Below are positions 1 to 46,733 of a DNA stretch of 46,733 bases, piece by piece. Position 1 is the stretch's first letter; every line of letters begins with the position of its first letter. The notes beneath the pieces were generated by a model. The model did not search any database, was not told the DNA's origin, and worked only from the letters and a program-made list of their open reading frames with translations. The translations under genes and the position numbers were made by a program. Where the stretch lies: positions 1-46,733 of IMG/VR virus record IMGVR_UViG_3300022935_000032; one strand, written 5' to 3'. This stretch comes from a virus.

Positions 1-126
1 TTATGGAGGGCTCGTCAAGAGGTTGAAGTAAATGCCAATGGTACTTCTGGATATGTAGTAAAGCATGGTCCTAACAAAGATAAAATCTTAGGACATCAGT
101 CTACTAAATCTACCAATAACTGGTAA
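1..126 (+). CDS. 3' end of an unidentified protein (partial)
   Basis: An open frame runs from the first base to a TAA at 124-126 and encodes the last 41 residues of a protein that starts outside the window. The tail is polar and rich in Gly, Asn, Lys and Ser and ends in Asn-Asn-Trp, with no recognisable motif. It converges on the minus-strand oxygenase gene, whose stop codon begins at the next base. A virion protein is plausible because the other plus-strand gene at the right edge is structural, but nothing in these residues proves it. Function is unknown. Confidence 0.55.
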   Translation, partial: LWRARQEVEVNANGTSGYVVKHGPNKDKILGHQSTKSTNNW

Positions 127-711
127 TCAGTGAGTAAACTCTAACCAAGTGGTGATAGCATACTTGTCACCACTTAGTGGAGGATTGCCTCTATGCGTAT
201 GAGTAAAGCCAGACGGACAAATCATAATAGTTCCTTGTGTAGCAGGTATACGTCTGCTTTGGTATAAGAACTCTGTTTCGCCACCTTCTTGTACAGTATT
301 CAGATAGGCCATAGCCAATAAAGCACGTTGGCCTGTATCACGACTTGCGTGTTCACAGTGCCAAATATGATAACCTTCTGTAGGCCGAGTGTGTTGTATT
401 TTTATTGAATGTGATATTTGAATTGGATTAAGATTTTCAAACACACCATATTCTTGTGTGTAATCTAGCACACAGTTCTGTAGTGCATTATAGTAGGGCT
501 CTAGCAATTTATTCATGCTAAGAGCAAACGTACCAGACTCGCCTTCGTCATATAGCATCGAACCGTCCTTGTTCATCTTTGGTGCTCGTTCGTTTGCTGT
601 TTGGCGTGTTAGTATTCGTGTGCCTTCCTGCTGATGATAGTAATCAATAACAGTTTGACAGTATTCTGGATCGAGTTGATTTTCGAATACACCTATAAAA
701 TCTTTTATCAT
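127..711 (-). CDS. 2OG-Fe(II) oxygenase (prolyl 4-hydroxylase-like)
   Basis: This 194-residue protein has the double-stranded beta-helix signature of 2-oxoglutarate/Fe(II) oxygenases. The proximal metal pair is in YHIWHCEH (H118, E120), so it is the HxE variant rather than HxD. GGETEFLY follows at 143-150, the distal histidine lies in GFTHTHRGNPPLSG (H171 or H173), and K183 is the likely 2-oxoglutarate carboxylate contact. The family is common in marine phages and hydroxylates unknown substrates; the target here cannot be told. The gene stands alone. A late-type promoter core ends 5 nt before the ATG and there is no conventional ribosome-binding site, so it may be translated from a leaderless mRNA. 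Confidence 0.85.
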   Translation of the reverse strand: MIKDFIGVFENQLDPEYCQTVIDYYHQQEGTRILTRQTANERAPKMNKDGSMLYDEGESGTFALSMNKLLEPYYNALQNCVLDYTQEYGVFENLNPIQISHSIKIQHTRPTEGYHIWHCEHASRDTGQRALLAMAYLNTVQEGGETEFLYQSRRIPATQGTIMICPSGFTHTHRGNPPLSGDKYAITTWLEFTH

Positions 712-716
712 AACTC

Positions 717-724
717 TATTTAAT
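717..724 (-). promoter_or_regulatory. Late-type promoter, leaderless geometry
   Basis: Read on the minus strand this is ATTAAATA, followed by GAGTT and then the ATG of the oxygenase gene at 711. It matches the T4 late consensus TATAAATA in 6 of 8 positions, including the TAAATA core. If the element occupies -13 to -6 as in T4, transcription would start on the A of the ATG. The 15-base stretch TAAATAGAGTTATGA recurs at the start of the gene beginning at 21111. Confidence 0.6.
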
Positions 725-738
725 ATACGTATATTAAA
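719..738. repeat. Perfect 20-bp palindrome overlapping a promoter
   Basis: TTTAATATACGTATATTAAA is its own reverse complement over all 20 bases and shares its left end with the late-type promoter of the 127-711 gene. Its position suits an operator or a cruciform-prone element. The rest of the intergenic stretch up to 898 contains GTTAAAA-type repeats at 745-770 and a short GGGTA/TACCC inverted repeat near 880, but no gene that I can support. Confidence 0.55.
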
Positions 739-898
739 GGCGTGTTAAAAGCGGTTAAAACGGTGCTCGCCGTGTAAAAATACCTAAGACATACAAAGTA
801 TAGCAAAACTCCTTAAGTCGGCAAATAAGAGCCATTTAGGGGTGATTTTCATGCATTTAAGGCGTCTGTCGCACGGGGGTATTTTTTACCCTAGGAAT

Positions 899-1462
899 CT
901 AATTAAGAGCCCAAACTGTGTTTATGCTTACTCGCATAGGCCAGTCTGTAGGTGCTAATCCTGCGTGTGGAATATGACTAGGAAATACCACGGCTCTGTT
1001 TATTTTGTATTCTACAACCTGTGACGGTTTATCTAAAACAATTTGATCTTCCCAAAAGCGTAGACCACCGTCGCTGTCAAACGGATACCAAACTATACTA
1101 TACATATTATCAATGTTTTCTCCCATATCACAGTCCCTGTGTGGGTATTGTGTACTAGCAGGAGTAGTTCCATTTAGTCTGGCAATTTGTAAACTCTGTG
1201 TGGCAGACTTAACTACTTTAGGTAAAACTTCTAGTGCAAAGCAACTAGCGATTGTATTGGTTAATCCTTTTAAAGGATCTTTTGCTTCAGGATAATTCTT
1301 GTGCCATAGTACACAGTTGTAATAGTTTTCGTATTCTTCGTTGAATGCACTTTGTACACGACCGTATTCCCATTCTTTTAAATTGCTAATACTATGTTGT
1401 ATAGTTTTTAACAACCAATCAGGAAATACGTTGTCAACTACGTGTATACTATTCATTGCCAA
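899..1462 (-). CDS. 2OG-Fe(II) oxygenase
   Basis: This 187-residue protein carries a complete 2OG-Fe(II) dioxygenase active site. PHRD at 107-110 gives the metal ligands H108 and D110, the distal ligand is H166 in FPSHIPHAG, and R177 in PMRVSINTVW is the expected 2-oxoglutarate salt bridge. The N-terminal part has the FPDWLLKTIQ pattern also present in the 9361-9942 oxygenase, so the two are related. Its start overlaps the end of gp41 by 14 bases, which suggests it is co-transcribed with the helicase from the promoter at 2897-2925. A second ATG two codons in is an alternative start. Substrate unknown. Confidence 0.85.
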   Translation of the reverse strand: MAMNSIHVVDNVFPDWLLKTIQHSISNLKEWEYGRVQSAFNEEYENYYNCVLWHKNYPEAKDPLKGLTNTIASCFALEVLPKVVKSATQSLQIARLNGTTPASTQYPHRDCDMGENIDNMYSIVWYPFDSDGGLRFWEDQIVLDKPSQVVEYKINRAVVFPSHIPHAGLAPTDWPMRVSINTVWALN

Positions 1463-2873
1463 GATTGCCTAAGAATTCACGTAGTTTAGTTGAATCGGTT
1501 TCTGCTCTTACTTTTCTAACAGGCACACCTTGATCTGGTTCGGTTGGTTCACCTTGTTCAACAGCACTTGTTCTTTTTAGTCCTGCAAGTACACTCGATC
1601 CACCTTGTGGAGCAGTGTTGTAGTTGTTGTCATCGTCGTCTTCAAGATCTCTAATACGCAAACTATCAACATCAAAATCTAAATCAATCTTACTGCCAAC
1701 ACCACTTGATGAACGTGTCTTCATTAACTGTATTTGATAACGTCCACGCTCACGCATTGCTCTACTTGTAAAGATACCGATAACGTTGTCTGCTGTTTGA
1801 ATCTTACTCAAACCACCTGATATATGTGAATGATCAAATTCAATTTCTTCAACTGCACCTCTGTTCAACTGTGACGCTGTTACAAACACAGTTTGTGTTT
1901 CCATTGCAAGGTTACGCAATTCTTCAGATACAAACTTATCTTTAATAAACAAATCGCTTGGCGATACTTTTCTACTAATAGGCATTAGTAAATCTAAGTA
2001 GTCTACAAGTAATACATCAATCTTCTTGCCTGTTTTAATTTCATATTCTTTCAAATAACTTCTAATATCATTTGCTGTCTTACCACTTGGCATATACTTA
2101 ATTTGAAATGCGCCAGTTTTCTTACCAAGCATCTTAACTTTCATTTCAACACCATCAAGATCCTTAAATATTTCTTTTGTTGGTGTATCAGTAAACATAC
2201 TGTCAATACGCATTGCTACAAGTGCTTCACTCAATTCAAAACTTAGATAACAAACATTCATACCTTCAAGTGCCCAGTTAACACCGAGGTTTGCTAAGAA
2301 CAAAGATTTACCTGCACCAGAACCACCTGCAAAGATATTCAGTTCACCTCTGTTGAACCCGCCAAACAGTTTCCTATCTAAACTTGCCCAACCTGTGCTT
2401 ACTTGTCCGTTGTTGTCTTTTAGTCCTTGTAGTCTACCTTTAGGGTCTTCAAAGTAATCAATACCTAAATCTTTTTGTAGTCCTACCTGTACTGCATTTT
2501 TAATTTTGTCTTCAACTGGACCGTAGTTGCCTTCTTCAAGTAAGTTAGCACTTTCAAGAATTGCTCTTTCCAAACCTTTGTGTCTAGTAAATGTTTCAAA
2601 CTCTTGTAGTAACCAATCATAGTGTTCTTCACGTAGACCTTCAGGAATTTTCAAATCAGTTTTACAACTTGCATTCACCATATCTTGTGTAGGTAATGCG
2701 TTATGATCACTTACATACTTGTTAATAAATTCTGCGGCGTCTTGTAATTTTCTATCAAACAACGAACTATCAAAGATACTTTGACAACGCACAAATGATT
2801 GGGCATCGCTCAACATCATTTCTAGATATACTTTCTGTACATCATAGCCGTAGTCTTTATTTTGTTTTGCCAT
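1449..2873 (-). CDS. 41: Replicative DNA helicase, T4 gp41-like
   Basis: This is the hexameric DnaB-type 5'-3' helicase that unwinds the fork and works with primase gp61. The 474 residues begin with an alpha-helical N-terminal domain (about 1-140). A RecA-like core follows, with Walker A GGSGAGKS at 183-190, the acidic Walker B region LLVDYLD at about 288-294, and a DnaB-like HISGG/KIQTADN segment near 355-370. The length matches T4 gp41 (475 residues). The gene has its own sigma70-like promoter inside the 3' end of the carbamoyltransferase gene. It lies one gene block away from primase gp61, as expected for a replisome cluster. Confidence 0.95.
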   Translation of the reverse strand: MAKQNKDYGYDVQKVYLEMMLSDAQSFVRCQSIFDSSLFDRKLQDAAEFINKYVSDHNALPTQDMVNASCKTDLKIPEGLREEHYDWLLQEFETFTRHKGLERAILESANLLEEGNYGPVEDKIKNAVQVGLQKDLGIDYFEDPKGRLQGLKDNNGQVSTGWASLDRKLFGGFNRGELNIFAGGSGAGKSLFLANLGVNWALEGMNVCYLSFELSEALVAMRIDSMFTDTPTKEIFKDLDGVEMKVKMLGKKTGAFQIKYMPSGKTANDIRSYLKEYEIKTGKKIDVLLVDYLDLLMPISRKVSPSDLFIKDKFVSEELRNLAMETQTVFVTASQLNRGAVEEIEFDHSHISGGLSKIQTADNVIGIFTSRAMRERGRYQIQLMKTRSSSGVGSKIDLDFDVDSLRIRDLEDDDDNNYNTAPQGGSSVLAGLKRTSAVEQGEPTEPDQGVPVRKVRAETDSTKLREFLGNLGNE

Positions 2874-2887
2874 TTAGTTCCCTTATT

Positions 2888-3856
2888 TTACTTACTATTA
2901 TACCATACATTAGGATTAAAGTCAATATGTTTCTTTTCCGAAGCCAATACTGCTCCAATACATGAGCCAGGATCACCTGGATTAGGGGGTATCCAAAGAT
3001 TGTCCCAGTTGGGTCTAATATAATCCATTGCGCCTTTATTTAACGCACACCCACCAGTAACAACTAGATTCTTGCTAGGCATACGCAGTGCCATACTAGT
3101 AGTTAACCTTAATACAATATCCATAAACAGTTTTTGAGTTGCCGCGGCAAGGTCTACTAGATCATCTTGTTTAATTTCTGGTGCCCACCATTTTAATCCT
3201 CTATGACAATTCTCTTTTAGTTTTACAATACAGAATGGTCTGCTTTCAAATTCAAAAAAGTAATCTTTTAAGAAATCATAGTAACGTCTCCAGTCACCGT
3301 TCTTAGCAAGATTAGAAACTTCGTATTCTTCTTTATTAGGAATAAATCCTAAACGTTGTGTCATAGCACTATACCACAAACCTAAACTATGTGGATATCC
3401 TTGCGAACTAACTTTAATTAACTTGTCTCCATCGCCCTTCCACATTGTTAGTGTTTCAAACTCACCAATACTGTCAATACAAATAATACTAGCATCTCTA
3501 AAGCCACTTGTATAATAACCATATGCGGCATGACTATGGTGATGATTCATATACTCAATTGGTAAACGATATCCTATGTATCTTCTTAGATATTTTTTAA
3601 TATTGTTTTCTTCAAATAGAAAACCTTGGCCTGCTAGTAACTGCCTAAAAGATTTAAGTGTTGGTCGTTCATACCAAACTACTTTTTCAGGACCGCCCCA
3701 ACCGTTGAGAGCATATTTTATAATTTCGCTGTTTAGGTGTGGGTCATTAGCAACTCCACTAAAGTCTTTTGCTAGTGCCGCCCATTTAAGATCGTCGTCA
3801 TCAAACACTGCTAAACTAGCATCGTGACTGTTACCTACTATACCCCATTGAATCAT
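2888..3856 (-). CDS. Carbamoyltransferase, Kae1-like domain only (NodU/TobZ family)
   Basis: The 322 residues match the N-terminal, ASKHA-fold domain of NodU/CmcH/TobZ O-carbamoyltransferases. GNSHDAS lies at 8-14, the metal-binding run HHHSHAAYGYY starts at 105, IDSIGE at 127-132, and a VVTGGCALNKGAM glycine motif sits near 266-278. Family members are usually about 550-600 residues and carry a second, YrdC-like domain that makes carbamoyl-adenylate. That domain is absent here, so the substrate would have to come from another protein. The acceptor (sugar, nucleoside or other) is unknown. The stop lies just before gp41, and the 3' coding sequence contains the gp41 promoter. The start overlaps the preceding gene by 4 bases (ATGA). 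Confidence 0.85.
   Translation of the reverse strand: MIQWGIVGNSHDASLAVFDDDDLKWAALAKDFSGVANDPHLNSEIIKYALNGWGGPEKVVWYERPTLKSFRQLLAGQGFLFEENNIKKYLRRYIGYRLPIEYMNHHHSHAAYGYYTSGFRDASIICIDSIGEFETLTMWKGDGDKLIKVSSQGYPHSLGLWYSAMTQRLGFIPNKEEYEVSNLAKNGDWRRYYDFLKDYFFEFESRPFCIVKLKENCHRGLKWWAPEIKQDDLVDLAAATQKLFMDIVLRLTTSMALRMPSKNLVVTGGCALNKGAMDYIRPNWDNLWIPPNPGDPGSCIGAVLASEKKHIDFNPNVWYNSK
2897..2925 (-). promoter_or_regulatory. Sigma70-like promoter of gp41
   Basis: On the minus strand TTGACT (2920-2925) is followed by exactly 17 bases and TATAAT (2897-2902). The whole element lies within the last codons of the carbamoyltransferase gene and points at the gp41 start at 2873. It would be read by host RNA polymerase without a phage activator. 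Confidence 0.85.
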
Positions 3857-4098
3857 TCTACACCTTTAAACTTTTTATATAATTTATGTAGTATATAAAA
3901 CCACACACCGTTAATCATGGGTTCAACAATGGCATCAACTGCCGCCAATTCAAATGAAGCACCCGTGATAAAATTATTACAAACCATGGCAATTACGATA
4001 TGGCCAATGGTATAAATGACGGCTAGCATAACACTGCTACCGCCAATGATCTTTTTTAATAAATTAAATATGCCTTGTCTAAATTCACTCATAAACAT
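3853..4098 (-). CDS. Small two-helix membrane protein (DUF2061-like)
   Basis: This 81-residue protein has two predicted membrane segments, about residues 22-43 (SSVMLAVIYTIGHIVIAMVC) and 56-70 (around VEPMINGVWFYILHK). A basic C-terminal tail follows. The arrangement resembles DUF2061 proteins, small inner-membrane proteins of unknown function, but the match is by pattern only. ATG codons 1 and 3 are both possible starts. The first directly follows the stop of the small upstream gene (TAAATG), and the 3' end overlaps the carbamoyltransferase start by 4 bases. It is therefore translationally coupled on both sides. Confidence 0.7.
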   Translation of the reverse strand: MFMSEFRQGIFNLLKKIIGGSSVMLAVIYTIGHIVIAMVCNNFITGASFELAAVDAIVEPMINGVWFYILHKLYKKFKGVE

Positions 4099-4221
4099 TT
4101 ATTTGTATATAAAAGGATCTCTCTTTTTAAGTTCCTCGATTCGTTTTTTCAAACGTCTCTTCTCCTTCCATTCTGTATATGGCTTTGTAATCTTTTGCCA
4201 TAAAGTTTTTAACCAAACCAT
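4099..4221 (-). CDS. 40-residue basic conserved protein
   Basis: The frame begins MVWLKTLWQKITKPYTEWKE and ends KKRDPFIYK. It is highly basic, with an amphipathic helix centre (KEKRRLKKRIEELKK). The start overlaps the primase 3' end by 13 bases and the stop abuts the next ATG, so it fits the operon exactly. I recognise similar short proteins ending in RDPFIYK from marine T4-like phages, where the function is unknown. The charge suggests nucleic-acid or acidic-protein binding, which is inference. Confidence 0.7.
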   Translation of the reverse strand: MVWLKTLWQKITKPYTEWKEKRRLKKRIEELKKRDPFIYK

Positions 4222-5165
4222 TTTTTACTCCTAAGTCTAATTTTTAATTCACTGCTTTCTGCAGATTTTATAATTGAATATAAAGTATAAACTTTCCCAT
4301 ACATTCGCACAGCATCATTTACATCTTTTATACTCTCTTCCCACTCAGGCATACTAACCGACCAACCCAAATCAATTGCTTCGTCAATAACTTTACTACC
4401 TGCTTCGTCCCTATCTGGAACAATTATTTTAACTGTATTTAAACTGTCAAGGAGCATAGCCTGTTGGTCTTTGATTTCGCTACCAAGCAAGGCTACACCC
4501 TCTACAGCAATAGCATCAAACGGACCTTCGACAACTACTGTGTATTTGCGTTCATACGTTTGAGCATCGATATTGAACACATACCCAGGTTGTTGGTCAC
4601 TTAGATACTTCGGATTACCGTCTGTAATCTTACGTGCGGTATATCCTACAACATCCCCTTTGTAATAAAAAGGAATAATGATTCTGTCTTTGAATTCAGG
4701 ACTCCAGTGAAATTTATAATCTTCTAGATACAAATTACGTGTTTGTAAATATTCTATAACATTTAATGGAGTGTTTTCGTTTATAGGTTTAGCATCTTTC
4801 GGAAGTTGTTTTGTTTCAAATGTTGGAAGTTCGATTTGTATATTTGTTTTTCCAACTTCTGCAATTTGTAAACATTGTAGTGCAAGTTTAGTAATAGTAT
4901 CATCTGGAACTCCTAACCATTGTAGAAGTTTACGCATTTTATAACTTAACTGTCTACCCGGAGTCCAACTTGCTTTGTATCCACAGTTAAAACAATGATA
5001 TGAAATACCGCCATCGCCATTAGCAATCAAACCGCCACGTTGACGTTTGTCAGCACTATCTCCGTTGTGTACACAACAGGGTGCATTAAAACTAGTCCAA
5101 CCACTTGGAGTTGTTTTACGTTTTGCTGGTAGGTGCAGATGTAATGTATCCGATACGATGCTCAT
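4209..5165 (-). CDS. 61: DNA primase, T4 gp61-like
   Basis: This primase makes RNA primers for lagging-strand synthesis with helicase gp41. The 318 residues show an N-terminal zinc-binding region (C30, C31, H33, C58, C61, with the knuckle CFNCGY). The TOPRIM domain has its catalytic glutamate in VVEGPFDAI (E213) and its acidic pair in IVPDRDEAG (D251, D253). The length is close to T4 gp61 (342 residues). It is the first gene of an operon with the small basic protein, the membrane protein and the carbamoyltransferase. A sigma70-like promoter sits immediately upstream. Confidence 0.93.
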   Translation of the reverse strand: MSIVSDTLHLHLPAKRKTTPSGWTSFNAPCCVHNGDSADKRQRGGLIANGDGGISYHCFNCGYKASWTPGRQLSYKMRKLLQWLGVPDDTITKLALQCLQIAEVGKTNIQIELPTFETKQLPKDAKPINENTPLNVIEYLQTRNLYLEDYKFHWSPEFKDRIIIPFYYKGDVVGYTARKITDGNPKYLSDQQPGYVFNIDAQTYERKYTVVVEGPFDAIAVEGVALLGSEIKDQQAMLLDSLNTVKIIVPDRDEAGSKVIDEAIDLGWSVSMPEWEESIKDVNDAVRMYGKVYTLYSIIKSAESSELKIRLRSKKWFG

Positions 5166-5171
5166 ACTATT

Positions 5172-5200
5172 ATTATAGTATAAGTCGCAAGTAAAGTCAA
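5172..5200 (-). promoter_or_regulatory. Sigma70-like promoter of the primase operon
   Basis: TTGACT (5195-5200) is followed by 17 bases and TATAAT (5172-5177) on the minus strand. The -10 box is only 7 bases from the primase ATG at 5165, so the 5' leader must be very short or absent. Confidence 0.85.
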
Positions 5201-5977
5201 CTAGTTTCGGACGAGAACTTTATCAATTGTTCCAGAATTGGTTTTGGTATACTTGGCTCTAATGAAACTGTAGATTCCGTTAAAGTTTACATACATTGGT
5301 TCTGTTGGACTAGTAAGAGTTAAATTAGCAACGTCTACCCAATTAGTTGGATTTTGATTTTCTAAACTTGCTTGGATAGTTACTTCACCGTCAAATCCTG
5401 TAGAGTAGATAGCCGCAGTGTGTAATGCTTCATTTCCATTTAGTGCTGGCTCTGCATCAATTTTTTCACTGTACCAAGTGCTGTTGTTTTCAGTAAATGA
5501 TTGTACAGAGTATGACTCTTTAGGTCCAGGGAATGCACAACTAGATATTTGAATATTTCCACAAGCCTCAAAGTGAGCATTTGCATAAGTCAATACAGCA
5601 GTGTCATCAGAGTTTTTAATTAAGTGTACGTGATATGTTAAGAACTGATCTTTTAAATTTAATACATCGTTTGCTGTAACTTTAACTTCGAACTGTCCTA
5701 CTTTGCTTGGCGTAGTAGTTTCTGTAACAGTTCCTGTTAGTTCAAGCACCATTGTATTGTTTGAATCAAAGGCTACAAACTTAGGTGTGTAAGTATTAAG
5801 AATACTTACTTTCTTTTGATCATTGTTTTTAACTTCGAAAGTAAGGACATTGTCGATACCTCGATATACTTGTAAATTTTTTGCGTACACTGGTCTATAC
5901 TCCGTTGCAACACCCGTAGCCAAATCTGCTACGAGAATGGTTTTGTTATTGACTAAATATCTGGGTGTAAGTTGCAT
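5201..5977 (-). CDS. Virion structural protein, conserved in marine T4-like phages
   Basis: The 258-residue product has a beta-rich, Thr/Asn-rich composition typical of virion proteins and opens with MQLTPRYLVNNKT. I recognise this N-terminus and segments such as YANAHFEACGNIQIS and NGNEALHTAAIY from a structural family of marine T4-like phages. A tail or baseplate-associated role is possible, but the exact position in the particle is not known to me. A late promoter (AATAAATA, 6001-6008) lies 23 bases upstream of the ATG with an AAGGGA ribosome-binding site, which supports late expression. The gene ends at the base next to the -35 box of the primase promoter. Confidence 0.75.
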   Translation of the reverse strand: MQLTPRYLVNNKTILVADLATGVATEYRPVYAKNLQVYRGIDNVLTFEVKNNDQKKVSILNTYTPKFVAFDSNNTMVLELTGTVTETTTPSKVGQFEVKVTANDVLNLKDQFLTYHVHLIKNSDDTAVLTYANAHFEACGNIQISSCAFPGPKESYSVQSFTENNSTWYSEKIDAEPALNGNEALHTAAIYSTGFDGEVTIQASLENQNPTNWVDVANLTLTSPTEPMYVNFNGIYSFIRAKYTKTNSGTIDKVLVRN

Positions 5978-6000
5978 ATTTTTTTAATTTCCCTTACACA

Positions 6001-6008
6001 TATTTATT
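6001..6008 (-). promoter_or_regulatory. Late promoter of the 5201-5977 structural gene
   Basis: The minus strand reads AATAAATA, 7 of 8 matches to the T4 late consensus, 23 bases upstream of the ATG at 5977. An SD-like AAGGGA lies between them. Confidence 0.75.
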
Positions 6009-6019
6009 AATATCGAGTT

Positions 6020-6388
6020 ATGCTAAGAAAAGACATTGAAGAAAAATTCCCGTTCTTAAGCGTGGTTACATACGGTGGCCAGGAGTATGTCGGGATCATC
6101 AACAACCAAGATAATTTCATCACAAGTATGTATGTCTACTCAGACATAGTAACTAAAGAGCATCAGGACATATTCCTAAGTTTAGGAGAAGTTTGGTGGT
6201 GGGAATCAAATCGAATGATTCCTATTAATATCTTTTTAAGGCATGAGATGGAATCATTTAGATACTGCATGGTAAACATGAACAGTAAAGATGTAAAAGT
6301 AATACACGGTCCTTGTGTAAATTTAAAAAACTTATCCGTTAAAAGAGTAAAAAGACGTTCGGTCCAACTGATTAGGAAGCCTCGTTAA
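6020..6388 (+). CDS. Conserved hypothetical protein of marine T4-like phages
   Basis: This 122-residue protein begins MLRKDIEEKFPFLSVVTYGG and contains GEVWWWESNRMIPINIFLR. I recognise this combination from an uncharacterised family in marine T4-like phages. The C-terminus is very basic (VKRVKRRSVQLIRKPR), which suggests nucleic-acid contact. It is one of the few plus-strand genes and converges on the Pol III-like gene with a 17-base overlap of the 3' ends. I see no clear promoter on its strand. The sequence GAGTTATG at its start resembles that at 711 and 21111. Function unknown. Confidence 0.75.
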   Translation: MLRKDIEEKFPFLSVVTYGGQEYVGIINNQDNFITSMYVYSDIVTKEHQDIFLSLGEVWWWESNRMIPINIFLRHEMESFRYCMVNMNSKDVKVIHGPCVNLKNLSVKRVKRRSVQLIRKPR

Positions 6389-6938
6389 GTTGCTCACATA
6401 ACAAATTCATGTGTACAACTACACCAACAGCATAAGCCATTGCGTGTGCTTTCTTAAAGTAATACTCGTCGTCCGAAGGTTTAGTCCAAATCTCTTTCAT
6501 CACCAAAGTCCATTCTTTCCCAATCAGATAACGTTTGGCGGGTCTGATCATCGCTAGGACTGCGGCTAGTTGTTCTATAGTTGTCGGCTTCATCTGTTGT
6601 AGGACGGTAGAGTGTCCTGCGACGTGAAATAATTTGTCGCTGAATTCTTTGTGCGTGAGTAATTCCCATAGTGGCTCTTTCTTCATTAGTGATAAGAGAT
6701 GCTGTTCGTCTCTTATATCAGTATATATCGAAACATTAAGAAAATCTAGTTTAAAGTAGCCTCTATCCTCTGCTGTTTCATAGTCGATAGTTGATATGTT
6801 GTCAACCGGATTGTGTGGAATTTCAGTAACATAAATTCCGGTGTTATGTTTTTTACCCGTAGAAAGTTTTGCTACTCGATGTTTTAGTTTATCAAGTATT
6901 ACATCTCTGTCTGCAAAATCTATATCAATATCAGGCAT
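6372..6938 (-). CDS. Miniature DNA polymerase III alpha-like protein
   Basis: The protein starts with PDIDIDFADR at residues 2-11, which matches the DnaE/PolC catalytic motif PDxDxDF. Near the C-terminus, YYFKKAHAMAYAVGVVVHM resembles the DnaE segment in which a Lys-Ser/Ala-His-x-x-x-Tyr run precedes the thumb. Only 188 residues are present against about 1,160 in DnaE, and I see no PHP domain, third palm aspartate or OB fold. Independent polymerase activity is therefore unlikely. Homologues of this size are known to me from marine T4-like phages, often misnamed as polymerase subunits. It overlaps its upstream neighbour's stop by one base. Confidence 0.75.
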   Translation of the reverse strand: MPDIDIDFADRDVILDKLKHRVAKLSTGKKHNTGIYVTEIPHNPVDNISTIDYETAEDRGYFKLDFLNVSIYTDIRDEQHLLSLMKKEPLWELLTHKEFSDKLFHVAGHSTVLQQMKPTTIEQLAAVLAMIRPAKRYLIGKEWTLVMKEIWTKPSDDEYYFKKAHAMAYAVGVVVHMNLLCEQLNEAS

Positions 6939-7126
6939 TATTTTTCTTTTGGGTATGTACTTTTATCTTGAGATACTAGATAACAGTCTGCTTGTATTTG
7001 TGCAATTAAATTATCAATCTCTTGATTAGTTCTTTTGTTCTCACCGTACTTGTATTCTCGTAGTTTGTCTGCGTCTTTTTTAATCGAATCTATCTTATCA
7101 CAAAACTGACTAATCTTGTGTAACAT
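6938..7126 (-). CDS. Small coiled-coil-like hypothetical protein
   Basis: The start at 7126 (MLHKISQFCDKIDSIKKDAD) is chosen because a strong ribosome-binding site, GAGGAGG, lies 6 bases upstream. A longer in-frame extension to 7234 has no such site and would overlap the preceding gene more deeply. The 62-residue product is charged and mostly helical, with a heptad-like Leu/Ile pattern over residues 12-45. It overlaps the upstream gene by 17 bases and the Pol III-like gene by one. No family recognised. Confidence 0.65.
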   Translation of the reverse strand: MLHKISQFCDKIDSIKKDADKLREYKYGENKRTNQEIDNLIAQIQADCYLVSQDKSTYPKEK

Positions 7127-7412
7127 CTTCGTCCTCCTCTTTAACATTGGTTGGTTTGGCGATTGGTAATCCGCAACGATCAAACCATCTATTGTCATCT
7201 GTTTTGTAAACATGACTTCTAAAGTTATTACCACTCATATCTTTTTTAATAATACTAACTTTTTTAATATTACCTTTATACTCTGTGTAATCTCTATTAA
7301 CAACTCTTAAAGAATTAGTTCCAGCGCCGCCGCCATAAAGTCTATCAACACTTTCGCCGTCTGGACCTATATGATTTGATGTTACTTTATATTTTTCTCT
7401 ATCTATTTCCAT
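7110..7412 (-). CDS. Small hypothetical protein
   Basis: The product is 100 residues from the ATG at 7412 (MEIDREKYKVTSNHIGPDGE). A GTG five codons upstream is possible but would overlap the promoter -10 box. The sequence has a glycine run (YGGGAGTNS) and an acidic C-terminus ending EEDEDVTQD. It is the first gene of a short operon with the 62-residue protein and the Pol III-like protein, expressed from the promoter at 7419-7447. No family recognised. Confidence 0.65.
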   Translation of the reverse strand: MEIDREKYKVTSNHIGPDGESVDRLYGGGAGTNSLRVVNRDYTEYKGNIKKVSIIKKDMSGNNFRSHVYKTDDNRWFDRCGLPIAKPTNVKEEDEDVTQD

Positions 7413-7418
7413 AATTAC

Positions 7419-7447
7419 ATTATACACATTTTAAAATCTAAAGTCAA
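7419..7447 (-). promoter_or_regulatory. Sigma70-like promoter
   Basis: TTGACT (7442-7447), 17 bases, then TATAAT (7419-7424) on the minus strand. The element starts two bases downstream of the stop of the preceding gene and drives the 7412 to 6372 operon. The -10 box is only 6 bases from the ATG at 7412. Confidence 0.85.
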
Positions 7448-7448
7448 A

Positions 7449-8129
7449 TTAAATTCCAGCCTTTTCAGCAATTTCTTTTACCAATTCTACATCAGCAGGT
7501 GATCTTTTAAAACGCATTGCCCAGTGTTGGGGATCGACTACAGGATATACTATTTCTAATTGTTCATCGCTGAACTTTGATAACATTTCTTTTCCGGTTT
7601 TGGAATTGAGTACTAGCCAAGGACTTATCTTACCGTCTTTAAGTTGTTGGGTTATTCTATTTAAACTAGCGTACCGAAAGTAGTGTGTCCACGGAGCATT
7701 GTTTGCATCAGCCCAATCCATCATAGTTTTGATAGAACGCTCTACTGCTGTTTCAACGCCTTCTTTTTTAATAAGTTCGAGTGCGTACTTTTCGTATAAT
7801 TCATCTCTGCACCAGTGGTCAAGTTTGACCCCTGAAGTGACCACATAGTCAACATACTTTTCTGGATATAGAGGTCGTACATTTGAAACAAAGGAACCAA
7901 ACTTAACAAAAGCATTATAGTAAGGTGATTTGCAAAATTCTTCATATGTTTTTGATCCTTGTAGATTTTGACACAGTTGATAAAATCGTTCAAATGCATA
8001 GAAACCTAATTGAACGTGCTTTTCGTTCTTTTGCAATGCTCTACGTTTTTGCTCACACATATGCACAGCAAGAGTTTTTTCTCTTGTATATCCTGTGTTA
8101 CAGTATTGACAAACGTATGGCTTTGTCAT
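7449..8129 (-). CDS. Zinc-finger protein, conserved in marine T4-like phages
   Basis: Residues 7-25 (CQYC-x12-H-x-C) form a CCHC zinc finger (C7, C10, H23, C25). About 200 largely helical residues follow, with no motif I can name. I recognise the N-terminal pattern and the following KRRALQKNEKHVQLGFYAF from an uncharacterised marine T4-like phage family. The position in a replication-gene region suggests DNA or RNA binding, but this is inference. The ATG overlaps the stop of the SGNH-like gene by one base (TAATG). Confidence 0.7.
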   Translation of the reverse strand: MTKPYVCQYCNTGYTREKTLAVHMCEQKRRALQKNEKHVQLGFYAFERFYQLCQNLQGSKTYEEFCKSPYYNAFVKFGSFVSNVRPLYPEKYVDYVVTSGVKLDHWCRDELYEKYALELIKKEGVETAVERSIKTMMDWADANNAPWTHYFRYASLNRITQQLKDGKISPWLVLNSKTGKEMLSKFSDEQLEIVYPVVDPQHWAMRFKRSPADVELVKEIAEKAGI

Positions 8130-8935
8130 TAATAACCCCTAACGTAATGTTTGTTTGTATCGTAACCCGCATTTAAAATAGACTCACCGATGTCGTTGTA
8201 TATCTTTGTATTCTCTAATGCGTGTTGCATTTTTGTTGCAAAGTCTTTATCTATTTGCAGATTAAGCCTTGTGCTAATTCTTTCTTTCAACCAATGATAA
8301 TACATAATTGGAGTTGGGTGATGATCGATCTGAGGTTCATCACTAAGGTTACCCATATCTGCACCTTGGAAACTTAAACGTTTATCATGATTTACTATGA
8401 GCCAACTATACATATCTCCAGGCAACCAAAAAGAATTTTGCATCATCTTTTTGTATCCTTGGAATTCGCCTGTGTTAAAATCAGGACGTAGATCGTGTGC
8501 AAACGTCATATATACTCTGCATCTTGTTGTTCTTGCTAGTGCCACACCTGCTTGAATAAAATTTAAACTGTGCATTTGATAACTTTGTTCATTCCACAGT
8601 TTACTAATTACAAGTCCTTTAGTTGGGTCTTGTTCTGTGTTACTAAAGAGACCACCGCCTGGATACCAAGTTTCGTGTGCTTCAGGATTCCACATATGAT
8701 AGTCAAACCTATGATAGTCTGTCCATTGAATAATAATTACATCATCGGGTAGGAATGCATTCTTAGCAACTGCTTCTGAAAAACGTTCGAGTATTTGTCT
8801 ATTACCTGCACCTCGGTTACCCCAGTTGTAAAACTCTTCAAAACTTTGTCCTAGGATATCTGCCCAAGTTGGCCAATGATATCTAGTTAGACTACAACCA
8901 AATGTAAACAGTCTTGTTCCTTTAGTTTTTGCCAT
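8129..8935 (-). CDS. SGNH/GDSL hydrolase-like protein
   Basis: The 268 residues show the blocks of an SGNH hydrolase. Block I is FTFGCSLTRYHWPTWADIL (nucleophile S15), block II is NWGNRGAGNRQ (37-47), and block V is IDHHPTP (D204, H205/H206). SGNH enzymes are esterases or acyl-transferring enzymes, and in phages they often act on acyl groups of glycans; the substrate here is unknown. The ribosome-binding site GAGGAATTC sits just before the ATG at 8935. It overlaps both neighbours, so it belongs to the same transcription unit as the zinc-finger gene. Confidence 0.75.
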   Translation of the reverse strand: MAKTKGTRLFTFGCSLTRYHWPTWADILGQSFEEFYNWGNRGAGNRQILERFSEAVAKNAFLPDDVIIIQWTDYHRFDYHMWNPEAHETWYPGGGLFSNTEQDPTKGLVISKLWNEQSYQMHSLNFIQAGVALARTTRCRVYMTFAHDLRPDFNTGEFQGYKKMMQNSFWLPGDMYSWLIVNHDKRLSFQGADMGNLSDEPQIDHHPTPIMYYHWLKERISTRLNLQIDKDFATKMQHALENTKIYNDIGESILNAGYDTNKHYVRGY

Positions 8936-9371
8936 TGAATTCCTCTACATACTTTTCAATTTCTTTTTTAGTATTCAACTTAGTAAGCATTGCAATTTCA
9001 TCGGTTTTCATATTAGGAAAAATTCTTTCAAGTTCTTTTCCCATCTTACTATTATTGTCTGTGCCTTTTTTCTTATAGCCAATCCACTCGTGATAGTTAA
9101 TTTTCTTTTCAGCACTTTGCGTCATACACAATAGTTGCCACATAAGTTTTTGATGTTTGGCTAGTGTAAAATAATGTTTGTTGTAGTATTCATTTGTTTT
9201 AAACACAGCAAGTTCTTGTGCTTCACGTTTACCTTTTACTACACTTGCATATCTGTTTAACAAATAAAACGAAACTTGTTTACGATGTTCATCAGATAGT
9301 TCATCCCAAACTTCTTTAGCACCCATGTCAATTGCCGCAAGTACATCTTTTAAAGGTAATTTATTCTGCAT
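8922..9371 (-). CDS. Hypothetical protein, faintly clamp-loader gp62-like
   Basis: This 149-residue protein begins MQNKLPLKDVLAAIDMGAKE. It contains VSFYLLNRYASVVKG and LAKHQKLMWQLLC, and these spacings resemble the small clamp-loader subunit gp62 of T4-like phages (a VNRALS segment followed by a short helical region). The resemblance is weak and gp62 could equally be encoded elsewhere in the genome. I recognise the family as conserved in marine T4-like phages without a firm function. It overlaps the oxygenase upstream by 11 bases and the SGNH gene downstream by 14. Confidence 0.6.
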   Translation of the reverse strand: MQNKLPLKDVLAAIDMGAKEVWDELSDEHRKQVSFYLLNRYASVVKGKREAQELAVFKTNEYYNKHYFTLAKHQKLMWQLLCMTQSAEKKINYHEWIGYKKKGTDNNSKMGKELERIFPNMKTDEIAMLTKLNTKKEIEKYVEEFNGKN

Positions 9372-9942
9372 TTAATTTTGTCTCTATTGAATATGTCATA
9401 CCTATACTAACACGTAATGGAACAGTTGTCACGTCCATGGTGTGCCAATAATGTGCAGGAAATAAGATTGCATTTCCTTTTTTATATTTTGTTCTTTTCA
9501 TTTCAGTCTTGCCTTCGTCTGAAAAGAAAATAGTATCTCCGTCTGCATCGTTTACATAGTACACAAACGTCCAAAGTCCTGGTTGTCCATTTCTAACATC
9601 ATTGTGAGGACCGTAATACACTCCTTGAACTGTACCATTTAATCTTGTTCTTGTTACTTGATTAATTTGTGCATCTGGAATTGTATTAGTAATAATTTCT
9701 CGTGTTAGTGCAGTGTGCAATAACTTTGTAAGTTCTTTATGATCATCAAGTATGTTGCTTTGGGTACAGAACATTACATTGGTAAACAATGCTGGCGTTC
9801 TATAGTTTAACCCTTCCTCGTGTTCTTCAGGTACACTTACAAATTGCCAATTTACATCTTTGGTTTGGTCTTCAATGTACTGCACCATCCAATCAGGAAA
9901 TGGTTTTTCAATTTCAAATATTTTGTTCGGATCTCTCATCAT
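9361..9942 (-). CDS. 2OG-Fe(II) oxygenase
   Basis: This 193-residue dioxygenase has all active-site residues visible: HND at 113-115 (H113, D115), distal H167 in FPAHYWHTMDV, and R177 in PLRVSIGM for 2-oxoglutarate. The N-terminal FPDWMVQYIED pattern resembles that of the 899-1462 oxygenase. It has its own sigma70-like promoter (9950-9978) lying inside the 3' end of the upstream gene, which implies expression independent of the transporter/cupin block. Substrate unknown. Confidence 0.88.
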   Translation of the reverse strand: MMRDPNKIFEIEKPFPDWMVQYIEDQTKDVNWQFVSVPEEHEEGLNYRTPALFTNVMFCTQSNILDDHKELTKLLHTALTREIITNTIPDAQINQVTRTRLNGTVQGVYYGPHNDVRNGQPGLWTFVYYVNDADGDTIFFSDEGKTEMKRTKYKKGNAILFPAHYWHTMDVTTVPLRVSIGMTYSIETKLNAE

Positions 9943-10192
9943 CTTTTATAGTATACCATATTAAAGCAACTTTGTCAAGTGCCTTTTGAAGTGTTGGTAC
10001 CCTTTCTGCAACTTTTAATAACTTCTCTAATTCTTGTTGATTGTGGAAGAGCCCTTTTTCAGGGACTCCTCCAACAATCCATCTAGGTAATTTATTAAAG
10101 GGCGGATCTCTATATCGAGCGTACACAATACCGTCGGCACGCTCGTATATCAATGCCTGGCCTGGAATAAGTTTACCCTTGACCTTTGACAT
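9914..10192 (-). CDS. Conserved small phage protein
   Basis: The 92 residues open with SKVKGKLIPGQALIYERADG, then ARYRDPPFNKLPRWIVGG, a combination I recognise from uncharacterised proteins conserved in marine T4-like phages. The C-terminal third is helical and charged. The gene overlaps the transporter by 20 bases and the oxygenase by 29, and its 3' part carries the oxygenase promoter. No function can be assigned. Confidence 0.7.
   Translation of the reverse strand: MSKVKGKLIPGQALIYERADGIVYARYRDPPFNKLPRWIVGGVPEKGLFHNQQELEKLLKVAERVPTLQKALDKVALIWYTIKDDERSEQNI
9950..9978 (-). promoter_or_regulatory. Sigma70-like promoter of the 9361-9942 oxygenase
   Basis: TTGACA (9973-9978), 17 bases, then TATACT (9950-9955) on the minus strand, inside the coding sequence of the 9914-10192 gene. 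The -10 box lies 7 bases from the first ATG at 9942. Confidence 0.8.
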
Positions 10193-10799
10193 TCATTTTA
10201 CCTTTTAGGTAACTTAACAATACACCATATGCAGGTAGGAATACAATTAATCCTACAACAATTTTAGTTAATGTGTTGTTAAATGCTACGCCATGTACCC
10301 AGGGTGCTGGATAAAACGCAGTGTAGAAGAATGTATATGTGTCAATAATGTTTGCGGCAATAGTTGAAATTGCTGGTGCCGCCCACCACATTTCTGTGTA
10401 CTTCTCACGGATATGTTGGAACACATATACGTCAAGCATAGTTCCAACTGCATAGGCAGTACCCGAAGCGATACCTACTCTGTATGCGTGTTCATCACCT
10501 AGTGCTAATAGAACAAGCACTGATGCAATGATCGCAGGTAGAATAGCCATTGCTACAACTGCACGGCCTGCTTCCTTTCCAACCATACGTACTGTAAGGT
10601 CGGTTGCAACAACTACGATCGGAAACGTAAACGCCGCCGCCGCTAGTGGAAATGATCCAAACAAAGGCAATTCTGCGCCTGGGAATAAATCAAATCTAAT
10701 TGTTACCAAGTAATTACTGACTGCAATTACTAATGTGTGTAAGATTACTAGTTTAGTTGCTAGTGCTTTATCCACACCGTCTAGTAGTTTTGTAAACAT
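10173..10799 (-). CDS. Queuosine-precursor transporter (YhhQ/VUT family)
   Basis: This 208-residue integral membrane protein has about six hydrophobic segments. It carries the YhhQ-family signatures FPIVVVATDLTVRMVG (79-94), AYAVGTMLDVYVFQHIRE, WWAAPAISTIAANIIDTYTF and FLPAYGVLL. YhhQ takes up 7-cyano- or 7-aminomethyl-7-deazaguanine, precursors of queuosine in tRNA and of 7-deazaguanine DNA modifications. In a phage it would support tRNA modification or protective DNA base modification. No other queuosine or deazaguanine gene is in the window. It follows the cupin gene with a 3-base gap. Confidence 0.88.
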   Translation of the reverse strand: MFTKLLDGVDKALATKLVILHTLVIAVSNYLVTIRFDLFPGAELPLFGSFPLAAAAFTFPIVVVATDLTVRMVGKEAGRAVVAMAILPAIIASVLVLLALGDEHAYRVGIASGTAYAVGTMLDVYVFQHIREKYTEMWWAAPAISTIAANIIDTYTFFYTAFYPAPWVHGVAFNNTLTKIVVGLIVFLPAYGVLLSYLKGKMNVKGQG

Positions 10800-10802
10800 A
10801 TG

Positions 10803-11168
10803 TTACTTCCTTTTCTTTACTTCGGAGCCGACTGTTCTACGCACGATATCATCGTGATTAAATTCCGCCCAGTAAAGTTCAAAAGCGACTCCATCTTCTA
10901 AACCTTCAAACTGGTGGACTTTTCCGGGTTTCACTTGCGTGAACTCCCCTGGACCAAGAATAGTTTCATCAACTAATCCGTCTTGGTCATCTTGCCAAAC
11001 ACGGACAAGCATCTTGCCCGATTCAACAAAGAATCCGTTCCATTTATATTTGTGTTCATGTTCTGAACATTTATATCCTGCTTTGTATTCAATACGGTGA
11101 AATTCTAGCACACCGTTTGCATGAATTAATTCTGTTTGTCCCCAAATTTTTCCTGCTTTCATAGTCAT
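10803..11168 (-). CDS. Cupin-domain protein
   Basis: This 121-residue single-domain cupin has the first metal motif around CSEHEHKYKWNGFFVESG (H37, H39 and E46 are candidates) and the second around GEFTQVKPGKVHQFE, whose histidine sits at about position 85. Similar cupins in marine T4-like phages and in sugar-nucleotide operons resemble the type II mannose-6-phosphate isomerase domain, and a comparable domain is fused to a nucleotidyltransferase at 20353-21111. Isomerase activity is inference. The start has the ribosome-binding site GAGGAAAGG, and the ATG overlaps the upstream stop by 4 bases. Confidence 0.75.
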   Translation of the reverse strand: MTMKAGKIWGQTELIHANGVLEFHRIEYKAGYKCSEHEHKYKWNGFFVESGKMLVRVWQDDQDGLVDETILGPGEFTQVKPGKVHQFEGLEDGVAFELYWAEFNHDDIVRRTVGSEVKKRK

Positions 11169-11878
11169 TTGCCTTTCCTCTTCATACGTGTAATAAATTT
11201 CGAGTAACTACCAACACCCATCATTAGGCTATTAAGTTTCCCTAGTTCTTGGCTTGTTACAAGATGAGTTTTTATTTTTATTCTTTTATCAGACAGTGGA
11301 ACTAAATGTAACCACGGATCGCCAGGTTCAACTTTTAGTTCAGTATTAAACGGAACCATAATGTTTACTAGTGAGGCGTGTTGATATTTGAATTCTGTTA
11401 TTGCTGGTACAGTCCAATATTCTAATGGATTAGTTTGATGCCATTGTGGAGCCATCCACATCCAATCGATTCCGCTCTTATCTCTAATTTGCCAAGGACT
11501 CATAACTTTGCCGTGAAACATATTTGGCTTGTGATGTGCGTAGTCTTGAGGATCATGCGGAATAACAGGACTGTTCTCGGGATATGTTTGCACCATTGCT
11601 TGATCAGGTTGGTCAAAAGTTTTAATGCGTAATTGCATCCAAGCAGGAAAAATTACTCCTGTTGTTAACAATTGATTAACGTGTGGACAACGTTTTAGTG
11701 TAGCATTGTCTAGTCCTTGATATGTTCTGCTGTCAAATTTACGTGTGGCAGGCATCTTCTTCCACCAATCTGGCATCCAATCTTTAGCAAGTACTGGTTC
11801 ATATGCATCGTGGATAACTCGTTGATCAGTAAAACAATCTAATATAATAGTTGATGGTTTATTCCAAATATTAAACAT
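11165..11878 (-). CDS. Hypothetical protein, marine phage family
   Basis: The 237-residue protein is rich in Trp, Pro and His. It has a PDWWKKMPATRKFD segment (about 36-49), then TLKRCPHVNQLLTTGVIFPAW and HASLVNIMVPFNTEL. I recognise this layout from uncharacterised proteins of marine phages, often next to 2OG oxygenases as here. I can name no catalytic motif. Its start overlaps the upstream oxygenase by 8 bases and its end overlaps the cupin by 4. Confidence 0.65.
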   Translation of the reverse strand: MFNIWNKPSTIILDCFTDQRVIHDAYEPVLAKDWMPDWWKKMPATRKFDSRTYQGLDNATLKRCPHVNQLLTTGVIFPAWMQLRIKTFDQPDQAMVQTYPENSPVIPHDPQDYAHHKPNMFHGKVMSPWQIRDKSGIDWMWMAPQWHQTNPLEYWTVPAITEFKYQHASLVNIMVPFNTELKVEPGDPWLHLVPLSDKRIKIKTHLVTSQELGKLNSLMMGVGSYSKFITRMKRKGK

Positions 11879-12506
11879 CTTGCCTCGTTATATGATCGTT
11901 ATCTTTTTGTTGTGGGCGTTGTAATGCACAATGCCAATTCATCCCCATAACAATTCTTCTGTTTAAGGATTCATTAGGTTGACTTCTATGACTTAACCAA
12001 CCAGGAAAGAAAACAACATCTCCTTGTTTTACTTCTACCTCTGTAAAGTAATTATGTAGTTTTGATTTGTTCTGGGCAAAGCGTGGATAACCCGCAAACA
12101 GTTGACGACCTTGATTCTCAAACTCTAAGTTTCCGCCGTAGTCGGGTTGTTGAAGATAGACAGAACATACTAAATGGCTATCCCCATGATCGTGTGCATC
12201 AGTCCAAGCACCGTTATAATGACTGTTTACCCAACTTTTAGTTACACCAAAACTATTAAAATTAATATTCCATTCTTTAAGAACGTGTTCTGCTTTTGCT
12301 CGTAACCAGTTGTTAAGTATCTGTGTTTCAGGCCACATATGAGGAGCATCTAAATGTCCCGTACTTGTTATGCCACCTTGTTGTTCTACTTCACCTGAAT
12401 CATGAATAGTGTCTAACAGTTTAGCACCTCGTTCTGCTATTGCAGACAAGTCTAAAGGACAGTGTACTTTGTATACTAAGTGTGGACTAATATCAATTCG
12501 TTCCAT
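11871..12506 (-). CDS. 2OG-Fe(II) oxygenase (TIGR02466-like)
   Basis: This 211-residue protein has HDH at 105-107 within AHDHGDSHLVCSVYL, the GGNLEF strand at 124-129, distal H173 in FFPGWLSHRSQPN, and R184 in RRIVMGMN. The HxH form of the proximal ligand pair is usual for the TIGR02466 branch, so this is not a defect. Substrate unknown. The plus-strand protein at 21178-21771 looks like a relative that has lost these residues. The gene sits between the methyltransferase and the 237-residue unknown in an overlapping operon. Confidence 0.85.
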   Translation of the reverse strand: MERIDISPHLVYKVHCPLDLSAIAERGAKLLDTIHDSGEVEQQGGITSTGHLDAPHMWPETQILNNWLRAKAEHVLKEWNINFNSFGVTKSWVNSHYNGAWTDAHDHGDSHLVCSVYLQQPDYGGNLEFENQGRQLFAGYPRFAQNKSKLHNYFTEVEVKQGDVVFFPGWLSHRSQPNESLNRRIVMGMNWHCALQRPQQKDNDHITRQDV

Positions 12507-13032
12507 CTTTCACAAGTTCCATTACAATTCTACGTTTACTAAACCAGTTCTCATCAAACTTAATACCTGGCATATTTTCTTTTATTTTATTTGTCCACCA
12601 TTCTTGATTTTCAATAATTAGGTGTGCATTACGTCCGTCGGGTAAGTGTTTCTTAGCAGGCACAGTATCAATAACAAACCAAGCAGACTTATTAAACAAA
12701 CTATGAATATGTTTTAAAACATTATCAATCATGTCTGGTTCAATATGTTCAAGCACATCAGTACAATAAACAACATCAACTGCTTCTGTCGGTATTGAAG
12801 CAAAGTTTGGCATACCTGGATCATATCCTATTACTGTAACTCCTGGCAAGTCTTGTTTTACACTTTCCATTACAAAACCTTTTCCACAACCATAATCGAT
12901 TGCAGTCTTGGCATTGTGTTTTTGCATCCACTTGGTTAAACCTTTGTACCTACCGGAGTCTCCAAAATGTGGTTTCTTATTATGTAATTGATTAAGCAAT
13001 GAAGCATATTTGTCAGAAAACAGTTTATCCAT
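12493..13032 (-). CDS. SAM-dependent methyltransferase
   Basis: This 179-residue class I methyltransferase has motif I AIDYGCGKGFV (44-54), an acidic residue at the end of strand 2 (VIGYDPG), and the VVYCTDVLEHIEP segment typical of small-molecule methyltransferases. It is a clear paralogue of the 28838-29383 gene: both share the DVLEH block and a LPDGRNAHLII block followed by WW. DNA encoding that block is almost identical in the two genes over about 35 bases. The substrate is unknown but likely a small molecule or sugar. It overlaps both neighbours in the uvsW operon. Confidence 0.85.
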   Translation of the reverse strand: MDKLFSDKYASLLNQLHNKKPHFGDSGRYKGLTKWMQKHNAKTAIDYGCGKGFVMESVKQDLPGVTVIGYDPGMPNFASIPTEAVDVVYCTDVLEHIEPDMIDNVLKHIHSLFNKSAWFVIDTVPAKKHLPDGRNAHLIIENQEWWTNKIKENMPGIKFDENWFSKRRIVMELVKDGTN

Positions 13033-13538
13033 TAAAACAATTCTCCGTAATCAATAGTTTCAATTTGCCTCGATACATCTTTAATAAAGAATGCACAAAA
13101 TGGATTGTCGCCTTCGGTAATAGGAACACTTAGTAGTTGTCCGTTCTTACTCTTAGGCACGTGCCATTTAACATCATTATAAAAATTAATAACTTTTAAA
13201 TCTGCAAAGTCTGGTTTAAAACTTGTTAGTGGATTAAAAATAAATGCTTCAAAGCCTCTATCATTAATCGATGTTAGTGGAAGAATTTCCAAATCGTTTC
13301 CGCTTGTACTATCTCCTACTGCAATATGCCAGTCAAGTGGCATACTTACTTCTTTTCCTCCGATTTCTAATACAATCGCTGGAGAACTAAAAGATTCTAA
13401 AAAGATCAAAGGCATAAAATAAAAATCAGGATTACTTGGATCTGAATTATCTAATACGCTAAATCTAATATCTTCTTCAATTTGTTCAGGCAAATTGTTT
13501 AAGGAAAATGCTTTATTATCTAGTGTCAGTATGTTCAT
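13032..13538 (-). CDS. Conserved hypothetical protein of marine T4-like phages
   Basis: The 168 residues begin MNILTLDNKAFSLNNLPEQI and contain MPLDWHIAVGD, LPLTSINDRGFEAFIFNPL and FFIKDVSRQIE, all recognisable from a well-conserved but uncharacterised marine T4-like phage family. The ribosome-binding site GAGAGG precedes the ATG at 13538. It lies directly downstream of uvsW and its stop overlaps the methyltransferase ATG (TAATG). No function assigned. Confidence 0.75.
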   Translation of the reverse strand: MNILTLDNKAFSLNNLPEQIEEDIRFSVLDNSDPSNPDFYFMPLIFLESFSSPAIVLEIGGKEVSMPLDWHIAVGDSTSGNDLEILPLTSINDRGFEAFIFNPLTSFKPDFADLKVINFYNDVKWHVPKSKNGQLLSVPITEGDNPFCAFFIKDVSRQIETIDYGELF

Positions 13539-13548
13539 ATTTTTCCTC

Positions 13549-15012
13549 TCATTGCCAATCTACTTTTTCTAAAGTAAACGGATACTGTGCTTCTTTGTAA
13601 AACTTCTTACGTTGTGTAAGATGTCGCTTTGCATACTTACAGGTACTTGTGATATCCCATATTTGCACAAAGTCTTTGTCTTTTGCCTTTCTTACGCCTC
13701 TACCTATTGATTGAATAACCCTTACAAAACTTTTGCCAGGTTCAATAAGCACCAGATTAAATATCCTAGGGATATTGATACCGACAGAAGCCACACCGTA
13801 CGTAGCAATAACAACATGGTTGGTACCTTCATTAATTTCGTCATACGCTTCTTTTCTATCTTTTAATTTAACATCGCCTTTGACAAAGACACTGCCGGGT
13901 ATTAGTTCTTGTAACATTTCGCCTGCACTAATACGGTCTACTAGTATTAGAGTATTGCCTGAGTCTTTTACTGTGTTTAAAAGTTTGCCTATGTATTCTA
14001 TACGATCGTCATTTGTTACGAGGTATTTTAATTCTGATTGATAATCTCTATGTTCGACAATGTCTACTAACTGTACAACATTAACGTGACAGTCTGATAG
14101 TACGCCTTTGTCTTGTAATTCTTTAGCAGTAATGCTACCTATAACAGGACCTAAACTTGCTAAGATGCTTTGGAATTCAAATTGTTCTTTAGGTATAGTA
14201 CCTGTTAGTCCCCAACGAATAGGTGCATTCTTTAAGTTTTGTGTTAGTAATTTTTTAAGTACATCTGCTTTTGCTTGGTGTACCTCGTCTACTATAATTG
14301 TACTAACACCATCTAAAAACTCTGCTAGTGATAATACATCTTCACCATTCTTACTACGTTTGTCTAGTATGTTTAGTGATTGCCATGTGCAGATAGTATG
14401 TGTCTTACCCAACTCTTTTCTATCACCAAAGTATACGCCAACATCTAAACCGCAGTTGATGTAATCTTCTTCTGTCTGTGTAACAAGTGACTTGTTAGGA
14501 ACAATTACAAGACTGCGTCCGTATGCTTCTGTTAAATGTGATAGTGTTGCTGTGGTAATTGTTTTACCTGCACCTGTAGCAATTTCCTGTAGCGATTGTG
14601 GATTCTTTAAAAAATTATTAATTGCTTCTACTTGATAATCACGTAGAATAATTTCTTCGCCTTCTGCTGGATGACCTTTAGGCCAACGCACTCCCTGGTC
14701 TGCCCAATAGCGTTCTGTAATATTTGGAAAACTTAAATCGTGTTTGTGTCTATGATCCTCGATGTCAGCAACTTCTACACCTTGTTGATGTAAAACTTCA
14801 AGGATAACATCTAAGTGATTAATATAACCACTACCACCCAAACCAAAGAAACCTACAGTTCCGTCCCATCTACCTAGTTTGTATTGAGGCAAATAACGAG
14901 CATATGGAACTTGAAATTTTAGTTTGTTCGCAATCTTTCTACGAACATCTACTTCAAGTCCTTCAACTTTTAGATTTACTTCATCTAAAATTACAAGTTT
15001 GCAACTGCTCAT
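13549..15012 (-). CDS. uvsW: UvsW-like recombination helicase
   Basis: This is a superfamily 2 RNA-DNA/DNA-DNA helicase that unwinds R-loops, D-loops and branched forks and switches replication from origin to recombination mode. The 487 residues have an N-terminal accessory domain (about 1-115, with the LPQYKLGRWDG segment), the Q-like LRDYQVEAI, motif I ATGAGKT (145-151), motif II DEVH (242-245), motif III LTGT and motif VI SIGRGVRK. The length matches T4 UvsW (about 500). It is second in its operon, overlapping the upstream unknown gene by 4 bases (ATGA). Confidence 0.94.
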   Translation of the reverse strand: MSSCKLVILDEVNLKVEGLEVDVRRKIANKLKFQVPYARYLPQYKLGRWDGTVGFFGLGGSGYINHLDVILEVLHQQGVEVADIEDHRHKHDLSFPNITERYWADQGVRWPKGHPAEGEEIILRDYQVEAINNFLKNPQSLQEIATGAGKTITTATLSHLTEAYGRSLVIVPNKSLVTQTEEDYINCGLDVGVYFGDRKELGKTHTICTWQSLNILDKRSKNGEDVLSLAEFLDGVSTIIVDEVHQAKADVLKKLLTQNLKNAPIRWGLTGTIPKEQFEFQSILASLGPVIGSITAKELQDKGVLSDCHVNVVQLVDIVEHRDYQSELKYLVTNDDRIEYIGKLLNTVKDSGNTLILVDRISAGEMLQELIPGSVFVKGDVKLKDRKEAYDEINEGTNHVVIATYGVASVGINIPRIFNLVLIEPGKSFVRVIQSIGRGVRKAKDKDFVQIWDITSTCKYAKRHLTQRKKFYKEAQYPFTLEKVDWQ

Positions 15013-16259
15013 ACTGCTTCGATTCCTTCGTGATAATCTCTCTTTTTAGAATATTGTGAAATGATACTATCTTCCTCTGTGTAATATAACTTGAGATCAA
15101 ATTGTGTTAGGTACCCGTCTACTACGTAACCTGGAAAGCGTGAAGGTCCAAATGTTAACATACAGACAGGAGTCCAGTTAGACTTTAAAATAGGCTTTGT
15201 TATTTTCTTTCGATTAGCAATTACAATCTTTGTTTCATTGCTTATACTATTATTTAATCCCTTATCCCTGATGAATTGGTTAAATTCATTGCCATTCTTA
15301 TTGTCCAATCTAAACATTACACTAACATCTTTATTGTCAACAAACCCTTTAACATCATTATACACCAAAGAAAGTTCGTCGGCCGCACGTTCTTCGTTCA
15401 ATAAAATTAACAAAGGAAATCTATCCATCTCATAAATTGCTGTAAACAATTGAGTGCTTGTCCATACTTTTGTTCTTACATGAATATTAGAAGTTCTTCT
15501 TGCAAATATTTTTTGACTTAAACTTGAATAATTGGCAACAGCAATATTGTCAAAGTGGTGTAGTCCGTATAGTCTACGTTTATCCCATAACCCAATAATA
15601 TTTTCAGGAGTAGGTTTACCATACGTATCTAAAAGATGTTCTTCTAGACTAGGATGTAAATTTTTATATTCGAAGTTGTAAACCCCGGGAATATAATCTT
15701 CTTCGTGATTTTTAATATCTACTATTTGGTGATAGTAACTTAGTATTTCCTCATCGATATCAAATTCTGTTTTAAATCGTAGTGCAATATCAATTAATTT
15801 AAAAACATTCTTTTCATTAAAAAGAAAGTTGTGTTGGTGTTGATTATAAAAATATTCTTCTTTGTCTGTGTTCTTTTTAAGATCATTAATGTGATCAATT
15901 ACTTCATTGCTAAACGGAAAACGAATACTAATGTAGTCTTGATCATTTGTTGTAGTTCGTTTAATCCAATGCGACTTGTCAACTACTCTGTAGGGCTCAC
16001 GGGTTAAATTTACATGATCTAAAATAGTAATGCCATTCTCGGCAAACTGTTCTGTATACCATTCTACTAAAAGAGTTTTAACTAGTTCGTGTTGTTTCTC
16101 TGTTAAGGCTTTGCCGCGAAATACCTGTGTACCAATACTAGTTAAGACTTTTCTATTTTCGGGGAATAACTTGAATTTGTGCTCACGCCATGAGGCACCA
16201 GGAATATTTCGATGCCCAATCAAAATTTCTAAACAGTCTTCTACAGTGTATTTGCTCAT
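15009..16259 (-). CDS. Unknown protein coupled to UvsW
   Basis: This 416-residue protein has no motif I recognise: no Walker box, no zinc motif and no membrane segment. It is highly charged and aromatic-rich, with a C-terminal region that includes LLILLNEERAADELSLVYNDV and KIVIANRKKITKPIL. It is the first gene after a perfect sigma70-like promoter and its stop overlaps the uvsW ATG, so the two proteins are made together. A role as a UvsW partner in recombination or replication is a reasonable inference but unsupported by sequence motifs. Confidence 0.7.
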   Translation of the reverse strand: MSKYTVEDCLEILIGHRNIPGASWREHKFKLFPENRKVLTSIGTQVFRGKALTEKQHELVKTLLVEWYTEQFAENGITILDHVNLTREPYRVVDKSHWIKRTTTNDQDYISIRFPFSNEVIDHINDLKKNTDKEEYFYNQHQHNFLFNEKNVFKLIDIALRFKTEFDIDEEILSYYHQIVDIKNHEEDYIPGVYNFEYKNLHPSLEEHLLDTYGKPTPENIIGLWDKRRLYGLHHFDNIAVANYSSLSQKIFARRTSNIHVRTKVWTSTQLFTAIYEMDRFPLLILLNEERAADELSLVYNDVKGFVDNKDVSVMFRLDNKNGNEFNQFIRDKGLNNSISNETKIVIANRKKITKPILKSNWTPVCMLTFGPSRFPGYVVDGYLTQFDLKLYYTEEDSIISQYSKKRDYHEGIEAV

Positions 16260-16284
16260 GGATATTTCCTATACTATTCATAAC

Positions 16285-16313
16285 ATTATACGACATTATA
16301 GGAAAGAAGTCAA
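16285..16313 (-). promoter_or_regulatory. Sigma70-like promoter of the uvsW operon
   Basis: TTGACT (16308-16313), exactly 17 bases, then TATAAT (16285-16290) on the minus strand. A second TATAAT lies within the spacer (16296-16301). The element overlaps the last codons of the 16296-17141 glycosyltransferase-like gene and points at the ATG at 16259. Confidence 0.88.
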
Positions 16314-17141
16314 GCGTTTTAGTGCAATTCCTTGAATTATTTCAGGCACACTCCATTCTGTGTATGCCAAATCATTTAACCACTGCTGTCTATCAGGCTT
16401 GATTGGATTGTTATAATCCCCAAATATAGGATTGCCAACGTCGTGTGCTAGACTGTGCTGACTTACATATACAGGTATTCCTTCAATAACTGCCTGGATA
16501 GCAGGATTGCTTGACCAATTTACTACAGCGTATATGTTATCAAACTCTAAATCAAAATCATCATAAGTTCCGTCAATGTGTTTGGGGTGTTGAAGTCTAA
16601 CATTACGGTACTCGTGTTGAATACCTTCTAGTTTACATCTAGGGTGAGGACGAATTATAATTGGGCGTTCGGTTTGACTTCGGATATGATCTATAATTTC
16701 TAAAACCCAATTACTGATAGGCGGAAGTCCTTCCCATTGTCTACTTTTATCGTGTTGTGTACAAATTAAAATACTTCCTTCTTGTTCCCGCCATGGTTTT
16801 AATTTTAGTCCGAGTTGGTCAGCCCTACTACTATTATTGTCACTATCGCCAAAATCAGCATCTCTATTGATCCCATTTATACCTACTTTCCACATTATGT
16901 TTCTGTGTAAAGCACCTACTTCTAAAACAATTACAGGTTTACCTTGACCACGAAAGTGATCCCATACTGCTTTGTTAGGACGCATACGGCCATGCCATAG
17001 GACACTCCATATGACTGCTACATCTGCATTGTAGTCGTTATATACAACTTCGTGACCTTGTTGACCGCACCCTTGTGCAAATGCTTCAAACACGGGTTTA
17101 GAATTTAACGCACCGTTGTCTGTGAATAAACTAAATCTCAT
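16296..17141 (-). CDS. KpsS-like capsule/glycan synthesis protein (paralogue 1)
   Basis: The start at 17141 (MRFSLFTDNGALNSKPVFEA) is chosen because it overlaps the preceding stop as ATGA; an upstream in-frame codon at 17156 is less likely. The 281 residues resemble capsule polysaccharide KpsS/KpsC-type glycosyltransferases in their C-terminal half, with ERPIIIRPHPRC and NWSSNPAIQAVIEGIPVYVS. It ends with a WLNDLAYTEWSVPEI tail that is also found in the proteins at 17965-18888 and 18882-19682. All three are therefore paralogues. The sugar donor and acceptor are unknown. Confidence 0.7.
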   Translation of the reverse strand: MRFSLFTDNGALNSKPVFEAFAQGCGQQGHEVVYNDYNADVAVIWSVLWHGRMRPNKAVWDHFRGQGKPVIVLEVGALHRNIMWKVGINGINRDADFGDSDNNSSRADQLGLKLKPWREQEGSILICTQHDKSRQWEGLPPISNWVLEIIDHIRSQTERPIIIRPHPRCKLEGIQHEYRNVRLQHPKHIDGTYDDFDLEFDNIYAVVNWSSNPAIQAVIEGIPVYVSQHSLAHDVGNPIFGDYNNPIKPDRQQWLNDLAYTEWSVPEIIQGIALKRLTSFL

Positions 17142-17965
17142 TTGGCAGTTTTCCAATAATCTTCTGTTCTAACTCTAAATAAATCTTTTAATCTACTCAT
17201 ACCTTCTTTTTTACGAGCGCCTTTTAAATGATCAAAGTAGGCACCTAGTTCAGTGTTAATCAGTGGATGACCTTCACCTTTTACTAAATGTCCACTAAGA
17301 TCATGTATATTTGAATGTGTTTGTCTAATACCTTTTAGTACTTGATCAAATACGTAAGAGTCGTGCCACTCTTCCATTTTGAAAATACCATTGTCGGCAT
17401 CTTCATACACACGTTCAAATTCTTTTAAAAACTCTTGGGCGGCAAGTGACTTAGTGTGTAGTCCATAGAATCCGCACTCTGGCCATTTGTGTCCTCTACC
17501 TAAATAACTTAGCCATGTATCTTGAGGGAAAAAACTTACAAACTTTTCATAACTAATTGCACTATGGCATACTGTGTCGGCATCTAACCAAACCACTAAA
17601 TCATATTGTTCATCTTCACAGGCATGAAATACTGCATATACTTTATTAGCAAATCTTACAGCGTCCCACTTAAATTCTTTGTGCCAGTCTCGTGGACGCT
17701 TTGCTTTTATTTCTGGAGGACACACTCCATTTGCTTTAGGAACATTTTTCCATTTTGTTTTAAATGCTTGAAGTTTATCTAGTACAGTTTCAGCACTCCA
17801 TACTCCTATGCGGTCATGAGGATCATTAACTGTTGGTGTACAATTTTCTGCATATACACGTAAATCAATTTTAGGATCTACATTTTTGGAAAACGTATCC
17901 ATAAAACGTTGTCCATATAATTCCATTCCTTCTTTATGAAATGTAGTTACAACTAGTACTCTCAT
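17138..17965 (-). CDS. Glycosyltransferase, GT8-like
   Basis: From the ATG at 17965 (MRVLVVTTFHKEGMELYGQR), whose A overlaps the previous stop as TAATG, the product has 275 residues. The nucleotide-sugar/metal DxD motif is in LVVWLDADTVCH (D128, D130). A WHDSYVFDQVL segment follows, which is typical of GT-A enzymes of the GT8 type. It lies between two KpsS-like paralogues in the glycan operon. Donor and acceptor are unknown. Confidence 0.78.
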   Translation of the reverse strand: MRVLVVTTFHKEGMELYGQRFMDTFSKNVDPKIDLRVYAENCTPTVNDPHDRIGVWSAETVLDKLQAFKTKWKNVPKANGVCPPEIKAKRPRDWHKEFKWDAVRFANKVYAVFHACEDEQYDLVVWLDADTVCHSAISYEKFVSFFPQDTWLSYLGRGHKWPECGFYGLHTKSLAAQEFLKEFERVYEDADNGIFKMEEWHDSYVFDQVLKGIRQTHSNIHDLSGHLVKGEGHPLINTELGAYFDHLKGARKKEGMSRLKDLFRVRTEDYWKTAK

Positions 17966-18888
17966 TATACAAATTTCCTCATATGTTCCCAACACGCACC
18001 TGTTTTAAGTTCCTCAAGTCTCCAATGGCACATTGCTAGTTTTTCTAACCAAGGGCCTCTATCAAATTCGTTAATGTGTGCTAGGTCTTGAAAATTAGTG
18101 TGTGCAACTTCTTTTGCTTGACTGCGTCCGGCATCTGTTAAAAATACTGGAACTCCTTCAATTGCGGCAATAATTCCAGGACTACTATTATGTCCTACAA
18201 ATGCTCTTGCGTTTTGTAAATCGTGTAATAGACTTGGCGACACACTTGTAAAAACATCTAAATGTTTAATACGCTGTGGATATGTATCACGTTGCTTATC
18301 ACCTGGATGGAATCTAACCATAATAGGTGCATCACACACTACTCTAATTCTTTTAACAGTTTGTTCCAACCATTTTAAAACATCTTGTCCTTGCATACTC
18401 CAGCCGCCATCTCTTTGACAAGCAATTAAAATATGACCGTCGTTTCTTTTCTTCCAAGGCTTAACTTCAATGTTTAAATCTTTTGACAATCGTAGCCAAC
18501 GTTCGGGTTGAACAAATTCAGGAGCATTACAATATTCTCCGGTGTTGGCAAATATACCATCATAGCCATAACGCAAATATGTTTTACTATTGTTTTTGTC
18601 GTATGCTAAAAATAAATTACTATCAACAATTATACAACGTTTTCCTCTAGCCAATTGATTTTCGTATACTAATCTACGTAATTTAAGGTGAGGGGTATCT
18701 TTGCTGTTAGCATGAACAAACCCTTGTATAACTGCTACGTCAGTATCAATAGGATGATATGTATTACATATAATTCCTTTATCACCCATTTTGTTTACAC
18801 CTTCAATATAATTTTTTAGTAGTGCAGGTTTTTCTGGATTTGAATTTCCAGGAGGAATAACTTTCATATAACTTGCAACTGTTAACAT
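17965..18888 (-). CDS. KpsS-like capsule/glycan synthesis protein (paralogue 2)
   Basis: The ATG at 18888 (MLTVASYMKVIPPGNSNPEK) is preferred over an upstream codon at 18975 because it overlaps the previous gene by only 7 bases and gives the family's usual N-terminus. The 307 residues include APIMVRFHPGDKQ and GHNSSPGIIAAIEGVPVFLT, the conserved pair also seen in its paralogues at 16296-17141 and 18882-19682. KpsS-type enzymes transfer Kdo or related sugars to lipid anchors; the activity here is inferred only from pattern. Confidence 0.7.
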   Translation of the reverse strand: MLTVASYMKVIPPGNSNPEKPALLKNYIEGVNKMGDKGIICNTYHPIDTDVAVIQGFVHANSKDTPHLKLRRLVYENQLARGKRCIIVDSNLFLAYDKNNSKTYLRYGYDGIFANTGEYCNAPEFVQPERWLRLSKDLNIEVKPWKKRNDGHILIACQRDGGWSMQGQDVLKWLEQTVKRIRVVCDAPIMVRFHPGDKQRDTYPQRIKHLDVFTSVSPSLLHDLQNARAFVGHNSSPGIIAAIEGVPVFLTDAGRSQAKEVAHTNFQDLAHINEFDRGPWLEKLAMCHWRLEELKTGACWEHMRKFV

Positions 18889-19682
18889 AGTTCTAAATCT
18901 CTTATTAAATCTAATGCGAAACCGCTTTCTAATTCTTGTGTCGTGTATTGGCAGTAGGCTAACCAGTTTTGCCAAGCAATAACTTTTTCTTCATCGGGGT
19001 AGTAAGGATTTTCAATATCACTAATCTTTTTAGTACATAACTCTCCAGCCGCTCCCGGAGCAAGTGCAATAGCAGGTACTCCTGCACTTATTGCCTCGGT
19101 TGCCGCAATAGAATTATAAGTTACTAGACAATGTATTTGTTGTCTAACAAGTTGTGCAGGGACGCTGTTGTCATTTAAACGTTCTCTACGCAGTCCTTTA
19201 TCTCTAATAAGAATAGGTCTATCTGTGTGCTTACGTAACTCTTTAATAGTTTCGTCTACCCAAACATCTCTGTCAATTCCATAAAACGAACAAGGCTTTT
19301 GCGATGGAGTAACAACAAGAATTGCTCCGTCCATTTTTTTCCAACCAGTAAATCTTAAATTATTATCGTCGATCGAATTAAATCTATCTGCTGGTAAATC
19401 ATAACGCGGCGTCATATTTTGTACATTGTTCTTTACAACTCTATGCCAGTTTTTACGCTTGTTTAGATTACCCATATATCCTGTGTCAATATAAAAATAA
19501 TCTCTTCCTTGTTTTTCAGCAGTTCGTATTGCTTTGCGTTCAGTCATTCCTCTAAGAACTACAGGAATTTCTTTATTGAATTTATGAAAGTCTTGAAATC
19601 CTGAATAATGCACATCTTTAAATGACTGTATCAAGCATTTAACAATAGCATCGTTTTCGTCTGTAATAATACAATGGCTCAT
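18882..19682 (-). CDS. KpsS-like capsule/glycan synthesis protein (paralogue 3)
   Basis: This 266-residue member of the triplet has RPILIRDKGLRRERL in place of the RxHP segment. NSIAATEAISAGVPAIALAPG corresponds to the donor-site region, and WQNWLAYCQYTTQELESGFA forms the shared tail. The missing RFHP/RPHP histidine suggests altered or lost activity compared with the other two. The ATG follows the upstream stop as TAATG, and the gene is embedded in the glycan operon. Confidence 0.68.
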   Translation of the reverse strand: MSHCIITDENDAIVKCLIQSFKDVHYSGFQDFHKFNKEIPVVLRGMTERKAIRTAEKQGRDYFYIDTGYMGNLNKRKNWHRVVKNNVQNMTPRYDLPADRFNSIDDNNLRFTGWKKMDGAILVVTPSQKPCSFYGIDRDVWVDETIKELRKHTDRPILIRDKGLRRERLNDNSVPAQLVRQQIHCLVTYNSIAATEAISAGVPAIALAPGAAGELCTKKISDIENPYYPDEEKVIAWQNWLAYCQYTTQELESGFALDLIRDLELC

Positions 19683-20356
19683 TATTTGTTCATCATGTTA
19701 AAAAGTTCATCTTTCCATAAGCGTGAAAATTCTCCGTTACGATAATTTTCGAACCATGGTCCGCCTTCAGTGTAGTGTATTAAGTTTGGTTTGTCAAGAT
19801 CTTTATATACTCCAACCAAATAATTCCAAGTGTGATCTAGTTCACCAATCTCGTCATCTTTAAGCCAACTAAACCTATGCAAATATTTTCCTGTTGTTTT
19901 TTCATCGTTAACTAAATCTGTAGTTACTACTTTGTTACTTGGATGTCCGCAGTTCCATAACACAACACTTGACCAATTCTTACGAGGGTAAACAGTTTGC
20001 TTCTGTCCATCCATCTTGAACCCTTCTTCAACTTTGTAATCGTGTTGTACACACATGACTGCATACTTGTCATCTGCTTGATCAAACAGTTCTTTAATAT
20101 CTGTAGTAAGGATCATATCACAATCCATAAACAATGCCCAACCTTCAAAGTTAGTAAGTTCTGGAATAAGAAAACGTGTAAAAGTAAATTCTGTTGAACC
20201 CAATGTATCGATAGGACGAGTGTACCAACCTGCTTCTCTTAACTCGTTTTGTTTTAACGGATGTACTTCTGCGTTAGATTGTCTGCTTATAATACTGTGT
20301 TTGCACACTTGATAAGCAATGTCTTCTCTAGTGTCGTAGCCTACAAATATTTTCAT
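19682..20356 (-). CDS. Glycosyltransferase, GT8-like
   Basis: The 224 residues begin MKIFVGYDTREDIAYQVCKH, a characteristic N-terminus of short GT8-type enzymes. The DxD motif lies in WALFMDCDMI (D78, D80), and HYTEGGPWFENY near the C-terminus gives the usual metal-binding histidine. The DNA overlaps the upstream nucleotidyltransferase-cupin gene by 4 bases (ATGA) and the downstream KpsS-like gene by one. It probably uses a sugar activated in the same operon, which is inference. Confidence 0.82.
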   Translation of the reverse strand: MKIFVGYDTREDIAYQVCKHSIISRQSNAEVHPLKQNELREAGWYTRPIDTLGSTEFTFTRFLIPELTNFEGWALFMDCDMILTTDIKELFDQADDKYAVMCVQHDYKVEEGFKMDGQKQTVYPRKNWSSVVLWNCGHPSNKVVTTDLVNDEKTTGKYLHRFSWLKDDEIGELDHTWNYLVGVYKDLDKPNLIHYTEGGPWFENYRNGEFSRLWKDELFNMMNK

Positions 20357-21111
20357 TTGCGTTCAATGTCCTCTTCTATGCATTTATCTCCATATTGAAT
20401 TTCAACTATTCGACAAGGCGTATCAAAAGGATTAGTTAATTGATGCCATGCATCAACATCAACTTTGTATTCTTCGTGTTTCTCTAAAGTCTTTGGAGGT
20501 ATGTTATATCCGGATTCTAATTTTGAATTAACAACACACTTGCCTTCTGTAACTAGCCAATACTCTGCACGACTTTTATGTCGTTGCATTGATAATTCTT
20601 TTCCAGGATCAACTGTAAGTTCTTTTACTTTACAACCTTCGACTTCGTGTAGTACACGGTAGTAACCCCAAGTACGTTCTGTCTTTGGAGCCTTCCATTC
20701 ATCTAATATCCAACTTGAAGAATTAACTTTGTCTTGACCGCCTACTCCGAAAATAAATTTAACATTATCAAACATCGCCATTTCAGGAATGTTTTTATCT
20801 GTTCTATCTCCACCGTTGGCGAAAATTATTTGATCGTCTATACCGCTAGTTGACTGTGTTTGAAAGATTGCTTGACAAGCACTGTCGTCTTGATCATCAA
20901 AACTAATAACCTTATCAACAATGGATAGTTCTTTGATAATGGCAATTCTTTCTTTGAAAGGCATAAAGGGTCTACCCTTCTTTCGTGTTAGCCATTCATC
21001 AGAGTTAACTCCGACAACTAGCATATCCCCTAGTTCTTTAGCCGCTTTAAAATATTTGATATGACCTGAATGGAGTGGATCAAATCCACCTGTAACTAGC
21101 ACGATTTTCAT
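20353..21111 (-). CDS. Nucleotidyltransferase fused to a cupin domain
   Basis: The true start is 21111 (MKIVLVTGGFDPLHSGHIKY), where a late-type promoter core ends 5 bases upstream; an in-frame ATG at 21186 lies on the far side of that promoter. Residues 1-145 form a cytidylyltransferase-fold domain with the HSGH motif at 14-17, as in HldE/TagD-type enzymes that make ADP-heptose or CDP-alcohols. The usual ISTT motif is replaced by NSSS. Residues 150-252 form a cupin (RTWGYYRVLHEVEG, QRHKSRAEYWLVTEG) like the C-terminal domain of mannose-6-phosphate isomerase type II. The fusion suggests activation of a sugar for the glycosyltransferases that follow. Confidence 0.82.
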   Translation of the reverse strand: MKIVLVTGGFDPLHSGHIKYFKAAKELGDMLVVGVNSDEWLTRKKGRPFMPFKERIAIIKELSIVDKVISFDDQDDSACQAIFQTQSTSGIDDQIIFANGGDRTDKNIPEMAMFDNVKFIFGVGGQDKVNSSSWILDEWKAPKTERTWGYYRVLHEVEGCKVKELTVDPGKELSMQRHKSRAEYWLVTEGKCVVNSKLESGYNIPPKTLEKHEEYKVDVDAWHQLTNPFDTPCRIVEIQYGDKCIEEDIERK

Positions 21112-21116
21112 AACTC

Positions 21117-21124
21117 TATTTACA
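21117..21124 (-). promoter_or_regulatory. Late-type promoter of the glycan operon, leaderless geometry
   Basis: The minus strand reads TGTAAATA (7 of 8 to TATAAATA), then GAGTT, then the ATG at 21111. The predicted transcript start falls on the A of the ATG. TAAATAGAGTTATGA is identical to the start region of the oxygenase gene at 711. Confidence 0.62.
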
Positions 21125-21177
21125 TTTGAAGCCAAATACAGTCTACAGTTCTTGAAAGCAAAATAAGTAATTTTACC

Positions 21178-21771
21178 ATGGACCAATTAAATTTATTTGT
21201 AAACAGTATATTCCATACCACGTTCTCCAAGCATGAAGACGTATCTAAATTGTTTGATAGAGTAGTTGAAGACTATCAAAAACAGTCTAACAATACAAAC
21301 ATTCAGCACGTTAACACTTGGCAAAGTAAGGATAACTTTCAAACTAATAATCTATTCAAACATATTAGTGAAAGTGATGAAGTAAAAGCATTTTGTCAAG
21401 ATGTTTTCAAAAAGTTAGATATCAAACAAGGTCAACACATTGCTATAACACGTTCGATGATACAATGTGTATTACCGGGTGGTTGCTTAACCAAGAAAAA
21501 GAATACTGGAAGTTTTTATACAGGTATGTACTTTGTTTCAAGCGATCCAAACAGTGGTGGACTAGTTGTTGATAATCCAGTAAGCGAATATTACTATAAT
21601 AGTATTCCTGTTGAAAATAAGAATCCGTATAATAGTTGGCAAACATATTTGCCAATGCCACAGGGTGAAATTTATTTCTTACCTGGCTATTTAGATATTA
21701 GTACAACTCCTAATTTGAGCGACAAGGCATTAAACATTATCGTGTTTGATTTTGAAATTATTAAAAAATGA
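21178..21771 (+). CDS. 2OG-oxygenase-like protein without metal ligands
   Basis: The 197-residue protein follows the layout of the TIGR02466-type oxygenase at 11871-12506: a strand ending LPGG, then TGMYFVSSDPNSGGLVV and EIYFLPGYLDISTTPN. However, the HDH ligand pair is replaced by the KKKNT region (106-110). The distal histidine of FPGWLSH is replaced by Asp/Ile, and no conserved Arg follows. A catalytically inactive, possibly regulatory or structural relative is the best reading. It is the first gene of the plus-strand island and overlaps the next gene by 4 bases (ATGA). Confidence 0.6.
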   Translation: MDQLNLFVNSIFHTTFSKHEDVSKLFDRVVEDYQKQSNNTNIQHVNTWQSKDNFQTNNLFKHISESDEVKAFCQDVFKKLDIKQGQHIAITRSMIQCVLPGGCLTKKKNTGSFYTGMYFVSSDPNSGGLVVDNPVSEYYYNSIPVENKNPYNSWQTYLPMPQGEIYFLPGYLDISTTPNLSDKALNIIVFDFEIIKK

Positions 21772-22193
21772 CAAAAGAAGAAATTGATAGATTATTTGAA
21801 CAATCAAACCAAAATAAATTTAGTTATGTACTAATGCTACCGCTTGGCGATAGTGTGCTAGAGCAACATATAGAACAGTGGTTAAATGCCCGTGTAAACC
21901 TGGTTAAGATGCCCGTACAGCGGTCTGAAATGCTAGAGTATATGTTTGAGTGCTCTGACTATGTCTTGTGCAGTGTAGACGCTTTAAAATGCGTTTTAGA
22001 CACCACTAAACCGGTGTTCTTAAACATACACACAGATGATTTAGATATTGTAGATAGAAACAATATATTTGTGTTTGATCCTATGCGTAATGAAGATAAA
22101 ACGGAAATGGATTACAAACCATTTTTAGATTTAGCAACTAAATGTCTTAAAAAAGACCTAGATGACAAATGGATTCCCTATTATGAAGTGTAG
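21768..22193 (+). CDS. Hypothetical protein
   Basis: This 141-residue acidic protein starts MTKEEIDRLFEQSNQNKFSY. A hydrophobic strand (YVLMLPLGDSV) comes early and an alternating beta/alpha pattern follows, suggesting a small Rossmann-like fold. No catalytic motif is recognisable. It overlaps the oxygenase-like gene by 4 bases and the radical SAM gene by 11, so its job is probably tied to that enzyme. No family recognised. Confidence 0.65.
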   Translation: MTKEEIDRLFEQSNQNKFSYVLMLPLGDSVLEQHIEQWLNARVNLVKMPVQRSEMLEYMFECSDYVLCSVDALKCVLDTTKPVFLNIHTDDLDIVDRNNIFVFDPMRNEDKTEMDYKPFLDLATKCLKKDLDDKWIPYYEV

Positions 22194-23121
22194 TGCATTT
22201 TGGAAACATACTAATATACGCAGTGGTAACAGAGTTTATCCTTGTTGTCGTTTTAAATATTCCATTGATACATTCGATGGTGATGTAGCCAACGTATTGC
22301 ATTCAGAAGCATATAAAGAATTACGAGAACAAAGCCTTGCTGGCGAACGCATATCCGGTTGTGAAAAATGTTATTACGAAGAAAGTATTCAGCATAAAAG
22401 TCTACGCCAAGAGTTTAACGAAAAATATGATACAGATTCAGTTGAACTTAAATTTTTAGAAATAGGTTTTGATAATCTATGTAACTTAACTTGTGACGGG
22501 TGTAACTCAGAGTTTAGTACAAGTTGGATTGTAAAAGAACAAGACATTTACGGTCGAGCCAAAAATAAATTAATGGAAATTGATAGTGTTACTAATGTTC
22601 CAGACACAATAGACAAGATTTTATTTTTAGGCGGCGAGCCGTTAATTACAGATAGACACTTGCGTTTATTACATCAAGTAAAACATAAAAATAAAGTTGA
22701 AGTAATTTATAATACCAATGGTACTTTTATACCTAGTGATGAAGTAGTTGAAGAACTTAGCAACTATAAAAATGTAACATTTATTTTAAGTATCGACGGC
22801 ATAGGCGAACTTGCTGAAAAAGTAAGAAGCGGAACCAAATGGGCCGATGTTGTAAAATTTATCGACTGGGTAGGTGCAAATTTTTACACTTTAGAATTTA
22901 ATACTGTACTGCACAAAAACAATTATATGGGATTAGGAAAGTTAAGTGATTTTTGTACAAGATTTAAAGATGCACGTTGGTATATTAACGTATTAACTTA
23001 TCCGTTACCGTTAGACATTGCTACGTTAGATGTTGCTACTAAGAAACGTATTATAGACGATGTTAAACATTTAAACTTGCCTAACAAAGAATTTATAATT
23101 AATCATTTACAAAACTCTTAA
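22183..23121 (+). CDS. Radical SAM protein with N-terminal cysteine-rich region
   Basis: From the ATG at 22183 (MKCSAFWKHTNIRSGNRVYP) the 312-residue protein carries CCRF at 21-24 and GCEKCYYEE at 59-67, the twitch/SPASM-like cysteines. The catalytic cluster motif CNLTCDGC follows (C100, C104, C107), then the SAM-contacting LGGEPLI at 149-155. An earlier ATG at 22162 is possible. Such enzymes modify sugars, peptides or nucleosides by radical chemistry; the substrate here is not evident. It converges on the 23099-24253 gene with a 23-base overlap of the 3' ends. Confidence 0.85.
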   Translation: MKCSAFWKHTNIRSGNRVYPCCRFKYSIDTFDGDVANVLHSEAYKELREQSLAGERISGCEKCYYEESIQHKSLRQEFNEKYDTDSVELKFLEIGFDNLCNLTCDGCNSEFSTSWIVKEQDIYGRAKNKLMEIDSVTNVPDTIDKILFLGGEPLITDRHLRLLHQVKHKNKVEVIYNTNGTFIPSDEVVEELSNYKNVTFILSIDGIGELAEKVRSGTKWADVVKFIDWVGANFYTLEFNTVLHKNNYMGLGKLSDFCTRFKDARWYINVLTYPLPLDIATLDVATKKRIIDDVKHLNLPNKEFIINHLQNS

Positions 23122-24253
23122 TTTTGTGTAAGAGTTCAACAGGTTGCTTTTGTTGAAATAAGTTTAGGTAATGTTGTCTATTATAATCTAACACAGGTTT
23201 AAGTTCGTTATACATATCACGCAGTTCGTGAATATTCAAACTATTAAGTTTTATTAACTCGTCTTTTACGTTTTTTAAACGCTGACGTGCAAATGATAAT
23301 TCGTCATAACTTTCATCAATAACACTATTAAAAGTTATAAATCCTAATTCCCTTAATTGCTTTAGTGTATCTTGTAAGCCTACAACAATAAAAGGGTGTT
23401 TGAATAAAAAGCATTTTAAAACTTTTTCTGTAAATGCTTGTCTATGGACATCATCAAAGTCGCCTTCAGTAATAATACTAAAATAACTTTCAGCATAGTA
23501 TTGGCTACCGTCAGGTAAGTTTCTTGCCATTGACTTATATGTTGTTTCATCTAAATCTAAATTAATAGGCAAGTTTGCTTTTAATCTTTGTACAGTTTCT
23601 TCTGACAGATTTGCATTTTGTAAAGACTTGTCAAGATACTTTCTATGTTCTTGTTGTTCTAACGTACCGTCTAATACATATTGATAGTTACCAAGAGGAC
23701 AACTAAGATACGTGTGTTTAGCAATGTCGTATTCAAGCAAGAAGTCAGTTACTTCTAATCTATGCAATCTTTCTTGTCTGTTTAAACATAAAAATTTCTT
23801 TCGACGTAAATTACTATTACCGTTCCAGTCAGTACCTATGTGTTTATTAACATCAATACCATCGTAGCGATCTAAAAATAACTGGACATTAAAATGAATT
23901 TTATTTTCTGTATCGAGAATTTTATTATTGGTTAGTATAACCCAATCTTTTATTGCTGGGTTTTTATCTACAGTTTGTTCAACTAATTTAATAAAATTTT
24001 TATCTGCTAGTCCTTCGTAACTATCGTCAATTACAAGCAGTGTTGGAATATTATAACTTTTAAAAAAGTTTGTAAATTGTGTAAATGTAAATTCGTTATC
24101 ACCTACATATTCGAAAAACACAACTACTTTTTCTGCACCGTCAAGTATCTTATGATTGTAACTTTCGAAGTTAATAATATCTTTAAACTTGTCAAGAAAC
24201 GTTCCAAGGCTTCTTGAGTTACTGTCCATTGTAATTAAAGGTACTGTTATCAT
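23099..24253 (-). CDS. Putative glycosyltransferase of marine phage type
   Basis: This 384-residue protein has an N-terminal alpha/beta half. A KKFLCLNRQERLHRLEVTDF segment then precedes a C-terminal half containing YAESYFSIITEGDFDD, FTEKVLKCFLFKHPFIVVG and LKQLRELGFITF. The order SIITE...TEKVLKxxLFKxPFIVVG is reminiscent of the donor-site region of fucosyltransferase-like (GT10) enzymes, and such proteins recur in marine viral glycan islands. The assignment is by pattern only. Its start overlaps the radical SAM gene upstream by 4 bases. Confidence 0.55.
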   Translation of the reverse strand: MITVPLITMDSNSRSLGTFLDKFKDIINFESYNHKILDGAEKVVVFFEYVGDNEFTFTQFTNFFKSYNIPTLLVIDDSYEGLADKNFIKLVEQTVDKNPAIKDWVILTNNKILDTENKIHFNVQLFLDRYDGIDVNKHIGTDWNGNSNLRRKKFLCLNRQERLHRLEVTDFLLEYDIAKHTYLSCPLGNYQYVLDGTLEQQEHRKYLDKSLQNANLSEETVQRLKANLPINLDLDETTYKSMARNLPDGSQYYAESYFSIITEGDFDDVHRQAFTEKVLKCFLFKHPFIVVGLQDTLKQLRELGFITFNSVIDESYDELSFARQRLKNVKDELIKLNSLNIHELRDMYNELKPVLDYNRQHYLNLFQQKQPVELLHKIKSFVND

Positions 24254-25113
24254 AATAGTTTCACGTTTTTAATTACGGCTTCTTCTTGTGGCTTTAGTTC
24301 GGGATTAGCAGGACACATAGCACAAATCTTGTGTGGTTTAAAAATATTGTCTACAAATTCTTCTAACTCGTTTGCTGAACAATCTACAGCAAGTCCTTTG
24401 TATTGTAGATAAGGCGACCAATCAATATCATTTAGTTGTTTAGTTTTTGTTAAATGGGTACGCAACATACTAATTGGTGGACACTTATATAATTTCTTTT
24501 TGTATATAATAGGATAGGTAGCAACACCACATTTACCATAACTTCCAATTGGGTTTCTATCATCCCACGGTTTTAATTGGCCGTCAACTACTCGTCTATA
24601 GTCATACCAACCGCCTGTTGTTGGATCGGTAACTTCTACCATTACATTGTCTTGTACATACTGTCCTTCGTTAGCATAAGTCCACGATCCTTTAGAATAA
24701 AAGGCATCCCATAAATTTTTTTCTATTAGTTTACGTACTTCTGGATCTCTATTGTGTATACTACAACTTACTTTAGCATGACCAATCTTTTTTAGTGTCT
24801 TAAGTAAATCAGGTCTCTTAGGTAATAGAAAACCGTTTGTATATATTTCAATAGTTGCATGATCAAATATCCTTCTTGCTTCTTTTAAAATATCATAGAT
24901 GCGTGGGTGTATAAGAGGTTCACCACCGATGATAGTAACATGGTCGGGGTCTAATCTAACAAACCACTCTTCCATATTTTTGACAATTTCATCAAACGAC
25001 TCAACGAATGGATGTCCGTAATCAATAAACCGGTCGCAACCTGGACAAGCCAGATCGCAACTGGTTGTGATCATATATTCGAGATGTGGTATATGGTAGC
25101 CGCGATTAGTCAA
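24250..25113 (-). CDS. Radical SAM protein
   Basis: The 287-residue protein has the iron-sulphur motif CDLACPGC (C19, C23, C26), the glycine motif IIGGEPLIHP (61-70), and further cysteines near the C-terminus (GKCGVATYP, KCPPIS, KICAMCP) that could hold auxiliary clusters. It starts inside the end of the amidinotransferase gene and is therefore co-expressed with the amidinotransferase and the aminotransferase. A role in building or altering an amino- or guanidino-compound is inference from this context. Confidence 0.85.
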   Translation of the reverse strand: MTNRGYHIPHLEYMITTSCDLACPGCDRFIDYGHPFVESFDEIVKNMEEWFVRLDPDHVTIIGGEPLIHPRIYDILKEARRIFDHATIEIYTNGFLLPKRPDLLKTLKKIGHAKVSCSIHNRDPEVRKLIEKNLWDAFYSKGSWTYANEGQYVQDNVMVEVTDPTTGGWYDYRRVVDGQLKPWDDRNPIGSYGKCGVATYPIIYKKKLYKCPPISMLRTHLTKTKQLNDIDWSPYLQYKGLAVDCSANELEEFVDNIFKPHKICAMCPANPELKPQEEAVIKNVKLL

Positions 25114-26167
25114 AATAACTTTCCAGTGTGCCTTTACGCTTAGTATCTAAAGTAACACAATGGAAGCCACCTGACAATGTACGTGCTTGACGCATAGGTA
25201 AACCAATTGATTCAATACCGTGTTTGTCTAACTCTTTACGTAGTTCTTCTTGATTCTCATCACAGATTACCAAGTTTTCGTTTACACTCATAAAGTTTAA
25301 ACCAATGTACTTACTGCAAGGCGATACACCATTTGGCAAATTCGTACCAATGTCAATTACCTTATCTCCTGGGAAGAAAATCTTATCCCATTTCTCAAAG
25401 ATTTTAGGATAAAAGTCTGGACGAATTCTATCACCGTTGAACAATACTAAGCCTGGCTTTAAAGGAATTACTGTACTGTCAAAGTGTGAATAACTATAAA
25501 AGCCTTCAGCAAGATGCAGTTTGTAACCTCTTGGCTCAACAATAGTTTTCAACCATTCATAGCCTAGTTTAGTTCCACTGTTACTTACTTGATATAATAA
25601 GTCTTTTCCAAGACGCACTACGTTAGGTGCATCAAATACAATCTCTTTGTTTACAAGAGTTGGAATACTCAAGTCTTCAAGTTGATAACTCTCATCTAAT
25701 AAGCGAGGACGTGGTGCCGCAATCCACTCGGTTCCGCCTTCCATTGCTTCATACAAGAAATCTCTGTACGCTGTTGTTTCATACTGTCTTGCTCTCATAG
25801 CACCTGGACAATCGATAATAAGATTATCTAAAGGCAATAATAAATCTCTTGGACAATATGTATACCAACCTGTTGTTTTCCAATCAGGCGATCCAAATTC
25901 TTTTGAATGATCAATTGACTCCGGGCGTCTTACTTTAACACCTAGGTCTGTTAATACTTTAGCAAAATTATCTAAGTCTTCGTTTGCTTCATCAATTACC
26001 CACTCCGGACTAGGTCCTTCGAGATCTTTAATGTGTTCCCATTTGCAATCAGCAAAACCAAATGAGTGTGTTGATTTATCTACTGTAGGAATACGTGCAT
26101 GATCCGCAATACCTACAAATACCTCTTCTAAAGGATCCCAATCATTATGACTACTTACTACTGTCAT
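25106..26167 (-). CDS. L-arginine:amine amidinotransferase (AGAT/StrB family)
   Basis: This enzyme moves the amidino group from arginine to an amine (glycine in AGAT, an aminocyclitol in StrB). The 353 residues hold the catalytic triad of the family: D179 in FDAPNVVRLG, H228 in SYSHFDSTVIPL, and C337 in LSGGFHCVTLD. The length is typical of the bacterial StrB type. The ribosome-binding site TTGGAGAA precedes the ATG at 26167. The gene overlaps a PLP aminotransferase on one side and a radical SAM gene on the other, which suggests one pathway in which an amine is made and then guanidinylated. Confidence 0.9.
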   Translation of the reverse strand: MTVVSSHNDWDPLEEVFVGIADHARIPTVDKSTHSFGFADCKWEHIKDLEGPSPEWVIDEANEDLDNFAKVLTDLGVKVRRPESIDHSKEFGSPDWKTTGWYTYCPRDLLLPLDNLIIDCPGAMRARQYETTAYRDFLYEAMEGGTEWIAAPRPRLLDESYQLEDLSIPTLVNKEIVFDAPNVVRLGKDLLYQVSNSGTKLGYEWLKTIVEPRGYKLHLAEGFYSYSHFDSTVIPLKPGLVLFNGDRIRPDFYPKIFEKWDKIFFPGDKVIDIGTNLPNGVSPCSKYIGLNFMSVNENLVICDENQEELRKELDKHGIESIGLPMRQARTLSGGFHCVTLDTKRKGTLESYFD

Positions 26168-27023
26168 TTATTTTTTCTCCAATTAAATCACTAATGCAGA
26201 CTCTGTTTACTTCTCCACCGCGATTAAATTCTTTATATTCATCACCGCCTAAACCAAACATAATACAATCAGTGGGTCTTAGATTTTTCTCCTCGCAAAC
26301 CGCATTGTAAACATCTGCATATGTTTTCCAATTCCAATCTACAGGGAAAGTTTTTATCAAACTACTTGCTATACTTAAACTAATTCGGTTATGCATATCT
26401 ACAGAATTGAACACGTCAATACCGTCATCTGTGTCCTCTCTTTCAAGGCGCACACCTACACGTAGATACTCTGCACCATAGAATGCTTTACTAATACTAA
26501 ATGTAATTGTTTCAACAGCAGGATATTCGCTAAGGTTTAAGTTAATGTTTTTAGTGCAAGGATAGTATGCAAAATCTAGTAGTACAGGAATACCAAACTG
26601 TTCTGCATTGCGTAGTAACATATCCGTAGCAGGGTGTTGAATACCTCTATCACTGAACGGCACACTAAGGATTAGTGCATCGCCTTCACGCAAAGGTATA
26701 TCGTTAATCCATTCAAACTGACTACCGTTTTTAAGACAAGCCTGATGATACATAAACTCGCCTTTAAAGAATCTAAAACGTTTTTCTTTGTGTTTGTAAT
26801 AAAAATGGTCAAACGCTTGAACAGTTCCGTTGCATAGTTTAATACTAGCAAATTCTTCAATGCCTTTAATAAAATTAAATTCGCTTGATAAAATCCAATC
26901 TACAAATTCGTACTTAAATTCTTCTGGTAGTTTAGGATTATATAGATCAGCAACAGGGTTTAAACGTTCAATAAACTCTTTTACTTTGTTATCTGATACA
27001 GGTTTAGCACCTCTTAAATTCAT
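26151..27023 (-). CDS. PLP-dependent aminotransferase-like protein (short)
   Basis: A fold-type I aminotransferase signature is visible. D150 in VLLDFAYYP would contact the pyridine nitrogen, the Schiff-base lysine is K179 in FSISKAFYG, and R188 in EYLRVG would bind phosphate. The 290 residues are shorter than the usual 370-400, mainly in the N-terminal and C-terminal small-domain parts, so substrate range may be unusual. A good ribosome-binding site (GGAGTAAAGA) precedes the ATG at 27023. It overlaps the amidinotransferase by 17 bases and probably supplies its amine acceptor. Confidence 0.8.
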   Translation of the reverse strand: MNLRGAKPVSDNKVKEFIERLNPVADLYNPKLPEEFKYEFVDWILSSEFNFIKGIEEFASIKLCNGTVQAFDHFYYKHKEKRFRFFKGEFMYHQACLKNGSQFEWINDIPLREGDALILSVPFSDRGIQHPATDMLLRNAEQFGIPVLLDFAYYPCTKNINLNLSEYPAVETITFSISKAFYGAEYLRVGVRLEREDTDDGIDVFNSVDMHNRISLSIASSLIKTFPVDWNWKTYADVYNAVCEEKNLRPTDCIMFGLGGDEYKEFNRGGEVNRVCISDLIGEKINDSSK

Positions 27024-27522
27024 TCTTTACTCCAGTAATTTGCATAGTGTATTTTGGACTCATGCCAAAATTTCCACTTAAATGCGGTTCATCTTTTTCT
27101 ATTATTATAGCATCACCACGCTTCCAATGCAAGACTGGTTTTTCATTTATTTCAAAATAATGACCCGATTTCCAATCTTCAAGGAAAATGTTTACACGAA
27201 TACAGTCTTGCGGGTCAACTCCGTATTCATTTGAAATTTTATAAAATGTATCAACATGACTTGGTAATGTTTGTCCTGGCATTTGATACATTACTGAGAT
27301 AGTACATCTGTCAAACAATGTTTGAGCAAATGCAATTATATCAACACCTACTTTAAAACTTTGATTGTACTTTGTATTTTCTTTTGTAAAGCCTGCTAGA
27401 TGATAACGTTTATTTTGCTCTTCAAACTCTTTAGAGCGACCTTCGTATTCTATATTATTTTTTTCAGTCCAAGTTAAACTTTTGTAGTTTAACGGAGGCA
27501 ATATAAAACTTACTTGTTCCAT
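27004..27522 (-). CDS. Cupin-fold oxygenase, 2OG-Fe(II)-like
   Basis: The 172-residue protein shows HVD (H89, D91) in TLPSHVDTFYK, a strand FLEDWKSGHYFEI, and a distal histidine H147 in EKDEPHLSGNFG, followed by K157 where an arginine or lysine binds 2-oxoglutarate. The order is that of aspartyl-hydroxylase and 2OG-Fe(II) enzymes. It is paired with a second oxygenase gene that overlaps its start by 13 bases and with the aminotransferase gene at its end. Substrate unknown. Confidence 0.78.
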   Translation of the reverse strand: MEQVSFILPPLNYKSLTWTEKNNIEYEGRSKEFEEQNKRYHLAGFTKENTKYNQSFKVGVDIIAFAQTLFDRCTISVMYQMPGQTLPSHVDTFYKISNEYGVDPQDCIRVNIFLEDWKSGHYFEINEKPVLHWKRGDAIIIEKDEPHLSGNFGMSPKYTMQITGVKNEFKRC

Positions 27523-28256
27523 GGCTGATCGTAAGGTGTTCCTGTTTTTTCATCATACCAATACAAACTTCTGTGCGGAGGATGTTTGTCGTCGTGTTTG
27601 GCATTACTAACATAATAGAACAACCTAATACCCTTTCTGCTTACACCTTCGGGACAAGTCATTGGGTCTGGATACCCATGGAAGGCAAAATTATTATAGT
27701 TCCAAATTACACAGTTACCTGCACCTACAGGAACTTTAGTGTGTACTTTGTTTCTTTTAGTATCGTAAAACTGTAACTGACCACCCCATTCTTCTTGCCA
27801 ATATTCATTAAGATATATTACAACACTTAACATACGATGCAAACGAATTTGCTCATTCCAGTTAAAGTCTGTGTGTATTTTTAAACTGTCTCCTGCAAAT
27901 GACTTCATATATCCTGCGCCAACTAGATGCGGATCAGGAATTAAATCTACAGTATCAGTAACTTCTTGTAACCATTTGATAAACGTTGAACTATGTAATG
28001 CGTGTATAACTGCATCTTGTATTGGAGTACGATCAGTGTTATTAAACTCGTACATACAAGAACCTGCTCTTGTAAAATGCTTACAGTCTTCTAATGGAAT
28101 ATCGTCTAGTTCTTTTGCCAATAATGCAACTAATTCTCTAGGAATAAAGTTTTCTAATGTTAATAAACTGTAGTCAGGATGACTGCGATATTGTTTTTGC
28201 AGTTCATATGTTTCAGGAAATTTATCCAAAATATGATTTATCAGTTGCTGTTTCAT
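27510..28256 (-). CDS. 2OG-Fe(II) oxygenase (prolyl 4-hydroxylase-like)
   Basis: From the ATG at 28256 (a TTG one codon earlier is the other option) the 248-residue protein has HTDFN (H128, D130), EEWGGQLQFYD, distal H193 in NNFAFHGYPDP, and R211 in RKGIRLFYYV, a complete active site. A late-like ATTAAATA lies 6 bases before the ATG and there is no clear ribosome-binding site. It heads the operon of oxygenase, aminotransferase, amidinotransferase and radical SAM genes. Substrate unknown. Confidence 0.87.
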   Translation of the reverse strand: MKQQLINHILDKFPETYELQKQYRSHPDYSLLTLENFIPRELVALLAKELDDIPLEDCKHFTRAGSCMYEFNNTDRTPIQDAVIHALHSSTFIKWLQEVTDTVDLIPDPHLVGAGYMKSFAGDSLKIHTDFNWNEQIRLHRMLSVVIYLNEYWQEEWGGQLQFYDTKRNKVHTKVPVGAGNCVIWNYNNFAFHGYPDPMTCPEGVSRKGIRLFYYVSNAKHDDKHPPHRSLYWYDEKTGTPYDQPWNK

Positions 28257-28262
28257 CAATGA

Positions 28263-28270
28263 TATTTAAT
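28263..28270 (-). promoter_or_regulatory. Possible late-type promoter
   Basis: The minus strand reads ATTAAATA, 6 bases before the ATG at 28256. The core matches the element at 717-724, so the transcript would start about one base before the ATG. A 7-bp inverted repeat (ACACTAA/TTAGTGT, 28271-28294) lies just upstream. Support is weaker than for the GATAAATA elements. Confidence 0.4.
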
Positions 28271-28301
28271 ACACTAAACTTAATTTGTTAGTGTTTCTGA
28301 C

Positions 28302-28859
28302 TTAATGGATTTCTATGTTTTTAAGGCTGTTAATGTAGAGTTCTTCGTTTTGATAGTTGTGAGGTTCAACGTCAATGGGTTTTGCATAAAACGTTGGATT
28401 CTTTTTCCAATCAAAACCAAATAATACTATTTTCTTTGGATTAAAAGATAGAACAAAGTCAATGGCTACCATACCTGTAGAAGGTTCTTGACCTTTTATT
28501 AATTTTAATCTATCTCTGAGATTAGTTATCGGTACAATATAACTTTTGTGTTTATTAAAAAGTCTTTCTGGCTGACGCCCTTTAATACTTGTTTGAATAA
28601 GATATGTTTCACCAAATTGTGTTGGATTTGTTCGCCATGCCATTGGAACAACATTAGAATGTGCATAAAACAAAACATCAAATCGATTGCCGTAACAAGG
28701 ATCACCTAGTTTTGAAATTCCTTTGTTAAATCTACAAACAGTATCGTAACTGTCAATCAACGATCCGTTGTTTTTGTTGTCAAATAGTTTTACAGAATTT
28801 CCTACCAAGCATACTGTTTTGTTTTCAAACTGTAGTCTTATTTCTTCTCTAGTAAGCAT
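28302..28859 (-). CDS. Sialyltransferase-like protein (GT29-type)
   Basis: The 185 residues show the sialyl-motif order of GT29 enzymes. The large motif region is VCLVGNSVKLFDNKNNGSLI followed by YDTVCRFN, the small motif region is EPSTGMVAIDFVL followed by VLFGFDW, and the C-terminal EPHNYQNEELYI contains the H-x4-E pair. The protein is short, as are many viral and bacterial members. It would transfer a sialic-acid-like sugar from a CMP donor; no CMP-sugar synthesis gene is in the window. It overlaps the methyltransferase gene by 22 bases and is the last gene of the gp32-uvsX-uvsY transcription unit. Confidence 0.75.
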   Translation of the reverse strand: MLTREEIRLQFENKTVCLVGNSVKLFDNKNNGSLIDSYDTVCRFNKGISKLGDPCYGNRFDVLFYAHSNVVPMAWRTNPTQFGETYLIQTSIKGRQPERLFNKHKSYIVPITNLRDRLKLIKGQEPSTGMVAIDFVLSFNPKKIVLFGFDWKKNPTFYAKPIDVEPHNYQNEELYINSLKNIEIH

Positions 28860-29383
28860 TCGTATTTTGTCACTGCCTTAGGAATACCCTTCTTACCTTT
28901 TTTAACATAGCCAATAATATCTTCGTGAACAACATTAAATTTATTGTACATGATTTCTTGCCACCAGTCTGGAGTTTTAATAATTAAGTGTGCATTACGT
29001 CCGTCGGGTAAAACTTTTTTTGCTTTAAAACAAGCAATTAAATGATATTGTACTATATTACAACGTTTATTTAAATCATCTAGTGTTGCTTCTAGTGCAT
29101 CTGGTTCTACGTGTTCTAATACATCTGTACTCATAATCATATCTACACTGTCTGGAAGTTGATCGTTAAATGCAGGATCATATCCATAGACAGTCATGTG
29201 TGGATATTTTTCTTTTAATAAATTTACAATTTGTCCTTTACCGCAACCAAAGTCTAAAATAGATTGAGGATTATATTTGGCAATAGCAAGTTCTACTTGT
29301 TTAGGCAAATTACTAGTAGTACCCCAATTTTTATTTTCGTGTGTTTGTTTTAGTTGTTGCTTATATTCTTCTGATACGTTCAT
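28838..29383 (-). CDS. SAM-dependent methyltransferase (paralogue)
   Basis: This 181-residue class I methyltransferase has motif I ILDFGCGKGQIV (42-53), VYGYDPAF, and MSTDVLEHVEP. It is related to the 12493-13032 gene, sharing LPDGRNAHLIIK and the WW that follows, with near-identical DNA over about 35 bases at that block. It overlaps uvsY by 4 bases and the sialyltransferase-like gene by 22. A substrate within the phage glycan or small-molecule pathway is inference from context. Confidence 0.85.
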   Translation of the reverse strand: MNVSEEYKQQLKQTHENKNWGTTSNLPKQVELAIAKYNPQSILDFGCGKGQIVNLLKEKYPHMTVYGYDPAFNDQLPDSVDMIMSTDVLEHVEPDALEATLDDLNKRCNIVQYHLIACFKAKKVLPDGRNAHLIIKTPDWWQEIMYNKFNVVHEDIIGYVKKGKKGIPKAVTKYECLLEKK

Positions 29384-29832
29384 ACTGATGCATCCTCCAT
29401 ACCTGCAACACGTAGTTTAACAATGTTAGTAAGTTGCCACTGTTTTTGATCTAATCCTTTAGTAATGCCTAACCATTTGTTACGCATAAGAGCAAACTCG
29501 TTAATGATCTTTTCCATATCAACAACGTCTGCTTCACCATCAACATACTTTTCAACATCGCGACTTGACAACGAACGTTGATAGTTTTCTAAATATTTCT
29601 TGAAGAAAGAACTGCGTAGTCTACGTAGTTCAATATTGAGGTATTCGAGAATTGCTTCTAATTCTTGTAATTGATTAAAGCGATGTTCGACAAGGCCGGG
29701 CATTTCTGCCGCGGCCTTTTCTATGTTACCATAGACTCGAACTTCTTTTTTTGCTTCTGCTAGTTCGTTTTCAAAATATTGAATAGCATTTGGAATCTCT
29801 GTGATATTTTTTGAGATTTTACCGTACCACAT
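29380..29832 (-). CDS. uvsY: UvsY recombination mediator
   Basis: UvsY loads the RecA-like UvsX onto single-stranded DNA coated with gp32. The 150 residues, close to T4 UvsY (137), are almost entirely helical and charged. The conserved core is around ELAEAKKEVRVYGNIEKAA, LPGLVEHRFNQLQELE-like sequence and FFKKYLENYQRSLSSRDVEK. The gene follows uvsX and the small acidic gene in the same direction, keeping the recombination genes together with gp32. Confidence 0.88.
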   Translation of the reverse strand: MWYGKISKNITEIPNAIQYFENELAEAKKEVRVYGNIEKAAAEMPGLVEHRFNQLQELEAILEYLNIELRRLRSSFFKKYLENYQRSLSSRDVEKYVDGEADVVDMEKIINEFALMRNKWLGITKGLDQKQWQLTNIVKLRVAGMEDASV

Positions 29833-29835
29833 TCA

Positions 29836-30063
29836 TTAATCCCAATCGTCATCATCAGCAACCATATCATCATCAATGTCAAGATAATAATTGATTGCAT
29901 GATCAAGATAATCACAGTTACCTAAAGAATCTTTAAAAGCATCATCTGATACACCGTAGTCTGCCATTAGATCGACAAAGCGTTCTGCAACAATTTCTAA
30001 GTGTTTCTTATCAATGTGTTCTTTAAAAAGATTCCAAGTATCGATAATTTGTGAACTGTCCAT
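29836..30063 (-). CDS. Small acidic conserved protein between uvsX and uvsY
   Basis: This 75-residue protein starts MDSSQIIDTWNLFKEHIDKK and ends in a strongly acidic run (DIDDDMVADDDDWD). I recognise it as a small protein conserved next to uvsY in marine T4-like phages, of unknown function. The ribosome-binding site GGAGTAA precedes the ATG. An acidic protein in a recombination operon could mimic DNA or contact UvsY or gp32, but this is speculation. Confidence 0.75.
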   Translation of the reverse strand: MDSSQIIDTWNLFKEHIDKKHLEIVAERFVDLMADYGVSDDAFKDSLGNCDYLDHAINYYLDIDDDMVADDDDWD

Positions 30064-30071
30064 AAACTAAA

Positions 30072-31154
30072 TTACTCCTCAGGTTGTAATACTTCTTCAA
30101 CAGGAATTTCTTCTTCCATTGTAGTTACCACATCACCTGGTTCGTTATAGTCCATCATGACTTTGTCTAGCAATTCGCCACCGGCTTCCCACGCTTTGCG
30201 ATACTCTTTAGTTTCTTCACCTGTTGATGAAACATATTTAAGTCTATTACCATCCTTTGTAAGAATGCCTTTTTTCTCAAATAAATCAACAAGACCGCTG
30301 TATGGGTTCATTCCTGTTTCATAAGGAATCTTAACCTGTACGCCTTCAAAAGGTTTAGCATATCTTGTTTTCATTACTTTACAAGCCGCTCTAATACCTT
30401 TTACATCACTGATCTTGTTACCATCTTCATCTTCTTTTAGTTTCAATTTCTTCATTGCTACTACGATAGATGATGCATAGATAAAGCCTTGACCGCCTGA
30501 AATCTTGTCATCTGGATCAAACATATCTTGCGATGCATATGTGTGGTTAGTTGCTACTAAGCCTACATTGTGCGAACCAAACATATTAACACAGTTTCTA
30601 ACAAGTGCTGTAAGTGCCTTAGGTTTTCTACCCATATCACCTTTCATATCACCTTTATTAAACTGGTCTACATCTGTTGGTGTTAACAACATACCTAGTG
30701 AATCAATTACAAATAATACCTTAGGACGATCTTCCTCCGGCATATCTTTGTAGTCTGCCATAAATGTTGATACTGTCTTAGCAACATCATCAATCATTGA
30801 CATATTAAGTTTTAGCAGTTTATCTTCGCCTGTATCAACATTAAGCGCCTGTAACCATGTTTCATCAAGTGCGTTTTCTGAATCAATTAGTACAACAAAG
30901 ATACCTTGATCCTGTGCCGCCTTTACAATGTTACCTGCACAAATATATGATTTACCTGCACCAGACTCACCTGCAAAAACAGTTACCTTGCCTAGTGGTA
31001 CACCTTTATTAAAGTCTCCACTTACAAGATAGTTGAGTGCATAGTTACCTGTACTAATCCAATCAGTAGGATCATTAAATCCTGCACTCATACCCGTAAT
31101 AGATTTAGTCAAGTTTTTACGAAACTTGGAAACGTCAAATGCTTTATTAGCCAT
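30072..31154 (-). CDS. uvsX: UvsX RecA-like recombinase
   Basis: UvsX forms the presynaptic filament for strand exchange and recombination-dependent replication. The start at 31154 (MANKAFDVSKFRKNLTKSIT) is fixed by AAGGAGAAG 3-6 bases upstream; an earlier in-frame TTG overlaps that ribosome-binding site. The 360 residues have Walker A GESGAGKS (62-69), Walker B VLFVIDSLGML, and the loop segment GLVATNHTYASQD with the SGGQGFIYAS region. The acidic C-terminus (MEEEIPVEEVLQPEE) is typical. The hairpin at 31173-31198 separates it from gp32. Confidence 0.94.
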   Translation of the reverse strand: MANKAFDVSKFRKNLTKSITGMSAGFNDPTDWISTGNYALNYLVSGDFNKGVPLGKVTVFAGESGAGKSYICAGNIVKAAQDQGIFVVLIDSENALDETWLQALNVDTGEDKLLKLNMSMIDDVAKTVSTFMADYKDMPEEDRPKVLFVIDSLGMLLTPTDVDQFNKGDMKGDMGRKPKALTALVRNCVNMFGSHNVGLVATNHTYASQDMFDPDDKISGGQGFIYASSIVVAMKKLKLKEDEDGNKISDVKGIRAACKVMKTRYAKPFEGVQVKIPYETGMNPYSGLVDLFEKKGILTKDGNRLKYVSSTGEETKEYRKAWEAGGELLDKVMMDYNEPGDVVTTMEEEIPVEEVLQPEE

Positions 31155-31172
31155 TAACTTCTCCTTCAATGT

Positions 31173-31198
31173 GAATAGGGATCCGAAGATCCCTATTC
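31173..31198 (-). terminator. Strong hairpin with UUCG loop between gp32 and uvsX
   Basis: On the minus strand an 11-bp perfect stem (GAATAGGGATC / GATCCCTATTC) closes a TTCG loop, giving the extra-stable C(UUCG)G tetraloop in RNA. No T-tract follows, so it is more likely an attenuator, a processing site or an mRNA-stability element that lowers uvsX relative to gp32 than a full terminator. It ends 12 bases upstream of the uvsX ribosome-binding site. Confidence 0.75.
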
Positions 31199-31207
31199 GT
31201 TAAGCAA

Positions 31208-32179
31208 TTACTGATTTTGTCGCGAACGGATCATCGCTAAGATATCTTCCGCTTTATTATCAGTTTGTGGTGCCGCTTGTGGAGCAGGCGCCGCCTCTGC
31301 AACTGTTTCAGCAACTGGTGCCGCTGGTGCTTCAGTAACCGGAGTTGAAGCCGGAGTTGAAGGAGTTGCTACTGGATCGCCAGTACGTGCCGCCATACCT
31401 GATGGACGGAAGTATTGACTCCAACGTTCTGGATCGTATGCTTCACCATCAACAGATGCTTGGAACATTTCCTGCATTACTTTAAGTTCAACATCAGTTG
31501 GCTTCTTAGGTAAGAAGTCTGATAAGTTAAACAAACCGTGTGTATCAATAGCAGTTGCTTCTGCTTCAGTTAACGGACGCTCTCTACGAGCCCAGTTTGA
31601 AGTAGAATAGTCTGCATATCCGCCTTTAGAAGTTTTTACAATTCTAAAGTCTACGCCAGCAGTATAATCTGTTGGTAGTTCTTCCATATCTGGATCCATT
31701 AGTGCAGATTTAACAAGTTGAAAAATCTGTGGACCAATAATAAATCTACGGATTGGATTTTCTGGGATACTGTCTTCAGTAAGACCGCTTTCAGTTACAA
31801 ACCCTTGGAATACGTATGAACGCTTCTTCCAATATTTACGACCCATGTCTTCTAGTGTTGGATCTTTGAACCAACCACGAACTTCGTTCAAGATTGAACA
31901 AGATTCGCCGTACATTTCCATACATGGAATTTGTACTTGTACTGGACGTGAATCAGTTTCACCTTTTACACCTGCAAAAGGTAGTTTGATCATCAAACGC
32001 TCTTTCCAAAAGAAAGTGTTTGCTTGGTCACCATCAGGTAAGAAACGTACAGTAGACTGTTCGCCTTCCTTCAAGTTCCAAAATGGGTAAATGGCGTTAT
32101 CGCCTGTTGGTTGATTAGAACCACCTGTGCGTGATTCTTGTTCTTTTAGTTTAGCACGAATTTCTGCTAATGTTGCCAT
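31208..32179 (-). CDS. 32: Single-stranded DNA-binding protein gp32
   Basis: gp32 coats ssDNA during replication and recombination and recruits UvsY and polymerase. The 323 residues begin with the LAST-like N-terminal region (MATLAEIRAKLKEQESR). The OB-fold core follows (IYPFWNLKEGEQSTVRFLPD, MIKLPF, IPCMEMYGESC), then an Ala/Pro-rich linker (about 265-305) and the tail AEDILAMIRSRQ. The zinc site of T4 gp32 is only partly recognisable (C86 and C94 region). The ribosome-binding site AGGAGG lies 7 bases from the ATG, and a near-consensus promoter is upstream, consistent with very high expression. Confidence 0.93.
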   Translation of the reverse strand: MATLAEIRAKLKEQESRTGGSNQPTGDNAIYPFWNLKEGEQSTVRFLPDGDQANTFFWKERLMIKLPFAGVKGETDSRPVQVQIPCMEMYGESCSILNEVRGWFKDPTLEDMGRKYWKKRSYVFQGFVTESGLTEDSIPENPIRRFIIGPQIFQLVKSALMDPDMEELPTDYTAGVDFRIVKTSKGGYADYSTSNWARRERPLTEAEATAIDTHGLFNLSDFLPKKPTDVELKVMQEMFQASVDGEAYDPERWSQYFRPSGMAARTGDPVATPSTPASTPVTEAPAAPVAETVAEAAPAPQAAPQTDNKAEDILAMIRSRQNQ

Positions 32180-32244
32180 AATTAAGCCTCCTATAAAAAT
32201 TGCCTTTGGCTGTTAAGTGCCTAGATTGTGTAGCACGTATATAC

Positions 32245-32273
32245 ATAATACACAAACATACTTATAAAGTCAA
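32245..32273 (-). promoter_or_regulatory. Sigma70-like promoter of gp32
   Basis: TTGACT (32268-32273), 17 bases, then TATTAT (32245-32250) on the minus strand. A second, weaker pair (TTGACA at 32283-32288, 16 bases, TATAAG at 32261-32266) overlaps it. The 32180-32298 gap holds only these promoters and the gp32 leader. Confidence 0.85.
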
Positions 32274-32298
32274 GTGAAACTTTGTCAAAAAAGTGAAA

Positions 32299-34107
32299 TT
32301 AGTGGGCCAATCCCGCCAAAGTTTTAATTCTTGACATTTCTTCGTCTTGACCTGTTACCAATTCCTTCATAATGCCAACAGCATCACGAATTGATTCTTC
32401 ACCATATTTCTTTTCAACTGCTGTCATTACTGCTGTTTCACCTTTAGGGAATTGGTTAGTAGTATAATCAAAGTGTCCTTTGATAAACTCATCTAAAGGT
32501 AATTCTTCTTCTTTATCGTGTAACTCGTCCGGAGCATCTGCTTTTGAAATAGCACCATCTTTGTCAATTTTGACATCCATAGTATCGTCATCTGCGCCTT
32601 TCTCTGCCATTAGTTCTTCTGCTGTCCAAAAGTCTTCAACTTGTAGTCCTGCTAATCTAATAGCATCTTCAAGTGTATGTTCTTCACCATCTGATGTTTT
32701 GAATTTAGTTCCTGGTTTAGCACCTTTTGCTTTTAGTGCTTGTACCTTTTGTGCAAACTCGTTGCCTTCGTTAGTGCCATAGTCATCTGTGATATTGTCT
32801 ATCATACGATCGTGAATTTGTTCAAAATCATCATCTGGATGCAAGCCGTGATCGGTTGAAACATCATTGTACATATCCATTAATGCTTTTTCAATTTCAG
32901 GACCGTGTTTTCCTCTTAGACCTTGATCCATTAATTCATAACCGTCGTCGCTGTTAGCAATTTTAGTCATAAAATCTTCAACACTTTCGCCTTCTTGTAC
33001 TGGACCTTGTTCGTGTTTTGAGTTAGTAACTACGTTGTCTAAGTGTGAAGCATATTCATCTTCCATGCTGTATCTTTCTGTGTCGGTATTTTGCTCAACT
33101 GCTACTTCTTCTTCTTCAGTTTCACCTAACAAGTCCTCAGGTCCTACAACTTTAGATTTACTGCCTTCTTTAACAAGTTTATAAATGTAAGGGAATACAC
33201 CTTTCAGTTCTTCGTTGAACTGACGGATAGTTAATTCATCAATCCAAGTAGATGACACATCTTCTGGAACTTCTTCCATTACAGTTTCTTCAAATGATTC
33301 AAATGCTTCTTTGTAATAATTTTGTCTTTGTAATTTAAAAATTGTTTCTTTAACAGTTTCAATTCTTTCATTAACAATGTCCAAGTAACCGACTAGACCC
33401 TCAGCCATTACACTTGAACGATTCATGTAAGTTTTGAATTGACGTAGTTTGCTAAGTTCTTCGCTGAGTGATACGATGTGCTTACCAAAAGAGTCATATG
33501 CGTTTCCGCCTTCGCTTACGTGCATAGCCATTGCTCTTGCACCATTTAGATGTCTGTAAGGATATTTAAATCTTTCGCCATCTGCACTTTCAATATAAAT
33601 GCTATCAATTTGTTGTGTGCGTCCTGCTGGCGCTTGTTGATCAATTGGATTTCTATGCTTGACTACTAGTCTTGCCTCTCCAACATCTTGAAAACTAGTT
33701 CTGCTAGTTCCATACATCTTACTTTCACTCATTTGTTCATCTCCGGGTCTGTTTGTTGATAGATATTGGTAATCACGTCTATCTAAATTTGTTTTTGTTA
33801 TATCTCTTGTATCAAACTTGAGCATACGCTTTTTTGCAAACTGTCTAAGTTCTTTCATAAAACCAAACCAACTTTCTTTTGTGCTGTTTTCAGCATCACT
33901 TAAAAGATCGTTGCTGTACATTACAGTTAATGCATCTTCATCTACTGTTATATTTACTTTTGATCCTGTAACAAAGTCAAAATCAAAAAATCGTGCTTTA
34001 TTAGGCACATTTGTAATCGTAGAAGATTCGTCCCCTAGTGTTACTTTAGGAAAACGACCTCTAATTTTATTGAATAATTCTTCAGCAATTAAATCCAAGT
34101 TCTTCAT
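32299..34107 (-). CDS. Large acidic protein conserved in marine T4-like phages
   Basis: This 602-residue protein starts MKNLDLIAEELFNKIRGRFP and contains FFDFDFVTGSKVNITVDEDA and FAKKRMLKFDTRDITKTNLD, which I recognise from an abundant but uncharacterised family next to gp17 in marine T4-like phages. The middle and C-terminal parts are very acidic (for example ETEEEEVAVE and KEEELPLDEF). A late promoter GATAAATA ends 5 bases from the ATG, so it is expressed with virion genes and possibly from a leaderless mRNA. A packaged or assembly-associated role is inference. Confidence 0.72.
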   Translation of the reverse strand: MKNLDLIAEELFNKIRGRFPKVTLGDESSTITNVPNKARFFDFDFVTGSKVNITVDEDALTVMYSNDLLSDAENSTKESWFGFMKELRQFAKKRMLKFDTRDITKTNLDRRDYQYLSTNRPGDEQMSESKMYGTSRTSFQDVGEARLVVKHRNPIDQQAPAGRTQQIDSIYIESADGERFKYPYRHLNGARAMAMHVSEGGNAYDSFGKHIVSLSEELSKLRQFKTYMNRSSVMAEGLVGYLDIVNERIETVKETIFKLQRQNYYKEAFESFEETVMEEVPEDVSSTWIDELTIRQFNEELKGVFPYIYKLVKEGSKSKVVGPEDLLGETEEEEVAVEQNTDTERYSMEDEYASHLDNVVTNSKHEQGPVQEGESVEDFMTKIANSDDGYELMDQGLRGKHGPEIEKALMDMYNDVSTDHGLHPDDDFEQIHDRMIDNITDDYGTNEGNEFAQKVQALKAKGAKPGTKFKTSDGEEHTLEDAIRLAGLQVEDFWTAEELMAEKGADDDTMDVKIDKDGAISKADAPDELHDKEEELPLDEFIKGHFDYTTNQFPKGETAVMTAVEKKYGEESIRDAVGIMKELVTGQDEEMSRIKTLAGLAH

Positions 34108-34112
34108 GTTAG

Positions 34113-34120
34113 TATTTATC
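34113..34120 (-). promoter_or_regulatory. Late promoter, leaderless geometry
   Basis: The minus strand reads GATAAATA, then CTAAC, then the ATG at 34107. T4 late geometry would place +1 on the A of the ATG. The element overlaps the stop codon of gp17. Confidence 0.78.
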
Positions 34121-35715
34121 TAATAAACGCCGGTTACAAATATTGGCATGGGTGGCTCAAAATCGTCTTGATCAACGTGATCTGACGCAAACGTATTATA
34201 TACTCTAGGATCCCAGTCTTTGAGCACCTTCATCATACGCAAACTGAGCAATGTTGCACTAACCAAATCGTCAGTTTCACCTGGTTTTGCTTTATAACTT
34301 GTACCACTTGCTACAAATCCTTTTAGTTCTGATATAAGTGCTTTACTATTAATTTTCATAGTATCGCTTTCAATCATACTTTTTAATTTAGCACAAGCAC
34401 TAATTTTAGTTTGATGTGTTGTATTAAATCCTTTACGGAACTTTCTTACGTGACCTTTTCGTATCGGTTCGCTCACAAATAGTCCTGGAATGTTTTCTTC
34501 GCCAATGTCGTTGATAACAATAAGTGCCGCTTCGCCAATAGCATTATTTTCAACACTCCAGTATATGTTACTATTGTTTGGACTTTTAGACATTTGAGAT
34601 ATGTAATTACAAATATCTTGTAGTACTCTAATTTGTCCAGGTATGGGTGTAATATTATGTCGCCATTCTGCAACTTGTTGATAACTAGGTAATTCAAAAA
34701 CTTGAATAGCCGCATAGTCTCCCCCTGTACCCATTGAAGGGTCAAGACTAATACAGTAAGTCATCTTAGGATCAACTTTTTTGTACCAACGTGTTTGTCC
34801 CATATTCTCTACAGGATCGTTTCCTACCATTGATGCAAGTTTAATTGAGTTGATAAGTGTTTCGTCATAAACTAAGAATTCACAACCATACTCACGTCTA
34901 AATCTTTCTTCACCAATACGACCAATTTCTGTTTGTCGCCATTCTTCGTCTCTGTCTGGGTGTTCATCCCAACTAGCAGTAAATCCAAAGAAACCATTTT
35001 GTCCAACACCATTTGCATTTTCATTTCCATGTTCGTCAAATTTCTTTTGACTTTCTTTCCAAATAATAGCAAATGTATCTTCGTCTGAGTTAGGTGTTGA
35101 AGTAATAATTGCACGACCACCTGTTGCTAGTGTAGGTGATATTGAAGTCCAAAATTCGTCAGCAATGTTTGGATTAACGAACGCAAACTCGTCACAGTAT
35201 AATAATGATATGGACATACCTCGTCCAGTGTTGCCTGTTGTGGTAGCACTTACAATACGTGATCCATTTTCAAATTCTAAAGATCCTTTGTTGTATGATG
35301 TAACCCCTGCTCTAATATAGTCTGGACAACATTCATATACATATCTAATACGTTGCATAATTTCTTGGGCACCACTATACTTGTGTGCCGCAATAAGAAT
35401 AGTTTGATCAGGATTGAACATAGCATACCACGTTAAGTAAACTGCCGCACAAGTAGTTTTACCTGTTTGGCGTGGTAGCATATTAACATTAAATCGATGA
35501 TCGTGGTAACTTGCTAAAAGTCTAACTTGATATGTAAACGGATCGAATAGTAATTTGCCTTTTACAGGGTGTTGAATAAATGCAAATTTTCTAGCAAAGT
35601 GTAGATAGCCTGATTTAGGATCCATACAACGTGCTAGATCTTCAATCTGTTCTTCAGTGAAACGTTCTTTTATATGTGCCTTTTTGGTTAAGACACCATC
35701 TAAACTCTTTGCCAT
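34120..35715 (-). CDS. 17: Terminase large subunit gp17
   Basis: gp17 is the ATP-driven DNA packaging motor and headful nuclease at the portal. The 531 residues show the ATPase signature RQTGKT (82-87), Walker B LLYCDEFAF (catalytic E176), coupling motif near TSTPN (206-210), and the RNase H-like nuclease region starting CISLDPSMGTGGD (D325). The length is slightly below T4 gp17 (610). A late promoter lies 8 bases before the ATG and a terminator isolates it from the upstream gene. Confidence 0.95.
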   Translation of the reverse strand: MAKSLDGVLTKKAHIKERFTEEQIEDLARCMDPKSGYLHFARKFAFIQHPVKGKLLFDPFTYQVRLLASYHDHRFNVNMLPRQTGKTTCAAVYLTWYAMFNPDQTILIAAHKYSGAQEIMQRIRYVYECCPDYIRAGVTSYNKGSLEFENGSRIVSATTTGNTGRGMSISLLYCDEFAFVNPNIADEFWTSISPTLATGGRAIITSTPNSDEDTFAIIWKESQKKFDEHGNENANGVGQNGFFGFTASWDEHPDRDEEWRQTEIGRIGEERFRREYGCEFLVYDETLINSIKLASMVGNDPVENMGQTRWYKKVDPKMTYCISLDPSMGTGGDYAAIQVFELPSYQQVAEWRHNITPIPGQIRVLQDICNYISQMSKSPNNSNIYWSVENNAIGEAALIVINDIGEENIPGLFVSEPIRKGHVRKFRKGFNTTHQTKISACAKLKSMIESDTMKINSKALISELKGFVASGTSYKAKPGETDDLVSATLLSLRMMKVLKDWDPRVYNTFASDHVDQDDFEPPMPIFVTGVY

Positions 35716-35723
35716 AGTAAAAG

Positions 35724-35731
35724 TATTTACC
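35724..35731 (-). promoter_or_regulatory. Late promoter of gp17
   Basis: The minus strand reads GGTAAATA, 8 bases before the ATG at 35715. It lies directly against the T-tract of the terminator at 35733-35759, so transcription ends and restarts within about 40 bases. The leader would be about 3 bases. Confidence 0.7.
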
Positions 35732-35732
35732 G

Positions 35733-35759
35733 AAAAAAATAGGGCCCGTAGGCCCTATT
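35733..35759 (-). terminator. Intrinsic terminator after the 35781-36401 gene
   Basis: On the minus strand a 9-bp stem AATAGGGCC/GGCCCTATT with loop TACG runs into a tract of seven T residues. This is a standard rho-independent terminator for the head-gene operon read from the right. Confidence 0.85.
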
Positions 35760-35780
35760 GAGTTTGCTTGATATTAATAA

Positions 35781-36401
35781 TTATTTGCTACAAGAGCAAT
35801 CTTCGCAGTCACCGTCACACTGGCAATCGCCACCGTCATTGCAACCACAACCTTTGCCTTCTGACATATGTTCTTTTAATTTAGCCGCTAGTTCTGCTCT
35901 AAGTTCATCTTCTAATGCCATTGGATTGTCTGCACCATTTGTTGGAGCATATGATTTCTTTTGACCAAAGTCACCGCCGTCGGCAGTCATATCTTTAGTC
36001 ATGTATTGATGGTCTTGATATTTTTCATCTGGTTCGTTTTCGTAATCTTCTGAACATCCTGAATTGCCTAAATGGTTCTTGCCACAAATTGGACAAGGTT
36101 TATCTTGGAGGCCTGGTTTAAGTTCGTCTTTGTCATCCATGTCAGGACCTTTGTCATCCATGTCAGGACCTTTAACAATATCACGTAATTTAGCCATATC
36201 GTCCTCTGGTGGTCCCATTACAGGTGCCATAGGTTTGATTGCTGGCTTAATAACATCTGCGCCTGTGTCGCCTTTTAATGCTTTCATTAACTGAATAACA
36301 TCTTCAGCAGTGTCGCCGGACATATTAATTGAGGCCGATGCCGCTTCGTTTAATGCTTCGTCCAATGCTTCAATCTTTTTATAGATATCTTCGAATTTCA
36401 T
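35781..36401 (-). CDS. Cys-rich acidic phage protein (possible zinc binding)
   Basis: This 206-residue protein starts MKFEDIYKKIEALDEALNEA and has ASINMSGDTAEDVIQLMKAL, a segment common in marine T4-like phages. The tandem heptad GPDMDDK repeats exactly at about residues 78-91. A knuckle CPICGKNHLGNSGC (C-x2-C-x3-H-x6-C) follows, and the extreme C-terminus holds eight cysteines in 23 residues (GCGCNDGG, DCQCDGDCEDCSCSK). Metal binding is likely but its purpose is unknown. It starts 3 bases after its upstream neighbour with the ribosome-binding site GGGAG. Confidence 0.7.
   Translation of the reverse strand: MKFEDIYKKIEALDEALNEAASASINMSGDTAEDVIQLMKALKGDTGADVIKPAIKPMAPVMGPPEDDMAKLRDIVKGPDMDDKGPDMDDKDELKPGLQDKPCPICGKNHLGNSGCSEDYENEPDEKYQDHQYMTKDMTADGGDFGQKKSYAPTNGADNPMALEDELRAELAAKLKEHMSEGKGCGCNDGGDCQCDGDCEDCSCSK
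36128..36169. repeat. Perfect 21-bp tandem repeat, two copies
   Basis: Positions 36128-36148 and 36149-36169 are identical. The repeat lies in frame within the 35781-36401 gene and encodes the duplicated GPDMDDK heptad, so it looks like a recent slippage event or an expandable linker. Confidence 0.9.
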
Positions 36402-36403
36402 AA

Positions 36404-36970
36404 TTAACTCCCTATCGGACTTTTAGCCTTTTCAGCATCATCCATGTGTTGTTGATCTGCGTCTGCTTTAACTTCTGCAATAGGACTGTATGTATTTTCT
36501 TTGCGAACTGCTTCAAGTTCTTTAAGCAAATCCATTACTCTGTTATTGCCTACTTCGTGTTGAGCAGACTCTGCTTCAATTTCTTCTTTTGTAAGCATAG
36601 TTTCATATGGCTCATTGTTTACTGTTTGATAAACTTCTTGCATTGCATTCATGTTACGTACAATAATATGAGAACGAGGAACATTTACATTGTAACTTAG
36701 ATATTCTTGTAATGCTTCATCATGTGTTGGATATGTTACTGTTGCTTCGTAATAGGTTACTTCTTCGTTTTGTAATTGTGGAAAATCTAAAGGTCGTTCT
36801 TGAATAGGTGTTTTCTTGCCTGGAGTTACGTTTGTAACACCAAACTTTCTAAGTGCAACTTCTAATGCTTCTGCAACACCTTCATTATCGCCGGCAATGC
36901 CGATCTTAAATTCGTATGTTTTACCGTTATATGCTTCGGTTAAATAATCGCTGTATTTTTTCATATCCAA
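36404..36970 (-). CDS. Conserved hypothetical protein in the head/packaging operon
   Basis: This 188-residue protein starts MDMKKYSDYLTEAYNGKTYE and has a beta-alpha pattern (FKIGIAGDNEGVAEALEVAL, VTYYEATVTYPTHDEALQEYL). A charged helical C-terminus ends KAKSPIGS. It has its own late promoter (36992-36999) with a TAGGAA ribosome-binding site, and is followed after two bases by the Cys-rich gene. I recognise the neighbourhood from marine T4-like phages, but the function is unknown. Confidence 0.65.
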   Translation of the reverse strand: MDMKKYSDYLTEAYNGKTYEFKIGIAGDNEGVAEALEVALRKFGVTNVTPGKKTPIQERPLDFPQLQNEEVTYYEATVTYPTHDEALQEYLSYNVNVPRSHIIVRNMNAMQEVYQTVNNEPYETMLTKEEIEAESAQHEVGNNRVMDLLKELEAVRKENTYSPIAEVKADADQQHMDDAEKAKSPIGS

Positions 36971-36990
36971 TAGTTCCTATTACTTATATG

Positions 36991-37488
36991 TTATTTATCC
37001 ATGTTTTTTAATTTTTCAAGCAAACTATTACGGTCTGTGACCACATATCCTTCGCCTGCTACTAGGCCGCTGTCTTCGCCACCTTCTTTATCTAATTTTT
37101 CCTTCTTAAGTTGCAATTCTACCATCTTTAATTTTTTATCTAATTTAGCAACTTTAGCATCAAGGTTAGTTTTAAGCATTTGTCCTGCAACTTCAAATAC
37201 CCTACCACTATAACGACTTTCAACGTTCATACCTAAATCCATTAGGTCTTCGTATGCGTCCATGGCCTTTTGTGCAACTTCATTAAGTTCTTTATCAGCC
37301 AATTCACCTAAACCTTTTACTTGTGGTAATGCCGCAGAAATCTTATCAAGTTCAGCAATGCTACGCTGTGTTTCTTCTTGTTCAACAATAGCGTGTTGCT
37401 TTGCTTCTGATTTATCCTTTTTCTTTTCTGCTTCGACAATCTCTTTACTGTCGGGCATATTAAGTAATTCTTCTAGTTTTTTAGTCAT
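36991..37488 (-). CDS. 16: Probable terminase small subunit gp16
   Basis: gp16 recognises DNA and regulates gp17. This 165-residue protein is almost all helical, with a central coiled coil. The region AMDAYEDLMDLGMNVESRYS followed by RVFEVAGQMLKTNLDAKVAK and LKMVELQLKK resembles the core of T4-like gp16. The length matches T4 gp16 (164). It lies two genes upstream of gp17 and has its own late promoter. I consider the assignment likely but not certain, because small terminases diverge quickly. Confidence 0.7.
   Translation of the reverse strand: MTKKLEELLNMPDSKEIVEAEKKKDKSEAKQHAIVEQEETQRSIAELDKISAALPQVKGLGELADKELNEVAQKAMDAYEDLMDLGMNVESRYSGRVFEVAGQMLKTNLDAKVAKLDKKLKMVELQLKKEKLDKEGGEDSGLVAGEGYVVTDRNSLLEKLKNMDK
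36992..36999 (-). promoter_or_regulatory. Late promoter of the 36404-36970 gene
   Basis: The minus strand reads GATAAATA, 21 bases before the ATG at 36970. It lies within the last codons and stop of the gp16 gene. Confidence 0.78.
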
Positions 37489-37514
37489 AGTATAAACCTA
37501 TTAAATGCTACTAT

Positions 37515-37522
37515 TATTTATC
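37515..37522 (-). promoter_or_regulatory. Late promoter of gp16
   Basis: The minus strand reads GATAAATA, 26 bases before the ATG at 37488, overlapping the stop of the gp4 gene. Confidence 0.78.
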
Positions 37523-37961
37523 AACCTTTGCGTGTGCCCTGATGAAAAATGTCTTTTTCGGTTATTACCCTAAAGAATATACCTTTATCTTTACACCATG
37601 CTCTAGCGGCTTCCCATTTAGCCATATTAAGTATAACTTGTGCTTGTTTATACTTATTTCGTCCTGCACTTTCCATAGTAGTTTGATTATCTGGTTTAAC
37701 TTCAATTACTTCTGCTCGTTGTTTACCATTTCTATCCGAATATGCTATGAAGAAATCAGGAACATAAACTGTATGCTTTCCTGTTAGTGGATTTAGATAT
37801 GGGATTTTAACTGCTTCACTTGCCCATTTAGCAACGTTGGGGTTTTCATCACAAAACTTCATAAAAGCAAATTCCCAACTACTTCTATATAAAGGAGTTT
37901 TTCTGCCTACATACTTGTCTGGGTTTTTTAGGTTGTAACGACCTTGGGCAAACTTTGCCAT
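37521..37961 (-). CDS. 4: Head completion protein gp4
   Basis: gp4 acts late in head assembly, preparing the filled head for tail joining, and has a TnsA/restriction-endonuclease-like fold. The 146 residues match T4 gp4 (150) in layout: the N-terminal GRYNLKNPDKYVG, YRSSWEFAFMKFCDENPNV, WASEAVKIPY, and the nuclease core VPDFFIAYSDRNGKQRAEVIEVKPDNQ, whose D and E-x-K residues are the expected catalytic set. It directly follows the 123-residue gene in the tail-to-head operon. Confidence 0.88.
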   Translation of the reverse strand: MAKFAQGRYNLKNPDKYVGRKTPLYRSSWEFAFMKFCDENPNVAKWASEAVKIPYLNPLTGKHTVYVPDFFIAYSDRNGKQRAEVIEVKPDNQTTMESAGRNKYKQAQVILNMAKWEAARAWCKDKGIFFRVITEKDIFHQGTRKG

Positions 37962-37962
37962 G

Positions 37963-38334
37963 TTAAACCTCTATGTTTCTTGCTTCGGTTCTATTTCCTG
38001 TGTCTGAAGTTTTATAACCAAGTGTTGATATTTTTTCTCGGTTATAGTTAAGAACTTCAGTAACTACATTACTTAATTGTATTGTATCTGTTTTCTTAAG
38101 TGTGTCTAATAATGTAAAAACATTAACACCATCTAGTTTTGCTTGTTGCATTAAGACTGTGCCTACAGCAATAGCAGATGTTTTTTCAAATCCTCTACTT
38201 TCAAAAAAACCAATTACAGCATCAACTTGGTTTGAAGGAAAGTTAATGAAACCTGTAAAATATTGATTAAAGAAACGTTTAGTTCCGTCTTCGTTATATC
38301 TGCTTTTTTTCTCTGTTGGTAAATTTCCACTCAT
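37963..38334 (-). CDS. Conserved virion-region protein
   Basis: This 123-residue protein contains RFFNQYFTGFINFPSNQVDA, VIGFFESRGFEKTSAIAVGT and TEVLNYNREKISTLGYKT, which I recognise as a family present in marine T4-like phages between the tail-tube genes and gp4. Function unknown, probably a small structural or assembly protein. It overlaps the 38334-39695 gene by one base and ends one base before the gp4 ATG. Confidence 0.72.
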   Translation of the reverse strand: MSGNLPTEKKSRYNEDGTKRFFNQYFTGFINFPSNQVDAVIGFFESRGFEKTSAIAVGTVLMQQAKLDGVNVFTLLDTLKKTDTIQLSNVVTEVLNYNREKISTLGYKTSDTGNRTEARNIEV

Positions 38335-39695
38335 TATGCAATACCTTTAACAATATTTCCTAAGTTATTTAACGTTTCGTTATTTTGTGCTTCTTTAAAT
38401 GTCGAACTAGCATTATCCCACGCAGAGTTAATTGCGTTAACACTTGCATCACCGCCAGAGGCTAAATGTGTTTTCTTAAACGTTGTAGACTTAGTTAAAT
38501 TATCAAGTGCATCTGGATTAGAAGTTAATGTATTTTTCAAATCAGATATACTTGTTGATTGTGCTAATTTTTGTACTGCGGCAATAGCACTTACACCTGC
38601 TACAGCGTTAGTAATATCTTTTAATGATCCTGTACCAGCAGTTTTAGGAAATAGAGAATTAGCAACACCACCAACAGGTGCTCCACTAACATCTCCTAGT
38701 GCATCTTTTAATATTTGAAATCCTTCTTGTCTAAGACCTTCTTTGCTTAAACTTTTTACATTCTTGGCTAGATTACCTGCTTTAAGAATTGTACCTAGTA
38801 ATCTTCCTGGTGAACTAAATGCATCTCCACTAGTAATATCATTAAACACATCAGCCGCGCCTGATGCAACGCCACCAACACCGAATATGCTAGACGTTCC
38901 GCCACCTTCTAGTGTTAGTGGACTTGGTGTCTTGTCATAATGTTCTTGAGCAAAGCCTTTTGGTGCTGATCCTTCTGTAACTGGTCCTCTCGAATACCAA
39001 ACAGTTTCAAACTCAATTGACATTGTACTTTGTACAGGTTCTGATGTTGATTGATCCATTGTATCGTGTTGCCACGATGAAATGATCGGATTTACAAGTG
39101 TAAACGCTGTATAACGTTTTCTTGACATTTGGTAAACGATAATGCTATTAAAGAAAGGCTCGTAACTGTCATTATCAAAACCATAACGGAATTTATTTTG
39201 TTTGTCAGTTCCGTAAATGTTTGCTCTGTTATATGCTGAAACTTGTGACGGTGCTGGAAGACCTGCTTGGTCAACTGACGCATAGTTACCGTCTTTATAA
39301 TAATATCTATAATAGGCTTCCCACATTGCTGTAGTTACACCGTAGTTATCATCATGGAATGTAATATTACAAGGACTATAATCAATACGTTTTTGTAAGA
39401 CACGTTTTCTATTATATGCGTGTTTCACTTCTGTTGTAATATCAAACTTAGGTAAGTCAACACTCTTAACAAGCATATTAATAGTGTTACTATGCTTCTG
39501 TGTTAACTGTGGAATAATTGCAGACGCATTTGGATTAATTGAAAATGCGACATGGTATAAAAACTTATTCTTAGGAGCATACTTAAATGCATCGTCTACA
39601 TATAATCTAGCCGCGTGTTGCCAATCTCCGAGATTACCTTTCGGACTTAGTGCTCCGCTTGTTAAGTTGTCGAGAAAACCTTTAATACTAGCCAT
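38334..39695 (-). CDS. Tail-tube-fold virion protein (gp19/gp54-type)
   Basis: The N-terminal 240 residues resemble the tail-tube family: LVKSVDLPKFDITTEVKHAY, NRKRVLQKRIDYSPCNITFH and DDNYGVTTAMWEAYYRYYY follow the same order as in tube and tube-initiator proteins. The remaining 200 residues are Gly/Ala/Ser-rich and low in charge. At 453 residues it is far longer than gp19 (163) and nearer to T4 gp48/gp54 (about 320-365), so a baseplate-tube junction role is a reasonable guess. It sits next to gp19 and has a late promoter in leaderless geometry. Confidence 0.68.
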   Translation of the reverse strand: MASIKGFLDNLTSGALSPKGNLGDWQHAARLYVDDAFKYAPKNKFLYHVAFSINPNASAIIPQLTQKHSNTINMLVKSVDLPKFDITTEVKHAYNRKRVLQKRIDYSPCNITFHDDNYGVTTAMWEAYYRYYYKDGNYASVDQAGLPAPSQVSAYNRANIYGTDKQNKFRYGFDNDSYEPFFNSIIVYQMSRKRYTAFTLVNPIISSWQHDTMDQSTSEPVQSTMSIEFETVWYSRGPVTEGSAPKGFAQEHYDKTPSPLTLEGGGTSSIFGVGGVASGAADVFNDITSGDAFSSPGRLLGTILKAGNLAKNVKSLSKEGLRQEGFQILKDALGDVSGAPVGGVANSLFPKTAGTGSLKDITNAVAGVSAIAAVQKLAQSTSISDLKNTLTSNPDALDNLTKSTTFKKTHLASGGDASVNAINSAWDNASSTFKEAQNNETLNNLGNIVKGIA

Positions 39696-39700
39696 ACTAA

Positions 39701-39708
39701 TATTTATC
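39701..39708 (-). promoter_or_regulatory. Late promoter, leaderless geometry
   Basis: The minus strand reads GATAAATA, then TTAGT, then the ATG at 39695. By T4 geometry +1 falls on the A of the ATG. It lies about 25 bases after the T-tract of the terminator at 39733-39759. Confidence 0.78.
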
Positions 39709-40403
39709 TATATGATTATATGGGCAGATAATAAAAAAGGGCGACCTAAGCCGCCCTTTAATTTTGTTGTGATACTAATTATGCGCCGCCGCCGGTAACT
39801 AGAGTATTTACAGTTCTGCCTACAGCAGTACCAATACCAGTACCTTGTGGTGTTTGAATTGCGTTGTCGTATCTGATTGTAAGTGCTACAGTTACAGCAT
39901 AAAGTTGCATAAGCCAACTGATTGTAGTTTGCACTCTCAAGATAACATCCGTACAATTCAAAAGTCTCTAAAACTGTTGCTGTGTTAGCACCGTTACCAC
40001 CATCTAAAATTTCGATTCTAGTAACGAATTTATAGTCTGCACCCGAAGCCGCACTTGACTGTTCAAAGAAGTCGAACTGTTTCTGTAACTGTTCGCCAAC
40101 AAGTTTTTGTACGTTGTTGGATACATCTTCACGTAAGTTAAGTGTGATTGGTTCCCAAGTATGTTTACCTGCTAAAAATACTTTTGAGTTGTAAACATCT
40201 AAGGTGATCTGTTCGAATGAAACGTTAGGTCTAGTAACGTCAACTACTTGCTTAGTAAGTTCTGTAGTTGGGGTACTCACACCAAAGTTTTCTAGCGATA
40301 CCCTAAAGCGGTATTGCAGTTTCGGCATTAACAAACCTTGTGAACTTGAACTTGCGTTGCTGTCCAAAGGCACTGTTAATCTTGAGAGTGATGAAATTGC
40401 CAT
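39708..40403 (-). CDS. 19: Tail tube protein gp19, apparently frameshifted
   Basis: gp19 polymerises into the inner tail tube. The N-terminal part fits the family: PKLQYRFRVSLENFGVSTPT, FEQITLDVYNSKVFLAGKHT, EPITLNLREDVSN, ETFELYGCYLESANYNQLAY. After NQLAYAT, near 39901-39906, this frame turns into a Cys/Tyr/Arg-rich sequence that reads through the terminator. The natural ending, AVTVALTIRYDNAIQTPQGT onward to a TAA at 39779, is in another frame. The intended product is therefore about 208 residues. Either an indel mutation or an assembly error is the simplest cause. A late promoter and an AGGAGC ribosome-binding site precede the ATG. Confidence 0.85.
   Translation of the reverse strand: MAISSLSRLTVPLDSNASSSSQGLLMPKLQYRFRVSLENFGVSTPTTELTKQVVDVTRPNVSFEQITLDVYNSKVFLAGKHTWEPITLNLREDVSNNVQKLVGEQLQKQFDFFEQSSAASGADYKFVTRIEILDGGNGANTATVLETFELYGCYLESANYNQLAYATLCCNCSTYNQIRQRNSNTTRYWYWYCCRQNCKYSSYRRRRIISITTKLKGGLGRPFLLSAHIII
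39733..39759 (-). terminator. Intrinsic terminator after gp19
   Basis: On the minus strand AAAGGGCG, an 8-base loop, CGCCCTTT and then further T residues form a rho-independent terminator 20 bases past the expected gp19 stop at 39779. Its placement supports the view that gp19 should end at 39779, since the frameshifted frame would be translated through the hairpin. Confidence 0.85.
39779..39906 (-). other. Displaced C-terminus of gp19 in another frame
   Basis: This segment encodes the family-typical C-terminus of gp19 (YAVTVALTIRYDNAIQTPQG, then a Gly/Thr-rich end TVNTLVTGGGA) but is out of frame with the upstream part. Joining needs a +1 shift, or restoration of two lost bases, at the ACTTTATGC sequence around 39898-39906 on the minus strand. 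Confidence 0.8.
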
Positions 40404-40422
40404 TATTTGCTCCTATTAATAT

Positions 40423-40430
40423 TATTTATC
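40423..40430 (-). promoter_or_regulatory. Late promoter of gp19
   Basis: The minus strand reads GATAAATA, 19 bases before the gp19 ATG at 40403, with an AGGAGC ribosome-binding site between. Confidence 0.8.
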
Positions 40431-40433
40431 ATA

Positions 40434-43400
40434 TTATAGTCCCGCTATCTCGCCAGTATTTTTAAGTCTTAGTGGAATGTAAATAAATTCTACTGCTTTT
40501 ACTGGTTCAATCGCTATGTCTACATATAACTCGTTTCTGTCAATTCTTGAAGGTGTGTTATTTGATTCATCACACACTACCAAGAAGTCATATAACGCTC
40601 TTTGTCCTACAAGTTCTAGCATTAAACTATCAACTTGCTGTTTAATTTCGTCCCTTGTAATCTTATCGTTTGGTTCAAAGATATAAGGTTTAGCAAGTTT
40701 GTTCAATTGTGAACGTAAGTAAATTACTAGTCTTGCAACGTTAATTCTATCTAACGAACTTGCATTTCTTGCTCTTGTCTTTTGACCATAGTTAACAAGT
40801 CCAGCACCAGTTAAGAATGTAATTGGGTTAACTGCATTGCTGTACAATGTGTCTCTTTGACCTTCGTTAAGAGCAACTGTTTTAAACTCGCCTTCAGCAT
40901 CAATGTAACCTGCACTTGAAGCGTTAGTAATACCACCACGTCTTGTACCTGCTGGTGCAAACCATGGATAAGAAACACTGTCACTTAGTGCAATAGTTCT
41001 TAAGATACCGTGTGATGCTGGTACAACTACGTTGTTACCGGCGTTATCACTTGTGAATAAACTTGGATAAAAGATACCAACATATTCATCACGGCTAACA
41101 AGACCGTCATCGTTATCTTCAACTGCACCTGCTACGTTATTAGCCCAATTATTAAGTGTTGTTGCATCACTCTTAAGTCTAAATGGAGCGTCACCAATAA
41201 CAAATGCTGTTAAGCCTCTGTCGTAGTTTAGTGAAATCATTTCGCCAATTAGTTCTGAGTAACCTGGGCAAGCCATTAAGTTAAAGATTCTTGATTCGTT
41301 ATCTCTAATGTCGTCGTTTGAGTTAACAAGTGCTTGGAAGCCTTGTACAACTACTTTACGCTGTGCTTTTCTACCAAATGATCCTGAACCATCTGGTTGG
41401 TTTGCTGACTCAGTTACCCATCTATGTGGATAGTAATTTGTCATTAACACACCGTCGTCTGTACCGCGGATGTTACGCTCTGCTGTATCAATTGCATTAC
41501 GTACAAACTTTTTAACGTTAAAGCCAGAACGTCTTAGGTTCCATAGCAACATACCTTTTGGATATAGTGCTGGATCTGGAGCGTCTGGATCTAAGTAGTT
41601 ACTTGTTAATAAATCTACAATAGCACCTGCTTCGTCACTGTTTGCACCTGCTGTATTGTAACGTGCATCTGCAAATAGTACACCGTTATCAGTTGACTGA
41701 TCTGAACTATCTCTTAATACCCATTTCTTAGTTGTGAAATTGTATTGATAAACTTGTGGATAGTTTTCTAAGTCTGCTGTTGAAATCCAAAGATCGCCTT
41801 CAACTAGATCTGACCCGTCTGACTGTTTAGTAGGCTCTGTTGCTGAAACAATAGGACCTTCTGGTGAAGTAGATGCGTAACTAACGCTACCTGATTGATA
41901 GTTTTGATAACCTACCCAATCAGTACCGTTGTGGATTAGCATATCAACTTCGTCAACAACTGAATTGTACCATAGTTGACCATCATTTGCTAAAGCACTT
42001 GGTGCGTCATCGTTAGCAGTGTAAGTTAATACTTGCCAGTTAGAAGCCATAAACTCTTTAGGACTTGTAGAATTGTCAGTACCAGGTACATAATATAAGT
42101 TAGCAGTACCTTCTGTTGCACTTACATATGGAGTGAATCCCATATTTCCCAACATACCTGATGTGTCAACAAATCTAATTTCGCCGCCATCGTTGTGTTC
42201 AATAACAACTTTGTTTGAACCATCAACTGATGCAACAACGTTTGTTAAACCTGCTGAGTTAATTTGTCCTGCAATTTCGTCTGCATCTGTCGCCGCGCCT
42301 GTTGCAACAACTTGTACTGTTACTGGCGAACTCATTGTTGCTGAGTTTGTAGTAGACTCTGAAATTGTAAATGTATAAGTGCTTGATGCTACTTTTCCAG
42401 CAGTAATCACATCTGATACTATTTTAGTAGAACCAGCGTTTGCACGTTTGAATAATTTAAAGTTAAACTCTGCATCTGCTTCTTCAGTGACATTTGATTG
42501 TGCATAGTAATTGTCAACTGAAAGATTTAAGCCGCCGCCTGTTGAGTCTAAGTTTTTAAGTGCTGTTTGGTTATCTGGGAAAATTGAAACGTTTTTAGAT
42601 TCAAATAACCCTGTATCGCCGTTAAACACTCTTACAGCAATCAATGCACCTTTGTTAGGCTCTGTAGTTTTAAACCAAACAGATCCACTTGGTCTTGCTT
42701 CTGTGTCAGTTGATTTAAATTCAGGAACACTAGTATGTGCTGAAACTTGAAGTTTTGGAGCATAGTAAGTTTTTTCTGTTAAACCAACTACTGCTAATGC
42801 GCCAGCATTGTCAACTAAAGAAATGTCTGGGCCAGTTGAATAAATTTCAAGTGATCCGTTTGTTGCTTTAGCAGTAATGCCTGCGGCTTGTAGTGTTGAA
42901 TTACCGTTAATGTTTGAAACTAGGTCTGCCAATGTACCAGCACCGGTTACTGTGTTTCCATTAATATCAAATGATCCTGTTAATGTAGGATTAGTTTCGT
43001 CACCGACTGCTGTTGGCCATGAACCAACCCATGCACTTGAACCGACTTTCACCCAAGTACCGTTTGCATTCTTGTACCAAACTCTGTTAATTGTAGTAGT
43101 AGCAACAACAGCGTATTCACCAATTTGTCCAACAGAAGATTTTGGTCCGTCGTTTGCGCCAGTACCCGAATTAAAGTTTTCAAGTTTAGTACCATCTGTA
43201 ATTACTGTAGGTACTTTGTTAGTAAATGTTTGTCCGCCTGTAGATGTTACAGCGTTGCCGTTCCATTCAAAGATCCCGTATCTAGTTGAACCAGTGTCGA
43301 ACCAATGAGTTCCGTCTGCTGGATCAGCCGCCGGAGCAGTTGCTGATGCTTGGAGTTCTCCTAAGTCAATGTCTGCTCTAACAACCCATGCTCTGTTTGA

Positions 43401-43712
43401 AACACCTAAGTATGAATAAGCCGCTTGTAAGCCATATTCATTTAGTTCCGAACCGTGAATTGGATTGTTGTTATTGTCTGTATAAAATAATGGATCTCCG
43501 AAAGTCTCGGATAAATCTCTTTGTGATGTTAGCAAGAACGGAACGCCAGCGTTTGCTTTCGTTGTGCCTCTTGCTGTACCTGTGCCACTTGCATTCGCTT
43601 TGTCTTGTGCAGTAGCAACAAAAATCATTGGGGTAGTACCCGGTTCCGCTGGGGTATAAAAACTTTCGTCGATTACCGAAACCTGTACACCTGGTGATAC
43701 TAAGTTTGCCAT
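40434..43712 (-). CDS. 18: Tail sheath protein gp18 with large insertion
   Basis: gp18 forms the contractile sheath. The N-terminus (LVSPGVQVSVIDESFYTPAE, residues 4-23) and C-terminus (from about 680, including YPHRWVTES, NLMACPGYSELIGEMIS, KITRDEIKQQVDSLMLELV) are standard sheath segments. At 1,092 residues it is over 400 longer than T4 gp18 (659). The extra material, about residues 120-670, holds four copies of a W-x-x-T ... Y/F-NG-x-W module (near 137, 346, 581, 642). It also holds two segments resembling flagellin-IN sequences (near 248-293 and 445-513), so the surface is probably heavily decorated. A late promoter lies 40 bases upstream. Confidence 0.92.
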   Translation of the reverse strand: MANLVSPGVQVSVIDESFYTPAEPGTTPMIFVATAQDKANASGTGTARGTTKANAGVPFLLTSQRDLSETFGDPLFYTDNNNNPIHGSELNEYGLQAAYSYLGVSNRAWVVRADIDLGELQASATAPAADPADGTHWFDTGSTRYGIFEWNGNAVTSTGGQTFTNKVPTVITDGTKLENFNSGTGANDGPKSSVGQIGEYAVVATTTINRVWYKNANGTWVKVGSSAWVGSWPTAVGDETNPTLTGSFDINGNTVTGAGTLADLVSNINGNSTLQAAGITAKATNGSLEIYSTGPDISLVDNAGALAVVGLTEKTYYAPKLQVSAHTSVPEFKSTDTEARPSGSVWFKTTEPNKGALIAVRVFNGDTGLFESKNVSIFPDNQTALKNLDSTGGGLNLSVDNYYAQSNVTEEADAEFNFKLFKRANAGSTKIVSDVITAGKVASSTYTFTISESTTNSATMSSPVTVQVVATGAATDADEIAGQINSAGLTNVVASVDGSNKVVIEHNDGGEIRFVDTSGMLGNMGFTPYVSATEGTANLYYVPGTDNSTSPKEFMASNWQVLTYTANDDAPSALANDGQLWYNSVVDEVDMLIHNGTDWVGYQNYQSGSVSYASTSPEGPIVSATEPTKQSDGSDLVEGDLWISTADLENYPQVYQYNFTTKKWVLRDSSDQSTDNGVLFADARYNTAGANSDEAGAIVDLLTSNYLDPDAPDPALYPKGMLLWNLRRSGFNVKKFVRNAIDTAERNIRGTDDGVLMTNYYPHRWVTESANQPDGSGSFGRKAQRKVVVQGFQALVNSNDDIRDNESRIFNLMACPGYSELIGEMISLNYDRGLTAFVIGDAPFRLKSDATTLNNWANNVAGAVEDNDDGLVSRDEYVGIFYPSLFTSDNAGNNVVVPASHGILRTIALSDSVSYPWFAPAGTRRGGITNASSAGYIDAEGEFKTVALNEGQRDTLYSNAVNPITFLTGAGLVNYGQKTRARNASSLDRINVARLVIYLRSQLNKLAKPYIFEPNDKITRDEIKQQVDSLMLELVGQRALYDFLVVCDESNNTPSRIDRNELYVDIAIEPVKAVEFIYIPLRLKNTGEIAGL

Positions 43713-43752
43713 TTATGCTCTCCTGTTGAACTTAACATAAGTTTGTTAATAG

Positions 43753-43760
43753 TATTTATG
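43753..43760 (-). promoter_or_regulatory. Late promoter of gp18
   Basis: The minus strand reads CATAAATA, 40 bases before the ATG at 43712, with a GGAG ribosome-binding site nearer the start. Confidence 0.75.
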
Positions 43761-43815
43761 TCATTGATTGTTTTTCTATACTTTATTATAGTCAAAAAAG
43801 GGCAAAAAAAGGTAT

Positions 43816-43823
43816 GATAAATA
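43816..43823 (+). promoter_or_regulatory. Late promoter, leaderless geometry, plus strand
   Basis: GATAAATA followed by CCTAT and the ATG at 43829. By T4 geometry +1 falls on the A of this ATG, which also argues against the in-frame ATG at 43814, since that lies inside the promoter. Confidence 0.78.
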
Positions 43824-43828
43824 CCTAT

Positions 43829-44161
43829 ATGAGACCTTTATGTAGTTGTGGACAGCGTCCTGTAGCAGTTAATTACAAGAAGAATGGTAAAACATTCTAT
43901 AGAACTAAATGTGATACCTGCTTAAGAAATGGAGAGCCTAAGAAGCCAAGATGGTACCAGTCCGGATACCGTCAGTTAACAAATTGTGAAAAATGCGGAT
44001 TCAAAGCAAGTTATAAAGAACAACTACGTGTATACCACATTGATGGTAACCTAGAAAACTGTCGACCTAGTAATCTTAAAACTATATGTGCAAACTGTCA
44101 GATTGCTATGCAGAGAGAAGGCGTCCGGTGGAAACAAGGCGATCTTGCACCTGACTTCTAA
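43829..44161 (+). CDS. HNH endonuclease-like zinc protein
   Basis: The 110-residue protein begins MRPLCSCGQRPVAVNYKKNG. It has cysteine pairs C5/C7 and C28/C31. An HNH-type core follows: C53-x2-C56, the catalytic HIDGN (H70, N74), N82 in PSNLKTICANC, and C87-x2-C90. I recognise this family from marine T4-like phages at the same position. The activity could be a nicking endonuclease or a degenerate DNA-binding protein. It lies on the opposite strand from its neighbours, and its last 56 bases overlap the end of the dNMP kinase gene. Confidence 0.8.
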   Translation: MRPLCSCGQRPVAVNYKKNGKTFYRTKCDTCLRNGEPKKPRWYQSGYRQLTNCEKCGFKASYKEQLRVYHIDGNLENCRPSNLKTICANCQIAMQREGVRWKQGDLAPDF

Positions 44162-44717
44162 GTTGTTCTAGTGTTCCGTTATTTTCAATAGTTTGAGTAA
44201 ACTTAGTATGTGCCCATGCCCATTCTGAAGGGTGTACATCTTTAGGCTCAACACCTACATCTTGATATATTCTAAACCACATAGGATCTTGGCCTCGTTT
44301 TACTCGCCAAACTTCGCCCTCAATTTCGTAAAGCATTTTTGCTTCGTTAGGAAAACGTACATCTGGTATAACAAAGTTTGTATCAGGATTATTAAGAATA
44401 TGTTGCTTGGTTAGACTGACCCAAATACCGTCATAGAATCCTTCACGCATACATTCTGTACCAAACTCTTGTAGTACTAGTCTTGGAGTGATACTGCGTC
44501 CGGTTTCTGCTGTCCAAAAAGGATCTTCTTGCTCACGCCATTCTCTTGACTCGTCTGTTTTGCCGTCTAGTAGTTCTCTATCCCAACTAAACATAACACT
44601 AACAGCGTCTTTTAATTTGTCTGCAAAAGATATTTTAACAAAATTATGGTTGTTAATTAAATGCTGTGCTACAGTATCTTTACCAGAACCGATTAAACCA
44701 CAAATACCAATGATCAT
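44106..44717 (-). CDS. 1: Deoxynucleoside monophosphate kinase gp1
   Basis: gp1 phosphorylates dNMPs to dNDPs to feed phage DNA synthesis. The 203 residues carry the P-loop GLIGSGKDT (7-15), ISFADKLKDAVSVMF, and the substrate region RSITPRLVLQEFGTE, followed by VIPDVRFPNEAKML, all typical of T4-type dNMP kinases (T4 gp1 is 241 residues). It has its own sigma70-like promoter, in keeping with early expression. Its 3' end overlaps the convergent HNH gene by 56 bases. Confidence 0.9.
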   Translation of the reverse strand: MIIGICGLIGSGKDTVAQHLINNHNFVKISFADKLKDAVSVMFSWDRELLDGKTDESREWREQEDPFWTAETGRSITPRLVLQEFGTECMREGFYDGIWVSLTKQHILNNPDTNFVIPDVRFPNEAKMLYEIEGEVWRVKRGQDPMWFRIYQDVGVEPKDVHPSEWAWAHTKFTQTIENNGTLEQLRSQVQDRLVSTGRLLSA

Positions 44718-44742
44718 CTATATCTCCTAAGTAGAAGTATAT

Positions 44743-44771
44743 AGTATATGATAAAGTTAGGAGTTTGTCAA
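44743..44771 (-). promoter_or_regulatory. Sigma70-like promoter of gp1
   Basis: TTGACA (44766-44771), 17 bases, then TATACT (44743-44748) on the minus strand, upstream of the ATG at 44717 with the ribosome-binding site TAGGAG. Confidence 0.82.
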
Positions 44772-44778
44772 ATGGTTT

Positions 44779-45537
44779 TTAACCAATTGTAAAGCCGTAT
44801 CCAACACCACCTGCAACGTTCATTTTAAGATCTTCTTCAAGTTTTTCCATTTCTGCTTGTGCTTCTGCTTTAAGAGCATCACCATTAAGTGTGCTACCGC
44901 CTTGTGGGCCAGCAATAGTAGCAAATTTTGAACGTGCTTCACCTAGCATGAATTTTGATTTGGCTAGTGTATAATCCTTAATCCATTGTTTTGCAAGATA
45001 GTCTGCAAATAATTCTGAATCAGGACGATGATTGTAGCAGTAAAGTAATAGTTCTTCTTCTGCTCGTGGACGTTGTAAAAGTGTTAATTTTTTAGTAGTA
45101 GTATTCCAATTAAATTCAATAAAACTACCAAACATACGTCCTACCAGTTCTTGGTAACTTGCGAACAAGTTGTATGTAGCAAGACCGCCCATATTTGAAC
45201 TAGATAACAAATATGTATTTGTGTAGGCTAAGTTGAATGGCTCAAATAATGTTCCGCCATCGCCGCCACCTGTTCTTGACCCTATTGATCTACGGAAAAT
45301 TGTACGAACTTCTACAATGTTACGATCAAGTGTGTAATCGTTTTGATCAACTACTGTAGTTAAGAATGAATATGACTCTTCAACAGAATTATCACTTCTT
45401 TGACGGAACTTGTCCAACGACGCTTGAAGTGCAATTTCGTAATGTTTAGGATCTAATTCAACATCAACCATGCCTCCGCCAAGCATTGCTTCTACATAGT
45501 CGAAAATCTCTTGTTTTTGTGTTTGTAAAGTTGCCAT
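44779..45537 (-). CDS. 13: Neck protein gp13
   Basis: gp13 joins the head portal to the tail. The 252 residues begin MATLQTQKQEIFDYVEAMLG and contain GGGMVDVELDPKHYEIALQA, RSDNSVEESYSFL, YTLDRNIVEVRTIFRRSIGS and a helical C-terminus, an order I recognise as gp13 of marine T4-like phages (T4 gp13 is 309 residues). It is transcribed divergently from the structural gene at 45589 through a late promoter (45560-45567), with a GGAGAC ribosome-binding site. Confidence 0.82.
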   Translation of the reverse strand: MATLQTQKQEIFDYVEAMLGGGMVDVELDPKHYEIALQASLDKFRQRSDNSVEESYSFLTTVVDQNDYTLDRNIVEVRTIFRRSIGSRTGGGDGGTLFEPFNLAYTNTYLLSSSNMGGLATYNLFASYQELVGRMFGSFIEFNWNTTTKKLTLLQRPRAEEELLLYCYNHRPDSELFADYLAKQWIKDYTLAKSKFMLGEARSKFATIAGPQGGSTLNGDALKAEAQAEMEKLEEDLKMNVAGGVGYGFTIG

Positions 45538-45559
45538 AATTCTTTTCGGTCTCCACTTG

Positions 45560-45567
45560 TATTTATG
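45560..45567 (-). promoter_or_regulatory. Late promoter of gp13
   Basis: The minus strand reads CATAAATA, 22 bases before the ATG at 45537. It is back to back with the plus-strand late promoter at 45573-45580, leaving only five bases between the two elements. Confidence 0.78.
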
Positions 45568-45572
45568 CTAAC

Positions 45573-45580
45573 GATAAATA
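45573..45580 (+). promoter_or_regulatory. Late promoter of the right-edge structural gene
   Basis: GATAAATA, followed by 8 bases and the ATG at 45589. The predicted leader is about 3 bases, so translation is again nearly leaderless. Confidence 0.75.
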
Positions 45581-45588
45581 CTATTGTT

Positions 45589-46733
45589 ATGCCAAGAATA
45601 AGTTTATATAAACCGGAAAAGGGCAAAGATTACGATTTCCTCGACAAAACCATCACCGAGATGTTTACTGTTGGCGGAACTGATGTATTTGTCCACAAGT
45701 ATTTAGGGCCTAAAAATCCCGACGAAGAGGATGCTACTCCTACACAGCCTCATTATGACGCTGTAAAAGAAACTAACATACAGGATATGTTGTTTATGGA
45801 GAATAGAGATCGTAAGTACGATCCGGACATTTATACAATACGTGGAATTTATAATGTACAAGATGTTGACTTTGATATGAGTCAATTTGGTTTATTTTTA
45901 ACCAATGATACATTGTTTATGACTATTCCTATTAATTATAGTGTAAAAACATTAGGCAGAAAAGTAATGCCAGGTGATGTTTTTGAACTTCCACATTTAA
46001 AAGACGAAAATGCACTTAATGATTATCAAGTAGCATTAAAACGTTTTTACGTTGTAGAAGATGTAAACAGAGCCGCAGAAGGATTTACACAAACTTGGTA
46101 TCCACATTTATATAGAGTAAAACTAAAACAAATAGTAGACTCTCAAGAATTTAAAGACATACTTGATTTACCTGCAGAAGAAGGAAGTACAAATACATTA
46201 CGTGATGTCCTTTCTACCTACGAAAAAGAAATGCAGATTAATAATGCAGTTATACAACAAGCAGAATCAGATGCGGCAAAATCAGGTTATGATACAACTA
46301 GTTTTTATACACTTCAAGTTGATGCACAGGGCAATCCAGAACTTGTCGGTGCTGACGAAACACTTATTGATGCTAGTATTGCTAGTGGAAACCTAGATGC
46401 TAGTAGAGTTAATCAAACTCCAGAGGCAACTGGATACCAAGGTTACTTAATTGGTGATGGTATTCCGCCTAATGGTGAACAGTTTGGATTTGGCAGTTCT
46501 TTCCCATTAGCAAGTACAGTAGGCGACTTTTATTTGAGAACAGATTTTATGCCAAACAGACTATTTAGATATGACGGACAGCGTTGGGTTAAACAAGAAG
46601 ATAACGTAAGAATGACAATGACTCAAACAAACGATCGCAAAACTTATAAAACAGATTTTGTTAACAATACAAAATCAACCACTATTGGTGGAGAAACTGT
46701 TGAAGAAAGACAGAGTTTGTCTAAAGTACTTAG
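45589..46733 (+). CDS. Neck-region virion structural protein (partial, 5' part)
   Basis: The frame is open to the window edge, giving 381 residues of an incomplete protein. It starts MPRISLYKPEKGKDYDFLDK and contains MFTVGGTDVFVHKYLGPKNP, NIQDMLFMENRDRKYDPDIY and VDFDMSQFGLFLTNDTLFMT, which I recognise from a large virion-protein family adjoining gp13 in marine T4-like phages. Whether it corresponds to gp14 or is additional I cannot say. Near residue 310-330 it carries GDFYLRTDFMPNRLFRYDGQ followed by RW, the same type of module that is repeated in the sheath insertion. Confidence 0.75.
   Translation, partial: MPRISLYKPEKGKDYDFLDKTITEMFTVGGTDVFVHKYLGPKNPDEEDATPTQPHYDAVKETNIQDMLFMENRDRKYDPDIYTIRGIYNVQDVDFDMSQFGLFLTNDTLFMTIPINYSVKTLGRKVMPGDVFELPHLKDENALNDYQVALKRFYVVEDVNRAAEGFTQTWYPHLYRVKLKQIVDSQEFKDILDLPAEEGSTNTLRDVLSTYEKEMQINNAVIQQAESDAAKSGYDTTSFYTLQVDAQGNPELVGADETLIDASIASGNLDASRVNQTPEATGYQGYLIGDGIPPNGEQFGFGSSFPLASTVGDFYLRTDFMPNRLFRYDGQRWVKQEDNVRMTMTQTNDRKTYKTDFVNNTKSTTIGGETVEERQSLSKVL

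Follow-up and report, generated by a model that had tools for sequence, protein, structure and literature searches.

Late promoters of phage T4 (TATAAATA) work with gp55, gp33 and gp45, and lambda cI is an example of a bacterial leaderless mRNA. Mycobacterium tuberculosis and Deinococcus deserti have many leaderless mRNAs (PMC9031893). The T4 late promoter box spans -13 to -6 (PMC1524935), in agreement with the coordinates used in a preliminary description of the DNA analysed here. Both the T4-type late promoter and the leaderless mRNA are familiar; a literature search, with most subscription papers outside its reach, turned up no T4-type phage reported to make leaderless late mRNAs.

The stretch of viral DNA analysed (the window, 46,733 nt) carries late elements that resemble those of T4 in their TAAATA core and in having no evident -35 requirement, with a predicted start at the sixth base after the core. 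The box found at virion genes is TATAAATA-like, the core usually being preceded by G and A. Eight elements lie close to an ATG, and all were re-located where the preliminary description had placed them, with gaps of 5 nt at five sites, 6 nt at one and 8 nt at two. These sites and their genes are as follows:

717-724, minus strand: element ATTAAATA, 5 nt before the ATG (709-711) of a 2OG-Fe(II) oxygenase gene (127-711, minus strand); element-N4/5-ATG kept in 16 of 17 distinct close relatives
20353-21111, minus strand: nucleotidyltransferase-like gene (phrog_7878, E=1e-32), predicted leaderless
21117-21124, minus strand: its element TGTAAATA, 5 nt before ATG 21109-21111; gap exactly 5 in 18/18 element-bearing orthologues
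28263-28268, minus strand: TAAATA core, 6 nt before the ATG (28254-28256) of a gene at 27510-28256 (minus strand); gap 5-8 in 11/15 orthologues
32299-34107, minus strand: virion structural protein, 602 aa (phrog_13484, E=5e-15), predicted leaderless
34113-34120, minus strand: its element GATAAATA, 5 nt before ATG 34105-34107; gap 4-8 in 66/66 distinct orthologues
34120-35715, minus strand: terminase large subunit, TerL (phrog_36964, E=1e-124), predicted near-leaderless with a predicted 3-nt leader, ACU
35724-35731, minus strand: its element GGTAAATA, 8 nt before ATG 35713-35715; gap 4-8 in 56/56 element-bearing orthologues
38334-39695, minus strand: second tube-fold protein, 453 aa (phrog_13438, tail tube, E=1e-16), predicted leaderless
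39701-39708, minus strand: its element GATAAATA, 5 nt before ATG 39693-39695; gap 4-6 in 76/81 element-bearing orthologues
43816-43823, plus strand: element GATAAATA of the HNH gene, 5 nt before ATG 43829-43831; gap 4-7 in 61/61 orthologues
43829-44161, plus strand: small HNH protein (phrog_10822, E=3e-5), divergent from the sheath gene, predicted leaderless
45573-45580, plus strand: element GATAAATA, 8 nt before the ATG (45589-45591) of g45589, which runs past the window end; gap 5-8 in 25/26 orthologues

Upstream of the start given above, the HNH gene may have another in-frame ATG, at 43814. The TAG overlapping the element at 39708 is not the true end of the tail-tube gene, the frame of which is shifted in this contig.

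The remaining late elements of the window had been described as lying at least 19 nt from the ATG, and we measured 19, 22, 26, 27 and 40 nt. In relatives, the genes for the tube, the sheath, the adaptor and the terS-like protein keep leaders of 15-48 nt, in most cases with a Shine-Dalgarno (SD) site, and the capsid gene has a strong SD. The comparator elements are:

36992-36999, minus strand: GATAAATA, 27 nt before the ATG of the gene starting at 36964; orthologues mostly 18-27 nt
37515-37522, minus strand: GATAAATA, 26 nt before the ATG (37488) of the terS-like gene; orthologues mostly 23-27 nt, few recognisable SDs
40423-40430, minus strand: GATAAATA, 19 nt before the ATG (40403) of the tail-tube gene; orthologues 15-27 nt, SD in 77/77
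43753-43760, minus strand: CATAAATA, 40 nt before the ATG (43712) of the sheath gene; orthologues 29-48 nt, SD in 55/55
45560-45567, minus strand: CATAAATA, 22 nt before the ATG (45537) of the adaptor gene; orthologues mostly 16-21 nt, SD in 26/30

Five gap-5 matches were present in the window versus 1.5 expected from dinucleotide shuffles, and 7 of 400 shuffles reached as many. The looser pattern of an element 3-9 nt from an ATG was not above chance in the window (11 matches, 9.9 expected), and for gap 4 taken alone the genome-wide count was not above the shuffles. Because the excess in the window alone is modest, it is conservation in relatives that carries the case, and on this point the preliminary description had let its claim stand or fall. 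The core-to-ATG gap in orthologous genes of dozens of relatives is 4-8 nt, mostly 4-5 nt; a spacing of 4-8 nt was kept in nearly all element-bearing orthologues, with SD-led neighbours at 15-48 nt. The distance of 5 nt first proposed is exact at five sites of the window and has to be widened for the relatives, which show 4 or 5 nt and sometimes 6-8 nt. The division of late elements into two classes, also proposed earlier, recurs genome-wide in three relatives of 237-275 kb (G001-G003), where 46 of 207 intergenic elements lie at 4-5 nt and few at 6-14 nt, versus 5 of 237 at 4-5 nt in T4, Syn9, P-SSM2, phiM12 and PA5oct pooled (Fisher p=6e-12). Since orthologue spacing is conserved and these three relatives have the same distribution, we regard the two-class spacing as secure. 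Chance matches in AT-rich DNA were ruled out by the orthologue conservation and the control phages, the window-only statistics being weak.

The genome-wide peak at gap 5 is present for ATG and absent for GTG or TTG. All orthologues with gaps of 4-8 start with ATG, a count on which the start-fixing step bears, given that it favoured ATG. Wrongly assigned start codons were considered and rejected: protein alignments begin at these ATGs, the annotated starts of the SAR11 phage HTVC008M are the equivalent ATGs, and SD-led versions share the same N-terminus.

The SD-led promoters have a pyrimidine-purine step at position 6 after TAAATA (in 68% of them, and in 81-90% of the tube, sheath and terS-like promoters) or at position 5. 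The A of the ATG at gap 5 or gap 4 coincides with initiator position 6 or 5, respectively, of the SD-led promoters, and these sequence statistics agree with a start at the sixth base after the box. The proposal that the start site would lie at or near the ATG is supported by this initiator and by intrinsic terminators abutting two of the promoters:

35738-35759, minus strand: directly upstream of the TerL promoter; 48 of 73 orthologues have a terminator-like sequence here, shuffled sequences none
39736-39759, minus strand: upstream of the second tube-fold promoter; a terminator-like sequence in 69 of 82 orthologues and in none of the shuffles

An element 4-5 nt before the start codon implies an mRNA that would begin at or near the AUG without a ribosome-binding site, and the mRNAs of the close-promoter genes should, judging from their sequence, start at or within about 3 bases of it. 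As expected of leaderless genes, there is a -10-type element placing the predicted +1 at or a few nt from the start codon, no SD between start site and start codon, and an AUG start codon. The spacers lack an SD because 4-8 nt leaves no room for one, and SD-like matches fall upstream of or inside the element. Neither an SD nor an element was found within 70 nt of the TerL start in 15 of 73 orthologues. Some relatives have a longer spacer with an SD at the same gene, one of them with a TTG start, which shows SD gain in some lineages; the occurrence of one gene in leaderless and SD-led forms amounts to a natural experiment. Weaker 5' mRNA structure was not found in the leaderless genes, the slight difference being in the opposite direction.

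A gp55-class sigma factor (phrog_12791) was identified in G001, G005, G006 and G007 (E below 1e-79); G002, G003 and the 46-kb window gave no match to it. For the sliding clamp (phrog_223) there was no match in the jumbo clade, in PA5oct or in RaK2, and a Pfam clamp search gave no match anywhere, with nothing recovered even in the control genomes.

We consider it very probable that T4-type late promoters giving mRNAs with leaders of 0-3 nt mark a selected class of late genes. The elements would be T4-type (gp55-class) late promoters, each presumably dependent on gp55, and late genes would fall into two start classes: one in which an SD-led promoter lies 15-48 nt before the ATG and the leader usually contains an SD, and a leaderless one in which 4-5 nt (sometimes 6-8) separate the end of the TAAATA core from the ATG. 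With a start at position 5-6 after the core, the first base of the mRNA would be the A of the AUG, or a leader of 2-3 nt would remain (ACU-AUG). Translation of these mRNAs would need no SD, ribosomes probably binding the 5'-terminal AUG directly. More speculatively, the leaderless class may serve lower-copy late proteins (terminase, structural protein, second tube-fold protein, HNH protein and enzymes), capsid, tube and sheath being SD-led.

It could be argued that longer read-through mRNAs, by way of coupling or weak SDs, give most of the translation, the close promoter being incidental or yielding a minor untranslated product. The gene at 34107 starts 12 nt past the TerL stop and could be translationally coupled to the upstream gene, and HNH orthologues often have a GAGG next to the element, some 10 nt before the ATG, that could serve as an SD if longer mRNAs exist. 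We nevertheless find this improbable: the terminators that immediately precede the promoters of TerL and the second tube-fold gene mean that readthrough cannot give a longer leader there, the genes for HNH, g45589 and the nucleotidyltransferase are oriented divergently from the genes next to them, and read-through has no need for a spacing held within 1-4 nt. Coupling itself was judged unlikely for all five of these genes. More improbable still is that TAAATA near the ATG acts as an AU-rich enhancer of translation, or is there by chance, and is not a promoter. The genome is AT-rich and the looser pattern is at chance in the window alone, but the same extended motif, in which G and then A usually precede TAAATA, lies 15-48 nt before the SD-led virion genes together with the downstream pyrimidine-purine step, and most other A4T2 hexamers do not have a 4-5 nt class (AAATAT is a partial exception and overlaps the element).

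Perhaps the short leaders are real and simply result from compaction of the genome where the host tolerates leaderless mRNAs, with no regulatory meaning. We regard this as possible, intergenic regions being very short and the same class occurring in a second marine lineage with a streamlined SAR11 host. However, the class is rare or missing in T4, Syn9 and PA5oct, and membership is gene-specific and conserved, with longer leaders kept in adjacent genes; these points count only weakly against the compaction reading, which bears on purpose and not on anatomy. Returning to a selected class, a bolder and rather doubtful extension is that at least two marine phage lineages independently split a gp55-type late regulon into an SD-led and a leaderless part, a change of the ribosome in the course of infection (for example through incorporation of phage bS21) shifting the relative output of the two protein sets. 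All three large relatives encode bS21, and a host search through it gave five weak matches only, of which four fell in MAG contigs from alphaproteobacteria.

In the literature searched, virion genes whose late promoter doubles as the translation start region appear to be undescribed as a conserved class, and no description of this property in HTVC008M was found there either. Late-promoter prediction failed in pelagimyophages (PMC7029224), and the close-promoter class may help explain this in part. The class affects how start codons and promoters are called in abundant marine phages, and it predicts exact 5' ends in a cultured phage, HTVC008M.

Like bacterial leaderless mRNAs, these genes have a promoter element directly upstream of the ATG, no SD and an AUG start; unlike them, they would use a phage late element and a gp55-class sigma, they are late virion and packaging genes, and their translation is predicted. 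They share a gp55-class sigma factor with T4 (here in relatives), whereas 0 of 41 intergenic elements of T4 lie 4-8 nt before an ATG, the first box base is T in T4 and usually G here, and T4 late promoters use the clamp gp45, a dependence that would be hypothetical here. The 4-5 nt class is absent from T4, Syn9 and phiM12 and scarce in P-SSM2 and PA5oct; since phiM12 has a Sinorhizobium host, an alphaproteobacterial host alone does not predict the class. PA5oct, a Pseudomonas phage and the nearest well-annotated cultured relative examined, has the same virion gene order and SD-led tube and sheath genes with late elements, but its TerL, structural-protein and second tube-fold genes have no close element, and 2 of its 74 elements lie at 4-5 nt. 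In the cultured SAR11 phage HTVC008M, 12 of 42 elements belong to the 4-5 nt class, with TAAATA-N5-ATG before gp2, gp4, the tail tube cap, tape measure and a baseplate gene; these same ATGs are its annotated starts, and the spacing is conserved in its relatives for the most fully examined gene, although HTVC008M belongs to another T4-like family and its spacer is typically GTANN. The finding covers a widespread group of large marine phages and a cultured SAR11 phage, not T4.

The 46.7-kb window is a piece of a jumbo-type marine myovirus. Its virion genes share the order of Pseudomonas phage PA5oct (adaptor, dNMP kinase, sheath, tail tube, second tube-fold protein, head closure, TerL, structural protein), and two IMG/VR scans gave 160 related loci, part of them lying on contigs 237-275 kb long. 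The tail-tube frame of the window contig (39708-40403, minus strand) is shifted past about residue 167 and continues across the terminator into the following promoter; in relatives the protein has 208-220 aa and stops ahead of the terminator. The frameshift is probably a sequencing or assembly error.

The preliminary description had placed eight late elements 5, 6 or 8 nt before an ATG, with longer gaps elsewhere. All eight were found at those positions and gaps, and the remaining late elements lie 19-40 nt before their ATG. The window holds five instances of the exact 5-nt pattern against 1.5 expected (7 of 400 shuffles were equally high), and a looser 3-9 nt pattern showed no excess over chance; the window taken alone would not have been convincing. 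A 51-bp gap (45538-45588) between the divergent adaptor gene, led by a Shine-Dalgarno sequence (SD), and g45589, of the close class (gap 4-8 nt), holds two opposed late elements with 5 bp between them.

Intergenic elements with a downstream ATG reading frame were counted genome-wide. In the large relatives G001, G002 and G003 (262, 275 and 237 kb), 12/68, 17/72 and 17/67 elements stand at 4-5 nt, gaps of 6-14 nt are scarce, and a broad class follows at 15-59 nt. The proposed peak at 5 nt appeared in the raw counts; it is specific to ATG, absent for GTG or TTG, and gap 4 alone gave no excess over shuffles. Their close classes share orthologous genes (HNH, TerL, nucleotidyltransferase, g45589 and several small genes). 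Elements at 4-5 nt numbered 0/41 in T4, 0/34 in Syn9, 0/17 in phiM12, 3/71 in P-SSM2 and 2/74 in PA5oct (clade versus these five together, p=6e-12).

Start codons of orthologues were set by protein alignment, gene by gene, and the element-to-ATG distance proved conserved.

Element-to-ATG gaps in orthologues
Structural protein (gene at 34107): 4-8 nt in 66/66
HNH: 4-8 nt in 61/61
TerL: 4-8 nt in 56/56 having an element
Nucleotidyltransferase: 4-8 nt in 18/18, every one exactly 5
Second tube-fold gene: 4-8 nt in 76/81
g45589: 4-8 nt in 25/26
2OG-oxygenase: close in 16/17 distinct close relatives (further scan)
28256 gene: 5-8 nt in 11/15 (further scan)
Tail tube: longer class, 15-27 nt, SD in 77/77
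Sheath: longer class, 29-48 nt, SD in 55/55
Adaptor: longer class, mostly 16-21 nt
terS-like: longer class, mostly 23-27 nt
36964 gene: longer class, mostly 18-27 nt

The close-spacing anatomy is a conserved property of these genes. For the structural protein, HNH, TerL and nucleotidyltransferase the standard deviation of the gap does not exceed about 1 nt, against 2-6 nt in the longer class, showing that indels arise and yet are not retained in the close class. Several oxygenase relatives read TAAATATGTTTATG, where one ATG overlaps the element and the gap-5 ATG corresponds to the start of the window protein. In about one fifth of TerL orthologues (e.g. L140, L017) both a TAAATA element and an SD are missing ahead of the start codon. 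Upstream of the late element at HNH, relatives have in common tandem AAAAGG-type repeats (AAAAAGG...AAAAAGGTGAGG-TAAATA), corresponding to window 43770-43828 (plus strand), possibly a regulatory site or second promoter.

The T4 late box was said to span -13 to -6, in agreement with PMC1524935, so +1 would be the sixth base after TAAATA. We read the initiator from longer-leader promoters, where these bases are free of start-codon constraint. A pyrimidine-purine step gathers at position 6, with 68% for all of them together and 81-90% for the tube, sheath and terS-like genes, and one gene shows it at position 5 instead (78%). Positions 6 and 5 are where the A of the ATG falls at gaps 5 and 4. The position-6 step in 11/11 gap-8 promoters predicts a 3-nt leader, and the A at position 5 in all 16 gap-6 promoters a 2-nt leader.

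Could these genes be served by a longer transcript? A terminator lies directly 5' of the promoter in 69/82 second tube-fold and 48/73 TerL orthologues (shuffles 0 for both; other genes 0-1), the window has both, and HNH, g45589 and nucleotidyltransferase are each divergent from their neighbours, so that a longer leader is unavailable. Coupling is plausibly possible only for the gene at 34107, 12 nt past the TerL stop. In a few relatives the second tube-fold gene has an SD within a longer spacer (GATAAATATTAGTAAGGAGAGTTCGATG in L151 versus GATAAATATTAGTATG elsewhere), and one g45589 relative (L146) has an SD plus a TTG start. According to a work cited in PMC9031893, leaderless mRNAs require AUG and SD-led ones do not; the variants fit this. 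Close-class mRNAs very probably have a 0-3 nt leader, the best-supported reading; such leaders may be either a mode of regulation or an economy that is tolerated.

The major capsid gene has an AAGGAG SD in all five relatives where it was located, and joins tail tube and sheath in the SD-led set; the predicted leaderless set comprises terminase, structural protein, second tube-fold protein, HNH and enzymes, and this class may set lower output. A gp55-class late sigma factor was found in G001, PA5oct and three other relatives (G005, G006, G007) and not in G002 and G003; a search of the jumbo clade for a T4-type clamp found none. Each of the three large relatives has a gene for ribosomal protein bS21 (L234, L235, L236); that it bears on leaderless translation is no more than an idea. 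G001 bS21 has few cellular matches, mostly alphaproteobacterial MAG contigs (45-48% identity), a weak hint at the host.

A second lineage is HTVC008M, a T4-like SAR11 phage of the Kyanoviridae, the family of the cyanophages too. Here 12/42 elements stand at 4-5 nt, ahead of gp2, gp4, tail tube cap, tape measure, a baseplate wedge gene, CsgF and an oxygenase, whose RefSeq start codons fall on those very ATGs. Eight distinct relatives retain gap 5 at the baseplate gene. For the adaptor gene, close and SD-led versions both exist. The gp2 and gp4 genes are divergent, and the 26 bp between their ATGs (18917-18942, L299) hold both opposed late elements. A pelagimyophage study reported unsuccessful late-promoter prediction in these phages (PMC7029224). 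The leaderless reading gives an exact prediction testable in a cultured phage, and each of its components, T4-type late promoters and leaderless mRNAs, is already known.
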